Source of the DNA: Owenia fusiformis
Lineage: Eukaryota; Annelida; Polychaeta; Sabellida; Oweniidae
Direction: 5' to 3'
Length of the DNA stretch: 64,000 nucleotides
NCBI GenBank assembly: GCA_903813345.2
Contig: CAIIXF020000011.1
Coordinates: 35,560,166 to 35,624,165, forward strand
The position numbers and the translations under genes were made by a program. Positions 1 through 64,000 of this stretch are shown here, piece after piece; the stretch's first letter is position 1, and every line of letters starts with the position of its first letter. The notes below the pieces were generated by a model, which ran no database searches, was not told the DNA's origin, and was given only the letters and a program-made list of their open reading frames with translations.

Positions 1-1389
1 TTGTGAGAATATATCGTCAGGAATTCATCCTTGTTTTGAAACAACCAAAACTACATGTATTTAAAGATTGGTAATTTTATTCCATAAAAATGTGTTTCAT
101 GTCTATTAATCAATCAATATTGCAATTATCTCAATCGATAAAGTTTTCTTTAATGATTGGAAATAAATAATGTTGTTAAGTTAAAGGCAGAATCTGATCT
201 ATAGGGGGTGACAAAATTACAAGCAACATGTATAATTGACCTTATTTTAGAAAATAGACATGACAAGGAATGACATGAGACAAAAATTGAAACAATTTTT
301 TGTTTGGCCTGCTCACTATATCTGATTCTCTCTTTAAGTATAAGTTTGTACTTTTTAACATGGGCTTTCAAGAGTACACGAAATGTCAAGGTCACTTTCT
401 ACCAGTCTATGCATAGCTGAAACAGGACACATAACGCCATTTTCTTTAAAAGTACTTTAATTTCGAGGTCTGTATATATAGTTATTAATAGAATTTTATG
501 TCAACATGTCTCTGTTTTCGTTATTGACCTTCTTGAAATCTGAGCCGCCAATGTAAAGCGAATATTCCCTGAAAGTGTTGAGAATTGAAAGGCATAAGTG
601 GTAAACACATGGGAAATGGATTTATATTAGGCTAATCTGGGATTATTCACCTAGTGAATGAATAGGCTCATATAAGTTTCAGTTCTCGATCCAATGACAA
701 ATGAAAATACAGTTCAGAATTTATCAATACACAGTGGGTTTAAAGAATCCCGAAAGATTAATATTGACGTTTTTCTTAAGAATTTCAATGTCTGTAAATG
801 GATTTTATTCGCTTGAGGAAATATTTAGGATTTCTATTTAAATTGATAACACGATCCAATAACTTTGCTTCATGGGATGTTTGATCGGGGTAATTCAATT
901 ATAGAGACTTTTAGAAAATTCCACAAAAAGAGACCCCCATGGTGTTCTCTTAGGAACTATTGTAATCAACTCTGGAACTGGTATGAAGAAAGCACTAATT
1001 AAAAGTGGAACATTACTTTAAAACATAGAACTAACAGAGAAAGTAATATATAAAAAACATGGGGCAGAGGTAAGAATTGTGTAAATAAATAATTTCGATT
1101 ATTCTGTTACTCATATAGGCTAGAATGGTTCTGTTAGTGCGAGCCACTGAAGAAAATTCCTCGTGATTCCAGGTGTAACTGATGTAGGGATATTGAACCA
1201 TGTGAATATTCGACTTTGATTCTTGCAAGTCATTTTATCAATAAAATTATTGACTATGCTGTAATAAATAATCTATTTTCCAGACAAAACATAAAGATAG
1301 AGCTTGATGTGCTGCTACTAAGTTGACGGTCAGTATCCCAAATGGTACAGACTACATAGTTTCACCAATTGACTTTCGCACAACCAGAA
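1..1389. other. AT-rich non-coding stretch upstream of first gene
   Basis: No convincing coding exon, RNA gene or repeat was seen. The only open frames are short and look random. A pyrimidine-rich stretch ending in ttttccag at about 1276-1283 could be a splice acceptor for the exon that carries the gene starting at 1390, which would make 1284-1389 its 5' untranslated part. An in-frame TAG at 1357-1359 shows that the protein does not extend further upstream in this exon. Confidence 0.5.
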
Positions 1390-2622
1390 ATGTCGACTGC
1401 AATAGAAAAACTACGGGTTGATGGAAACGTCTTTCAAACAAAGACAACGAGAAACGAATCCAAACCTCTCAATTTGCCAAGAGCTCCCGAAATGAATTCA
1501 AATCTCGTGTTCAATGCCGGATACAATGTTATGCCAAGTAATTGTGGAAATATTCAAACTAGAATCGAACTGGAAGCCATTTTGAAGCAAAAGAGTCCGA
1601 GGTCTTCATCATCCAAAGCTACACCAGTGGCCAAAAAGATGGATTACTTGTCACGCGTAAAGGACTCAAACCGGGGTCTTTCATCAATGGATATTGATCA
1701 AAATGTGAGCAGAATGCCAACGATTAATTTCCAGTTGCATGGCCAAAGGGTCAGGGCCCAAAGTGCCCCAGAACCAATCACATTTCTCCCAGAAGTCATA
1801 TCTGAAGAGAGAAGAGTCAGGAGACAACGTGAAAAAGAAATGAAGGAATTGCACAATAAACGTGCAAGAGTGAAAAACAATGAACGCCCAAAGACCGATC
1901 ATCCCAAAGGAGACCAGCTGTATTTACCATCATTGAATTTTGGATCAGTCGGTACATCTAGATTTCCTGATTTTGACGATGGTGGCATTGACGGCAGGCG
2001 GTTATTTTCACCGTTTCGTATTCCTTCACCATATATTACTGATTTGGAGTATTTCGATTTCGCGGACACATCAGAATATATGTTTCCGCAAAGAAAAGCA
2101 AAACGAGCCCCGAGCACAGTGGATAAAAACAACAATGCACTCAACCTACAAGACTTGGATCTTTGCTTAAATATTAAGAACGAAGCTGAGATAAAAGGTT
2201 CCCGCCAAAATCTAACATTCGACGAAATTCGATTGAATCATGATGGTCAATTTATGCATTATCCAGTGACTCCAAACAATCCATATCGGAATATTAAATC
2301 ACAGCAAAAGAAAAAGCGACCATTCCAATTCAACTCACTGGACAGCTATTTGAATTTTAATAAAGCTCTCCAAGAAAATGATACTAATAAGGTGCGGTCC
2401 CCACCTATGAAATCCATCGAGGGGCAAGCCTTCTCGGATACCCTATTACTCCAGATGATGTTTGAACTGAATAGACCAGCAACGGTTGACGTTGATGACC
2501 CGACTACTCCTTTAGCAAGAACATCAAAGGTCACACCACGCACTCCAAGATACAGTAAACCAAACACAAATACTGCAAATACTCCCAAAAGCGCCATGAA
2601 AAAACAGAACCAAACATTGTAA
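1390..2622 (+). CDS. Unrecognised disordered protein, single coding exon
   Basis: An open frame of 410 codons ends in TAA. The first ATG is at 1390; the frame is open from 1360 but has no earlier ATG, and TAG lies at 1357. I do not recognise the family. The protein is rich in Ser, Pro, Asn, Lys and Arg, with no signal peptide or membrane helix. A charged Glu/Arg/Lys stretch at about residues 140-165 could be a short helix or nuclear signal. An acidic-aromatic patch (YITDLEYFDF) lies near residue 220. The C terminus has several Thr-Pro and Ser-Pro sites (TPRTP, NTPKS), typical of kinase-regulated disordered proteins. Its length without stops in AT-rich DNA and its continuous amino-acid bias support a real gene. 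It may be the last exon of a spliced gene. It converges on the minus-strand gene ending at 3659. Function unknown. Confidence 0.6.
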   Translation: MSTAIEKLRVDGNVFQTKTTRNESKPLNLPRAPEMNSNLVFNAGYNVMPSNCGNIQTRIELEAILKQKSPRSSSSKATPVAKKMDYLSRVKDSNRGLSSMDIDQNVSRMPTINFQLHGQRVRAQSAPEPITFLPEVISEERRVRRQREKEMKELHNKRARVKNNERPKTDHPKGDQLYLPSLNFGSVGTSRFPDFDDGGIDGRRLFSPFRIPSPYITDLEYFDFADTSEYMFPQRKAKRAPSTVDKNNNALNLQDLDLCLNIKNEAEIKGSRQNLTFDEIRLNHDGQFMHYPVTPNNPYRNIKSQQKKKRPFQFNSLDSYLNFNKALQENDTNKVRSPPMKSIEGQAFSDTLLLQMMFELNRPATVDVDDPTTPLARTSKVTPRTPRYSKPNTNTANTPKSAMKKQNQTL

Positions 2623-2880
2623 AAAACAGTCTTTAAGAAATGGTTCGTCATGCCCCATGTTTAAATGTATCATGGGCTTTCAAAAGATTGAATGCCCTGA
2701 TGGATGTATTGAGGAGTCACCTCAAGTCGAACCATCACCTTGGGTTGTGTATGAGACTACACTATTATTGTTCTACACTGTATTGCCAAACTTTTTATTT
2801 GTTGTAATATGAAGCTTCGATTGCGAAGTAATTAAATTAAATCCGTCATCATTTGTTGAGAAATACAAGACTGCAAGATC

Positions 2881-2892
2881 TGAAATAAATAA
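2881..2892 (+). promoter_or_regulatory. Candidate polyadenylation signal
   Basis: gaaataaataag contains AATAAA about 260 bases after the stop of the 1390-2622 gene. It is the first good signal downstream, so it is the likely 3' end. Further AATAAA hexamers occur in every unit of the 28-bp array that starts at 3070. Confidence 0.4.
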
Positions 2893-3069
2893 GATGTATT
2901 ATAATGACTTTATTAAAAAGTTATGCAACTATTTCAATGTAGTACAGAGACCACATTGTCGGATGCACAACCAATGCTTTTCTTAGATTACAAAGCATTA
3001 GATGAGACTGATAAATCAGAATGTAGAGCTCCAAGCAAAGTCAGAATCGTGACAGTAATTACAAGTTAC

Positions 3070-3447
3070 AACCCCTCCATAAGTAAATAAACATACACTC
3101 CCCTCCATAAGTAAATAAACATACACTCCCCTCCATAAGTAAATAAACATACACTCCCCTCCATAAGTAAATAAACATACACTCCCCTCCATAAGTAAAT
3201 AAACATACACTCCCCTCCATAAGTAAATAAACATACACTCCCCTCCATAAGTAAATAAACATACACTCCCCTCCATAAGTAAATAAACATACACTCCCCT
3301 CCATAAGTAAATAAACATACACTCCCCTCCATAAGTAAATAAACATACACTCCCCTCCATAAGTAAATAAACATACACTCCCCTCCATAAGTAAGTAAAC
3401 ATACACTCCCCTCCATAAGTAAATAAACATACACTCCCCTCCATAAG
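3070..3447. repeat. 28-bp minisatellite, about 14 copies, derived from a MITE end
   Basis: The unit reads actcccctccataag followed by taaataaacatac (28 bases). Copies are almost identical; one has gtaagtaaac in place of gtaaataaac. The core acactcccctccataag equals the terminal inverted repeat of the MITE family at 3427-3653 and 6296-6493, and the last unit runs directly into that element. The array therefore seems to have grown from a transposon end plus its flank. Each unit has AATAAA on the plus strand. Open frames on the minus strand through the array are an effect of the repeat and not genes. Confidence 0.9.
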
Positions 3448-3653
3448 TTTGGTAACCGCAAGTCGCCGGAAATGGATCGTGTGTTCTGGCCTTTTCATGT
3501 TTATCAATTTTTGTTTTGCAAAAAAATCATCAGTCATACATTTCCGAACTATTGTTACAAGGGAACTAAATAAAGATTCAAACGTTAACAAGCTTTCATA
3601 ATATGCTATCAAATGAGACTCTCGACTGCCAAACTTATGGATTGGAGTGTATG
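3427..3653. mobile_element. MITE, family A, copy 1
   Basis: The left end acactcccctccataagttt and the right end, whose complement is acactccaatccataagttt, form inverted termini of about 20 bases around some 225 bp without coding capacity. The interior matches the copy at 6296-6493 (for example ccgaactattgt followed by a run with attcaaac). It lies just downstream of the stop of the minus-strand membrane-protein gene, and its left terminus is fused to the 28-bp array. Confidence 0.75.
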
Positions 3654-3658
3654 TTTAT

Positions 3659-6600
3659 TTACACGTCAGAAGTGTCTCTATTTACAGCCCATGTCAAATG
3701 TAGATCATTCACAGAATGTCCCCGATGCATATTATCAACACTGGGATATTCCGATATATTCTGATGGTATGTCGTCAGCGGAACAACGATAGAATTCAAA
3801 CTTTTTGCCCTATGAATCCCATATATGGGCACTGATATGTCCCGATATGATGTCCCGTTGCTCAGTGAACCATCCCATATATGTCGATGAATTTGTGTCG
3901 TGGTAAAGTCATTTGCTCGGTTGTAAAAGTTTCGCCTTGTAGTTTCAATTTCCCTTGGACCTGTCTTACTATTAACTTTAGATTCATAAGATAAATTTTC
4001 AATACTTCTACGTTTGTCAAAGTATCCTATATGACCTGAGTTCTGTATATTATCAACCAGTTGTTCAATTAACGTATCAGCTGTTTCAACAAAACGATCA
4101 TCTGCGTGATCCTTTTTGGGGTCAATTTGTTTCAGGTTCCTATCACCACCCATGGCTGCACTGTCATCCCGATTTTGCATTTCTCCTCGTTTCCTATCGC
4201 ATTTTATGGCGTCTGATCTGTCACTGCCCTTGTGTCCTTTGAACCATTCTGGGTTTTGTCTCAGAATACTTTGATCATTGACAGTGTTATCATTGTTGTC
4301 AAATTCAAAACCTCTGTTCACCATGTCGGTATCTTCCCTTACTGCGTTGTTAATGTTTGCAATATTTAAAAGACTGTCTGCACTTTTAAGTATATCAATT
4401 GTCTTTCTTCGAACATGTTTTGTTCTTTTGGTATCCTTTTCACTGGCATTCGATTTCTTCGCAATTTTGGGCTTGCTGTACACTCCAGGTATGTTTTGTT
4501 TATCAACTTCTGCTATAACATTATTTGTGTCAGGTTTTGGCGATATTGGAGTAGTTGTGGTGACATTATCAATCATTATTGCCGATTCATGATTGACTTC
4601 GCTGGCCACTGATTGGGTAATCATCAACGATTGGTTTTCTGCTTCGTCAGAGTCCACAAGTCTAGAGTTTTTTGAGACTTCATTTTTGATTCTTGGTGGT
4701 AATTCAGGTTTATCTTCATAGTGATTGGCAATGGCATCGTTTTGATCACTATCTCTTGGAATGTTGTTATTTCCTTCATTTTGAAACGGATAAGATTTGT
4801 CCTCAACTGTTGCAAGGTCATTAACGAATGCGATGTTTTCATAAATGTGATCTTTACTACAATTCGTGGTTTTAGCATTCTGGCTTTGCGGTACTGTCTT
4901 GCTATGATCTCTGAACGGCACACTTATTTCACTTGGTATCACATCATCATCTCGGATACTACCATTTGATTCACACAGCGCTAGTCCAGTTTCATCTTTC
5001 TCTCTCTTATTGTATGCTGATTCATTGATATGTTCATTTGGCAGAGTTTCCTTTATTTGTCCATTTGGTTCAGGTATTGGTGAATCGTGGCTTGTTTGTA
5101 CGCTGTTACAGTGCGTTTCCGTGGAGTCCTGTGGTGAGGATTGTTGAATAGATCGCAGGTCTTTATTTGTAATATGCCTTGTATTGTCTTCAACTCTGTC
5201 TGGGGATTTGCTTGTATTGTCCCGTTGACAACTGGCATTGTTGCTCTTATCAGCAGGCGGAGGAGTGGTTAAGTCTGGTGCCTGCAAAGATAAAATGAAA
5301 AAAATGTATATAGTTATTACACTGAACTGAACTGGGAAATAGAAACACCGAAACACAACACAGTCATGATACGCCCGACTGATATACCTTATTAAGATAT
5401 CTGCTGGATCTGGTATTGTTTCAGTGACAAAATCATTCTTGGAAGTTATTACTGTAATTAAGTTGCCGGATGAACAATAAAGGCTGAATACACTTCCCTC
5501 CATAAGTTTAGCAATCGGAAGCAGTTTTCACTGGACAGCATATCAAAGTCTGGCAATGTTTGAATCGTAATTTTGTTCCTTATCACAATAATTCGGATAT
5601 TAATGACCAATATGATGATTTCTTTAAATCGCGAACATAGACAGGTTTTGATATGTAATGCAAAATGCATAAAGTTAAACTTATTAAGGAAAGTGTATTC
5701 ACACATTTGTTGGGACAAATCTCCCGATGATAGCGCTCTTGAATCTCGCAAAATCATATTCCATACCCGTTCGGGAGGTTTGGGTGACCTTCCAACCTGT
5801 GCTTGAACGGGAACTGTTTCCACGACCTCTGTGTAGCGAGGTGGATCGGTTCCAAGGAACGTAGTGTATCCACTAGGTTGCGCTTGGGACGTAAACCCAG
5901 AACCAATTTCTCCAACACACTGCTGGGTCAGTTGAAAGTCTAGAGGGAAATGAAGAACGCAGAAGTATTAGTACTCCTACAGTTTATCTAGTATTTAATT
6001 AAATATTTAACTATACAATACATGTTAACAGTCACTCGCAAGTTGCCATCTCTCAAACTTCATTTTCCGCCAGTGGTTTCAGATGAATATATGTATTTTA
6101 CTTTTTTAATATCCAAATATACCCAAAGCCCTAAAACTAATTCAACGCACCATGGCCTTCGTGTATTTGTGACATTAAACCCATTGGTATTGGGCCAGGA
6201 TGACTGTTCTGTATCGGCTGGTTCGGTTGTCGGGCCCGCTTCTTCTGGCGACATTTCCTCACCTGGAACAGAAAGTCTAAATGTTCATTATTGGTACACC
6301 CCCTCCATAAGTTTAGCAATCGGAATTCCCTTTTGGCTTACTTATCAACGCGGCTATGTTGACTAAAGTGTTAACATTTTCGGATTAAATAAATTGCCGA
6401 ACTATTGTAATCGAGGAACCTATTCAAACATTGACAGTCTGGTATGTTATCCAATGAAAACTTCAAGATACCAAACTTATGGAGGGGAGTGTAGGCTATT
6501 ATTAAGTATAGGCCCATTCCAATCTTTAGAGAATCAAATGCTGATTACCGTGTAAATGATGACCGGAATGATGATGATCACCCAGAGGACCAACAAGCTG

Positions 6601-7691
6601 ATAATGAGGATAACAGTGACTGGTGGTCCAGATGGAGACTCTGAAATAAGTCAACACAATCACATCACTGGAGTTCATTGAATACGTCACTTCATTATCA
6701 CTAGGTGTATATACCATTCAGCATTATCATGCTAGTGTCAGTGGACGAATTTGATGGGAACCCCGTCCTCTCTGAGTTCGGAAGCGCTGCGAGACGATCA
6801 TTAGCGTGCGTATAAGCTTACTGTCATTTCCAAGCGTTGACTGCATATATGGACAAACACCACTGACCATTGACTTAACGTGGGGATAATATCAGGTATG
6901 ATCGAATCGTATGATCGAATCTCAACAAATAGATGACTCCTGTTGGAAAGTATTACTAGAATCCATTTTCGAAAGTTAAAATATGGGTTCTTAAACTGGG
7001 CGCTAAAGCTTACTAAGGCCTTTTTGAAATGTTTGTTAAGTACTAGTTTGTGTATCAGTATGTCCAGAATGATTAAACAACTTAGTCTAGAGAAGAACAC
7101 ATTTGGTTAGAACCCAAACTACATGATCGGTTCCAAAGTAGAATTATATTAGCCTACCACAGTTCCATTCATCCGAGTTGTCAAGGCAGGCTTTTCGTCC
7201 GTTGCATCTCTCATTTGCAGGGATGCAAAATCCGTCGTTGCATTTAAACTCTTCACGCATGCAAGGTGGTCGAATCAATCCTAAAACAAATCAGACAAAA
7301 CCAGATATCCGAGGTGAGGTCAAAACACAGTTTGCAACGTTACTAATTCAACTGTTTAATTTGTATGAAAACGCGATACATTTTAGTGTTTGACCTGAGA
7401 AACAAAAGCAAAAAGGTAACTGATTCAACACCGGGCTTCAACTATGTGCGTTTAACGTTTTTATGTAGTAAAATGGTTAAAAGCGAAAGAAATGAGGGGA
7501 GGGGGTACCACATTGTAAGGTATTCTTCTTATATTTACCATTGCAAAAATCGCCAGCATTGATACAGTTCACCCTCCCTGAACATATTTCATGACGGGGC
7601 TCACAACGCACATAAGCCCCGTTATGACATGGTTTTTCCCCAACTGGACAGTTCAGGCTCATCACTGGAGTTCGCCAGACAAGGTTGTGTC
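3659..7691 (-). CDS. Single-pass membrane protein: two LDLa modules, TM helix, PPxY tail (5' incomplete)
   Basis: Six exons with compatible phases, in transcript order: 7691-7539, 7280-7158, 6640-6549, 6262-6151, 5939-5767, 5281-3659 (TAA 3661-3659). Exon one has six cysteines in LDL-receptor class A spacing but lacks the acidic calcium-binding end. The next has a canonical module (CNDGFCI, then LDNSDEWNC). The third gives a hydrophobic helix (VTVILIISLLVLWVIIIIPV), followed at once by basic VRKCRQKKRAR, so the tail is cytoplasmic. The fifth has PPRY, a PPxY ligand for WW-domain proteins such as NEDD4 ligases. The last codes about 540 polar, Asn/Asp/Ser-rich residues. LDLRAD3 and LDLRAD4 share LDLa-TM-PPxY order, but the long tail differs and I do not assign orthology. 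The signal-peptide exon was not found. The donor of the 5939-5767 exon was chosen by phase. Confidence 0.65.
5487..5605. mobile_element. Partial MITE of family A
   Basis: cacttccctccataagttt, then sequence resembling the reverse complement of the right half of the 6296-6493 copy (tcaatgtttgaat-like and caataattcgg-like blocks). It is one end only, in opposite orientation, in the intron between the last two exons of the membrane-protein gene. Confidence 0.55.
6296..6493. mobile_element. MITE, family A, copy 2
   Basis: Begins acaccccctccataagttt and ends aaacttatggaggggagtgt, which are inverted repeats of about 20 bases. It is roughly 198 bp, non-coding, and lies in the intron between the TM exon (6640-6549) and the next exon (6262-6151). 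The clean ends make this the best reference copy of the family in the window. Confidence 0.8.
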
Positions 7692-8600
7692 CTGGAATAA
7701 AGATAAGAGTTTGTGCTTGATATGAGGGCATAACAATTCAGTGAAGTTACACGTGACGAAAGCGAATACCCTGAGCCTAGGCACGGATTACAGTCTTATA
7801 CCACGGACGGATCCAAGGGAACTTGATCATACACAGCCTAGGACAGGTTTTCCAGTACTGAAAAGCTACATACATTCTGTGCCGTCATGCTGTGTGCCTA
7901 TGCAATCTGCGATCTCAGTGATATACCAAGGCGATATGCGATTCTCTGTTATTTTGCATAAAATCGCTGACGAGAACAAAAAGCTCTTACTGTACATACA
8001 TTTTACATTAACATTTATTCTCTTCTGGCTTCTAAGATAACCCACATATCGAAATAAATATATCTCGAATCCTTTATTCGTTCTTTATCCAACTTGACCT
8101 TAAATTATAAAAAAAAATGGAAATGTTTTTATGAGCAGTATTGTATCTTAGTATTTGAAAGAAAGTATATATTTCGTTTACTTACCACCCGAAGCTTCTT
8201 ATTTCTTCGTATCCTGTGTCGCAACCAGTATTGATTTTATAAAAGTGCGGGCTTCCAATAACCAACTTTAGTGTAAGGTAAAAACATTCAGAATCTTTAC
8301 TCTCATTCAAAATTATTTTAATCTAAAATACAACTTTAGAATCATTAGAATGCAATTTTAATACCAAAATCACTATCTTATACTAATTTGAGGACATATT
8401 CAAGTAGATATGCACCGATTTTATCAACATAAATTAGATAGTTGTCATTGACGCAAATAATGAAAAATACAAATTGTGTACATATGCAATGTGTATATTG
8501 AGTTATGAGTTGAACTATTTCATTTCATTGAAATTGTATATTCGAACTAAAAGTGTCCTCAGTCTTCTAAAAAGAGGATCTGCCGATCTGATTATTTCTC
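7692..8600. other. Upstream of the LDLa gene; possible extra 5' exon
   Basis: No complete exon could be placed. On the minus strand a good donor (gtaagt) follows 8186, and the sequence before it reads open as GCDTGYEEIRSFG. Its phase does not join to the 7691 exon without a stop, so an intermediate exon would be needed. The start and signal peptide of the membrane-protein gene should lie here or further to the right. Confidence 0.3.
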
Positions 8601-8605
8601 TTGTA

Positions 8606-9055
8606 CAGGAAAACCTGTATATCCGAACACCTGGCTAATCCGATCACCTTCCAATCCAAACACGTTTTCAAGTCCCATTTTTCCTCCCATGCTGTAAAAC
8701 CTTGAAATGTGAACACCTCCTAATTCGAACGATGAACACTCATACAGGGTGAGCCAAAAAGTAACCTAAATAAATCTCGATGACAGTCATCCGATCTGGG
8801 TTTTAAGTCTATTTTGAACACTTTTCACAAAATATCATGTTTCTTACGAAATTGCATAACTAAATTCATTTGAATCAGATTTTGGAATGCCATAAAGCTA
8901 TGTGGCCATTAATTAGAAACATTGATATTCGTTGAGAATATGTTGTCATTTCAAATCCGGAATCTTGCGAATGCAAGAACATCGAAATCCGAACACCTCC
9001 TAAACCGAACTCTTTTATCCAGTTCCAATGGCGTTCGGATTAGACAGATTTTACT
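8606..9055. mobile_element. Degenerate pogo/Tigger-like non-autonomous element
   Basis: Left end caggaaaacctgtatatccg with nearby ccgaacacc and ccgatcacc motifs; right side gcgttcggattagacagatt followed by ttac. The two ends are imperfect inverted repeats of the type acagtaaaacctg..caggttttactgt. A separate terminus-like piece (acagggtgagccaaaaagta) lies at 8744-8763. No transposase remains. Single-end relics of the same family occur elsewhere in the window. Confidence 0.45.
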
Positions 9056-9260
9056 TGATGCAGATAACACTATTCACACTGCCAAATTGTTCTATCGATT
9101 CAATAACTTTGTCAGGCATAAAACGACAGTAGACATTTTGATGAAAATATGAGCACTTGACGTCCTTAGAGTTAAACGTAGATTTTGATATTGGTATTTT
9201 CAATGATTCTTGACATTTAAACTATTTTAAGGTGGCACTGAACTTGCATATTGGTTAATA

Positions 9261-9911
9261 TACAGGGTGTCCCGAAAGTATGCCCCCCCCCCCTAGGCAA
9301 ACATATACCAGTGTCGTCATAGTATGTGACATATATCATTTTAAAGCTTATCCAAAGTTACATTGATTCGCCAAGTATCATGGTTCAACTCGCAAATGTG
9401 AAAAAATTACAGGCATTTCAAAAGTTAGTGTTCGGTCAAAATTACTGTAAGTTATTTTACACCAAATCACTCGTCAATATGTCCTCCAGGGCCATCTTAA
9501 CAGCAACAATTCTCGAGTCAGATGGATATTGAGTTGGAAAAAGAGAACTGTGAGGGTAGAAACTCTAAGGAAACTCTTCTAAAGTCCCTTAACAGGTGTT
9601 AAGAGGGTTATAAGATTCCGCATCCCTATTTGAAGGGCTTTTAAGGTCATATCTGAAAATAATTGCTGCAGTTAACATGGCCAAGGAGGGACACATTGAC
9701 TAGTAATGTGGTGTAAAATTGAACTTTATTTTGACAAAACACTAACTTTTAAAATGACTGTAACTTTCTCCCATTTGGGAGTTAAACCATGATACTTGGC
9801 AAATCAATGTAACTTTGGATAAGCTTTAAACTGATATATGACACATACTATGAGGAGAATGGAATATGTCTGCCTAAGGGGGGGGGGGGCATACTTTCGG
9901 GACACCCTGTA
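9261..9911. mobile_element. Mariner-type foldback MITE with TA target duplication
   Basis: The left end tacagggtgtcccgaaagta then tgc and ten C is matched at the right by ten G, gcatactttcgggacaccct then gta, a perfect 32-base inverted repeat including the flanking TA. Homology between arms continues inward for about 200 bases in diverged form (aaagttacattgattcgcc against ggcaaatcaatgtaacttt; the aaaagttagtg blocks). TA duplication and CAGGGTG-type ends are typical of Tc1/mariner relatives. No transposase is present. Confidence 0.85.
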
Positions 9912-11073
9912 CACCAATAATGATGACAAAATGCAATGTCAAAACGGATAGAGCCAACAATACACTTTTTCTGAGGAATGAATTTGAAATGCAAAAATGT
10001 CTCAATATATGACGAGAATATGTACGAAGGACCTTTTCACTACTTGTCATGATAGCCAATGACCTCACCAGTCTGCCCTTGAATCTGTGAAAATTGAGTT
10101 GGAAGAATAAGCACTTGGAATGTTGATGATGGGACTTAGTGGCACCTGCCCATCCATCAAGCAGCACAAGACACCTATATTGGCTATATACATAGGTCTT
10201 TTAAAAAGTGCGATAAAAACTCCAAAAACATTTTTAGTTTCTAACTCATTTTATTTGCATTCATATTATGTACGAAATGTGAAAAATGATATATACAAAA
10301 TTAATTTTGTACAGTTCTTTGACAATAATAATGAGATGATTTTTATGAATTCGTATCAGCATTTATATCATAATGACAAAGGTATACAAAAGACAATGTC
10401 ATTACAGTACATCATATAAATAAAATACAGTAAAACCTGTTAGTGAAATACCTCAAGGGTGAAAGCTTTGGCAGGCCCTGAAGGTGTTCAATGTAAGCAA
10501 GGTTTTACAGTAGATTCATGCATTCACACACAACACAAAAATAGCATGGTTTTCAGTCAGACTTCTGCCTGGTTGTTCAAATGACTTACATTACAAAGGA
10601 CACAATCTTATTGATTCCTTAAATGGACATGTTTCCAGGTAATTACCTTAAATGGACATATTTCCAGGTAATTACCTTATATGGACATTTTTGGAGGTAA
10701 TAACAGGTCCTCCTGAAACATGACTCAACATAAGAATATAAGAGGGAAATACTGAAGATTAAGAGATTATAAGTTTCCTATTTTGGCAATCCGTAAGAAA
10801 TGTAGCAAGAATTATGGTTGACACTTTTACTCATTTAAGACTCAGTTGAACATTTGTCTGATGTGAAATAACCAAGAAAATGTTCCAATATGATCTATCC
10901 ATAGAAGGTCCATTACATAAAACAGCACTGCAATTATTGTGTACAAAGGGGTTTCTCTCATATCATATGCTCACTTCAATGATGAGCCAGATTCTAACTT
11001 GAGAGATATGATGACGCTATAATGCGAGGTATTATCAGATAATTTAGTTCCAGGAAATATTGACCCTGTATAT
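9912..11073. other. Intergenic region downstream of CCT8
   Basis: No gene recognised. It contains a pogo/Tigger-like end near 10430 (cagtaaaacctgttagtgaa) with its inverse near 10500 (ggttttacagt), making a small degraded element of about 80 bp, and a three-unit repeat near 10617-10700. The 3' untranslated part of CCT8 runs leftwards from 11073; a minus-strand AATAAA at 10255-10250 is one candidate end. Confidence 0.4.
10617..10705. repeat. Short tandem repeat, about 3 units of 33 bp
   Basis: ccttaaatggacat plus a t/a-varied core and tccaggtaatta repeats three times, the last unit diverged (ttatatggacatttttggag). It is a small imperfect minisatellite with no coding meaning seen. Confidence 0.7.
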
Positions 11074-14000
11074 TTAGTCCTCATCCCAGTCAGGGTTTTG
11101 TTTAGGAGCTTTTGGTCCTCCTGCTTGTTTGGCCATAATAATCTGAAACAAATAGATTCAACATTTGTACATTGAGATAAATCTCTACAAATCACTGTTC
11201 CCAAAATAATGTATGTGCTTTAGGATTTTTCCCTTGCAGAATTTATCATTTCAACACAAGAAGTGACAAACAAAATATAATTCAACTTATAACTTAAACA
11301 TTATACGAAGGAGGGTGTTTGTTTGAATCTTTTAGAATCGACTAGTTTCTGAATCTGTTAATTTCTTGTAGATAATGTATTTACAGAACATATATACAAT
11401 ACAATACAATACAATAGAAGTCGAGATACAATACTGATTACTGATCCCAAAATGTTTTAAATGCCATATGAAATGCAACAGGACCAAGCACTGAACCTTG
11501 TGATACTCCACATATAATTTATACTACATACCTGGTCCACTCTAAGAACAGTACAAGCAGCATTGGTAGCAAAGCGGATCCCCCAGTATTTAGTTAGGAA
11601 GAGGTCTCTGATATCAGATTCTAATACATCTTTCACAACAGACCCAGGGCCCTGCAAGATAACATTTCATCAGATGAATATAAACTGCAGGATCTGGTTC
11701 GGTGAATCTTTTGCATACTGATGTGATCAAAAATACAGCCAGACAGAATCTTGCATATTGAGAATACTTGCATACTGATGTGATGGGAAATACAGCCATA
11801 GAATCCGAATTAAAGAATGATTGGAAATTGAATTTTCAACGAGGAAAAATAATGCATATATACACATAAAATGTTCTTCTACGTTTTTATATTTAGCCTT
11901 TTGAGTCTTTAGAGTATATGTACATGGTTAACTACAATTTGTATTATACATTATTGTGCTTACATCAATTGTACATTGTGATTACACCAATTGTACATTG
12001 TACTTACATCAATGTCAAACCCTATGTTCTTCTTTCCCTCTTGGTGAGCTGCATACAGCTTGGAGATCACCTCTGTGGCCTGAAGGTCAGAAATAAAATT
12101 GATTTAATGTTAAATTTATTCAAACAACATGTAGATTGATTTCATTGAGTAAGCAAGTGTATATTAGATTAAGCAATTGTGAAACTGATTGATATTTGTA
12201 GTTATTGAATCCCCATACACCTGTGGTGTTTTGATTAGACAGGTTTTATTGTATACAAAGAAATAAATTGTTCAGGTAGTCTCACCTTAACACCAGCATT
12301 CTCAGCTAAGGATCTTGGGACAACTTCAAATGCCTCAGCAAACTTTTGGATTGAATATTGTTCTAAGCCGGAGCAAGTCTGAAATAAAAGAGGATACAGC
12401 ATTAAGATACAAATTTTCACAACCTGCCATTTGTTACGGACGCCAACCGCTGAACCTATCCACAAAGAAGTTGGAGACAATAACAATATGTCACCAAGCC
12501 TTAGAAATGTGTCCCAAAAATAAAGTTTACTGTATTATAACATCTTGGAAATCTATTGACTGTAGTGCGCATTTCTCAATAAATGCATTAAACTGAATAA
12601 TTCCCATGTGCAATATCTAATTAAGAAATATTGTTCAAATTTTCCCATACCTCTCCATAAGAGTTGATTCTTTTGGCAAGTTCAATCTCAGTGGCCCCTG
12701 CGCCTGGTAGCAACCTGTTGTCTTTGGTTAGTGCCTTAAATGTGTTAACACCATCATCCACAGCACGTTCAATATCATCCATTATGTTATTGGTCGCCCC
12801 ACGTATCACAATAGTAGCAATAGCAGACTCCTGTTTCTCTGTAAGGAATAAGTGAAGAAAATGGTCAAGCAGAGATCAAAAAAAATATTAGCTCGCCACA
12901 CACTTAAGAATAACAGAAAAAAACATTTTAACAAAAAATTTTACCCTATTTAAGTACCTTGACAAAATAATTCTTTCAATGGTTAAAAACCTTAGCAATA
13001 AAATTATTCTTATTAGTTAAACACCTGAACAGAATCATTCTTACCTTGGTTAAATACTATAACAGGGGTGCCTCCCACTTCACTGACACATACATTGTCA
13101 CAGTAGCCACATTCCTCTGATGTAGGGGTTGTCTAAAATAATAAGGGTAGAAAAGTAAATATGCTGCTCTAAAATAAGAGTTCAATGTATGAAATCCACT
13201 GTGTGTAATTTCTGTCTGCAAATATGAATTATGACATTACAATCAAAAATTGTCACAATTTCCACAACATTGAAGATAAGTTACATTCATGTAATTATAT
13301 CTTATTAAAGCTTATTTAATTCCCTATCTTTTGGTATATAACACATGGTTTTTCTGTGTGATCCTAAATACTGTGTCCCATATTTTATTGCCCACCCTAA
13401 ATATACAACATGAATTATATCCACTCCTTGAGAAAAAAATTACTTTACTAAGCCCTACATATTACTTCTTACCACTCTAGGGAGGGGTGTTGCACCTATA
13501 GCTTTACAAAGTCGCCTCAGATCAAACTTGGAGAGTAACCGCAGTACAAATAGTTTGTATTTATCAGCATAATGTAAAGCTAGTTCCCCAACTTTACCAC
13601 CAGTCACTATAGCTGTACAGCCGCTGTCTGCAATTCCTTTGATTTGCTGTAAAGTAATAAAATGATTCATTGTCAAGGTACACAAGACTTTGGTAAATGA
13701 TTCTTCAAGTATGTTTAGAATAGCGTCAATGTGTATTTCATTAAGTAACAGTAGGTGGGGGGGGGGGGTGTCGATTTTTGGCATCTTAGGGCCTTAATTG
13801 ATCCTATAAGATTGTTGAGGCACATATATTGAACTGGTTTAATATATAAATGTCACTTGATTTTACATTGATGATTCAAGCGCCATTCAAAATTCTCCAA
13901 ATAATATTCAATTCTGACTCATGCTGCATCAGAATGAGGTTTAAATGATAACAACTCTTAAAATTGGAATTCCTTCTTAAGTTTCTAACAAACAAACATG

Positions 14001-17000
14001 AGAAGGTGTTTTCTAATGACCACATTGGCACATATAAAATGCTGATTGGGGCTCTAATCACCAATTTGTTGAGTGACACATTGTCAGTTCTGCCATATAT
14101 GGTATTACTAGCCATATATGGTATTACCTCTTCTACTTGGTCTTCCTCTCCCTTGCTGAAGTCCTTGAGTTCCTGTGCAGTCTTGATAAGCACTGTGCCC
14201 TAGAAGTTAGAAAATGTACATTATCAAACACAGGGGGCATCTGGTAGTCTACATTTTGCACTGTAAAAGGAGGAACAAATTGTGGAGTCCTACAAGTAAC
14301 TTTAAATGTTATTTAAAGTTACTTGTAGTGAAAAATCAAGTAACATGTCTAATGGAATGTCACAATGGTGGATTGCCTGAATTGAGATGTGTAATAAACC
14401 TTTTGGTGAGGAACATTTCTCTACACAAAACAATTTTGGACAATACGAAAGATGGTCCATGTACACATTTTGGTTAAAGAAAATATGGAATGAAACTTGT
14501 GCTATTAAGGCTCATGAGAAAACATCAATTGACCCCAGTGGGAATTGAACCATCCCTTGCTTTCCTAATGAGTGCTCTTCTACTTATACCTTATCTAGTA
14601 ATCTTAACTTATATGGTGATCTTACCTTGGTTTCAGTCTGCATAATATCTAAAGGACATGAGAAAACTGCTATTTTTGCTTTGTTCACTTTGGTGATATT
14701 TCCTTCAACGTTCCTCTTGAAAACCATCCCCTGGATAACTGATGAATTGGTTACACCTGACCCCTGGAAATAACAAATATAAAACATCACATTCTAACAA
14801 AATGAAATCGATGTGTTGTGATAGTGGGTGGTAATATGAAAGTTAGAACTAACACAAAGTCAATATGTTTACACTGCTCAAACTAGGGATTCAAAAAATA
14901 CTTCAGTTCATGCTGGTGAATATATATAAATTATCAGATTCAGTATTCAGTAGAATTGCTATTGTTAACTGACCATATTCTAATATAAAAAATATACCTA
15001 CCTCTACTTTGGAGACTCTTATATTATCTACATTGAATGTCTTTGACTTTGGATATATTGATACTGAAACAAAAGAAATTATCATTTTAAATGCATACAT
15101 CAGATAGTGATAACCCATGCGTACAACAGATTTCAGTTCATGTTGGAGACATCCAAAAATTAGAGAGGATAATATTTCACGTTTTGGCAACAGAAACCTA
15201 AACTTAATGTAATGTGTGATGCATGCACAACAAATTATGTAAACTCGTCAAGTTTGATTTGTTTTATAATCCCATTGATGTGTAGATTCAATGTAAATTC
15301 AATAGGGTAAGTTGGATTTCCCTCTTGCATTGAACCTGCAACATGAGAGATTGTGAGTGAGGTTGAGATTACATAACTTTGTAGTACTTATTTCATGGTT
15401 TCAATCATTTTATACTGCCATTGAGATGCCAAACTCTAGCTTTTCGTGTTGGCAGTAACATGAGTTTTGTTCCATGAGTATGTTTTTAATTTGAAACTAG
15501 CAAATCTGTTGAATAATTGTGTATGCATTTAAATGGCTCAAAATAAATTGTTTGCGGGTAAACTAGCCCCGGGAAAATAGCATATATTTCCTAAGATAAA
15601 TTATGAGCAATGATCAAACATTTATCACAATAATACACATTCAGAATGAATAAATTGCTTATTTTGCTGCTCAAAAGAAACATTAAGAAAAACCGATACC
15701 TGTACACATAAAAACAGGTTCATGTTTTGGTTGCCCATACATCTTATCCTCTCGATTATATCTAATTATGTCTTAATACCATCTAAGACTTATGTTTTTC
15801 TTTAATAGGTTATGTCCCGTCCCAGATGTTCAAACCTGAAATGGATAATTCCCACCCCGTCTCAAGTTTTTTTTGTCCCATGACATCCCCCCACTAGAAT
15901 TGAAATACTTACTACATGCATTGGTGATGAGATCTGATAGGAAGTCTTCATTTCCATATTGTTTACTCATGACTGAAGTTTTAACAACTTTCTTTATTTC
16001 CGCTTTGTTATCAAGTTCTTCCACTTTGCCGCATGTTAAATCTACAATGTCAAAAGAGAATATACGGGGTGTCCATAAAGTGTCTTTACACTTACTTAGA
16101 CCTTGTATTGTAATTGTAAAGAAACTTCATGGACACCCTGTATAATTTTTACGAAACTACTGATTGTTGTGCATAAATCAAGTTAGTAACATTACCATGA
16201 ATGTTACAATATGATGTCTTAGGGATAGAAATAGTAACATACCTGGTAGAATATCAAGTGCCTTTTTACACGCTAATTCAAAACCCTCAATAACTTCTGT
16301 CAGTGAGAGACCCTACAAACAAACAAAACATAGACACGTATGAATGACAAGTTTTCTAGCAATAAGTAACAACAACAATATATACTGACCAGAATTTAAT
16401 CAGTAGCACTTCCTTTTACCATTTGTGATCATTAAGATTTGGTGTAGTCTTAATCTATAAATTCAATTTATTTATTGATTCATCAAATGAACTAAATTTT
16501 CGAATACTGCATGGGAAAGCAAATTATCTGTAGGCATGCACAAACTAGTGCTTGTTTTATGAAACAGCAGTGTGTGAATATACTTAAAAAGCAAAGGAAT
16601 ATTCCACTAATATGCAGTGAACCTACCATTTGAAGGAGTTCCTCAGCATGTTGAAGGAGAGCCCCAGCAAATATGAGCACAAAGTTGGTTCCATCCCCAC
16701 ATTCCTGCTCCTGCTGCTGGGAGGCCATGACGATCATCTTGGCAGCGGGATGGGCAACCTGATAACAATTAAAAAGAATCATACACATATAGAGGGACAT
16801 TGGGAGGCCATGACGATCATCTTGGCAGCGGGATGGGCAACCTGATAACAATTAAAAAGAATCATACACATATAGAGGGACATTGGGAGGCCATGACGAT
16901 CATCTTGGCAGCGGGATGGGCAACCTGATAACAATTAAAAATAAAAAGAATCATACACATATAGAGGGACATTGGGAGGCCATGACGATCATCTTGGCAG

Positions 17001-20000
17001 CGGGATGGGCAACCTGATAACAATTAAAAAGAATCATACACATATAGAGGGACATTGGGAGGCCATGACGATCATCTTGGCAGCGGGATGGGCAACCTGA
17101 TAACAATTAAAAATAAAAAGAATCATACACATATAGAGGGACATTGGGAGGCCATGACGATCATCTTGGCAGCGGGATGGGCAACCTGATAACAATTAAA
17201 AAGAATCATACACATACAGAGGGACATTGGGAGGCCATGACGATCATCTTGGCAGCGGGATGGGCAACCTGATAACAATTAAAAAGAATCATACACATAC
17301 AGAGGGACATTGGGAGGCCATGACGATCATCTTGGCAGCGGGATGGGCAACCTGATAACAATTAAAAATAAAAAGAATCATACACATATAGAGGGACATT
17401 GGGAGGCCATGACGATCATCTTGGCAGCGGGATGGGCAACCTGATAACAATTAAAAAGAATCATACACATATAGAGGGACATTGGGAGTCTCATTAACTA
17501 TATGTACAAGTGCAGTAAAACCTGTCACACTGTAAAGTAAAACATGTACATATGCTCAATTTTCCATACTACACAAATCAGAGTGAGGATTTTTTGTGTA
17601 AACAACTATTAAACAACGCTTGGATTTGGCTTACATGATACAGGCATTGTTATATTGTAGACAAAATTATATCTTCTCAAATTGCTATGTGGTGATTCCA
17701 TGGGCACAGCTCACCAAAATTTTACAAAGTGCAACATTATTTTAAGCTTGAAGTTCACCTCACCTTTATAAATGTGATTCACCTATTTAATTCTAGTACA
17801 TAATATAATTTTCAAAAATATAATTTGTCACAATGTGATAAATGATGTTATAATACTCACCTCTAGCTCTCTTACAATAGTGGCAGCATCATTTGTCACA
17901 AATAGTTTATCTAAATGGTTGATCACCATTTTGTTTTGTCCTTAAAATAAAAACATATTTACTACAGATTACTATGTATTACAGGAAGGCAAGTGCATTT
18001 AGTTTCTAGAAAAAGTGGATAATATCATTTTTTCAAACTAACATACCCATACCAAACATAAGTGTATAAAACATCTAGATTCAATATTTCAGTTGGGATA
18101 TCAAAAAATTATATTCCACATCTTTAAGATTTATACGAAAGGTTTGGAAAATAAGTGACACTCTTCCTTCTTGTTTGCATGCAAATGTTCATAAATATAT
18201 AAAACTATATAATATGTTACTTGTTCCGTACCATTTGGGCCAAAAGTTGATTTTGTAGTGTTCATTAACTCCTTACAGGCCTCTATGTTCTTATACACTG
18301 CTTCTTCTAAACCACTGTAATGCTGAGAGACAAAAGAACTACATGTAATGAAGGAAAAGTTGTAAAAACATTTAAAACTAAGTCAACTTTATATTAAAAC
18401 ATTTATTATCTTGTCAATTGTATGAAAATGTAAAAAAATTTATATATGTCAGCTTATTGCTTTCTGGAGAACAGTCAAGGTTTAACTACAAATAGCCCTG
18501 TAAATTGACATTTTTTTTATATAATCTAATTTAATATAATCATCTGAGCAATAGAAGGACCAATCATCAGAATAACACCTTTATCATGAGTATTTCTGCA
18601 CAGCATTTTCCCCATTTGTTCGTTATTGTATATTCTCTCATTATAGCTCAAAGTATCACTAGGGACCCCGGGAACAACCCAAGATTGCGTTTTTTCGAAA
18701 TAGGCAGCTTTAAGAGTCAAGCAACTTGGCCCAGGGTTAAAGCATCCTACGACCCCCACTTACGTTTGCGCAAACCATTTGTCAGTCAATGTTTCTACAA
18801 TGCTGGAGAATGAACTACACATTTCACACTTAAATTACCTACCTCGATACACTCATGAGTATTTAAGAATCCTTTTTATATAGTTGAACCGCCAAATGTA
18901 TGGGTTTATCGGCAGAACGAATAGATTTTTGTTTTTGAATTTGAAATATTAAAGACTTCAAGATGGCAGAAGCTTGGCAGAGGGGGATTTCCCTTATGAC
19001 CGGAGCACGCAAGGACTGGATATACCACTAAATGGAGGAATTTGACGGTTTTAATAAGTTAAATATTACATGCAAATATTGCTATCAAAAATGAAAATCT
19101 CTTCTTTCTGCCGATAAGCCCATACAATTGGTGATTCAACTACATGAAAAGAACTCTAAAATACTAAGGAATGTATGGAGGTAGGTCATTTAAGTGTGTA
19201 ATGCGTAGTTCATTCTCCAATATTGTAGCAACATTGCCTGACCAATAATTTGTGCATACAACCACAAAAGTAAGTGGGAGTCGTAGGATGCAATAAGGCC
19301 CAGGGATCACTGCATATAAACCTTGACAGGGCAACATGGGGTACCTATTTGAAATTTGGTGTGGCAACAGACACAACTTTTAGGATCTGGAATGAGAATG
19401 CCCCCAACATGATACTTTTGAGATATGACCAAGATCATTTTTTTGAGCATGGGCTTTCAAGAGATTGGGTTAGGGGAATAACTAGATTTTTCCAATTTCT
19501 GGTTTGAAAATGGTTTGAGCATGTTAGGTCATTTTCCTCAAAGATTTGCCATTTTCACGGGGCCTTTTTCAGATTGGTATTGTAATATATTGATATTAGA
19601 CCAGCACTGCCAAATATTATATACAGTGAAACCCTAGGGAGACTGGGACAAGAAATACCTAACAGACAGGTGATTTGAAAAATCAAACCCAAATTTAGGG
19701 GGGGGGGGGGGGGTGTTTGACAGATGGTGATAACTTTAGATCTCTTGGGATTTGTCATTTAAAATAGAGAATTAGGAAAGATCATGGAATTTCTATTTCT
19801 ATTTATTTTGTCAATAAGAATGACAATTGAAGAGATCTATGCATCATTAAAAATGTCTGATGAATAAGATTTGATAAAAAACATTCTAGAATTTTCTGGA
19901 AGCTATCGGTTGTCAATGCAAATCGATGCATCTTTCAAAAATTTGAAAAGCACATGGCGACTTTGAGTTTGAAATACTACAAATTTTATGAGAACATCTA

Positions 20001-20137
20001 TATCATGCTACATATCATTGTACTCTCCAATATATCAAGTGCTAGTTTACTAGGTCAAGTCGATTATTTATGCTTACCTTTGCTCCATCTTTGAGCATTT
20101 GTGAGATGCCAGGAGGTCTTGGGACGTGAAGCGCCAT
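11074..20137 (-). CDS. CCT8: CCT8, T-complex protein 1 subunit theta
   Basis: Sixteen exons join in phase to 545 residues: 20137-20078, 18322-18232, 17940-17861, 16758-16627, 16312-16243, 16041-15913, 15063-15002, 14763-14626, 14199-14128, 13646-13473, 13132-13045, 12838-12651, 12378-12286, 12079-12008, 11651-11532, 11142-11074. The start [20 protein letters not shown] matches the animal theta subunit. The protein is one of eight subunits of the cytosolic TRiC/CCT ring, which folds actin, tubulin and WD-repeat proteins using ATP. Nucleotide-site motifs are visible: FGPNG and TNDAATI in exons 2-3, GDGTN in exon 4, and LLPGAGATE in exon 12. The [10 protein letters not shown] stretch (exon 7) and the acidic C terminus (NPDWDED) fit the family, and length is close to the usual 548. 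Exon 4 is odd: its acceptor end is repeated nine times (see 16720-17488). The gene is divergent from macoilin. Confidence 0.97.
14289..14326. repeat. Perfect palindrome (hairpin) in CCT8 intron
   Basis: tacaagtaactttaaat, a three-base loop gtt, then the exact complement atttaaagttacttgta. It could be the collapsed termini of an excised element or a tiny foldback. It lies between exons 8 and 9 of CCT8. Confidence 0.8.
14520..14610 (-). repeat. tRNA-like segment, probable SINE head or tRNA relic
   Basis: Read on the minus strand there is an A-box-like agaagagcact and, after normal spacing, a B-box-like ggttcaattcc followed by cactgggg. This resembles the 3' half of a tRNA gene, but the acceptor and anticodon stems do not pair cleanly, so a tRNA-derived SINE or pseudogene fits better than an active tRNA gene. 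Confidence 0.35.
16063..16142. mobile_element. 80-bp MITE with mariner-like ends, next to CCT8 exon 6
   Basis: tacggggtgtccataaagtg at the left and the inverse of tacagggtgtccatgaagtt at the right. Both ends carry TA. The CAGGGTGTCC end resembles that of the larger foldback element at 9261-9911, so the two may use the same transposase. It starts only 22 bases upstream of the exon beginning at 16041. Confidence 0.75.
16720..17488 (-). repeat. Nine-copy array of CCT8 exon 4 acceptor (83/89-bp units)
   Basis: In transcript sense each unit has 43-49 intron bases ending ttaattgttatcag, then the first 40 coding bases of exon 4 ([13 protein letters not shown]). Units start on the plus strand near 16721, 16804, 16887, 16975, 17058, 17147, 17231, 17313 and 17402. 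Some have a 6-base insertion (89 bp). Copies are nearly identical, with tacaga for tataga in two. Only the leftmost copy continues into the full exon. In the others the coding part runs into intron (CAA TGT CCC) and meets TGA within seven codons. Intron and exon share ctccca at the junction, suggesting how the duplication began. Confidence 0.93.
18640..19440. mobile_element. Long foldback element in CCT8 intron 1
   Basis: The two halves are imperfect inverted copies around a centre near 19010: ggagaatgaactacacattt at 18803 against gcgtagttcattctcc at 19203; cctacctcgatacac against gtatggaggtagg; gtatgggtttatcgg against ccgataagcccatac; and gcatcctacgacccccactt against aagtgggagtcgtaggatgc. 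Arms reach at least 300 bases. No coding capacity, and the outer ends were not fixed. Confidence 0.65.
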
Positions 20138-22620
20138 GTTAGTTTTCTGTTGTTAATTGCGCCACCTATAAATCCAGGAAAGTGATGTTGCTCAATCATC
20201 CGCTCTGTGGTTCACATCTTATGAACGCAATACCACGGTATATAACCAAAACGCTCCTACGCTGCACGACGGAGTGTTTCATTACTGAATCTAAACGATG
20301 AAACGCTCTGCAGTAAGAAAAATTACGGACAGAAATGATCAGCCGTCCAACGATTTCGCCAAAAACGAGCTTATAATGGAAATACGTAGGCTATGTGTTA
20401 CCAAATAAAGTCATCAAATTCATAAATGTATTTGTCATTCTACCGGTCAAAATCCCTCTATCGATGATTAGAGCATCAAAGTATATTTCGGTCAAATTCA
20501 AAAAAAATATAGGTATAAAATCATCTGATGTAGGCTTTTTGCACGGGTAGCACCACAAGGTTGGGAAGTTTCAATTAACTAGTGAACAAGTACTTACGAC
20601 ACATGGTTTTTCAGAGAAAAGTTCGATTCCAAATGTTCTCTAATAATCTGAAAAGAATGTCAAAACCAAATGGTAAGAGCATACATTGAATTAATATATG
20701 GTTAACTGAGCAGAAACATTATTTCACAGTGCAATGAGTGCAGTATGGTTTCAATGGTTGCAGTCAGTCTTTAATCAAATGAGAATTATTGGCAACAGAG
20801 AGTGACTCCCCATCACAGTGCATTAAGGTTTCATAAAGAACTGGACAATGATTTCCGTTTATGTTTGAATTGCAATAAAGAAGTCCTTATCATTCTTTAC
20901 ATGGGCATAGCGCTATTTTTCTTAGTAGTACGCCACCAACTCGGGAACAAGAGTCAAGAATCCAAAAACGAGAATTCAGGGGGGTCAGGTGGTTCTCCCC
21001 CAGGAAAATTTTGAAATTTGGTTGTATTTATAGCGAATTTGCAACCATCTGGTACGCCTGTGCGTACCCAGCGTACCGGACGCTACGCCCATGCTTCATT
21101 AGATTTAAAATCATTCATGCATGTACCTGTACTAAATACTAATCCATTCTGATAATGTTCTCGTTCTTTGCACCATCACCATCACGTCCACTCATTACAT
21201 ATTAATATTATGTGTAGTAGTGTACAGGTTAGTGCTTTTAAATTCAAATGATAAAGAATGAAACTGAATTATTTAATTATGTTTTGAGAAACTTCTGAAT
21301 TAGTACAGCAAAACTTTTGTTAGTCACAGTGTTAGTGAAGTTATCTGAAGAAGTCTTACCAAATACCGGTCACTTTCTTTATCAGGAGAGCTGTCAACAC
21401 ATCTGATAAGAAGTGTTCTAAGCAGCTCTAGTGAAACTTGATGCTATGTTTTGGTCTAATACAAGCTGTGGATTTTTAGTATTACCCTAACACTGGCGAA
21501 TAAGGGGGGGGGGGCATGAGGGGCTTAGTCCCCCCTAAGATGGGCTCAGAAAAGAAATTCGGGACCAAAAGAATCTTAGGGGTCCAATTAGTGCAGTGGG
21601 CCCTTTTAATTACTGGGCCGTTTTTTGGCCTCATTTTTTAATTTAAGGAAAATGGGCCTTCAATTTTCAATGCAATTTTTGGTTTTACGGGTCATTTTAG
21701 CCAGAAAGGTTTTTTCAGACCTGAGATTTGCCCCCTCTTATTAGTTTCCAGTTCCGCCCCTACCTAATAATCCCGGCTAATAATATACATAAAACCTATC
21801 CAATCTGATATACCCCACAGGCTTTAGCCGGTTTTACTGTATTACAAAACAGCACACCATGTACATTATCTTAACGGTGAATGATTTTACCATGGGCTTT
21901 CAGAAAAAACTGCTTTCTATTACATGATATAGCAGCGACAAGAGATAGCTTTACTGTACTACAAAACAGTCCACCATGTTGTGTCTACCCCAGAAATTTT
22001 TTTTAGGGCCTCAATTAGTTGGTCTCTTTAGGCATTACCGGGCCTTTTTGGGCCTTATTATTTAAATTTTTGGCCAAATTGTCAAAAATGGGCTAAATTT
22101 TTAACACTAAACTCAATTTTTGGTTTCAGGGGCCCAAATTCTTTTCTGCTCAAGCGAGGAAAGTTTTTTTTCAGACTTGAAATTTTGGCTCCCTCGCTGG
22201 CCCCCTTGCCAGTTTCCAGGTCCGCTCCTGGAATCTCAGGAGTAGTAAAGGCGCTGGGGAGAGGTATAAGAAATTTGGGATATTTGGGGTTTGTTTTATT
22301 TTTTACTGGTTGTACTTTCAGGTATTTCACTTTCTTGCTTTTTGAAACTTGTCTTTTCTTACCTATGTCAAAGGCTGTGACTGATTCTGAAATAGACTTT
22401 GTAAGGTACTTGCACATATTTATTAACAACAGTGTTTTCCTAGTTTTCTATTTCGACGGAAACCTCCGACAATTACCGATGTGAATGCCACTCGGCGCAT
22501 GTCAGAAATTCACATGAAAACACAAAGAGAAGTGTCAATTTTCTAAAGCATAAAACATAGAATTTCCCTTAGTTCTGGTTACAAGAATAGATTCCCAACA
22601 TTACCAAGAGTTTCATGAAT
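20138..22620. other. Divergent intergenic region between CCT8 and macoilin
   Basis: About 2.5 kb holding both 5' untranslated regions and promoters. An inverted pair (gagtgtttcat / atgaaacgctc) lies at about 20271-20314, close to the CCT8 start. Two related repeat copies lie at about 21480-21760 and 21980-22230. No exon was recognised in the rest. A TATA box or initiator cannot be assigned with confidence. Confidence 0.5.
21480..22230. repeat. Two diverged copies of one interspersed repeat
   Basis: Both copies contain gggcc...ttttggcc(t), aaaatgggc, ttttggtttcag-like and agtttccag(g/t)tccgc blocks in the same order, at about 21560-21760 and 22010-22230. A poly-G run with ccccccttaaga-type sequence precedes the first. 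They are non-coding. Confidence 0.5.
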
Positions 22621-25600
22621 ATGAAAAGAAGGAATGCCGATTGCGGCAAACTTCGACGGCCGCTGAAACGTAGTAAAATAACGGAGGGTATCTATGGAAG
22701 GTGAGAAAAATTTCAATATGGCAGATTTTTTTGGGAAATGAAACTCAAATTATTGTACAAATTTAATCATTATATGCATTGTCTATACTATATCTGGATC
22801 ATCAATATCATAAGATGTATCCTCTCAAGTACGTTAATTTGTCTGACCCAACATATTTACTCTTATTTCTCCCGTAAACGTAAAAAACTGATCATTGTTT
22901 TTGCTCATTTTTTGGTTGGAAAATTTTGGAAAAACTGAGATTCATATTTAGTTGTTGTTGGCATTCTTTCATTATTGTTTGCAGCATCATATTTCAAAGT
23001 GCTTTTGTACATTTTTTCCTCATTCAACCTTCAAGGCAAAAATATAGACCATGTACTAGATTCTTCTGTTTGTATCCTGCAGCAGGTACAGTTCATTTCA
23101 ATTGGGTCGATCGTCAGTAAAAGCTGAAAAATGAGCAATGAAGACCGCAGTATCACTGGGTCTGAATGTATTAAGCAGCCTTAGCCACCGTGTCCGTGCA
23201 ACAAGATGGTCTGCCTTTTGGTAGCTGATTTTCAAAAGATATTTTGTTTCTTCTGTTTTATATGGGCCTTTTGCAGACATAGACATTCCCCGATTTCTCA
23301 TTTTATCATTGTATGCATGCAGTTATCACAGAGGTTCTTGATTCAAAAATGCAATGAGCAAGTAATACTCTTTATGAGTGAATTTGCATTTGTAACTGCA
23401 GTGAAACACATTGCAATTGCAGTTGTGCAATACTGTGAAACCCACAAATCCAAACACCTCTCTAAGTATCTGGACACTTCTCAATCTGAATATTTTTTCT
23501 GGTTGTTCATAGCTTTTTTTATTTCATAGGAGGCCCGTAGCCAGGGGGGGTTCGGGGGGTTCGGGCGAACCCCCCCCCTGGCCAAAATTTCTTTCAAAAT
23601 CATGCAGTTTTTCACCATTCTGACAAATTTTTGAGTGATTTTTGGCCATATTTGCCAAAGTGAACCCCCCCCTAGAATTTTTTAGAAAACGAACCCCCCC
23701 TTGGAAAATTCTGGCTACGGGCCAGCATAGTAATAGTAGCTGTTCATAGTAACATTCAGATTAAACAGGTTTTACTGTATAATGAGATATATCCATATTC
23801 TTTACACATTTATATGTTAGCAATGTTATATACATCCTTTAGAACTGCACATACATTGAATAAAGTCACTTTATATAAATGCATGCAAGACACATGTACC
23901 AATTATGTTTTTTGACTGCCATAAATCATCAGTTGCAGGTATTTAAAATTAACAGATTGAACCTATCCCTTTGTCATTATTACATGTACTGTTGTTTAAC
24001 ACACACTTCTGTAAATGGGTTGTTGTATAGCATGGGAAGATAAAACATGATAATAATAATACTGTACTCTTGTTACCATCATCGGTGCTTCATCCATTCA
24101 TTAAACAGTTCACCCTGCAATTAAAGTTTTGGGAATTGCTTGAAGTCATTTCAGTATTTCCTTGAAGAAACATTAGTGACATAACATGTTTGGGAAAAGC
24201 TACAAATTATGTCATTTGAAGAAAAATAAAAGGTCAATTTTTACATAGATATCTACTTTTCCTATGGTTGGTACAGAAAACCTGCCTAAAACGAACACCA
24301 CTGAGATTAGCCAAAAGTGTTTGAATGTTCTAATATACAGGTGTAGCTGTAACTTGTGATATCATTGATATTTCTGGACATCATATGACATGATGTTTAG
24401 CAATGAACTAATTTTGAGAAAAGCTCTTATATATTACCTACTTTAGCTTGAGTCAAACTTTATTACATGTACTTGCTAATTTCACTCTTTTCCACTGCAG
24501 TTTCTATTTTGCTTACAAGTAGGCATGTGGTTGTGTACCTGTGTTAAAGAAGTAGTCAGTCTATGTTTACATGTACTTTAAATTTGATTAAATCTCTTTG
24601 TCTGAGTTTATAATTTATATGTCTGAATTTAGTTCAATCAATCAAAATCTCAATTTATGTATGAATAACTAATCATAGAGTCATGGGAAACACAGGGAGA
24701 GTTATCCATATTAGGTAGAGCATCCAAATGTATAACGCTAAGGTGTCAAAAGTTAGGTAGCCGGTTAGTTCAGTTTTTGACGAGATATGAGAAAGCAAAA
24801 CTTCCTTGTTTAGTGTAAGGTCTAGCTGTAAGATACACGCCCCTCTCCTTAGAATTATAGAAAATGATAAAATATCTTTTAGAAATAAGAAATTCATAGA
24901 CCCCTGGGCAACACTTTTCTCAAATAATCAACTCTGAAACATGAGGTTAATCTGAAAAAGTGAAAATTTACTTGTAAATTTCCTCTACATATTCTTTTAA
25001 CTTCCTAGTTTCATTTTAGTTCATACTTTGTCAACATTTATATTGTGTTTTGTTTAAATAAACATGAGTGGCCGTTTGTGTTGATAAAGTTGTGTTTTGA
25101 ACAGCATACACGCTTGTTCTGAATTTATGAGTAACTGTTTGACTGACTAGTAAAATGGTTGTAGTAACTGGCGTCTATTCAAAAAGAGTACAAACTGTAC
25201 ACTACTTTTTAAAGGCAAATTTTGATTTTTAAGAAGGGTGCCACGGTTTAGGTGAATGACCTTTCATACTTTTATTTTGTGCAAATTCTTTTATTTATAT
25301 TACTTTTATTCACTTATATAGAGGTGTTTCACTTATATAGAGGTGTTTTCACTTTTAGAGGGTCAATTAACTTTTACATATATGGATATGGTTTCACATT
25401 TGAATATAAGAAATTCACTATATAATATAAATTCTAATACTGCAGTGAAAGTAGTGATTTTGGTATATCCTTTGCAAAGTGTAATGTTTTGATCGGTACC
25501 AAAACTGGAATAAAGTTTAAAATCTTCAAAGCATTGAATTAAAAGTCTATTTTGATGATTTATTTGAAAGACATGAAGAACATTTATTTAAATGCTGGTG

Positions 25601-28600
25601 TAATGACTTGTATTTTAGAAAAACAGTTGATCAGTTCAGTATATTTTACATTATATATTTGCACAGAAGTGAACACATATATTTACATTAAAACTTGTCT
25701 CGTTTAAATAGCACTGAGATTGGTCAAAAGTGTTCTGATTAGCAGGTGTTCACATTTCAAAGATTCAAATGTGAATCAATGGGAAATAACAAAAGTGATA
25801 CTAATGTAAATCTTCACATTGAGAGGTGTTCAGAGTTGAGAGGTGTTCAAAATAGAAAGGTGTTTGGAAAAGGTAGGGTATTAGTAGGGTATGTTCTGAA
25901 AAGCGTGTCCATGGGGACAGATTAAAATATAAAAAGTCTGTCATCTATGGAAAAGTATGTCCATATTAAAGGATAACAGTTATATTCATATGGACCTTGT
26001 CTTGCTTCAAGAAGACCTCCTTATCTACTTTACTAACACATTGAGGTACAGTTGGGGGTTGGGGGGGGGGGGGTCACAAGAGCTTGTAGCTGGACTCATA
26101 TGAACTGGAACTATACATATTGAGACAGTGTTGATGAATGCGTAGGTAGAGAATATCAGTGTACATAAACATATAAATTAGCACCCAAAGCAATTAAATG
26201 TTCTCTACTAATCACTGTTGATTGCTTCCTCCTGAAGTAACTCTGAAGAATATTACCTTGAAGGGCAAGTATAAATAATCAGAAGCATTAGACGTTATCT
26301 TAGTCTCTCTTCCCCCATACTCTTTATGGGAGAATATGGATTGATGCAAGGTTATCATTTTAACAATAAGTAAGTTAGAATTGAGTTTTCATCTTGTGGG
26401 GTTCCAAGATGCAAGTGCAAAGTCACACCATACTTGATATTGTCTAATCAACCCAAAAGGAGCAGTTCTGATTTTTGGGGTCACCTTGTATTTCTGCATT
26501 ATTATGTAACATTGTATTTTGCCAAAATATATAACCTTATCCATGGCAACAATGTAAACATGCATTTTGATTTTGATATTTATTTTTTAATAACACAGTT
26601 TAAATTCCAGAGTGAATAATCTTAATCTGACACTATATATGGCAATTTCGAGATATCAGACATATTGAATTTTTTTAATATGGCAGTCTTCAAGGAGATA
26701 AACCTCTATATTTAAATTCAAGTATTTAATTTGGCTATTTTGATTCGCCAAATTAAAACGCTCGCCTTTAAAGTCTTATCTATTGAAAAAAATCTGATAA
26801 ATATCAGGAAGTGAATTTGTATCCTTTGGACTGTGGTTCAAGGTTTCAGTCAACAGTAGTTTTATGTTTTACTCTTTAGTTCTTCCCATAATCTCTAATC
26901 ATAACAGATAGAAAATCCAAGATGAAAAGAATATAATTTGACATATAGTTCACCCTTTTTATGTCCCCACCACATAGTGTGGGGCCATATTGTCGGCCTA
27001 GGCGCGTCTGTCTGTCCGTATGTCCGTCTGTCCGTCCGTCCGTCCGTCCGTACGTCCGGCAGTTTTCTCCAAAACCGCTACAGATATCACCTTCAAATTT
27101 TCAGGGTTAACTTATGAGTGCATCTAGATGTGGATGAAAAAAAATTAACTCGATACCTACTTCCTGTCGGCCATTTTGAAGTCAAATGCTAAAATCCTTG
27201 TCTGCAAACTTTAAGAAAAATGGCTTCACAGTTGCTTTTGAAACTTTAACATCTTGTTCAGCTCACTTCATTCTAGATCTGATTAGGTTTTGGACCTGTT
27301 AGCTCAGTCATGTCAGCCATTTTGAATGTTTTAAGAAAAGTTAGCGCGCGATAATACTTTGTATCATATTGAATGGTGTTTTTCAGTTTTCATACTTTAA
27401 TTATTTTGTAGCTTTATAAATAATTGCAGGTGTACTTTGTTGTAAAAGCCTATGTTATTGTTAACAGTAGTTATATGTGATAATTTTGTAAAAAGAAATC
27501 GGCAAAAACTCATAATCACTTTTTTATTGTCGGCCATTTTGGATTTTCCGTCCTAAAATTTTGTCTGTAAAGTCTTGTCTTCGCATTTTCAGGTGAACCG
27601 TTTGGTAGATCAATTTCAAATTTTCAGGGATGATTTTTAGTATGAAAATCTAGATCTGATTAGTTTTTGGGCATTCTGGGTAAATGTCAAGGCAGCCATT
27701 TTGGATTTTCCGTCCTAAAATCTTGTCTGTAAAGTCTTGTCTACGCATTTCCAGGTGAACTGTTTGGTAGATCAATTTCAAATTTTCAGGGATGATTCTT
27801 AGTATGAAAATCTAGATCTGATTAGTTTTTTGGCATTCTAGATAAATGTCAAGGCAGCCATTTTGGATTTTCCATCTTAAAATCTTGCCCGTAAAGTCTT
27901 GTCTACGCATTTTTTGGTGAACCGTGTGGTCGATCAATTTCAAATTTTCAGGGATGATTCTTAGTATGAAAATCTAGATCTGATTAGTTTTTTGGCATTC
28001 TGGGTAAATGTCAAAGCAGCCATTTTGGATTTTCTGTCTTAAAATCTTGCCCGTAAAGTCTTGTCTACGCATTTTTAGGTGAACCGTTTGGTAGATCAAT
28101 TTCAAATTTTTAGGGATGATTCTTAGTATGAAAATCTAGATCTGATTAGTTTTTGAGCATTCTGGGTAAATGTCAAGGCAGCCATTTTGGATTTTCTGTC
28201 CTAAAATCTTGTCTGTTATGTTTTGTCTACGCATTTCCAGGTAAACCGTTTGGTAGATCAATTTCAAATTTTCAGGGATGATTCTTAGTATGAAAATCTA
28301 GAAGAGAATAGCTTTTTGGCATTCTGGATAAATGTCAAGGCACCCATTTTGGATTTTCCGTCCTAAAATCTTGTTTGTAAAGCCTTGTTTACATGTTTTC
28401 TGGTTAACTGTGTGAGGGATCAATTTCAAATTTTCAGGGGTGGTTCTTAGTATGAAAATCTAGAACTGACTAATATTTTTTGGCATTCTGGGTAAATTTT
28501 AAGGTGGCCATTTTTGATATTCCGTCCTCAAATTGTGTCGGTAAAGTCTTGTCTACTCATTTTTAGGATAACCATTTGACGGGATCACCTATAGGTGGGG

Positions 28601-31600
28601 ACATTTTGTACACATTTGTGTTCTTGTAGTGATTTTCCTGTAGTAATTAGCCAATTTTACTCGCATCCTGTTTGTACAGTACTAAATTATTCTTCCTTGG
28701 ACAAATCTGCATGTAGGAATAGTATAGGAAAAAGCGTGCATGTTTGGTAAGCTACAAATTGAGATTATGATACACTTTTGATAAATAATTGATTGAACAT
28801 CATGATAAGCCATTGTGTTTTATGAAACGCAGACTGCATTTGCTAGTATGACCCATTAGCTTATAGTTTCTCATTACAAGTTCTATATAATGCTTTATAA
28901 CAAAACAAAACAAGTTCTATACGATCTCTCCGTTATTACTAGATAGTGTCGGGATAAAGTAAAATATAACATTTACTAGCTACGTCCGTAACTATATTGT
29001 GTAGAGTTGTAACTCGCCAGAAAAATCCAACTCGAGTTCAACTTGCCAAATATTTCCAAAACTCGAGTAAAACTCGAGTTCATTCATTTCGTCCAGTACA
29101 TATTGTAAACCCGGGTATAAAAAATTACTGTAACTTCAAGCGGCAAGTTTCTCTGGTTTAGTCTCATCTAAAAGGTGTTTAACACGTTGGGGCCATAAGA
29201 AAGTGTGGTATTCATTGCAGTTATCTCATATTTCAATCAAAAACGATCTGGTATGGACGTCACCACATACGGTAAGGACGAGAGATCGCTAGAATCTAAC
29301 CAAACAATATTTTAGAAAACCCAGAAGGGCCCCTCAAATTAATGAGGATTATCTTCATTATTTATACTAAAGACTGCTGGTTATCGATCTAAAGTTAAGA
29401 CTTATGATCTTATTTTAATGATAGATCATCTTTTTTATGTAAAAGTCGTGTAAACGACGTGAGAATAAGGGGACCATTTTACTCAATTTTAGTGACTACT
29501 CTATTATCGCCCGTTGAGTTCCTTCGATAGTCGATCTTTTCTGATTTTTTTGGTGTAACTCTTCATTCCACGATATTTGTTGAACTTTGTGAAGCTTTGA
29601 GAGTGTTTTTAGGTGACGGGCGCTAAATATGGCGATCATTGGTATATTTATTCCACTAATGAAGTAATGTTGCACGATCTCTGGGACCCGAATTCATTTT
29701 ACATGCTTGCAAGATAGGCGAAACTCGCGAGTTGACTCGAGTTATAGCTAGCTCGCGAGTTGAAATAGATTGCGAGTTTCTAGAGGACAACTCGAGCCAA
29801 TGTATAGGCAGCTCTGACGAGCTGTACTCGAGTTACTGACTCGGGAGTTACACCTCTAATATTGTGGCACCACAAGGAAATCAGCTAGAGTTTGCTTCAT
29901 CAAAAATGACAAAATTATTAGATTTTATTCCTCATCTGTTTGATATCTTTTGGCTGAGTTGAGGCCTTGTAATTGGTGATTGTTGGTAGTGTTTTTTTTG
30001 TTTTATTATCAGGCATTATATTATATGGAGTTAGGACAGGTTGTTCTGTGATTTATGGTTGTTATTGAGGGACCGAATCATAAGTAGCAGCATATAGCAA
30101 AGTTAAGTCATGATTCACAAGCTTTCAGTTGCTCCAACTAGATGAAATTATAACCACCATGGAGGTTGATGATGACAAGGTAAATCATGATGTTTATTTT
30201 GTCTAAAAGTAGGAAACAAAGGAACCTTTTTTCTGAATATCATAAAGCAGATAAACACTCATAAAATGTTTTTAGAAAATTGAAAGGGGGCCAAGAAAGT
30301 TAGCATAAAAATTTTGGAAAATATTTTGATATAATCCCAACCAAGTTAATGAGGCTCAAGATATAAATATAACATTATATATGTGGTACAGTTACCGAAG
30401 AAACTAATTGTTAATGTGGATAGCACTATTGAATCAACTTAACATATTTTTATTGTCTCACATGAGGATAACCATAATATCTCTATTTTTCTCAGCCATG
30501 AGTTGTTTCTAATGAGTATCAGTATGATTGTCTCATATTACCTACATAAATTGCAAGTCCTCCATTCCTATGCCATTTGCAAGTCCTTAATTCCCTATGC
30601 TATATACAAGTCCCTTATTCCCTATGCTATATACAAGTCCCTAATTCCCTACATTATTGCAAGTCCCCCTATTAGTGATCCATCTGGGTTCTGTGATATG
30701 CCATGAGGTATACTGTGATATGCTATGAGGTATACTGTGATATGCTATGAGGTGTACTGTGATATGCTATGAGGTGTACTGTGATATGCTATGAGGTGTA
30801 CTGTGATATGCTATGAAGTATATAAGGGTTATGTACTGGGAGGTTTTGGATATTGGGTATATCCTGAGGGATATATGTATATCTCCCCGAGGGACCGAAT
30901 GGACCAAGGGGAGATATAAATATTTCCCGAGGGATAAACCCTATATCCAAAACCGACCGTACATAACTGGTGTATCTCATACTTGAGTGGGTTTGGGGTA
31001 GATATAACCTCTCCACCTTAGTTTTTTGAAGTGTTTTTATTTTCAGTGGTTGTGAGAAATTCTTCTACACTATTTGATTTTCGAATCTGCGGTTAGTTTC
31101 TGCTTCGTTATTATTCAAATGAGTGGCGTTTTCATGTATATTATCCATGTTTTAATCGAATTTCAGTGTCTTTCCATATATTTATTTCTAATTTTTTCGT
31201 CTAGAGAAATTCAACAATGCATCATTATTACACTGCACGAAAAAAAATATATTGAAAAAGTTCCCGGGAGCGGGATGGATATATTATATCTGCCCGCATT
31301 TGGACTGGAGCGGGACATATAGAATATATCCTGCCCGCTCCTCAGATACGATATATATTCCCGGGTGATATCTACCCCAAACCCACTCAAGTATGAGATA
31401 CACTGTGATATGCTATGAGGTATACTGTGATATGCTATGAGGTGTACTGTGATATGCTATGAGGTGTACTGTGATATGCTATGAAGTATACTGTGATATG
31501 CTATGAGGTATACTGTGATATGCTATGAGGTGTACTGTGATATGCTATGAAGTATACTGTGATATGCTATGAGGTAAGGTATACTGTGATATGCTATGAG

Positions 31601-34600
31601 GTAAGGTATACTGTGATATGCTATGAGGTATACTGTGATATGCTATGAGGTAAGGTATACTGTGATATGCTATGAGGTATACTGTGATATGCTATGAGGT
31701 TTACTGTGATATGCTATGAGGTATACTGTGATATGCTATGAGGTGTACTGTGATATGCTATGAAGTATACTGTGATATGCTATGAGGTGTACTGTGATAT
31801 GCTATGAGGTATACTGTGATATGTTATGAGGTGTACTGTGATATGATATGAGGTATACTGTGATATGCTATGAGGTGTACTGTGATATGCTATGAGGTAT
31901 ACTGTGATATGCTATGATGTATACTGTGATATGCTATGAGGTTTACTGTGATATGCTATGAGGTAAGGTATACTGTGATATGCTATGAGGTGTACTGTGA
32001 TATGCTATGAAGTGTACTGTGATATGCTATGAGGTGTACTGTGATATGCTATGAGGTGTACTGTGATATGCTATGAGGTTTACTGTGATATGCTATGAGG
32101 TAAGGTATACTGTGATATGCTATGAGGTGTACTGTGATATGCTATGAGGTGTAATGTGATATGTTATGAGGTGTACTGTGATATACTATGAGGTGTACTG
32201 TGATATGCTATGAGGTGTACTGTGATATGCTATGAGGTGTACTGTGATATGCTATGAAGTATAAGCATCTTAAAAAGTATGAAGATAAGACACCCAAGAT
32301 AAAGACATGATATTGATCAGTAATGATAATTTTTTGTGGCACTAAGCCATTTACAAGCCACTGATTTACGATACAGTACGTAATATTATACTTATTACAA
32401 CTTTATGATTAAAATGTTATGCAAATATTCTGGACAAAATCCAGATCCACGTGGTCGTATTGTCATACAGTGAATAATAAGTTTTCTGATGAATTCATGT
32501 CCAATCTATTACATGTAATAGATAAAATACCAGTTCAAGAGTAGTTGTTGATAAGTTAGTCGTATCTATGTCAAGTTCACATCTCAACGTACAGTTAACC
32601 TGTTTCCCATGAACACCAGTGAAACTCTCTATTGATATAAAAAATGGTACAAGAAATGTCACATTGAAAGGTATTTGAATTAGAGAGGTGTTTGGATATA
32701 CAGGTTTTACTGTACATATAAGTACATGTACGAAATGACAATTGGTGTACAATTGTTGTTCATGTTGTATGTCTACTGATGACTTTTAACATGTTACTTA
32801 TAAGATAATTTGATTGGTTCATCCCAGTCATCTCTATTATTACAGAACAGTGTGCTAAGGCCGAAGTTATAATTTTGTCAAAATATTTGAATATTATTTC
32901 ATATTTTTGTGAGCTGACATATAGACTTTCAACAGGATGGCATACTTTATAAGTATTACGATTACCCTTTTTCCCCATTGCTGATTAAATTAACTGCAAG
33001 CATCCATCGTGAAGATGTTAGGTGAAAATTGATATTTTGCAGCAGTTCCTGAATCATTCACACATGAAGGGCACTGTAGTTTTGTCAGGTTTATTTTATA
33101 TCTAACTTTTATATTTCTATTAGTATTCTATATAATTCCATTGTGATATGAATTGAGGTAATCTTTATATCTAAAATGTAATTATGACAGTATAATTTCT
33201 GATAATTATGTGATCTTTGCAATAGTTAAATATAAACATAGGGAAAAGAATTTGCAATGGGAGACTTGCAAATACCAAAATGAATGAGGGTCTCATTCAT
33301 GTCATAGGGAAAAGCATTTGCAATGGGGGACTTGCAAATACCAAAATGAATGAGGGTCTCATTCATGTCATAGGGAAAAGCATACGCAATGGGAGACTTG
33401 CAAATACCAAAATGAATGAGGGTCTCATTTATGTCATAGGGAAAAGCATTTGAAATGGGAGAATTGCAAGTAATAGAATGAATAGGGGACTCATTCATGT
33501 CATAGGCAAAAGCATTTGCAATGGGGGACTTGCAAATACCAAAATGAATGAGGGTCTCATTCATGTCATAGGGAAAAGCATTTGCAAAGGGAACCTTGCA
33601 AGTAACAGAATGAATAGGGGACTCATTCATGTCATAGGAAATAGCATTTGGAATGGGAGACTTGCAAATACCAAAATGAATGAGGGTCTCATTCATGTCA
33701 TAGGGAAAAGCATTTGCAATGGGGGACTTGCAAATACCAAAATGAATGAGGGTCTCATTCATGTCATAGGAAATAGCATTTGGAATGGGAGACTTGCAAA
33801 TACCAAAATGAATGAGGGTCTCATTCATGTCATAGGGAATAGCATTTGCAAAGGGAACCTTGCAAGTAACAGAATGAATAGGGGACTCATTCATGTCATA
33901 GGAAATAGCATTTGGAATGGGAGACTTGCAAATACCAAAATGAATGAGGGTCTCATTCATGTCATAGGGAAAAGCATTTGCAATGGGAAACTTGCAAATA
34001 CCAAAATGAATGAGGGTCTCATTCATGTCATAGGGTATAGCATTTGTAAAGGGAACCTTGCAAGTAACAGAATGAATAGGGGACTCATTCATGTCATAGG
34101 AAATAGCATTTGGAATGGGAGAATTGCAAATACCAAAATGAATGAGGGACTTATTTATGTCAAAGGAAATAGGGGGCTTGCAAATAACATAAGGAATAGG
34201 CGACTATGAATATCATCTATATTTGAAGCAGATATGATATGAATAGGAATGAATAATTTTTTGTGTAATGTAATTGTTAATTATAGATATTTAATTTCAT
34301 GCTTTCCTTTGTTCTGAACATTCTATTGATTTTCTTCTAGCCTGGAACGTGCTTCTTTAGTTTTCTTTATGTCCATTACCTGCAATAAGATACAGTGTAG
34401 TACTATAGTTGTCTGTCACTTTAGTTTGTGAACTCTGCAGTGGCTTAATGAGTCTAGGGTGTTGACGGATTTTTCATTCCTTTTGCTCTTGACATGTCAA
34501 AGTCACCAGAGCCCTTTAGATTTGTCTGTGAGGTACGACATTAGCCAGTATTCTGTTATTTACAGGTGTAGTCATTCTGCTCATTCATTCTATAACATAC

Positions 34601-37600
34601 TCCCCCTAGAATTCTGTTTCCCCTTGCAGAATTTTCATATCTCACTTGCAGAGTTTTCATATCTCACTTGCAGAATTTTCATATCTCACTTGCAGAATTC
34701 AGCATTTTTACTCATGGAAAACTAGGGGGAGTGAAGCATAATTACACTATTGTTTAAGAGAAGCTTGGAACAAATGTTTTCTAAGTCCCCCTCCCAGTGT
34801 TTTACATGAGATACAATAATACCTCCACTAGGGATATACATGGTACCTATTTTGATTACGATAACCTACATTTTTTGATATGTCTGGTATTTTATATGGT
34901 AACTTTACCACTCTGTTGTGGCACTACTCACAGATCTTGATCTAACATTTTATTTCATGGAGAATATCATAGTAGATCTCATGACTTGGATTTGTTACAT
35001 CTGAGATATCTGAATCTGAGCACCTTAACCCTAGTTCCCCCTCTTCTTTAGGGGAGATATGACAGATTCTCAACACAGAGAATCACCTGTCAATTCCTTT
35101 GACATGCAATCAACTATTATGGTATTTTTGCTTGTATTTTCAGTGCATTTCTATACCTGAAGTTTCTCATGGTCTGGGCACTCGTACTGATGGCTGATTT
35201 TATACTTGAGTTCCGCTTCGAGTACCTTTGGCCGTTCTGGTTACTAATGCGCAGTGTATACGACTCTTTCAAATACCAAGGCCTGGTAAGTATCTCTTAT
35301 ATTGTGTTTTTACGTAGATTTTATAGGTTTATTGAGTAAAGTTTTAGCAAGTGGTTGAAATCAAGTTTAAAGTGTAATGGAGAGAAAGAGCAGTTTACCT
35401 TATTTGGTCAAAAAGCCAGTGAATGCATATCTCTCCAAATAGGCTTTAATTTAGGAAGTTAATTATACTAAAGGTTTCAAAACGTTTACATCTTTCAAAG
35501 AAAATATGTGTTCCCTAGAGCATGTTTTTGTCATTAAGCCAATCAGGTTAATACAAAATGATGACAGATCTGACAGTATAAATTGTAAAAAGATCATAAA
35601 AAGTAAAGAATGTTCATGTGCATACCGTACTCGCCAATTAAGGGTTCCAAATTAGAATCCCTATATACCCAGTTGACCAATCAAGACCAAGGATTCAAAT
35701 CAAGGAAGTTATTTAAAGGTTGAGTTCTTCAATGTAAATGTAGGAATATTTTGAAAATAGATTTAGTTTATACTGTTCTATGTTTCTCCAGATCAAGATG
35801 GAACCAAGGTGTTTAACATCCAGAAAATGGGAATTTAGTTCTTGCAAAGATTAATGAGTAACAAATGTAGCTATCTTATATCTGATAATTAGAAGTCACG
35901 TTTTCTATTAGAAAGTGTTTCAAGTTCTTTGATGGCCAATTGTCATTGTAGCTATTCTTGATGACATTTCAACATGCTATTACTACTTTTGGGTATTTAT
36001 CTGTAATGTTTCTATCTGTGTGAATATCTTTATAAAGTGGAGTGTTGATACTAGTGTACTGGATATGGCATCACTGATGTGAAGGTTTCCGTTGTATAAT
36101 CACTTTTGTTATGTTAACACCTTTCAAATGTAACACCTCATCCTTTTATGAGAACACTTCTGCTGTGTAAACAATGTCATCTTTATAAATATGTTCATTC
36201 TTTGTGAATGTATGGTTTATGCAAGCACATCAAATATGTAAATACCTCCATTTTTAAAATTCTCTGCAATGTAAACAGGTTTTTATGAGAACATTTTTTA
36301 TTTGCAAGCATATTGGACATGTGAACCCATCTACACATAAATTCTCTGCAATGTCAAATGTAACAAGTAAAACGTTTTTGATATCTATATGAAAACAGGT
36401 TTGACTTGTGAACATCTAAGTTACACGAACATTTGTATTTTATGAACACCTCTGCTGGATAAATATCCTTGCTATTTGAACAACCCTAAAACTCAACTAT
36501 AAATGACAATGATTGTATGAAAAGGAGCAAAAGCAGATCATTGCAAACTCATGGTGTATTTATTGCATGGAGTTTTTCATTAACATCTTAGAAAAAACTG
36601 TTTCAATGAAGTAACGTCACAGAATGTAAAACGTGAGTTTGTACTCTAGTTATAACACTACTGACATCATCAATAAGCAGTCATAATTATATGTTACATA
36701 TTCCGTTGTCCTCTAAAAGGCGTTCGGTGAACGTACCTACATGATAAATTCCTTTCTTAGGTAATATAGCCACATAAACTATTAGATGGTATTAAATAGT
36801 TATTACCTAGGTGCCAGTAGGTAGTTACTAGTTTCTGATTTATCTTGGTTTCTATATCATTATAAAGTAAACCCTGTTAAACTGAACACTACTGGAACTG
36901 ACTTAAAGTGTTTGGATCAGAAGGTTTTCACATTTCATAGTTTTTTTATATCCAAATCTTGACATACTGTTATAGTCCTCAAAATATTGTGGAAAATGAT
37001 TGGTGTTTGACATCCAGCGGTTGGTGTTCAGCATTTTATATTCAAATTGTGACATATTGTTATAGTCTTCAAATTTTTCGTGGATAGTGATCGGTGTTTG
37101 GCATTTGGTGGTTGGTGTTAAGCATTTTATATCCAAATCGTGACATATTGTTATAGTCTTCAAATTTTTTGTGGATAGTGATCGGTGTTTGGCATCCAGT
37201 GGTTGGTGTTCAGCATTCAGAATCTGTAACAAATGGCAGGTAGTGACAGTTTGCATTAATGCCTTGTTAAATATGTGAGTCAGTGGGATAAAGCAAAAGT
37301 TGGACCAAGAAAGTGTTCATATTGAGAGGTGTTTGGATTAGAGGTGTTCATATATGAGTAGGTCCATTTGTTGTGTACATGTATATTAAAGTGACTTTCA
37401 AAGACTTTAGAGGATAAAATGAGGGCTTTCAAGAAATACTCCTCAAGAAAATAGTCTTACCTTTCTATTAGGATGGGTTCAGGTACCAAAAACAGCTGAT
37501 TCATGGATATATATCATTTTGAAAATTGGAAGCAAGAACACTTTTTGGAGGCCATGTTTTTTTTACTGTCATGACAAGAAATAGATTATCAAAATGAAAA

Positions 37601-40600
37601 CTATTCTAATATTTTTAACATGATTATTGACTATTTTTTTTATTAATTGTAATGTTGTGGAAAATATATTTTCAAAAATTAACAATCTATATTATTTGTG
37701 AATACACTTTTCCAGATTTGAACCTCGGCCATGGCAAATCTTTTTCTTTTTTTCTTTATTTCGTAGCCTGCAGCCACTATATACTTTCTTTATTTCATTT
37801 TTATTTAACACAGTGTCATATTTATTGCTTTTTGGGGTTTATAATATAGGTAAAATGTCTGTATGTGGCTTTAAGACAGGCATAAGTTGCAGGGAGTAAT
37901 TGTATTTTTCATTCCCAAAAACATGGAGGACTTAGTTCACAATTTTATTGCATATCTAGTTAACTAAATTAATATTGACCAAAACTATATTAACTTCCGC
38001 ACTTATACTTAAGGCATGGTTAAAAATTCTGGAAGCAACCAGCTTAAAAGTTGGGTAGAAGCCATGATATTATGTTTTTGTTTATCTCTAAGGTTGCTTA
38101 CAACTATTTTATCATCTTTTTATTGTAATTCTATATTCCCATTCAACCTTCAGATAAAAGTTCTAGAAGGTTTGACATTTTGTTTTTATTTATTATGTCA
38201 TATAGTTAAATGCAGATTTAAAAGAACATACCTTGAATGTGGTTCAGTCTTACCCTGAAAAAGATTTAATTGTTACAATATGAAATAAGAAATGATATAT
38301 TTTCTTTATCAGGTATAAGTAACCATTTTTCTGATTTGTAGAGAATTTTCTAATAACCTGAAAACTGTTTCAAATATTTTACTATCTTTACTTTGGAATT
38401 CTATTTGTTTCTTAACTTTCTGCACCTAGGCACTGGTATTTGTTTTGGTTGTTATGGCTATTTAACCCTTTTCTTGATGAATTATCTATTTTGATAATGT
38501 TATAATATACCTGAAAACTATTCCAAATATTTTACTCTCATTACTTTATAGGAATTCTGTTTGTTTCTTAACTTTCTGCAGTGTTAGTTGTTTTGGTTGT
38601 TTTGATTGTTTTGGTTGTTTTGCTTGTTTTGATTATTTGATCTTATTCTTGATGTTTAAATATTATATGATGTTCAGGGTTCTCCTTAATTATTTATTCC
38701 TGCTAATCATCTCACTATTAGAGAGAATAGAGACAGAAAAGAGAATTCTCTGGGGTGGTGCTTTGACTATATGGAAATCAAAAATGTCACAAAAATCCAA
38801 TGGTTAATAAAATACCCCCTCATTTTTATTCAATTATACTGGATATAAGGATTTTGAAGAATGATGGGGGGGGGGGTCAAGAACCTTGGCACAAGAATAC
38901 TTTCATTTGATGTTTGATAATGAATCTGTTAAAGAGCTCAATGATAACATGGAAATCAAGAAATGTCACAAAAGTTGTATACGTAGATGAATAGATGCCC
39001 TCCCCCCCTTATTTTACCAAAGCATACTAGATTTAGGTTAAGGAGAATAGGGGGGGAGGGGTAGAATCTTGCTTCAAGAAAACTATCATATATCGTGATA
39101 AGGAAATTAGCTAGCTAGATAATGATAATGAAATAGTTAAATAGCTATCTACTCCTGTAAATCCAATATAAGCAAGAACAAAGACATAGAAATATTATGA
39201 TGAGCCTAAACTAATATTCCACGAGACTCAGAACCGATACATGCATATTGTTCTCTAATATGGGACTGAGACTGATTAATAGCATCTGCTGTCTGGATAC
39301 AAAGTGTCAGTTACAATTTCTATATTTTCTCCCTTATCTTGTAAGATTGTATTCATTTTCTTGCAAAGGTGAGAATTCACTTTATGTTCTACAAATTTGT
39401 TGCTTCATATAATGTTAGGTGCGCTAGTTTCTACTTTTTCTATATATTTAAGAGAAACCAAGATTTTTTTCTAGGATGCCTAGGAGGGTTCTGTGGCCGC
39501 TGTGCGATCAGTTGATTTTAATAATAATATTCATCTCAATCTCTGTCGTACTGTTTCTGCTGTGTGACATGTGAGAAGATGACGACTTTGAGTGGAATCA
39601 CCCTTGGCTCAAGTTTGATGTTCAACCTGTATTTATCTGTTTATTTGTTTCTTTTAAGTGACCTATTATAGGGATTTCCATTTGGGAATCATTTTTGAAA
39701 TACAGAAAATAAATTGAAATGCCATTTAGAAATTTATAATTAGAAATTATACAGTACGAATACTGAATGCCATTTTAAATGATCTATGAAGGAGACCTGG
39801 AGGAGGAGTCTTTAGAGTTCTTTAGACTGGGATGTACCAATTCGGTAATACTATTACTATAATGTTCATCTCCAGACCAAGATTTTGTCAGAGGGGATTG
39901 TTAAAAAAGTAGAAGACAAAAAATCAGAATTTAAAAATGGGCGATGGATGAAAATGCTTGTTTTTTCATCCGCAGATTTCGATGTTTCCCCTTAGATTGT
40001 ATTAGAGCATTTGTCTGTGGAATTGTCACACTGGCATCTATGATATGAACATTTAGGTACTACTTTTACCAATTTGTTCCATGCAAGTCAAAAGAAGAAT
40101 GAAAATTAATGCAGGAAGCAAATCTTCTTTGTGGTGACCCTGAGAGATTTAATTATATGACTCAGTCAAATAATTGGCTAATGCATGTTTATGATAATCG
40201 TTGGACAGTTTATTATTTAACAGCTTTTTGTGAAAATAATCATTATCCCATCGAACGGAGGGATATAGGGAACGCCTCCGTCCGTCCGTCCGTCCGTCTG
40301 TCCATCCATACATACGTCAGACGTACATCCATATATACGTCCGTACGTACGGGCAATAACTCAAATACCGTTAGCCCGATTTTGTTCATATTTCGTACAC
40401 ATATACCCTAGGGTGGAAGAAGTTCTGCTCGAAGCCGATTTTCAACATGGCCACTCATTTAAAAATGGCGGCCATTTTAGTGCCGATTTTACAGTTATTT
40501 AGATGCAATATGTAAAACTGTAATAGCAATATGTTTTAAATGTAAAAAATTATATGGGACATTAATAATGCTAGAAATGTAGATATTAAAGAAGCACATC

Positions 40601-43600
40601 ATGAAAAATGGCTGCCATGTCTAATGACACTTTTGGTAGAAGGTGGCCATTTTGAAAAATGGCTGCCATTTTTGCCATATACTTTTTTGTAAATACGCCA
40701 GCCATGGCTATTCGATTGGATTTGCTAGGTTTTGGCGTTGCTGTTGTCTAGTTAAATTAGTAAAGGTATATATTTTTGTGTGTTTTCAGGCATTTTCTGT
40801 GTTCTTCGTATGTATCGCGGTGACTTCAGATGTGATCTGCTACTTATTTGTTCCAGTACAGTGGCTGTTCTTTGCAGCTAGCACTTATGTGTGGGTGCAA
40901 TATGTCTGGCATACAGGTAAGAACAGTGGCTGTTCTTTGCAGCTAGCACTTATGTGTGAGTGCAATGTGTCTGGCATACAGGTAGGAACAGTGGCTGTTC
41001 TTTGCAGCTAGCACTTATGTGTGAGTGCAATGTGTCTGGCATACAGGTAAGAACAGTGGCTGTTCTTTGCAGCTAGCACTTATGTGTGAGTGCAATATGT
41101 CTGGCATACAGGTAAGAACAGTGGCTGTTCTTTGCAGCTAGCACTTATGTGTGAGTGCAATATGTCTGGCATACAGGTAAGAACAGTGGCTTTGCAGCTA
41201 GCACTTATGTGTTGGTGCAATGGCTGTTCTTTGCAGCTAGCACTTATGTGTGGGTACAATATGTCTGGCATATAGGTAAGAACACTGGCTTTGCAGCTAG
41301 CACTTATGTGTGGGTGCAATATGTATGGCATACAGGTAAGAACAGTGGCTTTGCAGCTAGTACTTATGTGTGGGTGCAATGGCTGTTCTTTGCAGCTAGC
41401 ACTTATGTGTGGGTACAATATGTCTGGCATATAGGTAAGAACACTGGCTTTGCAGCTAGCACTTATGTTTGGGTACAATATGTTTGGCATACAGGTAAGA
41501 ACACTGGCTTTGCAGCTAGCACTTATGTGTGAGTGCAATATGTCTGGCATACAGGAAGGAACAGTGGCTGTTCTTTGCAGTTAGCACTTATGTCTGAGTG
41601 CAATATGTCTGGCATACAGGTAGGAACAGTGGCTGTTCTTTGCAGCTAGCACTTATGTGTGGGTGCAATATGTTTGGCATACAGGTAGGAACAGTGGCTG
41701 TTCTTTGCAGCTAGCACTTATGTGTGGGTGCAATATTTCTGGCATACAGGTAGGAACAGTGGCTGTTCTTTGCAGCTAGCACTTATGTGTGGGTGCAATA
41801 TGTCTGGCATACAGGCAAGTACAGTGGCTGTTCTTTGCAGCTAGCACTTATGTGTGGGTGCAATATGTCTGGCATACAGGTAAGAACAGTGGCTTTGCAG
41901 CTAGCACTTATGTGTGGGTGCAATGTGTCTGGCATACAGGTAAGAACAGTGGCTGTTCTTTGCAGCTAGCACTTATGTGTGGGTGCAATGTGTCTGGCAT
42001 GCAGGTAAGAACAGTGGCTGTTCTTTGCAGCTAGCACTTATGTGTGGGTGCAATGTGTCTGGCATGCAGGTAGGAACAGTGGCTGTTCTTTGCAGCTAGC
42101 ACTTATGTGTGAGTGCAATATGTCTGGCATACAGGTAGGAACAGTGGCTGTTCTTTGCAGCTAGCACTTATGTGTGGGTTCAATATGTCTGGCTTACAGG
42201 TAAGAACAGTGGCTTTGCAGCTTGCACTTATGTGTGGGTGCAATATGTCTGGCATACTGGTAGGAACAGTGGCTGTTCTTTGCAGCTAGCACTTATATGT
42301 GGGTGCTATATGTCTGGCATACTGGTAGGAACAGTGGCTGTTCTTTGCAGCTAGCACTTATATGTGGGTGCTATATGTCTGACATACAGGTAGGAACAGT
42401 GGCTGTTCTTTGCAGCTAGCACTTATGTGTGAGTGCAATGTGTCTGGCATACAGGTAAGTACAGTGGCTGTTCTTTACAGCTAGCACTTATGTGTGGGTG
42501 CAATATGTCTGGCATGCAGGTAAGAACAGTGGCTGTTCTTTGCAGCTAGCACTTATGTGTGGGTGCAATGTGTCTGGCATACAGGTAAGTACAGTGGCTG
42601 TTCTTTGCAGCTAGCACTTATGTGTGGGTGCAATGTGTCTGGCATGCAGGTAGGAACAGTGGCTGTTCTTTGCAGCTAGCACTTATGTGTGGGTGCAATG
42701 TGTCTGGCATACAGGTAAGTACAGTGGCTGTTCTTTGCAGCTAGCACTTATGTGTGAGTGCAATGTGTCTGGCATCAAGTAAGTACAGTGGCTGTTCTTT
42801 ACAGCTAGCACTTATGTGTGGGTGCAATATGTCTGGCATGCAGGTAAGAACAGTGGCTGTTCTTTGCAGCTAGCACTTATGTGTGAGTGCAATGTGTCTG
42901 GCATACAGGTAAGTACAGTGGCTGTTCTTTGCAGCTAGCACTTATGTGTGGGTGCAATGTGTCTGGCATGCAGGTAAGAACAGTGGCTGTTCTTTGCAGC
43001 TAGCACTTATGTGTGGGTGCAATGTGTCTGGCATGCAGGTAGGAACAGTGGCTGTTCTTTGCAGCTAGCACTTATGTGTGAGTGCAATATGTCTGGCATA
43101 CAGGTAGGAACAGTGGCTGTTCTTTGCAGCTAGCACTTATGTGTGAGTGCAATGTGTCTGGCATACAGGTAAGAACAGTGGCTTTGCAGCTAGCACTTAT
43201 GTGTGGGTGCAATGTGTCTGGCATGCAGGTAGGAACAGTGGCTGTTCTTTGCAGCTAGCACTTATGTGTGGGTGCAATATGTATGGCATGCAGGTAAGTC
43301 ATGAGTTTTACATCCTTCTCTTTGAGTTTGGCAACAGGAAATCTTCATTTGATAGCATGTCAACACCTGTTAATGTTTGAATCTTAACTAGACATTATGT
43401 AAGATGTATAACGCTCATTTAAAAAGATATTCTGATATAACTTGTTTGTGAAAATCAGGTTCATTAACTGTCATAATGTTTTACGTGAACCATTTTGCTA
43501 CCAATTTAGTATTTTTGCCTTCGTATGTTTTTAGTTATGCAATTTTTCTAATTTTCAAAATTTCATCTTTGATTTGGAGCTTCTTGAGTAAGTTGTTATG

Positions 43601-46600
43601 TCATCTTAACAAGTAGGATGTCATTAATTTTATACAGAATATGTTTAATATATAACTTTCTTTGTATTTCTGTTTTATAACTACAGTATTATGAAACATG
43701 TCCATTACACATGTAATAATTGTTTAATAACTCATTAGAAGGTGGTGATAAGCAATTTAATAAGATAAAGGTGTTGATTAGAAAGTATGTGTAGCCTCCA
43801 TTTTGTAGAAACACATTTCTCTTTTATCTTTTCAGATCGTGGTATCTGTCTTCCCACAGTATCTCTTTGGCTGCTATTTGTCTACATAGAGGCATCTGTT
43901 CGTCTCCGTGACCTCCGGCCAACACCGCTGAGTTTCCAGCTAAACCTTTGCAGGCCATTTGCGGCACACTGGTAAGACGGAGACTATTAATGAACATGAT
44001 AGGGATTTTGTTTTATTTGCAATAATAAATGTACACTTAAAATGTGTAAGTGTAAAAATAGTATAGAGTAAGTAACACTGTCATTCTTAAATAAACCATT
44101 TAATAACCCAGCTGCCGGTAGATAGTTACCAGTTTCACCACCAGGTGGCTGGGTTAGGTAACATGGTAGATATATCAGAAAGATCTCTTAAAAGTAAAAA
44201 TTTAATTTTACTTAATACTGTTCTATTAAAAGATTCTTTTATTTGTTTTTCAGCATTGGCTATCCAGTTGTCACACTAGGCTTTGGTTTTAAAAGTTATA
44301 TTTCTTATAAAATGAGACTCGTAAGTATTAGACATTTTTTTGTCTTATTTTATTGACTCTTTAGATGTCATGACCTGACATATTAGTCATACATGGACTG
44401 AATTTATAATATCTACATAATCTTGTATTTGTTTCAATCAAACAAATCAGTTTTTTCAGGTGTTCGATATATTTACTACGTTAACATATATATATATATA
44501 GATATATTTACGTAACATTGATAAAGATGTCATCATTTCTTCATTATTCAATTCTTTCAGAGAAAACAAAAAGATGTCCAGCGAGACAATGATTTTTACT
44601 ACATGGTTCTACAACAAGCCTTGCCTCCAGAGCTACAGCAGTTAAACACAGAAAAACAAAAGGCAGTCACTAACACAGAAGAAATAGGTAATCATATGGT
44701 CTGTGGCATTGGCTAGGGTTACCGAATAGTCTCGCTTCAAGACTGGACCCCTCACCTCACCTCACCCTCTATTCCACCAACATATCACTGTGTAGAGGGG
44801 TGAAGGGCATGTTTTTTATGAAGAAGTGATGTATCCTATGGCAATTTTCTTTAAATGAAAACACTTTTATAAACACATATATCCCCTTGTGTAGCCTTGC
44901 CCAAGTCGGTCTCTTTTACTTAAATTGATTTCTATTATGACCGCCTTGTACTCAAGAGAAAGCCACGTGCTTTACCGACAGTTTGTTGATGTCGGTAAAA
45001 TTTGACCAATCAATGACGGCCCTGCAGCATTAGCTCATTATTATGCACGGTCAAAAACAAGTACACTTTTCACCGGGACTTCACGAACAAATCTTGGACG
45101 AATTCATCATGAAAATACAAATATTTTATCAAATAAATATCAATGAGAGTAGTGGATGCCGGAGCATCGAACGGATAACCAAAGGTGAGAAGATTTCAAC
45201 AATAAACGTTGAAACGATCGCTGAACATGTAGGCTGAGATTCAATCACCGATCGACGACAACATGACCCGCTATATTGGACTTAGGTCTTCGTGCATTTT
45301 CATCGCGAAATCAGTTTTAAATCAACATTGAATCGCATGATTTAATTTATATTAATGACTCTTACCTTCCAATGTACATTTAATTACAAAATATATAGAA
45401 CACTCGATCAGATCGTTGAATTTCAAGTCATAGATGGAAAGTTTGTTTTGTTTATGCAGCTCAACCTGATAACGTTTTGATAGGTCATTCAGCCTGAAGT
45501 CACACATCGTGTCCACGCGATATCTGTCAATCAATAAGGTTTCGCAATACCCCTTCTAGCGTAGGTATTATAGAAATCTCGAAACCGTTGAATATTTCAG
45601 CATAATAACAGCAGAGATGTATTGGATTGTACAAGGCGGTAATAATTCAAGATCAGATAAGTAAAAAATACCGACTTGGGCAAGGGTACCCCTTGTGGTT
45701 CGCATTCATAATTAGATACAACAATTATTCAGTCAAACCAAGCGGAATCTTATATTTCAATGGATTAATAGTTCCAATAACTGGTAATGAATCAATCCAT
45801 ACCTTCAACGTCACATGTTTTATTCTACAAATGCTGGATGCCTTCAAATGATGTGTTAAATGTCATCAGTCTTGGGCAAGGTGAAGTACATCAATCTATT
45901 TTTGTAGGATATCAGACATCAAAGCTATAGAATCTGAAATTGAATCATTATATTATTGAACCTTATATTCTTTGAAACTGCAATGTTTTTATTAAGTATT
46001 CTTGTATTGTATTACTAATTTGTTTTTAGATGCTTCGAAATAAAAAAAATTGAATGTGAATTCTTTGCCTTAGAAATTAAAGAATGTTATTTCATCCCTG
46101 AATATTAATCTTGAAGAATTTTGAGCTTTTGTGGTGAAGAAAGATTGGGTAATTTGATGGGAGGGCACTGTGCAGGGGGGCTGTTAGACAGTTTGTATTC
46201 TAAATAATTGCTAAGGACTTATTTCTTCATGACCAGTTGCACGCTTCAGGTTCCATTTTTGTCCATATTTTTAAACTTTTTACTAATTCCTCTTTCATCT
46301 CTTGTACCCATTCATACATATTCTACATATTTCCAGCATTAACTCCAAAAGATAAAGAGGAGGAAATCTCATCAAATGGCGTCCAGGTTGCGTCAGCTCC
46401 AGTCAAAAACAGTAAATCCAACAGTAAGGCGGACAACACACCCTCCACTACATCTCCAGACAAAGCAGACAAAGATATTAAACACAAGCATACTAACAAC
46501 ATTGAAGATTATGAATACATAGAGAAGACATTGTCTAGGAAACAGAATAACGTCAATGAAAATGATGAGACATTAGACCAGGACTCACATCAACACAACA

Positions 46601-49600
46601 GTAATAAGGCTTTCAAATCGAGCAGTGCAAAAACATCAAAATTGAACAGTAGTCGAGAATCACGGAAAGATAAGGGTAAAAGTAACACGGCAAAGGAAAG
46701 TAACACTAGTTCTTCTACAACTACTACCAACAATCTTGCTGCTTCTAAAGACGACAACATTTCCAAGTAAGTACATGCGCACTTAATTCCTCAGTTAGTG
46801 CCCCATTCATGGTACTTCACCATAACGCCACTGGGAGCGGAATAAGTTAATATTTGGGTCAAGGGATGAGGTTGCTTGGTGTGGTGTAAGTTTGAATACT
46901 GAATTATACAGCCAATCCTGAGCTGCATCGTATAGTGCAATTTTGGCTATGGAACCATACAATACCCTAAAATATGGTACTGTATGATACCATAGACTCG
47001 AACAGTACCATGCAGTTATGTGATTTTAGAGTGTGAATTAGGTTTTTCCCTCTTATGTCAATTCCTAAAGTGCACCAGCTGAAGTTGAACCATACGCTAT
47101 CCAGTTTAATCTTTTATCCCCAGCCTGAAAAATAATATTATTGAGAAAAAACTGCTTATTTCAAACCTCATAATTGCAATGATTCCACTGAATATGTGTA
47201 AGTTCTAACCCAACTTTAAACTTGTTGCGACCACTTCGCATATTCCTTCGTGCATGCACATTGCTGGTTTTTGCATATGCAGTAGTTGAGCCATACATGA
47301 TTCATAATTATATGGCAAACTGTCTGGAAATCGGGGCCATTTATAACAAGAGTAATTGTGACTAGATTTTTGTGTAATGCCTTAGGGGTAGGGGTGAGAC
47401 GACAACCCGATGAGTCGAGGACTCGCGGGTTTGGGGCTTCGAGTCGAGTCGAATCGAGTCAAAGTTGATGAATCGAATCATTTTCGAGTTGAGAAAAAAA
47501 TTCGAAAAAATAAAAAAATTCAGAAAAATACGCATGTTTTTACTCGATATTGCGTTGAATATATAAGTTTCAATGACTTGGATATGCTTGTATTAAATTA
47601 TTATATTGTATGTACACATAAATGAAAGAATATATATAATAAAATCAGAATAAACTATGACGAATTGTGTTTGTTTATATTTCCGGCTTTCCACCATTGA
47701 CGCATTAAAAATACGAACGGTCAAAAGCGATGTTGTTCGCACTTTCGCGACTCGAAACGGATTCGAAACTCGAATCGTCATTTTCTGACTCGAATTGGAT
47801 TCGACTCGAATCGGATTTTTTCGACTCGTCTCACCCCTACTTAGGGGGATTGAATGCTTTAGGGGGATTGAATTACACATGTATCTTATATCGTATATAT
47901 ATAAGATGCATAAACTAAGGCAAGACAGGTGTAATAATGACCACCCTTTTTTTTACCTGTTTATCCATGCTTTCTGTTCCATTGGTCAGTATTTAACAGA
48001 GCCGTGGGTGTCCATCCAAGATTGACAACCAGGAGTGAAGGCATTGATGAAACTATGGAAACTAAAGAAACTGGTCGATGTTACCCACCTAGTCATAAAT
48101 GCTGCATCCTTAATGAATACTGAAAAAAATATTTTAAGAAATATTTTATAATTGCAGATTGGAGTCAGAAATCAAGCGTGTGAAACTAGACCTCCAAGCC
48201 AGTCGCAGCATAGAACAGGACCTCAGATCTCAGATTAACAGTCTGTCTCTCCAAGACAAGGCACATAAGTCAGAACTCCATCAGCTCAGACAGGACAATG
48301 AAAGCTTACAGACAAAGTAAGAGATTGATTTTCGCAAGAAATTAAGGATTTTGTTTTCTCTGTTTTGTTGATTTAACCCAAGATGTGTACTGAGCGAGTT
48401 TACTCGCTTTGACGTCACATTCCATGTAGACTATCAGCTGTTTGCAAAAAGTCAGAAGTCTTTATCTTAAATAATTTGCTGCTATTCTTCTCCAAATGCA
48501 ATGGTTTTGATAGTTGATGGTGTTGTTAACATTCATACAACATCATTTTTACAAAATAAGTTAAATAGACACAATAAAAATATTTTCAAACTTTTTATTT
48601 CAAAAATATTGACCAGAAGTTTGAAACTGGAAGTGGCCGGAAGTGAACAATATCTTTTTATTTTTGGATTAAATTGAAGAATGCTCATCAAATATTAGGA
48701 AATCGATCACAATGTATGATCAGGTGATGATAGTATCATTTTAACTTGTGAAAAATGAAGGAAATATCATTGATATGTGGGTAAATGGTGATTAGAATAT
48801 TTGGAAAATTTGGAAAATTTTCAGACAAATCTCTAAAATCTCTGTCATAAACTTTGACTTCAAGTCAATGTATAGGGTTAGTTAGATGACCCCTTCATAA
48901 CTCTTAATGCTTTTTCATGGCATTTTAAGTAACTTAGCTACCATATTGCATCCATATGATACACGCATATGTATCATACTTCTGGTATGATCAGGTTCTA
49001 TATTAAAGAGTCAAAGTAGGAGACCTGGATTTCTGTGAAAAAGACTTAACATTTTGCTACCAACCTTTGTATAGTTGATTTTGAAAATTACTTGAATCAT
49101 TTTTTTTATTTTATGGTTATTCCTATTTATGTGAGAAGTGAAAGAATTACACATGTTTAATATCCAAATTTACATGGTGAAGTTAAGCATTGCTTACATC
49201 GTAGATTACACAACCTTGTGACAAGCAGGCAACACGACAAACTGACACTGGCAGACTTGAACAGGAAGCTAACAGATGAACGTAAAGCAAAGGCGACTAT
49301 AGAAGCACAATTGGCACAGGAACGCAAGGCTAAAAAACAGGAAGAGGCAGCTGCCGCTAGGGCAGTTGCCATGGCAGCAGCTCAGAGGTACAACAATAAA
49401 TAACTGAAAAATGGTTTTTTCAAACTTACGCATTTTTTGATATTCATGGAACATTTGATAAGTCAATTTAGTGAATGCAATTTTGATTGGCTAGCTGGAT
49501 TTTATCAACCATACTCTTAGTGTTCTGATTGGTTAAGGCTAGATCAAAGGATTAAAGAGTTCAGGTGAAGCTCTCTTTTAAGAAAACATGGAATAAATGT

Positions 49601-51448
49601 GTGAATGGACTGGAGTTGAAACCAACATGAGTGCTTGGCCTTTTAATTATCACCAATTTACATTCTGTTAAAATAACTCCTCCTCCAAAGCAGGTATCCA
49701 GCATCCGTACCTCCTCCTTCCCCCTGCTATAACAAATTTGGAAGCGCCCGATTAAACTGAGTCACGTGATCTAATTATGCGCAATGACTTATAGTACATG
49801 ATTTCTGTCACAGTGTTGCGACGGCCAATTAGATATTGCGAGTTCTTAAACGCGGAAATGCTAACTGCTTATCGCAGGGGGTAAAAAGAAAGAATATATT
49901 CTGGATTTTGAAGCCCTGTGATCGGAGGAAGAAATAACCATGATTAATGAAAAAACAGAATGAAATTCTGTGTTAATAGAATAAGGACTGATCCCTGGAA
50001 GCATACCTTATTTTCTTTGTTTTGTGTTTCTAGGGGTGAATGTACAATGAACTGCAGACTGAGACGCAAAGAATTGGAAAATGATGTCAACAGAATGAAA
50101 CTAAACACTACAAGCAAAGATGAACATATTCACAGATTAGAACGTGACGTCCAGGTACTTTTTATAATTTTTTATTTTATTTTTTGCTATTAGTTTTGAT
50201 TTCTGGTTTTCAAAAGGGAACAAGGCCTTTCACTTTTGCAGGAAAAAATGTATGTTTGGCCTGATGTTGATGATGTTGTAAAAAGTTTTTGAAAAGGATA
50301 TCTTCTAAAATGACTTTTTATCTCACCACTTGATGAGTATTGTCGTCATGGTGATGGCTTCTTGCTATTTTGTCATAGCGATTCGTTGAAAACCATTTGT
50401 CAGATTTTCAACAAACTGACACATGTGTAAAATAATATAAACCAAAACATATTTACTTGTAATGCTTGTTTATTTCCAGTCTCTGGTTCAGTATAAAGAA
50501 GCTCAAAATGAAACAGATGTGCTGATGTCAGCCTTGTCAGCCATGCAAGACAAGAACACACATTTGGAGAACAGCCTCAGTGCGGAGACACGACTGAAAC
50601 TAGACCTATTCTCAGCCCTTGGTGAAGCAAAGAGACAGATAGAGATCCAACAAGGTACATACAGTAAACGCTGTAGATCTGAACACATCTGAATATGAAC
50701 ACATTCAAAATCTTTCTACTGGATGGCTTGCCATCTAGTTGCAGGGACATACAGTGTTAATACATACATACTTATAACATGTTCAATTCCAGTGTAGTTG
50801 AGATTTTGAGAACTGCTTTGCACCATGCTAAAAATTTTGATATTTCCTTAGTGACATCTATACCTATTCAGGTGAATAAGCTAATCAGTATATTGAATGG
50901 TTTTGGAAGGGGTGACATAAGTGTTGTGTTCATGTTGGAACAGTGTTGAATTAGGGTAAGATCAGTTTGGGAAATTGTCTTGCCACTCCCTCCCATCCTT
51001 GAAGCTTCTGTTATGTCTTGATTGCTATCCAATGGGCCTTCACTCCCAAGGACAGGTATGAGTAGGTTAAAAGTTGAGTTTTCAAACTGAATATTCAACC
51101 ATCTATTGCATTCCTTTCATACAGCCATGCTTTGATGCAATTCCACAAAGCGTTGATATTTGAAATAAATGTGTGCATTTGTGTTAATCTGATTATATGC
51201 TGTGTTTTGCAGACGTTATAATGACAAAGGAGCTTGAATTAGCGGATTGCAAAGGAAAAGTCGCTGAGGTGATGGCTTTGATGCCAACCGGGGCGTACCC
51301 CTCCACATGCTCTAACCAGATGCCGCTCAGTTACACTGCCAAGTTTACAACAGTTAACAGTAACATGAATGGCATACATGAGTCTCCGATGGGCCAGGGC
51401 TCCAACCTTAACCCCAATGCTACAGATTACACCCCTAAGTCGAATTAG
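22621..51448 (+). CDS. MACO1: Macoilin (TMEM57), 12 exons
   Basis: Exons 22621-22700, 35144-35285, 40790-40916, 43836-43971, 44254-44320, 44561-44687, 46337-46766, 48158-48316, 49205-49387, 50034-50154, 50480-50654 and 51213-51448 join in phase to 660 residues, close to vertebrate macoilin. The start MKRRNADCGKLRRPLKR is family-typical. Residues about 27-185 hold several membrane helices (WALVLMADFILEFRFEYLWP; WLFFAASTYVWVQYVWHT; CIGYPVVTLGFGFKSY). Exon 7 codes a Ser/Asn/Lys-rich disordered linker. Exons 8-11 code a coiled coil with the conserved AARAVAMAAAQRGEC and VLMSALSAMQDK blocks; exon 12 gives the variable end. Macoilin is an ER membrane protein of neurons, needed in nematodes for normal excitability. 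Intron 1 is 12.4 kb. Exon 3 has a 39-copy array of its own 3' end (see 40856-43300). Confidence 0.96.
23532..23725. mobile_element. MITE with ggcccgtagccag termini
   Basis: ggcccgtagccagg at the left and cctggctacgggcc-type sequence at the right (ctggctacgggcc 23711-23723). Inside, runs of C and G (gaacccccccc) repeat. About 195 bp, no coding. The flanks do not show a clear target duplication. Confidence 0.7.
26961..28604. mobile_element. 1.64-kb element with atgtccccacc ends and internal 162-bp tandem repeats
   Basis: Begins atgtccccaccacat and ends aggtggggacat, an inverted pair of about 11-12 bases. After the left end comes a (gtcc)n-like stretch at 27005-27058. The body consists of about seven diverged tandem units of about 162 bp, recognisable by ggcagccattttggattttc (27691, 27853, about 28015, 28176, 28338) and aatttcaaattttcagggat. 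No transposase. The general form (gtccgtccg near one end, cagccatttt motifs) is also seen at 40244-40690. Confidence 0.7.
29002..29858. mobile_element. hAT-type non-autonomous element with 8-bp target duplication
   Basis: Starts tagagttgtaactcg and ends gagttacacctcta, an imperfect inverted terminal repeat, flanked on both sides by atattgtg (28994-29001 and 29859-29866). Eight-base duplication is diagnostic of hAT transposons. Sub-terminal sequence is packed with ctcgagt/actcgag motifs on both sides. About 857 bp with no transposase frame. Confidence 0.85.
30694..30826. repeat. 22-bp satellite, left block (about 6 copies)
   Basis: The unit is actgtgatatgctatgaggt plus gt or at. The same unit resumes at 31402 after an inserted palindromic element, so both blocks were once one array. 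Confidence 0.9.
30827..31401. mobile_element. Nested inverted-repeat insertion splitting the 22-bp satellite
   Basis: Two hairpins in series. The first (about 30829-30968) pairs ggttatgtactgg..ggttttggatat with atatccaaaacc..gtacataac. The second pairs gtgtatctcatacttgagtg at 30970 with cactcaagtatgagatacac ending at 31402. The loop holds further palindromes (cgggagcgggat / gcccgctcc). Satellite units lie on both sides. Confidence 0.65.
31402..32265. repeat. 22-bp satellite, right block (about 39 copies)
   Basis: Units of actgtgatatgctatgaggt plus gt/at, with point variants (aagt for aggt, gttatg for gctatg) and several 27-base units carrying an extra aaggt. The pattern of shared variants suggests blocks of two to three units were duplicated together. 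Confidence 0.92.
33241..34207. repeat. 66-bp minisatellite, about 15 copies, open on both strands
   Basis: The unit reads gaatgagggtctcattcatg, tcatagggaaaagcatttgc, then aatgggggacttgcaaatac and caaaat. As 66 is divisible by three, the array reads as a 22-residue repeat on the plus strand (NEGLIHVIGKSICNG) and another on the minus strand (MNETLIHFGICKSPI). Two subtypes alternate (ggtctcattcatg/caaataccaaaatg and gggactcattcatg/caagtaacagaatg). It lies in macoilin intron 1, with no splice signals that would make it an exon. I do not call it a gene. Confidence 0.85.
34599..34732. mobile_element. Small MITE with actccccctag ends and internal 22-bp repeats
   Basis: Left actccccctag and right ctagggggagt. 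Inside are about three tandem copies of cttgcagaattttcatatct plus ca. About 134 bp. The termini do not match family A (which ends acactcccctccataag). Confidence 0.55.
35286..40789 (+). other. MACO1: Macoilin intron 2
   Basis: 5.5 kb between the gtaagt donor and the tgttttcag acceptor. It holds imperfect tandem copies of a ttggtgtt(c)agcattttata-type unit of about 120 bp at 36960-37220, a pair of related blocks at 38340-38580, two G-rich runs (38865, 39050) and the interspersed repeat at 40244. No exon or RNA gene seen. Confidence 0.55.
40244..40690. repeat. Interspersed repeat with gtccgtccg run
   Basis: Begins atcccatcgaacggagggat, then (cgtc)n-like gtccgtccgtccgtccgtct, then ggcaataactcaaataccgt and several aaaatggc(g/t)gccattt motifs. 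Similar in make-up to the 26961-28604 element. The ends were not fixed. It finishes about 100 bases before macoilin exon 3. Confidence 0.5.
40856..43300 (+). repeat. MACO1: 39-copy array of macoilin exon 3 end with splice sites
   Basis: Units are mostly 65 bp (some 60 bp lacking tgttc, a few near 40). Each has tggctgttctttgcag, then ctagcacttatgtgtgggtg, then caatatgtctggcatacag and gtaagaaca. Copy 1 is part of exon 3 and codes WLFFAASTYVWVQYVWHT. ttctttgcag makes a cryptic acceptor inside codons GCA GCT; catacag|gtaag is the true donor. Between them lie 39 bases, phase 1 at both ends, so each unit is a potential in-frame 13-residue micro-exon (ASTYVWVQYVWHT). About a third have gtgtgagtg, giving TGA. 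Donors vary (gtaag, gtagg, gcaag). Spacing between donor and next acceptor is only 26 bases. The last copy leads into unique intron at 43294. Confidence 0.95.
43301..46336 (+). other. MACO1: Macoilin introns 3-6
   Basis: Unique AT-rich intron sequence around exons 4-6. The only clear repeat is the inverted-repeat element at 44896-45685 in intron 6. A further caagactg/ttgggcaaggtg terminus-like piece at 45868 suggests a second nested end. Confidence 0.5.
44896..45685. mobile_element. 790-bp inverted-repeat element in macoilin intron 6
   Basis: Left arm ccttgcccaagtcggtctct..attatgaccgccttgtact and right arm gattgtacaaggcggtaata..ccgacttgggcaagg are imperfect inverted repeats of about 65 bases. 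The interior has no transposase frame. The superfamily is not assigned because the flanking duplication is unclear. Confidence 0.7.
46767..51212 (+). other. MACO1: Macoilin introns 7-11
   Basis: Contains the hAT-type MITE at 47389 and otherwise unique AT-rich introns between exons 7 and 12. A pogo/Tigger-like relic (cagtaaacgctgtagatctg) starts 9 bases after exon 11 at about 50663. No extra exons or RNA genes recognised. Confidence 0.5.
47389..47839. mobile_element. hAT-type MITE with 8-bp target duplication
   Basis: Starts taggggtgagacga and ends tcgtctcacccct a, exact inverted termini of 14 bases. It is flanked by cttagggg at 47381-47388 and 47840-47847, an 8-base duplication as made by hAT transposases. 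Sub-terminal blocks are rich in gagtcgaatcgag-type motifs. About 451 bp, non-coding, in macoilin intron 7. Confidence 0.9.
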
Positions 51449-52196
51449 ACTTAAACTCACCCAAGCTGATCTTAGAGACACATCACTATATTGGACTTGC
51501 CTTATAGGGGTGTTTAGTGGGTGTAAGTCGTATCTGCATTTAACATGATTACGGAATGATGGTGAAGTAATATTATTGTATTTTGATGTCGATTGAACAT
51601 TTCCAGCTTTCCATTGTACTGACAGTGGCGTCTTTCATTTGATATATAACACTGGGAAAATTATGATTTGATATCTTATTTTCACCTTATTTATCTATTG
51701 CTTATTTGTTGTATAGCATCATAGTTCATGCTAAATCTAAATGGCTGAGTTTGTTTCATGTTTATTTGAAATCAAGAAATGTGAAGTCAAAACATAAATG
51801 GTTTCCATTTTTCCTAATGGGATATTTATACAGATATATTACCTAACTATTTTTGATACATTTTATTTTCAATATTTACCCACCACACGCAGAGCTAATA
51901 GTTAAATACATTAATTAGGCTCATAGGCTGTATTTTGAATTCCATGAATGAGCAGCCCCATTATTTTACCAAATATTGTAAAAAGGGTAATTTTGGCAGC
52001 TAAGTAGTTTTGGCTTAGATATATTAGTAACTTTGTTTATAACAATAGTTCAGAAGTTTGAAGTTCAAAATTATAGACAGAAAAGCAAAACGACTATTTC
52101 TAAAACTAAAATATTGAAAGGCACTAAAAGTGTAAAATTACTTAAGTGTCAAAATTACCTGTTTTTACATTACCTTTAGAAATAACCTTAGAAATC

Positions 52197-52202
52197 AATA
52201 AA
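52197..52202 (+). promoter_or_regulatory. Candidate macoilin polyadenylation signal
   Basis: AATAAA in gaaatcaataaagaatata, about 750 bases after the stop codon. It is the first perfect hexamer that ends a plausible 3' untranslated region; longer forms running through the 18-bp array cannot be excluded. Confidence 0.4.
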
Positions 52203-52312
52203 GAATATATGGCATGCATCTTAATACGCAGATTTGCACTATTTATTATTTATCGTGTAAGCAGAATAGTGATTCTTTAGAGGTAATATTTCCTACAAAA
52301 GAGTAAGTCCTC

Positions 52313-52595
52313 TTTATATGGACTTGTTTCTTTATATGGACTTGTCTCTATATATGGACTTGTCTCTATATATGGACTTGTCTCTTTATATGGACTTGTC
52401 TCTATATATGGACTTGTCTCTATATATGGACTAGTCTCTATATATGGACTAGTCTCTCTATATATGGACTAGTCTCTCTATACATTGTATATGGACTAGT
52501 CTCTATATATGGACTTGTCTCTATATATGAACTTGTCTCTATATGTGGACTAGTCTCTATATATGGACTAGTCTCTATATATGGATTTGTCTGTT
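52313..52595. repeat. 18-bp minisatellite (about 15 copies)
   Basis: The unit is tctctatatatggacttg, with cttg/ctag variants and a few longer units (tctctatacattgtatatgg). It lies just past the probable macoilin poly(A) site. A minus-strand reading gives repeated YIETSP, which is only an effect of the 18-base period. Confidence 0.9.
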
Positions 52596-53681
52596 TATGG
52601 GCAGGCTCTACATTAGAAATAACCAACTTGTTTGATTTCACATTTATATGATTTTATAATTATTTAATTTTTTGATGATGGCTTCACGATGGAACGATTT
52701 GTTCCAATAATTTTATATACAAAGTTATAAAGATCACATCTTATTTTGTCATTTGGCAGCATATTATGCATTTAACATATAGAAAGTCTTGATTTTCTAG
52801 ACTTATGCTCAGTGTTATATACTAATTTAGTATGTTCTATTCAATGGATAAAATGTGTATCCTCCAGGAGATAAAGTGGCCAATATTGGTCACTCTTAGT
52901 GCTTTGGAAAGCTGGTTGATGTATTGTGTTGAGGTCGAGCTGTTATATAACATGTAAATGTAGTAATTTACGTCTTGTGTCATCCAATCCAGATTTGTCA
53001 GGTCATTGTCACATGACATCATAATTGTGTCACATGACATCTCAATAATATTTTATGGCGTCATAATTTAATTTGATTATATGACTATTTAAAGTTAGAA
53101 AATGTGCAACATTTGGTGCTATTAAGATTGGTGTTAAACTGAAATATATTAAGAATTGTAAAATGTAAAATCGTTTGCTTTTATATCAATGTGCAATATG
53201 AGGATGATCCAGTGAATTTGGTCAAAACACCAATTTTTATTGTTTTATGAAAGGGAATTTTCTGTTTTTAGATGTAATTAGAGAATAGAGAGATAATTGT
53301 AAAAAAATCAAGTCAATCATCTTTTTGTCATTTCGGGTCAGAGTAAAAGCATTCTCTTGCTAAAATTCAAAATATGTCAAAGTGACCACCAGAATCAATT
53401 TATTATTTGACGTTTAAAGGTGCAATGTTATTGATTTTAATTAATAGCTCAATTTACATTTTTGGCCACTAATTATTATTGTTATCTTATTGTATTTATA
53501 ATTTGACAATAGTTATATTCTTTGAAGAAAAAGCCACATGTATGACTGTATGAAGTTTTCATTAATTTGATTATGTATTGTTTGTATAGTGTTATAGAAA
53601 GACCTATATGTTATACATATTATCTTTTTCTAACAAGTGCACAATTTTAATTGTAAAAAGTCATTTATTTTCAAATCAAAG

Positions 53682-53988
53682 TCAAGGAGGATTGGCTCCC
53701 AGAGTGCACCACCGATATTCTGTCCCATATATGGGTATGTCGTAATACAAAATTCGAATTCAAACAGCCGCCATTTTGTTCACTTCAACATTTAAATCGT
53801 GAATTTTGGTCTTATTTCCAAACGAAAAATTCCAAAACTCACAAGAAATGATCGAGATATTGGTTCGAATCTTTTGAACTGTTTATTTTGAATTTATAGT
53901 CGGTTTTAATTTCAGAAAATAACGACATTTCGACGTTTTCATTGTTGGAAAATATCGAGTTTCGATCCTGGGAGCCAATCCTCCTTGA
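53682..53988. mobile_element. MITE with tcaaggaggattggctcccag ends
   Basis: Perfect 21-base inverted termini at 53682-53702 and 53968-53988, flanked by tcaaag on both sides (a possible 6-base duplication). About 307 bp with no coding capacity; superfamily uncertain. Confidence 0.85.
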
Positions 53989-55439
53989 TCAAAGTGAAGA
54001 GTTGTGTAAATGTGAAAACGCCACCTATTGTGAGACAGTTGTGAAAAGCGCCATCTATTTTGTGAAATCTGTTCAACCTGACAAATCTGGACTCAGATTT
54101 ATTTGCTTGGACTAATGGGTTAAAGATCCACTCAGGCAAAACTGGCCAAACATAGTTAAAAACTATGCCATGTTATCCTATACTTGGAGTCAAGTTGCTT
54201 TTCTCATAAAAGGGAATACTCAGCAAAAAGATATGTTGTCCTTTACTAGAGAATTGTGAGGTTGTGTTAAGTTAGTCATTTGAAATAAATGACCTTGAAC
54301 TTTGACTCCCAGTTTCACCCAGTGCCCTCTATCTTTATAAAATTCAATAAATGACGCTAGTCGTTCATTTGTTCATTGCAAAATAGTTGTTATGTTGTTC
54401 ATTGATTATTAGCAGAGAGTGGTAAATTCTCAGGTGTACAACCTTTTCATTAGATTTTAAATGTCCAAGGGACCCTCAACTTGCAAAAAACTGAAATTAT
54501 CCTGGACAAACCTATGATGGACAATGAATTACCTTTTGTGAACGGACTGATTTATGGATTTTTTAAAGACAATTACTTTGATACGATTAGGTAGTTATCA
54601 GTTTCACCACCAGGTGGCTGATTCAGGGTAAATAGCATGGCGGGTATAGCAGAAAGTTCCCTTTAAACTTGAATATTCATTGTTCTAGTGGATCAATTTT
54701 CATATTACTTTTATGTATCTGATATTTATACAAATTAAAATATGTCCAGTAAAGCAAAATATTATCTGTCCACTAAAAGAAAAGATATTTCACTTTTTGT
54801 GATTTTATAACCTGGGGTCTATGGGGAATCTCCCTATCAAGAAATCTTTTTTTTTTTAAATTAATTTTTCAAAGTTGAGAAACAGTTTTTGAAACCACAT
54901 TTCTAGATGTAATTTAACAAATGTGATGTCATTTTGACTGAATTTTGAATATTTAATGGTGTAAATCAAGATTATTACTACTCGCATCTAGGCTGTTGAG
55001 TTTGTCCATTTAATGTATGAGATTTACTATTATCCAGTGATTTACCTTTAAAATGACATTGACCTTTAAATGACAGATTTTCCACATGCATTAGAAACAG
55101 ACATTGATTCCAAGCATATTGTCATCGATCCTTTAATAATTACCCATTCAACTATAAATATGGCCTTTGTCTTCATAATGTTTGATCTTGATCATCTATG
55201 TCCTTGACAATGACATCTATATTGGAAAGCTTCATGGTTGTTATGTTCTGAGTCTGGAGAATATGGACTAGCTTTTGGAAGAAGGTATAGGTAGCGCAAT
55301 GCATAGTCATATAAATCTGACCACTGTATAATGTTATTTGTTGATATTTTTCTTACTGTGCTGCAGGATTAGAAGTATTTGACTATCAATCTACAATAAT
55401 TATTCTTGGTTCAAGTCATAGCGTGTTAACAATCAGTAA

Positions 55440-55830
55440 AGGACCATTCTCGGTTTGGAGAACAAAGTTCATCAGTCTACTGCACGTTATGCCATCTTTG
55501 TACACTTTTGATATTTTTACTTATTGTAGCTATTAAATGTCCTCTTTTGAATATCCATAATTTAATTTGTGTGCTATTTCTATAATTTTTATAAAAATTA
55601 TTAGCGCAGTACACTGATGAACTTCGTTCTCCAAATCATGGACCTATATCCTTGTCTTTTATTGAATCGGTCATCCTCCGAACGCAGGGTTCTAGACATC
55701 ATCCACATCCATACATCTTGTAGATTTAAATGTCCTCTTTTGAATATTTATGATTTAATTTGGGTGTTATGTCTATATTTTTCAAAAAAAATATTAGCCC
55801 AGGAGACTGTTCTCCGAACCGAGACATGTC
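55440..55830. repeat. Duplicated and inverted block
   Basis: taaatgtcctcttttgaata through ttaatttg(t/g)gtg(c/t)tat and attag(c)gc(c)cag occurs at about 55533-55615 and again at about 55727-55803. Sequences around cggtttggagaacaaagttc (55451) recur inverted as gaacttcgttctccaaatc (55619). This is probably a degraded transposable element with nested ends. Confidence 0.55.
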
Positions 55831-56218
55831 CTTTCCTTCATACACAGTTTATATATATTTGCCTGTGAAACTTGAATAGAATCCTTGTGTTTTACTTTGT
55901 TTTACTGGTGTTTTAAAAGATGGCATCATGATCAAATTATACTAAATATCAGAACGAGGCTGGAGATCCAAGATGGAAAATCAAAACAAAGATGTTTCAG
56001 TGATTTGTTGAACTGGAAACTCCTGTCAGAGATGAAGAGAGACAGTACTGAAGATTCTGGTGGTAAGTGGAACCTCACTGATTATTTTTTAGAAATGACA
56101 AACGAAAATAAATGTGATCCGTTGTCATATTGTTGAAACTAGAAACTAGAATTTGACAACTCGTCTCAAACTTTGAAAATTTCATAAGAATCTCGTTAAT
56201 GAAATTTGAATTTCATGA

Positions 56219-56344
56219 ACAAGATAAAGTGACGAATTTACATATGCTTGCGTTCCAGCCAATAGCGTTTCAACCTCATTTAAATAATGAAGTTGTTATA
56301 TAAGGGTAATATCCCTTACTATCGGTCTATTTAGCGCTTTCGAC
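56219..56344. repeat. DIRS left inverted terminal repeat
   Basis: Matches the complement of 61306-61431 with few differences over about 115-125 bases. The left copy continues outward to about 56172 with sequence repeated only in the internal complementary region. Confidence 0.9.
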
Positions 56345-56812
56345 AGAATAAAATTAAAATAAGATTATCCCGTGGGATAAACACATAATTCCATGGTGGA
56401 TTAAAATTATGTACTTGTTCATGAAATTTTCAATAAGGTTTTGTTTCATCTTACCATATACTGTATGTGAAACTGTTGATCTTCCTTCACTTCTTGTGAA
56501 GTTATCTAAAGTTGTTACTGTAATATACTTCATTTTCTGTGAAGTATCATAAATCGATTATTTACAAGTCTATCGTAACATTCCGACAGGTCCTTCTCTA
56601 CCACTTCCAGTGGGAGTAAAGTTTGATGCTCAATCATGTCCTTTGAGAGTACAATATCTTCTACCAGATATGGATTTGTGGGATTCCAAAAAGTTTATAC
56701 ATCGCCCTTTAGGCCTCTGTCCTTATTATGTTGAGTGAGCTATCCCCTGAAAGCATAACAATAAGTAATTAATGTTATGTAATGTGGGAGGGCTGTGGAG
56801 GGATTATGTATG

Positions 56813-56928
56813 TAAATTCGTCACTTTATCTTGTTCATGAAATTCAAATTTCATTAACGAGATTCTTATGAAATTTTCAAATTTCATTTCACTCGCTAAA
56901 GTGACGAATTTACATATGCTTGTTCAAA
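56813..56928. repeat. DIRS internal complementary region
   Basis: The first part (about 56813-56885) is the complement of the element's left end. The second part (about 56878-56928) is the complement of its right end (61399-61445). They are fused with a short shared aaattt. This circle-junction copy is the hallmark of DIRS structure. Confidence 0.85.
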
Positions 56929-56936
56929 GATAGAGC

Positions 56937-59900
56937 TCACCTCAATACTAATGATGAGAAGTCTACAATTTCCCTTTTATAGAATTTGTGAAAAGTTTCA
57001 GCATTGGACCAGTTGGCAGTGTTGACAATTGTATTGATCGACATGCCACTAGTCCATGCTTTTGAAGTAGTTGCAGATCTAGTAGAGTGACCTTTATAAG
57101 TTTTAGTATCTATACCTGCCTGTTCCATAACAGATTTGAGCCATCCTGCTATTGTACAAGTTACTACAGGATTGAATGGTCTAACATTTGATATGAACAG
57201 TCTAGATTTTTGTTGTTCAGTTTTCCTAAGTTCACTTGTCATTTCTAAGTAATCTCTGATACATTTGACAACATCTAAGTTGGGATTTTCTATGAAACTT
57301 TGAAAAATCAGAACATTATATGGTTTCTTAGGTGTTGATGTTTTGCAAAGTCCATCTGTGGGGGCTTCTATTTCGAACCCTTTATCAATGAAAAGTTGTG
57401 GATTCATTTTAGACAGTTCTGATCCTCGACATGCACTTGTTAGAGCCATTAACATGGATAGTTTTTGAGAAAGAGATTTCCTACTAAGAGTTTTATTATC
57501 TCCTAAGTCATTTATGTGATTCAAGACCAAACCTACATCCCAAGTATGACCATATCTTGGTTTTGGTGGTTTTGTGTTAAAGAAACCCTTCATTAACATG
57601 GAGATTGTTGGGTGTTGTCCTACCTTAATTCCCTCTATTGGTTCATGATATGCTGAGATTGCTGATCTATAGTTATTAAGAGTAGGATATTCCTTACCTG
57701 TTTCAAAGAGGTATGTTAGGAAATTGGCTACATCTGCCAGAGGGGATTGAAATGCATTAATTCCCCGTTCAGTACACCAACTTTCCCACTTTCCCCAGGT
57801 GTAGTTATAAGCATTTGTTGTGCCTCTTCTTCTAGATTTAATGATGAATTCTGAAGCATTTTTTGAAAAACCTGTTGTTTTATAATGTGACCTGAGATTT
57901 TCCATGCCGCTAGTTGCATGTTGTTTTGACTGATTAGTGAGTGTGATTGATTCTGTGGAGATTTCAGTAAGTTCTCTGAAGTTGGTAAAAGTATTGGATT
58001 TTTGATTGACATTTGTATCAGTTGTGGGTACCATGGTTGAGATTGCCATATTGGGGTTATCAGAACTAAATCTGCTTTCTCCCTCCTTACTTTTTCTAGT
58101 AATCTGTTTATAAGGCAAAAGGGAGGAAAGGCATACAGCAGTTGATCTCTCCAACTCTGTGTAAATGCGTCCACCGCTATCGAGAAAGGATCTTTCTTCC
58201 AGCTGTAATATTTGATTGTCTGAGCATTCATTCTGTTTGCAAAGAGATCTATTTTCATTGGACCCCATATTTTGTTCAGTTGTGAGAAAATGCTCTTGTC
58301 CAGCATCCAATCTGACGAGTCCTTGAATACTCGTGATGCATTGTCTGCTATCAGATTGGCTTTCCCTGGAAGATATTCTGCTGTAATTGTGATCTGTTTC
58401 TTCAGACAATGTGAAAAGATTTCTTTGGTTAATTCTATTAGTTTCAATGATCTGGTCCCCCCCAGTTTGTTTATGTGACTCATTGAGGTTATGTTGTCTG
58501 TTTTTATCAGCACATGTTTGTTTGTCAAGTTTCGAGTAAAAGTGATCACTGACAGATGAATTGCTTTTAGTTCTAACCAATTGATGTGTTGAGTTTTCTC
58601 TTGAGGTTTCCACTGACCCTGAATTATCTCCCCTTGACATTCTGAACCCCAACCTGTCAGACTGCTGTCTGTTGATATGATCAGATCCGGTTCGCTGATT
58701 TTGATTGCTCGACCGTTCCATTGATCTAGTTTGGTTACCCACCAAATGAGTTCCTTTTTGATTTCTGGTTGGAGTGTTACTGTTGCTGAATATGACTGAT
58801 TGGATCGTTTCAAGCCTTGTGTTTTCAACATTTGTAAATGTCTGAAATGAAGGGGTGCTGGGAGAATTGCCATTGTTGATGCAGACAGTTTGCCTATTAT
58901 TTGAGCTATTTCTTTCAATGTTACTTGTTTCTGATGATATAGGTTTTTGCAATCTGATTGAATTTTGTTTGCTTTTTCTCTTGGCAATTCTATTGTCATT
59001 TTTTGAGTGTTTAACAGAAACCCCAGATATTCCATGTTTTGAGATGGGACTGTCATGGACTTTTTCCAATTTATTAGAAAACCTAGATGTGTTAGGAGAT
59101 AAATTGTTGTTTGCATTTGATTTTGCAATTCTTGAGGGGACTGATTTAGAATTATCAAGTCGTCGAGGTAGATAATTGTTCTTAGACCCAACTTTCTTAA
59201 AATTGACATGGGGACTTTCATCAATTTTGTAAAAATTCTTGGACTTGATCCCAGGCCGAAAGGTAATGCTTTCATTTGATAAATTTTCCCCTGCCATTGG
59301 AATTTCAGGTATTTTCGATGGTGTTTTGCTATTGCTATGGTCATATAAGCATGACGTAAGTCGATTTTTATCATGAAATCGTTTTCTATTATCATATGTT
59401 TCAACATTGTCAGACTCTCCATCTTGAAATGATGATATTTGATGAAGGCATTTAGAGGTTTGAGATTTATTATCGTTCTTTTCGAACCGTCCTTCTTCGG
59501 TCTGAGAAAGAGATGTGACAAGAATTGAACTTTTGATGGATTGCTTTCTTCTATTGACCTTTCTTCTAAGAGATTCTGAATTTCTATTGACATTTCCTGT
59601 GTTTCTTTTTGACTGAAGTTTGGCCAAAAGGGGGTTTTGTTCTGGACTGGTTCTTGCATAAATTCTAGCTCGTACCCCTTTACGATGTTGATAATATTTG
59701 TATTTCTTGTTATTTTTTGCCAGTTCTTGACGAAGAAAACAATTCTTCCCCCTACATATTGAATTTTGGGGATTGAGTGAAAATTTAATTTTTTCAGATA
59801 TCGACTTACCATTCCCTCCGTTTGAGGATTCTGCACCTCGTTTGGGTAAGGTTCTGAATAAGATGTCAGATTTAGATTCAACATACCTTGTTTTTCCACC

Positions 59901-60209
59901 TCTGGGTGGTCTTTGGCCTCTGTTGGTGTTTCCTCTTCCACCTTGGCCTCTACCAGTACCTCTGTTCTGGTTGTTTGTATTGTAGTTTTGTTCATTTCTT
60001 GCCCCTCGGCCTCTACCATATGTCGAAGGGCCCCTTTGAAAGGGCTTGTTTTTGTGGAAATTTCGTTTGATTTTTTCCATCTCAATTTTTTCAGTGCTTT
60101 CATTTTTCAGAGCTTTATAAGTTTTCTTGTTTAACAACGTTGCATGTTTCTTGATGTCTTTCTCATTTTCTCTCAGAAAGTTTTTAGCCATTTTTTTTAT
60201 CAAAGCCAA
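56937..60209 (-). CDS. DIRS tyrosine recombinase frame (with gag-like N-terminal part)
   Basis: Open for 1090 codons. First ATG is 60191-60189 (the track-style start at 60209 is TTG). The N-terminal part (NKKTYKALKN, then a Gly/Arg/Asn-rich RGG stretch) looks like a continuation of gag. The middle 650 codons overlap the RT frame and show no domain. From about 57850 leftwards comes a tyrosine recombinase: SAM-like part with YNYTWGKWESWC, first catalytic Arg in TSACRGSEL, the HxxR motif in GHSTRSA, and the tyrosine in FHKFYKR near the end. It would insert the circular DNA copy by strand exchange. It could be made from a spliced or frameshifted message; which is not shown. Confidence 0.85.
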   Translation of the reverse strand: MALIKKMAKNFLRENEKDIKKHATLLNKKTYKALKNESTEKIEMEKIKRNFHKNKPFQRGPSTYGRGRGARNEQNYNTNNQNRGTGRGQGGRGNTNRGQRPPRGGKTRYVESKSDILFRTLPKRGAESSNGGNGKSISEKIKFSLNPQNSICRGKNCFLRQELAKNNKKYKYYQHRKGVRARIYARTSPEQNPLLAKLQSKRNTGNVNRNSESLRRKVNRRKQSIKSSILVTSLSQTEEGRFEKNDNKSQTSKCLHQISSFQDGESDNVETYDNRKRFHDKNRLTSCLYDHSNSKTPSKIPEIPMAGENLSNESITFRPGIKSKNFYKIDESPHVNFKKVGSKNNYLPRRLDNSKSVPSRIAKSNANNNLSPNTSRFSNKLEKVHDSPISKHGISGVSVKHSKNDNRIAKRKSKQNSIRLQKPISSETSNIERNSSNNRQTVCINNGNSPSTPSFQTFTNVENTRLETIQSVIFSNSNTPTRNQKGTHLVGNQTRSMERSSNQNQRTGSDHINRQQSDRLGFRMSRGDNSGSVETSRENSTHQLVRTKSNSSVSDHFYSKLDKQTCADKNRQHNLNESHKQTGGDQIIETNRINQRNLFTLSEETDHNYSRISSRESQSDSRQCITSIQGLVRLDAGQEHFLTTEQNMGSNENRSLCKQNECSDNQILQLEERSFLDSGGRIYTELERSTAVCLSSLLPYKQITRKSKEGESRFSSDNPNMAISTMVPTTDTNVNQKSNTFTNFRELTEISTESITLTNQSKQHATSGMENLRSHYKTTGFSKNASEFIIKSRRRGTTNAYNYTWGKWESWCTERGINAFQSPLADVANFLTYLFETGKEYPTLNNYRSAISAYHEPIEGIKVGQHPTISMLMKGFFNTKPPKPRYGHTWDVGLVLNHINDLGDNKTLSRKSLSQKLSMLMALTSACRGSELSKMNPQLFIDKGFEIEAPTDGLCKTSTPKKPYNVLIFQSFIENPNLDVVKCIRDYLEMTSELRKTEQQKSRLFISNVRPFNPVVTCTIAGWLKSVMEQAGIDTKTYKGHSTRSATTSKAWTSGMSINTIVNTANWSNAETFHKFYKREIVDFSSLVLR
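57728..60103 (-). CDS. DIRS reverse transcriptase / RNase H
   Basis: 791 codons in the frame +1 from the recombinase frame. In order: the DIRS pre-RT block (VGGRIVFFVKNWQKIT, VVKGYELEF-like), the RT palm with FLRPKKDGSKRTIINLKPLN, KIDLRHAY, ALPFGLGSSPRIFTK and the catalytic YLDDLIIL, then RNase H (ISTDSSLTGWG, NWLELKAIH, KTDN, ADNASR). A C-terminal block with KIDLFANRMNAQ, YAFPPF and PIWQSQPWYP is typical of DIRS and Ngaro RT proteins. The key Asp residues are present and no stop interrupts the domain. The ATG at 60103 is the first in frame, but the true start could lie further in or rely on frameshifting from gag. Confidence 0.92.
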   Translation of the reverse strand: MKALKKLRWKKSNEISTKTSPFKGALRHMVEAEGQEMNKTTIQTTRTEVLVEAKVEEETPTEAKDHPEVEKQGMLNLNLTSYSEPYPNEVQNPQTEGMVSRYLKKLNFHSIPKIQYVGGRIVFFVKNWQKITRNTNIINIVKGYELEFMQEPVQNKTPFWPNFSQKETQEMSIEIQNLLEERSIEESNPSKVQFLSHLFLRPKKDGSKRTIINLKPLNAFIKYHHFKMESLTMLKHMIIENDFMIKIDLRHAYMTIAIAKHHRKYLKFQWQGKIYQMKALPFGLGSSPRIFTKLMKVPMSILRKLGLRTIIYLDDLIILNQSPQELQNQMQTTIYLLTHLGFLINWKKSMTVPSQNMEYLGFLLNTQKMTIELPREKANKIQSDCKNLYHQKQVTLKEIAQIIGKLSASTMAILPAPLHFRHLQMLKTQGLKRSNQSYSATVTLQPEIKKELIWWVTKLDQWNGRAIKISEPDLIISTDSSLTGWGSECQGEIIQGQWKPQEKTQHINWLELKAIHLSVITFTRNLTNKHVLIKTDNITSMSHINKLGGTRSLKLIELTKEIFSHCLKKQITITAEYLPGKANLIADNASRVFKDSSDWMLDKSIFSQLNKIWGPMKIDLFANRMNAQTIKYYSWKKDPFSIAVDAFTQSWRDQLLYAFPPFCLINRLLEKVRREKADLVLITPIWQSQPWYPQLIQMSIKNPILLPTSENLLKSPQNQSHSLISQNNMQLAAWKISGHIIKQQVFQKMLQNSSLNLEEEAQQMLITTPGESGKVGVLNGELMHFNPLWQM

Positions 60210-61092
60210 AGATTGGTATCAAGATTTCTAACCTCCTGTAATAGGTTACCATTTGGAAGGCTTGTCCTAGGAGTAATACTGATTGATCTAAGAGAAATTT
60301 AATCATATCATTGTTCAAGTCTGCTCTTTTGGTGTTATAAAGTTTCCAGAGGGCACCCAACGGTCCCATAACATCAGATATTTTGTTCTGGCTAGATTTC
60401 CAACTTTGATCAGATTTTGATGCTGATTTTGAGGACATTTTCTCACTGTATTTATCAAGTTTAGGTGGTTTAAGGTATTTCAACTTTGGTCTAGCATTCT
60501 TCTCTAACATATTGTCAATATCATCCATTGACAACAGTTCTTGAGACCAGAAACGTTTAACATATTTCTCTTGGTCTTTAGTTAAACACCATTCTTTAGA
60601 TTTTAAATCTTCATGTGGATCAAACATTCCCTTTGACATTTTTTTAGATTTTCTTTTATGTCTATCTGAGTCAGAAGAGTCAGAATCTGAACTATTGCTA
60701 GTTGAGCTGGACGAATCACTACTTGAAGATGAACTTGAGCTTGAACTAGATGAAGTGTCAAAAGACCTTGACTTATGTCTTTTCTTTCTTGACGACTTTG
60801 ATGTTTTCTTACCTTTTTTGTGTTTGCTATGTCTATTCGACCTACCAGGTCTGTAGCTCACATCTGATAAATTGTCATGAAAGACAAATTGATCATCGTT
60901 TCTCCTAGTTCTTTTCGTACTGGCTATCAGCCTATCTGGACTTCTAGTCCTTTTAGTATTTGATTCTTGGCAATCAACTTGTGAACATCTATCAAAGCCA
61001 TCATCATCATCATGATCAGTTTCTACACGAATATTTTCATCATTCCTATCTTGACATTCACCTTCTTCAAGGTTTGTTTTTTCTTTGTCCAT
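60184..61092 (-). CDS. DIRS gag-like ORF1
   Basis: 302 residues from ATG at 61092 to TAA at 60186-60184. The N-terminal half is charged and Ser-rich, with a long serine run and KR-rich nuclear-signal-like patches. The C-terminal half has a folded-looking segment (KYVKRFWSQELLSMDDID; VMGPLGALWKLYN; LLLGQAFQMVTYYRRLEIL) resembling DIRS gag proteins, which package the RNA. The stop overlaps the ATG of the next frame in ATGGCTAA, just after eight A, so reinitiation or slippage could couple the two. Confidence 0.8.
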   Translation of the reverse strand: MDKEKTNLEEGECQDRNDENIRVETDHDDDDGFDRCSQVDCQESNTKRTRSPDRLIASTKRTRRNDDQFVFHDNLSDVSYRPGRSNRHSKHKKGKKTSKSSRKKRHKSRSFDTSSSSSSSSSSSSDSSSSTSNSSDSDSSDSDRHKRKSKKMSKGMFDPHEDLKSKEWCLTKDQEKYVKRFWSQELLSMDDIDNMLEKNARPKLKYLKPPKLDKYSEKMSSKSASKSDQSWKSSQNKISDVMGPLGALWKLYNTKRADLNNDMIKFLLDQSVLLLGQAFQMVTYYRRLEILIPIFGFDKKNG

Positions 61093-61305
61093 CTTTGTGA
61101 AGTTAGAACATATCTCCTTGTAACTTATTCCAGTTATAAACTATGATTTCAATGTAATAGAATGAGTTATTAAAATTTTTCCGAAAATTTTTTAAAATTT
61201 TTTTCCACGCCACGCCATTTTGAAAAAATTTTGAATTACAAATTGCAGACCCGTATTATACTCTCAAAGGACATGAATGAGTCTTGCTATTTAGGCGTGT
61301 TCTAG

Positions 61306-61431
61306 TCGAAAGCGCGGAACAAATAGACCGATAGTAAGGGATATTACCCTTATATAACAACTTCATTATTTAAATGAGGTTGAAACGCTATTGGCTGGAA
61401 CGCAAGCATATGTAAATTCGTCACTTTAGCG
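61306..61431. repeat. DIRS right inverted terminal repeat
   Basis: Complement of 56219-56344, running from gtcgaaagcgcggaac to cgtcactttagcg. It lies upstream of the gag frame and should carry the promoter. The element ends near 61445 in gaaatgaaatt. Confidence 0.9.
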
Positions 61432-61821
61432 AGTGAAATGAAATTGAATAAAGACAGTCAAAATTGTAAATATTGAACTCTGAACTTGCTAACCTGTACA
61501 GATTTTAAATAAAACGAAAAAACACAAAAAAGCACTGTACAAACCACAAGATTAGCAAATCGCAACACTAGGGAAAAGCACAAGAGAATAAACCAGCACT
61601 AAGAAAGGACATAGATCTAATTCCTTACTCACTTCGAGAGCCATGTTAGATTTTGAAAATTATGGCTCTCAAACCACGGATAGTGGGAAGTCCTCCATAT
61701 AGGAGGTATATACACCAGATAATGTTACTTAAAATTAAAAAGAATATGGTCACCTGTTCTCTAGATTCAATTTTTGAATGAATCGTAGCATAATGTACAC
61801 TGAGATTATTTCATATCATGC

Positions 61822-62290
61822 TCAGGCCTGTCAACTGTCCCGCAATTTGCGTATTTGTCATGCATTTGCTGAAGAATTTGAAGTCACGCCAGTTTTTTTT
61901 GCGTGACAGAAAACGTCACGCAAATACGCATTTTACCTGGTTATTGTCAAGCAAAAATATTTCTGTAGATAAATTTCTAAAAAAGTTCGTCTATACAGCA
62001 AAAATATGAACGCCGAAAAAAAAACGTACGCATTTCGTTCGGACTTTTCTTGCAAAACACGTATTTTTTGTACCCCCCGTTGATGGATGTTTGAAACGCG
62101 AGCATAGCGAGCGCGAAAAATTTGAGGTGTTCAAAATTTGGCAAAATGTAATAAAATTTAAACCAAGGTGTTCAAGATTTGAAATTTGGATAGAGGTGTT
62201 CAGATTTGGACCAAGGTGTCCATATTTAGAGGGGAGGTGTTCAACATTTCCAAGTCACTCATGTTAGGTGTTCCCAAGTTGACAGGCCTG
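61822..62290. mobile_element. MITE, family B, complete copy
   Basis: caggcctgtcaactgtcccg at the left; agttgacaggcctg at the right (62277-62290). Inside are tttgcgtatttgtca, acgcgagcatagcgagcgcg and several (c)aaggtgttca(a) blocks. About 469 bp, non-coding. Confidence 0.75.
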
Positions 62291-62465
62291 TATGCTATTC
62301 TTGAAACATTTATACGCAAAAATAACTGGGTCGCTCACCTCTTATGCCTATATGTGTTCACTAATCCTCAATTAAAAAATTTCTCCAGGCCATTGAAAGG
62401 TCCGCTCAGAAATTGACAATTTCTACTGCGCATGTGTCATGGGTTGTGAAACACTGGACGAAATG

Positions 62466-62972
62466 CAGGCCTGTCAACTGTCCCGCAATTTGCGTATTTG
62501 TCACGCATTTGCTGAAGAATTTGAAGTCACGCCAGTTATTTTTGCGTGACAGAAAATGTCACGCAAATACGCATTTTACCTGGTAATTGTCACGCAAAAA
62601 TATTTCTGTAGAAAAATTTCTAAAATAGATCGTCTACACAGCAAAAATACGAACGCCGGAAAAAAAATGTACGCATTTCGTTCGGACTTTTCACGCGAAT
62701 TACGTATATGTCACGCATTCCGTTCAAAATTTTGTATATGTCACGCATTCCGTTCAAAATTTTGTATATGTCACGCATTCCGTTCGAAATTTTTCGTACC
62801 TACCCCCAACCCCCCCCCCCCCCCGTTGAAGGATGTTTGAAACGCGAGCGTAGCGAGCGCGAAAAATTTGAGGTGTTCAAAATTTGGCAAGATGTCCTAA
62901 AATTTAAACCAAGGTGTTCAAAATTTGGATCAAGGTGTTCAGATTTGGACCAAGGTGTCCACATTTTGAGGG
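62466..62972. mobile_element. MITE, family B, right end lost
   Basis: Same left end and order of blocks as 61822-62290 with high identity, plus a three-unit tandem of tatgtcacgcattccgttc at about 62706-62790 and a C run at about 62810. The right terminus is missing; the copy stops at a gggag junction with the GC-rich block. Confidence 0.7.
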
Positions 62973-62994
62973 GAGCCCTTACGGAAATACATTG

Positions 62995-63265
62995 CTGCGG
63001 CAGCGCTCCTGCAGCGCTGCCGCAGCGCTGCCGCAGCGCTGCAGCAGCAAATTGGCTCCAAATGTTGGATGCAGGTAATTGCAGCCACTCGCTGCGGCAG
63101 CATGATGCTGCGGCAGCATCATATTTGCAGCGAATTGGCTCCGACAGCGCTGCAGTTAATTGCAGCCTTCTCGGAGCTGGCTCCGACAGGGCTGCAGCAG
63201 CGAATTGGCTCCGACAGCGCTGCAGTTAATTGCAGCCTTCTCGGAGCTGGCTCCGACAGGGCTGC
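62995..63265. repeat. GC-rich gcagcgctgc repeats and 68-bp duplication
   Basis: Several gcagcgctgccgcagcgctg repeats are followed by two near-identical blocks of about 68 bases (ttggctccgacagcgctgca, gttaattgcagccttctcgg, agctggctccgacagggctg). Many palindromic gcagcgctgc and ctgcag sites. Base composition is sharply different from the surrounding AT-rich DNA. Confidence 0.8.
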
Positions 63266-64000
63266 AGTATTTTCCCGCTCTTTTTATACCAAAAGAAAGA
63301 TGGCTGACAAAGCATGTTCAACTGTAAGAGATTTGGGTAATTTTATGATTTTATAATAATAGTATGAAAATGACCAATCAAATATAGATTCAGAAGTTAC
63401 TGACATACTTGAACATTCTGCATGTCTATTTTGTGAGAGATAAAATATAAGTATTGCTGTGTTATTCCAGTTTAGATGGGCAAATCTCATTTTCTTTGTG
63501 AATTTATAAAGGTTAAATTTTAATTCTATTCATACAGTCAAAGTGGTCAAGCATAAATGTGTTGTGTATGAGGATTGTCCCATGCAGTAAAAATATAAGG
63601 TATTTTATAAAGATTATGAAGATAAATACTGCTGGAGGCAGGTCCTTCAATAACTGAGCCTTCTGGCCTTCAGGACAATTCTGAATGGGTAAAATCACCA
63701 GTGATGTCCCATAATAATTGCTTATATCGTCTTACGTCCCGGGCCAACCTAAAATGAACAATTTGCGCGAGATTTCCAAAAATTGTGGTACTTTTATGGG
63801 AGATTTTTCCAAAATCTGGTAGTTTTTAAAAAAATTGGTAGTTTTCGCCGTAGATTTTTAAAAATCGGGAGTTTTTGAGGTAAATTTTAAAACAACTGAA
63901 GTTTTTACGGTAGATTTGAAATAAAACAGTACTTTCTTAAAAAAAGCAGATTATCTCAAATTTTTTTCTAATAAAAGCAATAGTTTTTGTGGTAAATTCT

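Follow-up and report, generated by a model that had tools for sequence, protein, structure and literature searches.

The macoilin gene of the annelid Owenia fusiformis carries dozens of extra copies of one of its own exon ends. In the 64,000-nucleotide stretch analysed here (the window), a profile search placed macoilin on the plus strand, with stepwise matches to PF09726 across positions 22624–50671. At its exon 3, the end of the exon and the adjoining donor site are repeated in tandem into the following intron (Table 1). We consider it very probable that this array is a tandem duplication of an exon–intron border, of the type called a mirage in amphioxus, and that it is spliced out silently.

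Table 1. Coordinates of the macoilin array and of exon-edge arrays in other genes (window positions unless a contig is given)
Feature	Position	Strand	Remarks
Macoilin exon 3 (third of the matched coding exons)	40790..40916	+	PF09726 positions 74–117, 84.6 bits; AG/GT borders read from the sequence
Tandem array of exon 3 end plus donor	40858..43298	+	39 units, 65-bp consensus; mirage-type minisatellite
Cryptic acceptor AG	40876..40877	+	Within the exon 3 FFAAS codons; copied into each unit
First donor, GTAAGA	40917..40922	+	CAG/GTAAGA; 8/9 matches to CAG/GTAAGT
Stretch with 60- and 99-bp steps	41155..41532	+	One frame open for 125 codons; differs from the exon 3 frame
Units 19–21	41946..42140	+	Letter-for-letter equal to units 34–36; trace of a block duplication
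Units 34–36	42915..43109	+	Identical to units 19–21
Last unit's donor, GTAAGT	43294..43299	+	9/9; its AGT equals the AGT at 40855–40857, the left border
Macoilin exon 4	43836..43971	+	Joined to exon 3 in phase 1; borders read from the sequence; PF09726 match
CCT8 exon-edge array	16718..17488	-	Exon start with its acceptor in about nine copies; mirror-image counterpart to the macoilin array
Kinesin exon-edge array (L028)	L028 446–3289 = C2:23266345–23269188		About 18 copies of exon start plus acceptor; 159 bp, 97% match
CCT2 locus (L012)	C11:133000–142900		Fetched part contains four exon-edge arrays; gene named by eye

Tandem Repeats Finder (TRF) described the array with a period of 65, 38 copies and a score of 3450. 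Splitting the same interval by motif gave 39 units: 27 of 65 bp, six of 60 bp and two each of 64, 63 and 36 bp. The six 60-bp units have a 5-bp deletion in common, and unit 31 is shorter by one base. Units 6 and 9, the two of 36 bp, have no donor and were excluded from the column counts, leaving 37 complete units. Unit 1 consists of the last 59 bases of exon 3 and the donor GTAAGA. When it was used as the query in a DNA search of the whole assembly, there were 39 matches, every one of them inside the macoilin array.

A preliminary description of this locus had seen about 39 tandem copies of the 3′ end of exon 3, each pairing a cryptic acceptor in the FFAAS codons with the genuine exon 3 donor, and this anatomy is borne out. 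The distance from acceptor to donor is 39 nt, with phase 1 at both ends, and 26 nt separate each donor from the next acceptor, so that every second unit is reachable, as had been claimed. The acceptor AG is preserved in all 39 units. The donor GT is present in 35 of the 37 complete units, the exceptions being unit 12 (GA) and unit 16 (GC). An in-frame TGA occurs in 13 of the complete units, in line with the third or so that had been reported to have TGA in place of TGG, and the other 24 are stop-free. In 12 units the stop replaces the first tryptophan (TGG to TGA); in unit 25 it replaces the second.

With equal phases, widely preserved splice sites and sufficient spacing at every second unit, the units could be optional in-frame exons of 39 nt, through which macoilins would gain 13, 26 or more residues in a membrane segment. 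The preliminary description had proposed such micro-exons; we regard this use of the units as highly improbable. Micro-exons are very short exons, usually under 30 nt, a length that the 39-nt unit exceeds. Besides the stops in 13 of the 37 units, there is no sign of protein constraint on the unit peptide, although the test is a weak one. Compared with unit 1, the array shows 18 types of coding substitution, 7 synonymous, 9 missense and 2 nonsense, and the synonymous share of 7/18 is not clearly above the expected 24% (P = 0.12). Of the 36 complete units downstream of unit 1, 15 have cysteine in place of tyrosine. One observation does favour optional exons: variation is lower in the acceptor block, where 1 of 16 columns is variable, than in the coding part, where 16 of 39 are (P = 0.012). 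The difference speaks mildly against plain neutrality, or is a chance result among several comparisons. The pyrimidine tracts of the unit acceptors (7–10 of 16 positions) fall short of the exon 4 tract (15 of 16), but this argues little, because they come near the value of exon 3 itself (11 of 16).

The reading frame indicates which donor should be the normal one. Reading on beyond the first donor meets a stop at 41009–41011, ending 95 bases downstream, so the first donor is the one expected to be used. For the same reason exon 3 cannot simply continue to a boundary at 43293, the last donor, an outcome that the preliminary description had allowed. Later donors in the array are shifted in frame or preceded by a stop. 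Most likely, the spliceosome joins position 40916 to exon 4, and the whole array would then leave with intron 3 and be silent or nearly silent as a result. Exon definition, picking the copy closest to the far end of the exon, could be the reason why the first donor would be used.

The same donors could instead act as a cluster of decoys that lowers or tunes macoilin output through mis-splicing and decay. The real one is followed by a further 36 complete units, of which 34 have GT, and five donors match the U1 consensus better than the first donor: those of units 26, 28, 30, 33 and 39 have 9 of 9 positions, compared with 8 of 9. A later donor or a TGA unit, if used, would shift or truncate the frame. 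However, chaperonin, myosin and kinesin genes carry similar arrays (see below), which favours a general mutational process, and amphioxus mirages are reported to leave splicing undisturbed (PMC3087553). We therefore think a decoy function very unlikely. Among the readings offered in the preliminary description, a neutral array fits best, in agreement with the reports on amphioxus.

The RNA of the array may fold between units. Counting G–T pairs, 22 of the 38 junctions allow an 8-pair hairpin between the donor and the next acceptor, and six more allow one of 7 pairs. Six inner junctions read GTAAGT/ACAGTGG or a one-base variant of it; at most of the others GTAAGA or GTAGGA is followed by ACAG, and pairs with the following CTGTTCTT into the 8-pair hairpin. 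Folding of four units gave z = −2.39. Such a hairpin might affect splicing. Compensatory changes in the stem were absent from the unit listing, and we therefore do not take the stem as evidence of function.

The junctions also bear on how the array arose. We infer that the founding event was a tandem duplication of a short segment spanning the end of exon 3 and the start of intron 3, probably mediated by the three bases, AGT, that its two ends share. The left flank ends in CCAGT, the last unit ends in GGTAAGT, and the six inner junctions quoted above are what a founder joined at AGT should leave. Expansion to 39 units would have followed by unequal exchange or slippage, at times involving many units together, and the palindrome at the junctions could have helped slippage. 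Twelve pairs of identical units occur among the 37 aligned units, and units 19–21 are repeated as units 34–36, so the array appears to have grown at least partly in blocks. The displaced identical blocks are an indirect sign, within one assembly, of length instability. Growth would have been directed into the intron, so that the real exon was preserved intact as the first copy.

An array of this kind might also be a short duplication lengthened by faulty assembly. There is a precedent, in that the authors of the amphioxus globin study rebuilt one mirage from sequencing traces, the draft having seemingly been misassembled (PMC3087553). The preliminary description had likewise entered a proviso about an assembly artefact, but the macoilin array does not look like one, because its units differ from each other and three of them recur exactly at a distance. 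The 26 distinct types of substitution, the displaced identical block and the deletion common to six units are all unlike read error. We judge an artefact of length extremely unlikely, and return to a genuine border duplication that grew into the intron.

The macoilin array is not the only one of its kind in this genome. Because CCT8, within the window, carries an exon-edge array of the mirror-image type, chaperonin genes were sampled, together with myosin and kinesin loci, giving 234,938 bases from this genome alone. For the chaperonins, eight genes outside the window (named by eye) covered 62 of 78 matches, one of which was a repeat copy, leaving 61 exons. The myosin sample comprised 13 stretches with 59 of 92 matches, and the kinesin sample 19 stretches with 72 of 144 matches; 17 of the remaining kinesin matches were array copies on contig C2. 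Stretches were selected by match density, except that the kinesin array of L028 was already visible beforehand and this pick was thus not blind. Exon borders were judged by eye from the printed sequence and entered by hand. The PF00118 search had missed the short CCT8 copies, and arrays were therefore detected by TRF and self-BLAST on the fetched loci; those counted were merged TRF arrays with a period of at least 25, taken at the best-scoring period. Weak self-matches in L006 (40 bp, 82%) and L022 (91 bp, 79%, 974 bases apart) were not counted, nor were arrays that merely touched or adjoined an exon border (L038 1–458, L014 913–1865 and L037 656–765).

An exon border lay inside 21 of the 49 minisatellites found: 7 of 24 in chaperonin, 5 of 9 in myosin and 9 of 16 in kinesin loci. 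Leaving out L028, the count is 20 of 48. The donor side was involved in 11 cases and the acceptor side in 10; one of the CCT2 arrays, for instance, repeats a 53-bp donor unit about 20 times. By an eye tally, 17 of the 192 matched exons carry an edge array, and four further edge arrays are at exons that Pfam does not list.

Whether this exceeds chance depends on how many borders are present. With random placement and the detected borders only, 11.4 of the 49 arrays would be expected to contain one (P = 0.0003 for the observed 21). The expectation rises to 14.5 with 30% extra borders (P = 0.010), to 17.0 with 60% extra (P = 0.084) and to 19.7 when the borders are doubled (P = 0.37). Our guess is that borders are undercounted by 30–60%, and the excess is therefore suggestive only. 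These figures replace an earlier estimate, made with the smallest period (33 arrays, 12 with an edge), which had given P values of 0.0009, 0.0097 and 0.047 when the detected edges were scaled by 1, 1.3 and 1.6. Edge arrays are also more homogeneous than the other arrays, with a median match of 96% compared with 87.5% (P = 0.0055). The edge arrays may be young, or may have been converted from an exon copy under constraint; a bias of TRF and of the eye towards clear arrays would fit as well.

A bolder reading of the same data would be that minisatellites favour exon edges in this genome and that gene conversion from functional exons sustains the arrays as a reservoir of splice sites that gives rise to new micro-exons, shifted borders and new introns. 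Macoilin, with its 24 stop-free complete units, would then be an example in progress, and rare isoforms would contain one or more 13-residue inserts. This we hold to be improbable.

Other repeats and elements were noticed alongside. Further minisatellites in the window are at 3072–3448 (28-bp units), 27533–28578 (162 bp), 31392–32263 (22 bp) and 33237–34166 (66 bp). On the minus strand, long reading frames at 56937–61092 include reverse transcriptase-like and tyrosine recombinase-like stretches and, by eye, resemble a DIRS-like retroelement. Outside the window, about a dozen tandem matches to positions 18–84 of the myosin head lie at C9:37986009–37994334 and may represent a large group of alternatively used exons.

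The macoilin array is real and striking, but its setting, an annelid genome in whose sampled loci edge arrays are frequent, is the more interesting finding. Among the matches listed from the open-licence literature, mirages have so far been named gene by gene and in amphioxus alone. If 17 of 192 exons sampled in an annelid carry edge arrays, this class of mutation would extend more broadly across animals. Such arrays are a natural experiment in how dozens of good decoy sites are passed over by the spliceosome, and they bear on the long-standing question of whether tandem duplication at exon edges feeds the gain of introns and exons. Gene finders may be misled by them.

Several known systems resemble the macoilin array in part. 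Mutually exclusive exon clusters, for example those of myosin genes, consist of whole exons repeated in tandem with their splice sites and kept under coding constraint. The macoilin units are likewise tandem coding copies with splice sites; unlike such exons, they are exon fragments, and a third of them contain stops. In human genes within segmental duplications, internal tandem repeats have arisen by minisatellite expansion, some of them at exon–intron boundaries and with the possibility of new introns through cryptic sites (PMC2812944). The expansion at a boundary is shared with macoilin. However, the human repeats have a mean of four 30-bp units and belong to recent duplicates, and the available text of that account describes no large donor array (PMC2812944). 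Minisatellites in intron 1 of earthworm metallothionein provide another case of tandem repeats in an intron of an annelid gene, but they are placed within the intron, and copies of an exon border are not mentioned in the available text (PMC12783039). In intron gain by tandem genomic duplication, the duplicated segment carries splice signals along (PMC4974935), as it does here; in macoilin, the copies lengthen an existing intron at the edge of an exon.

The closest counterparts are in amphioxus. None of the matches listed from the open-licence literature used the name mirage for such a structure beyond amphioxus, although earlier reports are possible, and among the matches listed for macoilin itself no title or abstract opening referred to an array. 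The amphioxus globin genes are reported to contain minisatellite-like tandem duplications of exon–intron boundaries, on the acceptor side in BflGb6 and on the donor side in BflGb9, and the name is taken from the case of Adh3 (PMC3087553). Further amphioxus mirages are reported in PGBD5, and troponin C (TnC) is mentioned as well (PMC3902484). The data on Adh3, together with RT-PCR of the globins, suggest that regular splicing is left undisturbed (PMC3087553). In these reports, as in Owenia, exon–intron borders are repeated in tandem with their splice signals on either the acceptor or the donor side, and the unit lengths (10–72 bp in Adh3, 150–160 bp in BflGb6; PMC3087553) are in the range found here. 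The differences are in number and in host: BflGb6 has 6 and 3 units in two haplotypes (PMC3087553), compared with 39 in macoilin, and the hosts reported so far are cephalochordates, whereas O. fusiformis is an annelid. Two protein families were searched for in this connection. The erythrocruorin linker family PF16915, an annelid family, gave six matches at E up to 1, clustered on contig C6; four exceeded the cut-off, one of them only together with its neighbours, and the best resembled solved haemoglobin linkers weakly (E = 0.0025). Among 14 control genomes, one archaeal genome also had a match, which was below the cut-off. The GFP family, abundant in amphioxus, had no match in the assembly, a negative that does not prove its absence. 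The macoilin units span the exon–intron border, the real exon end is among them, and splice signals are present in many but not all. On this structure, known here from genomic sequence, the macoilin array fits the description of a mirage.
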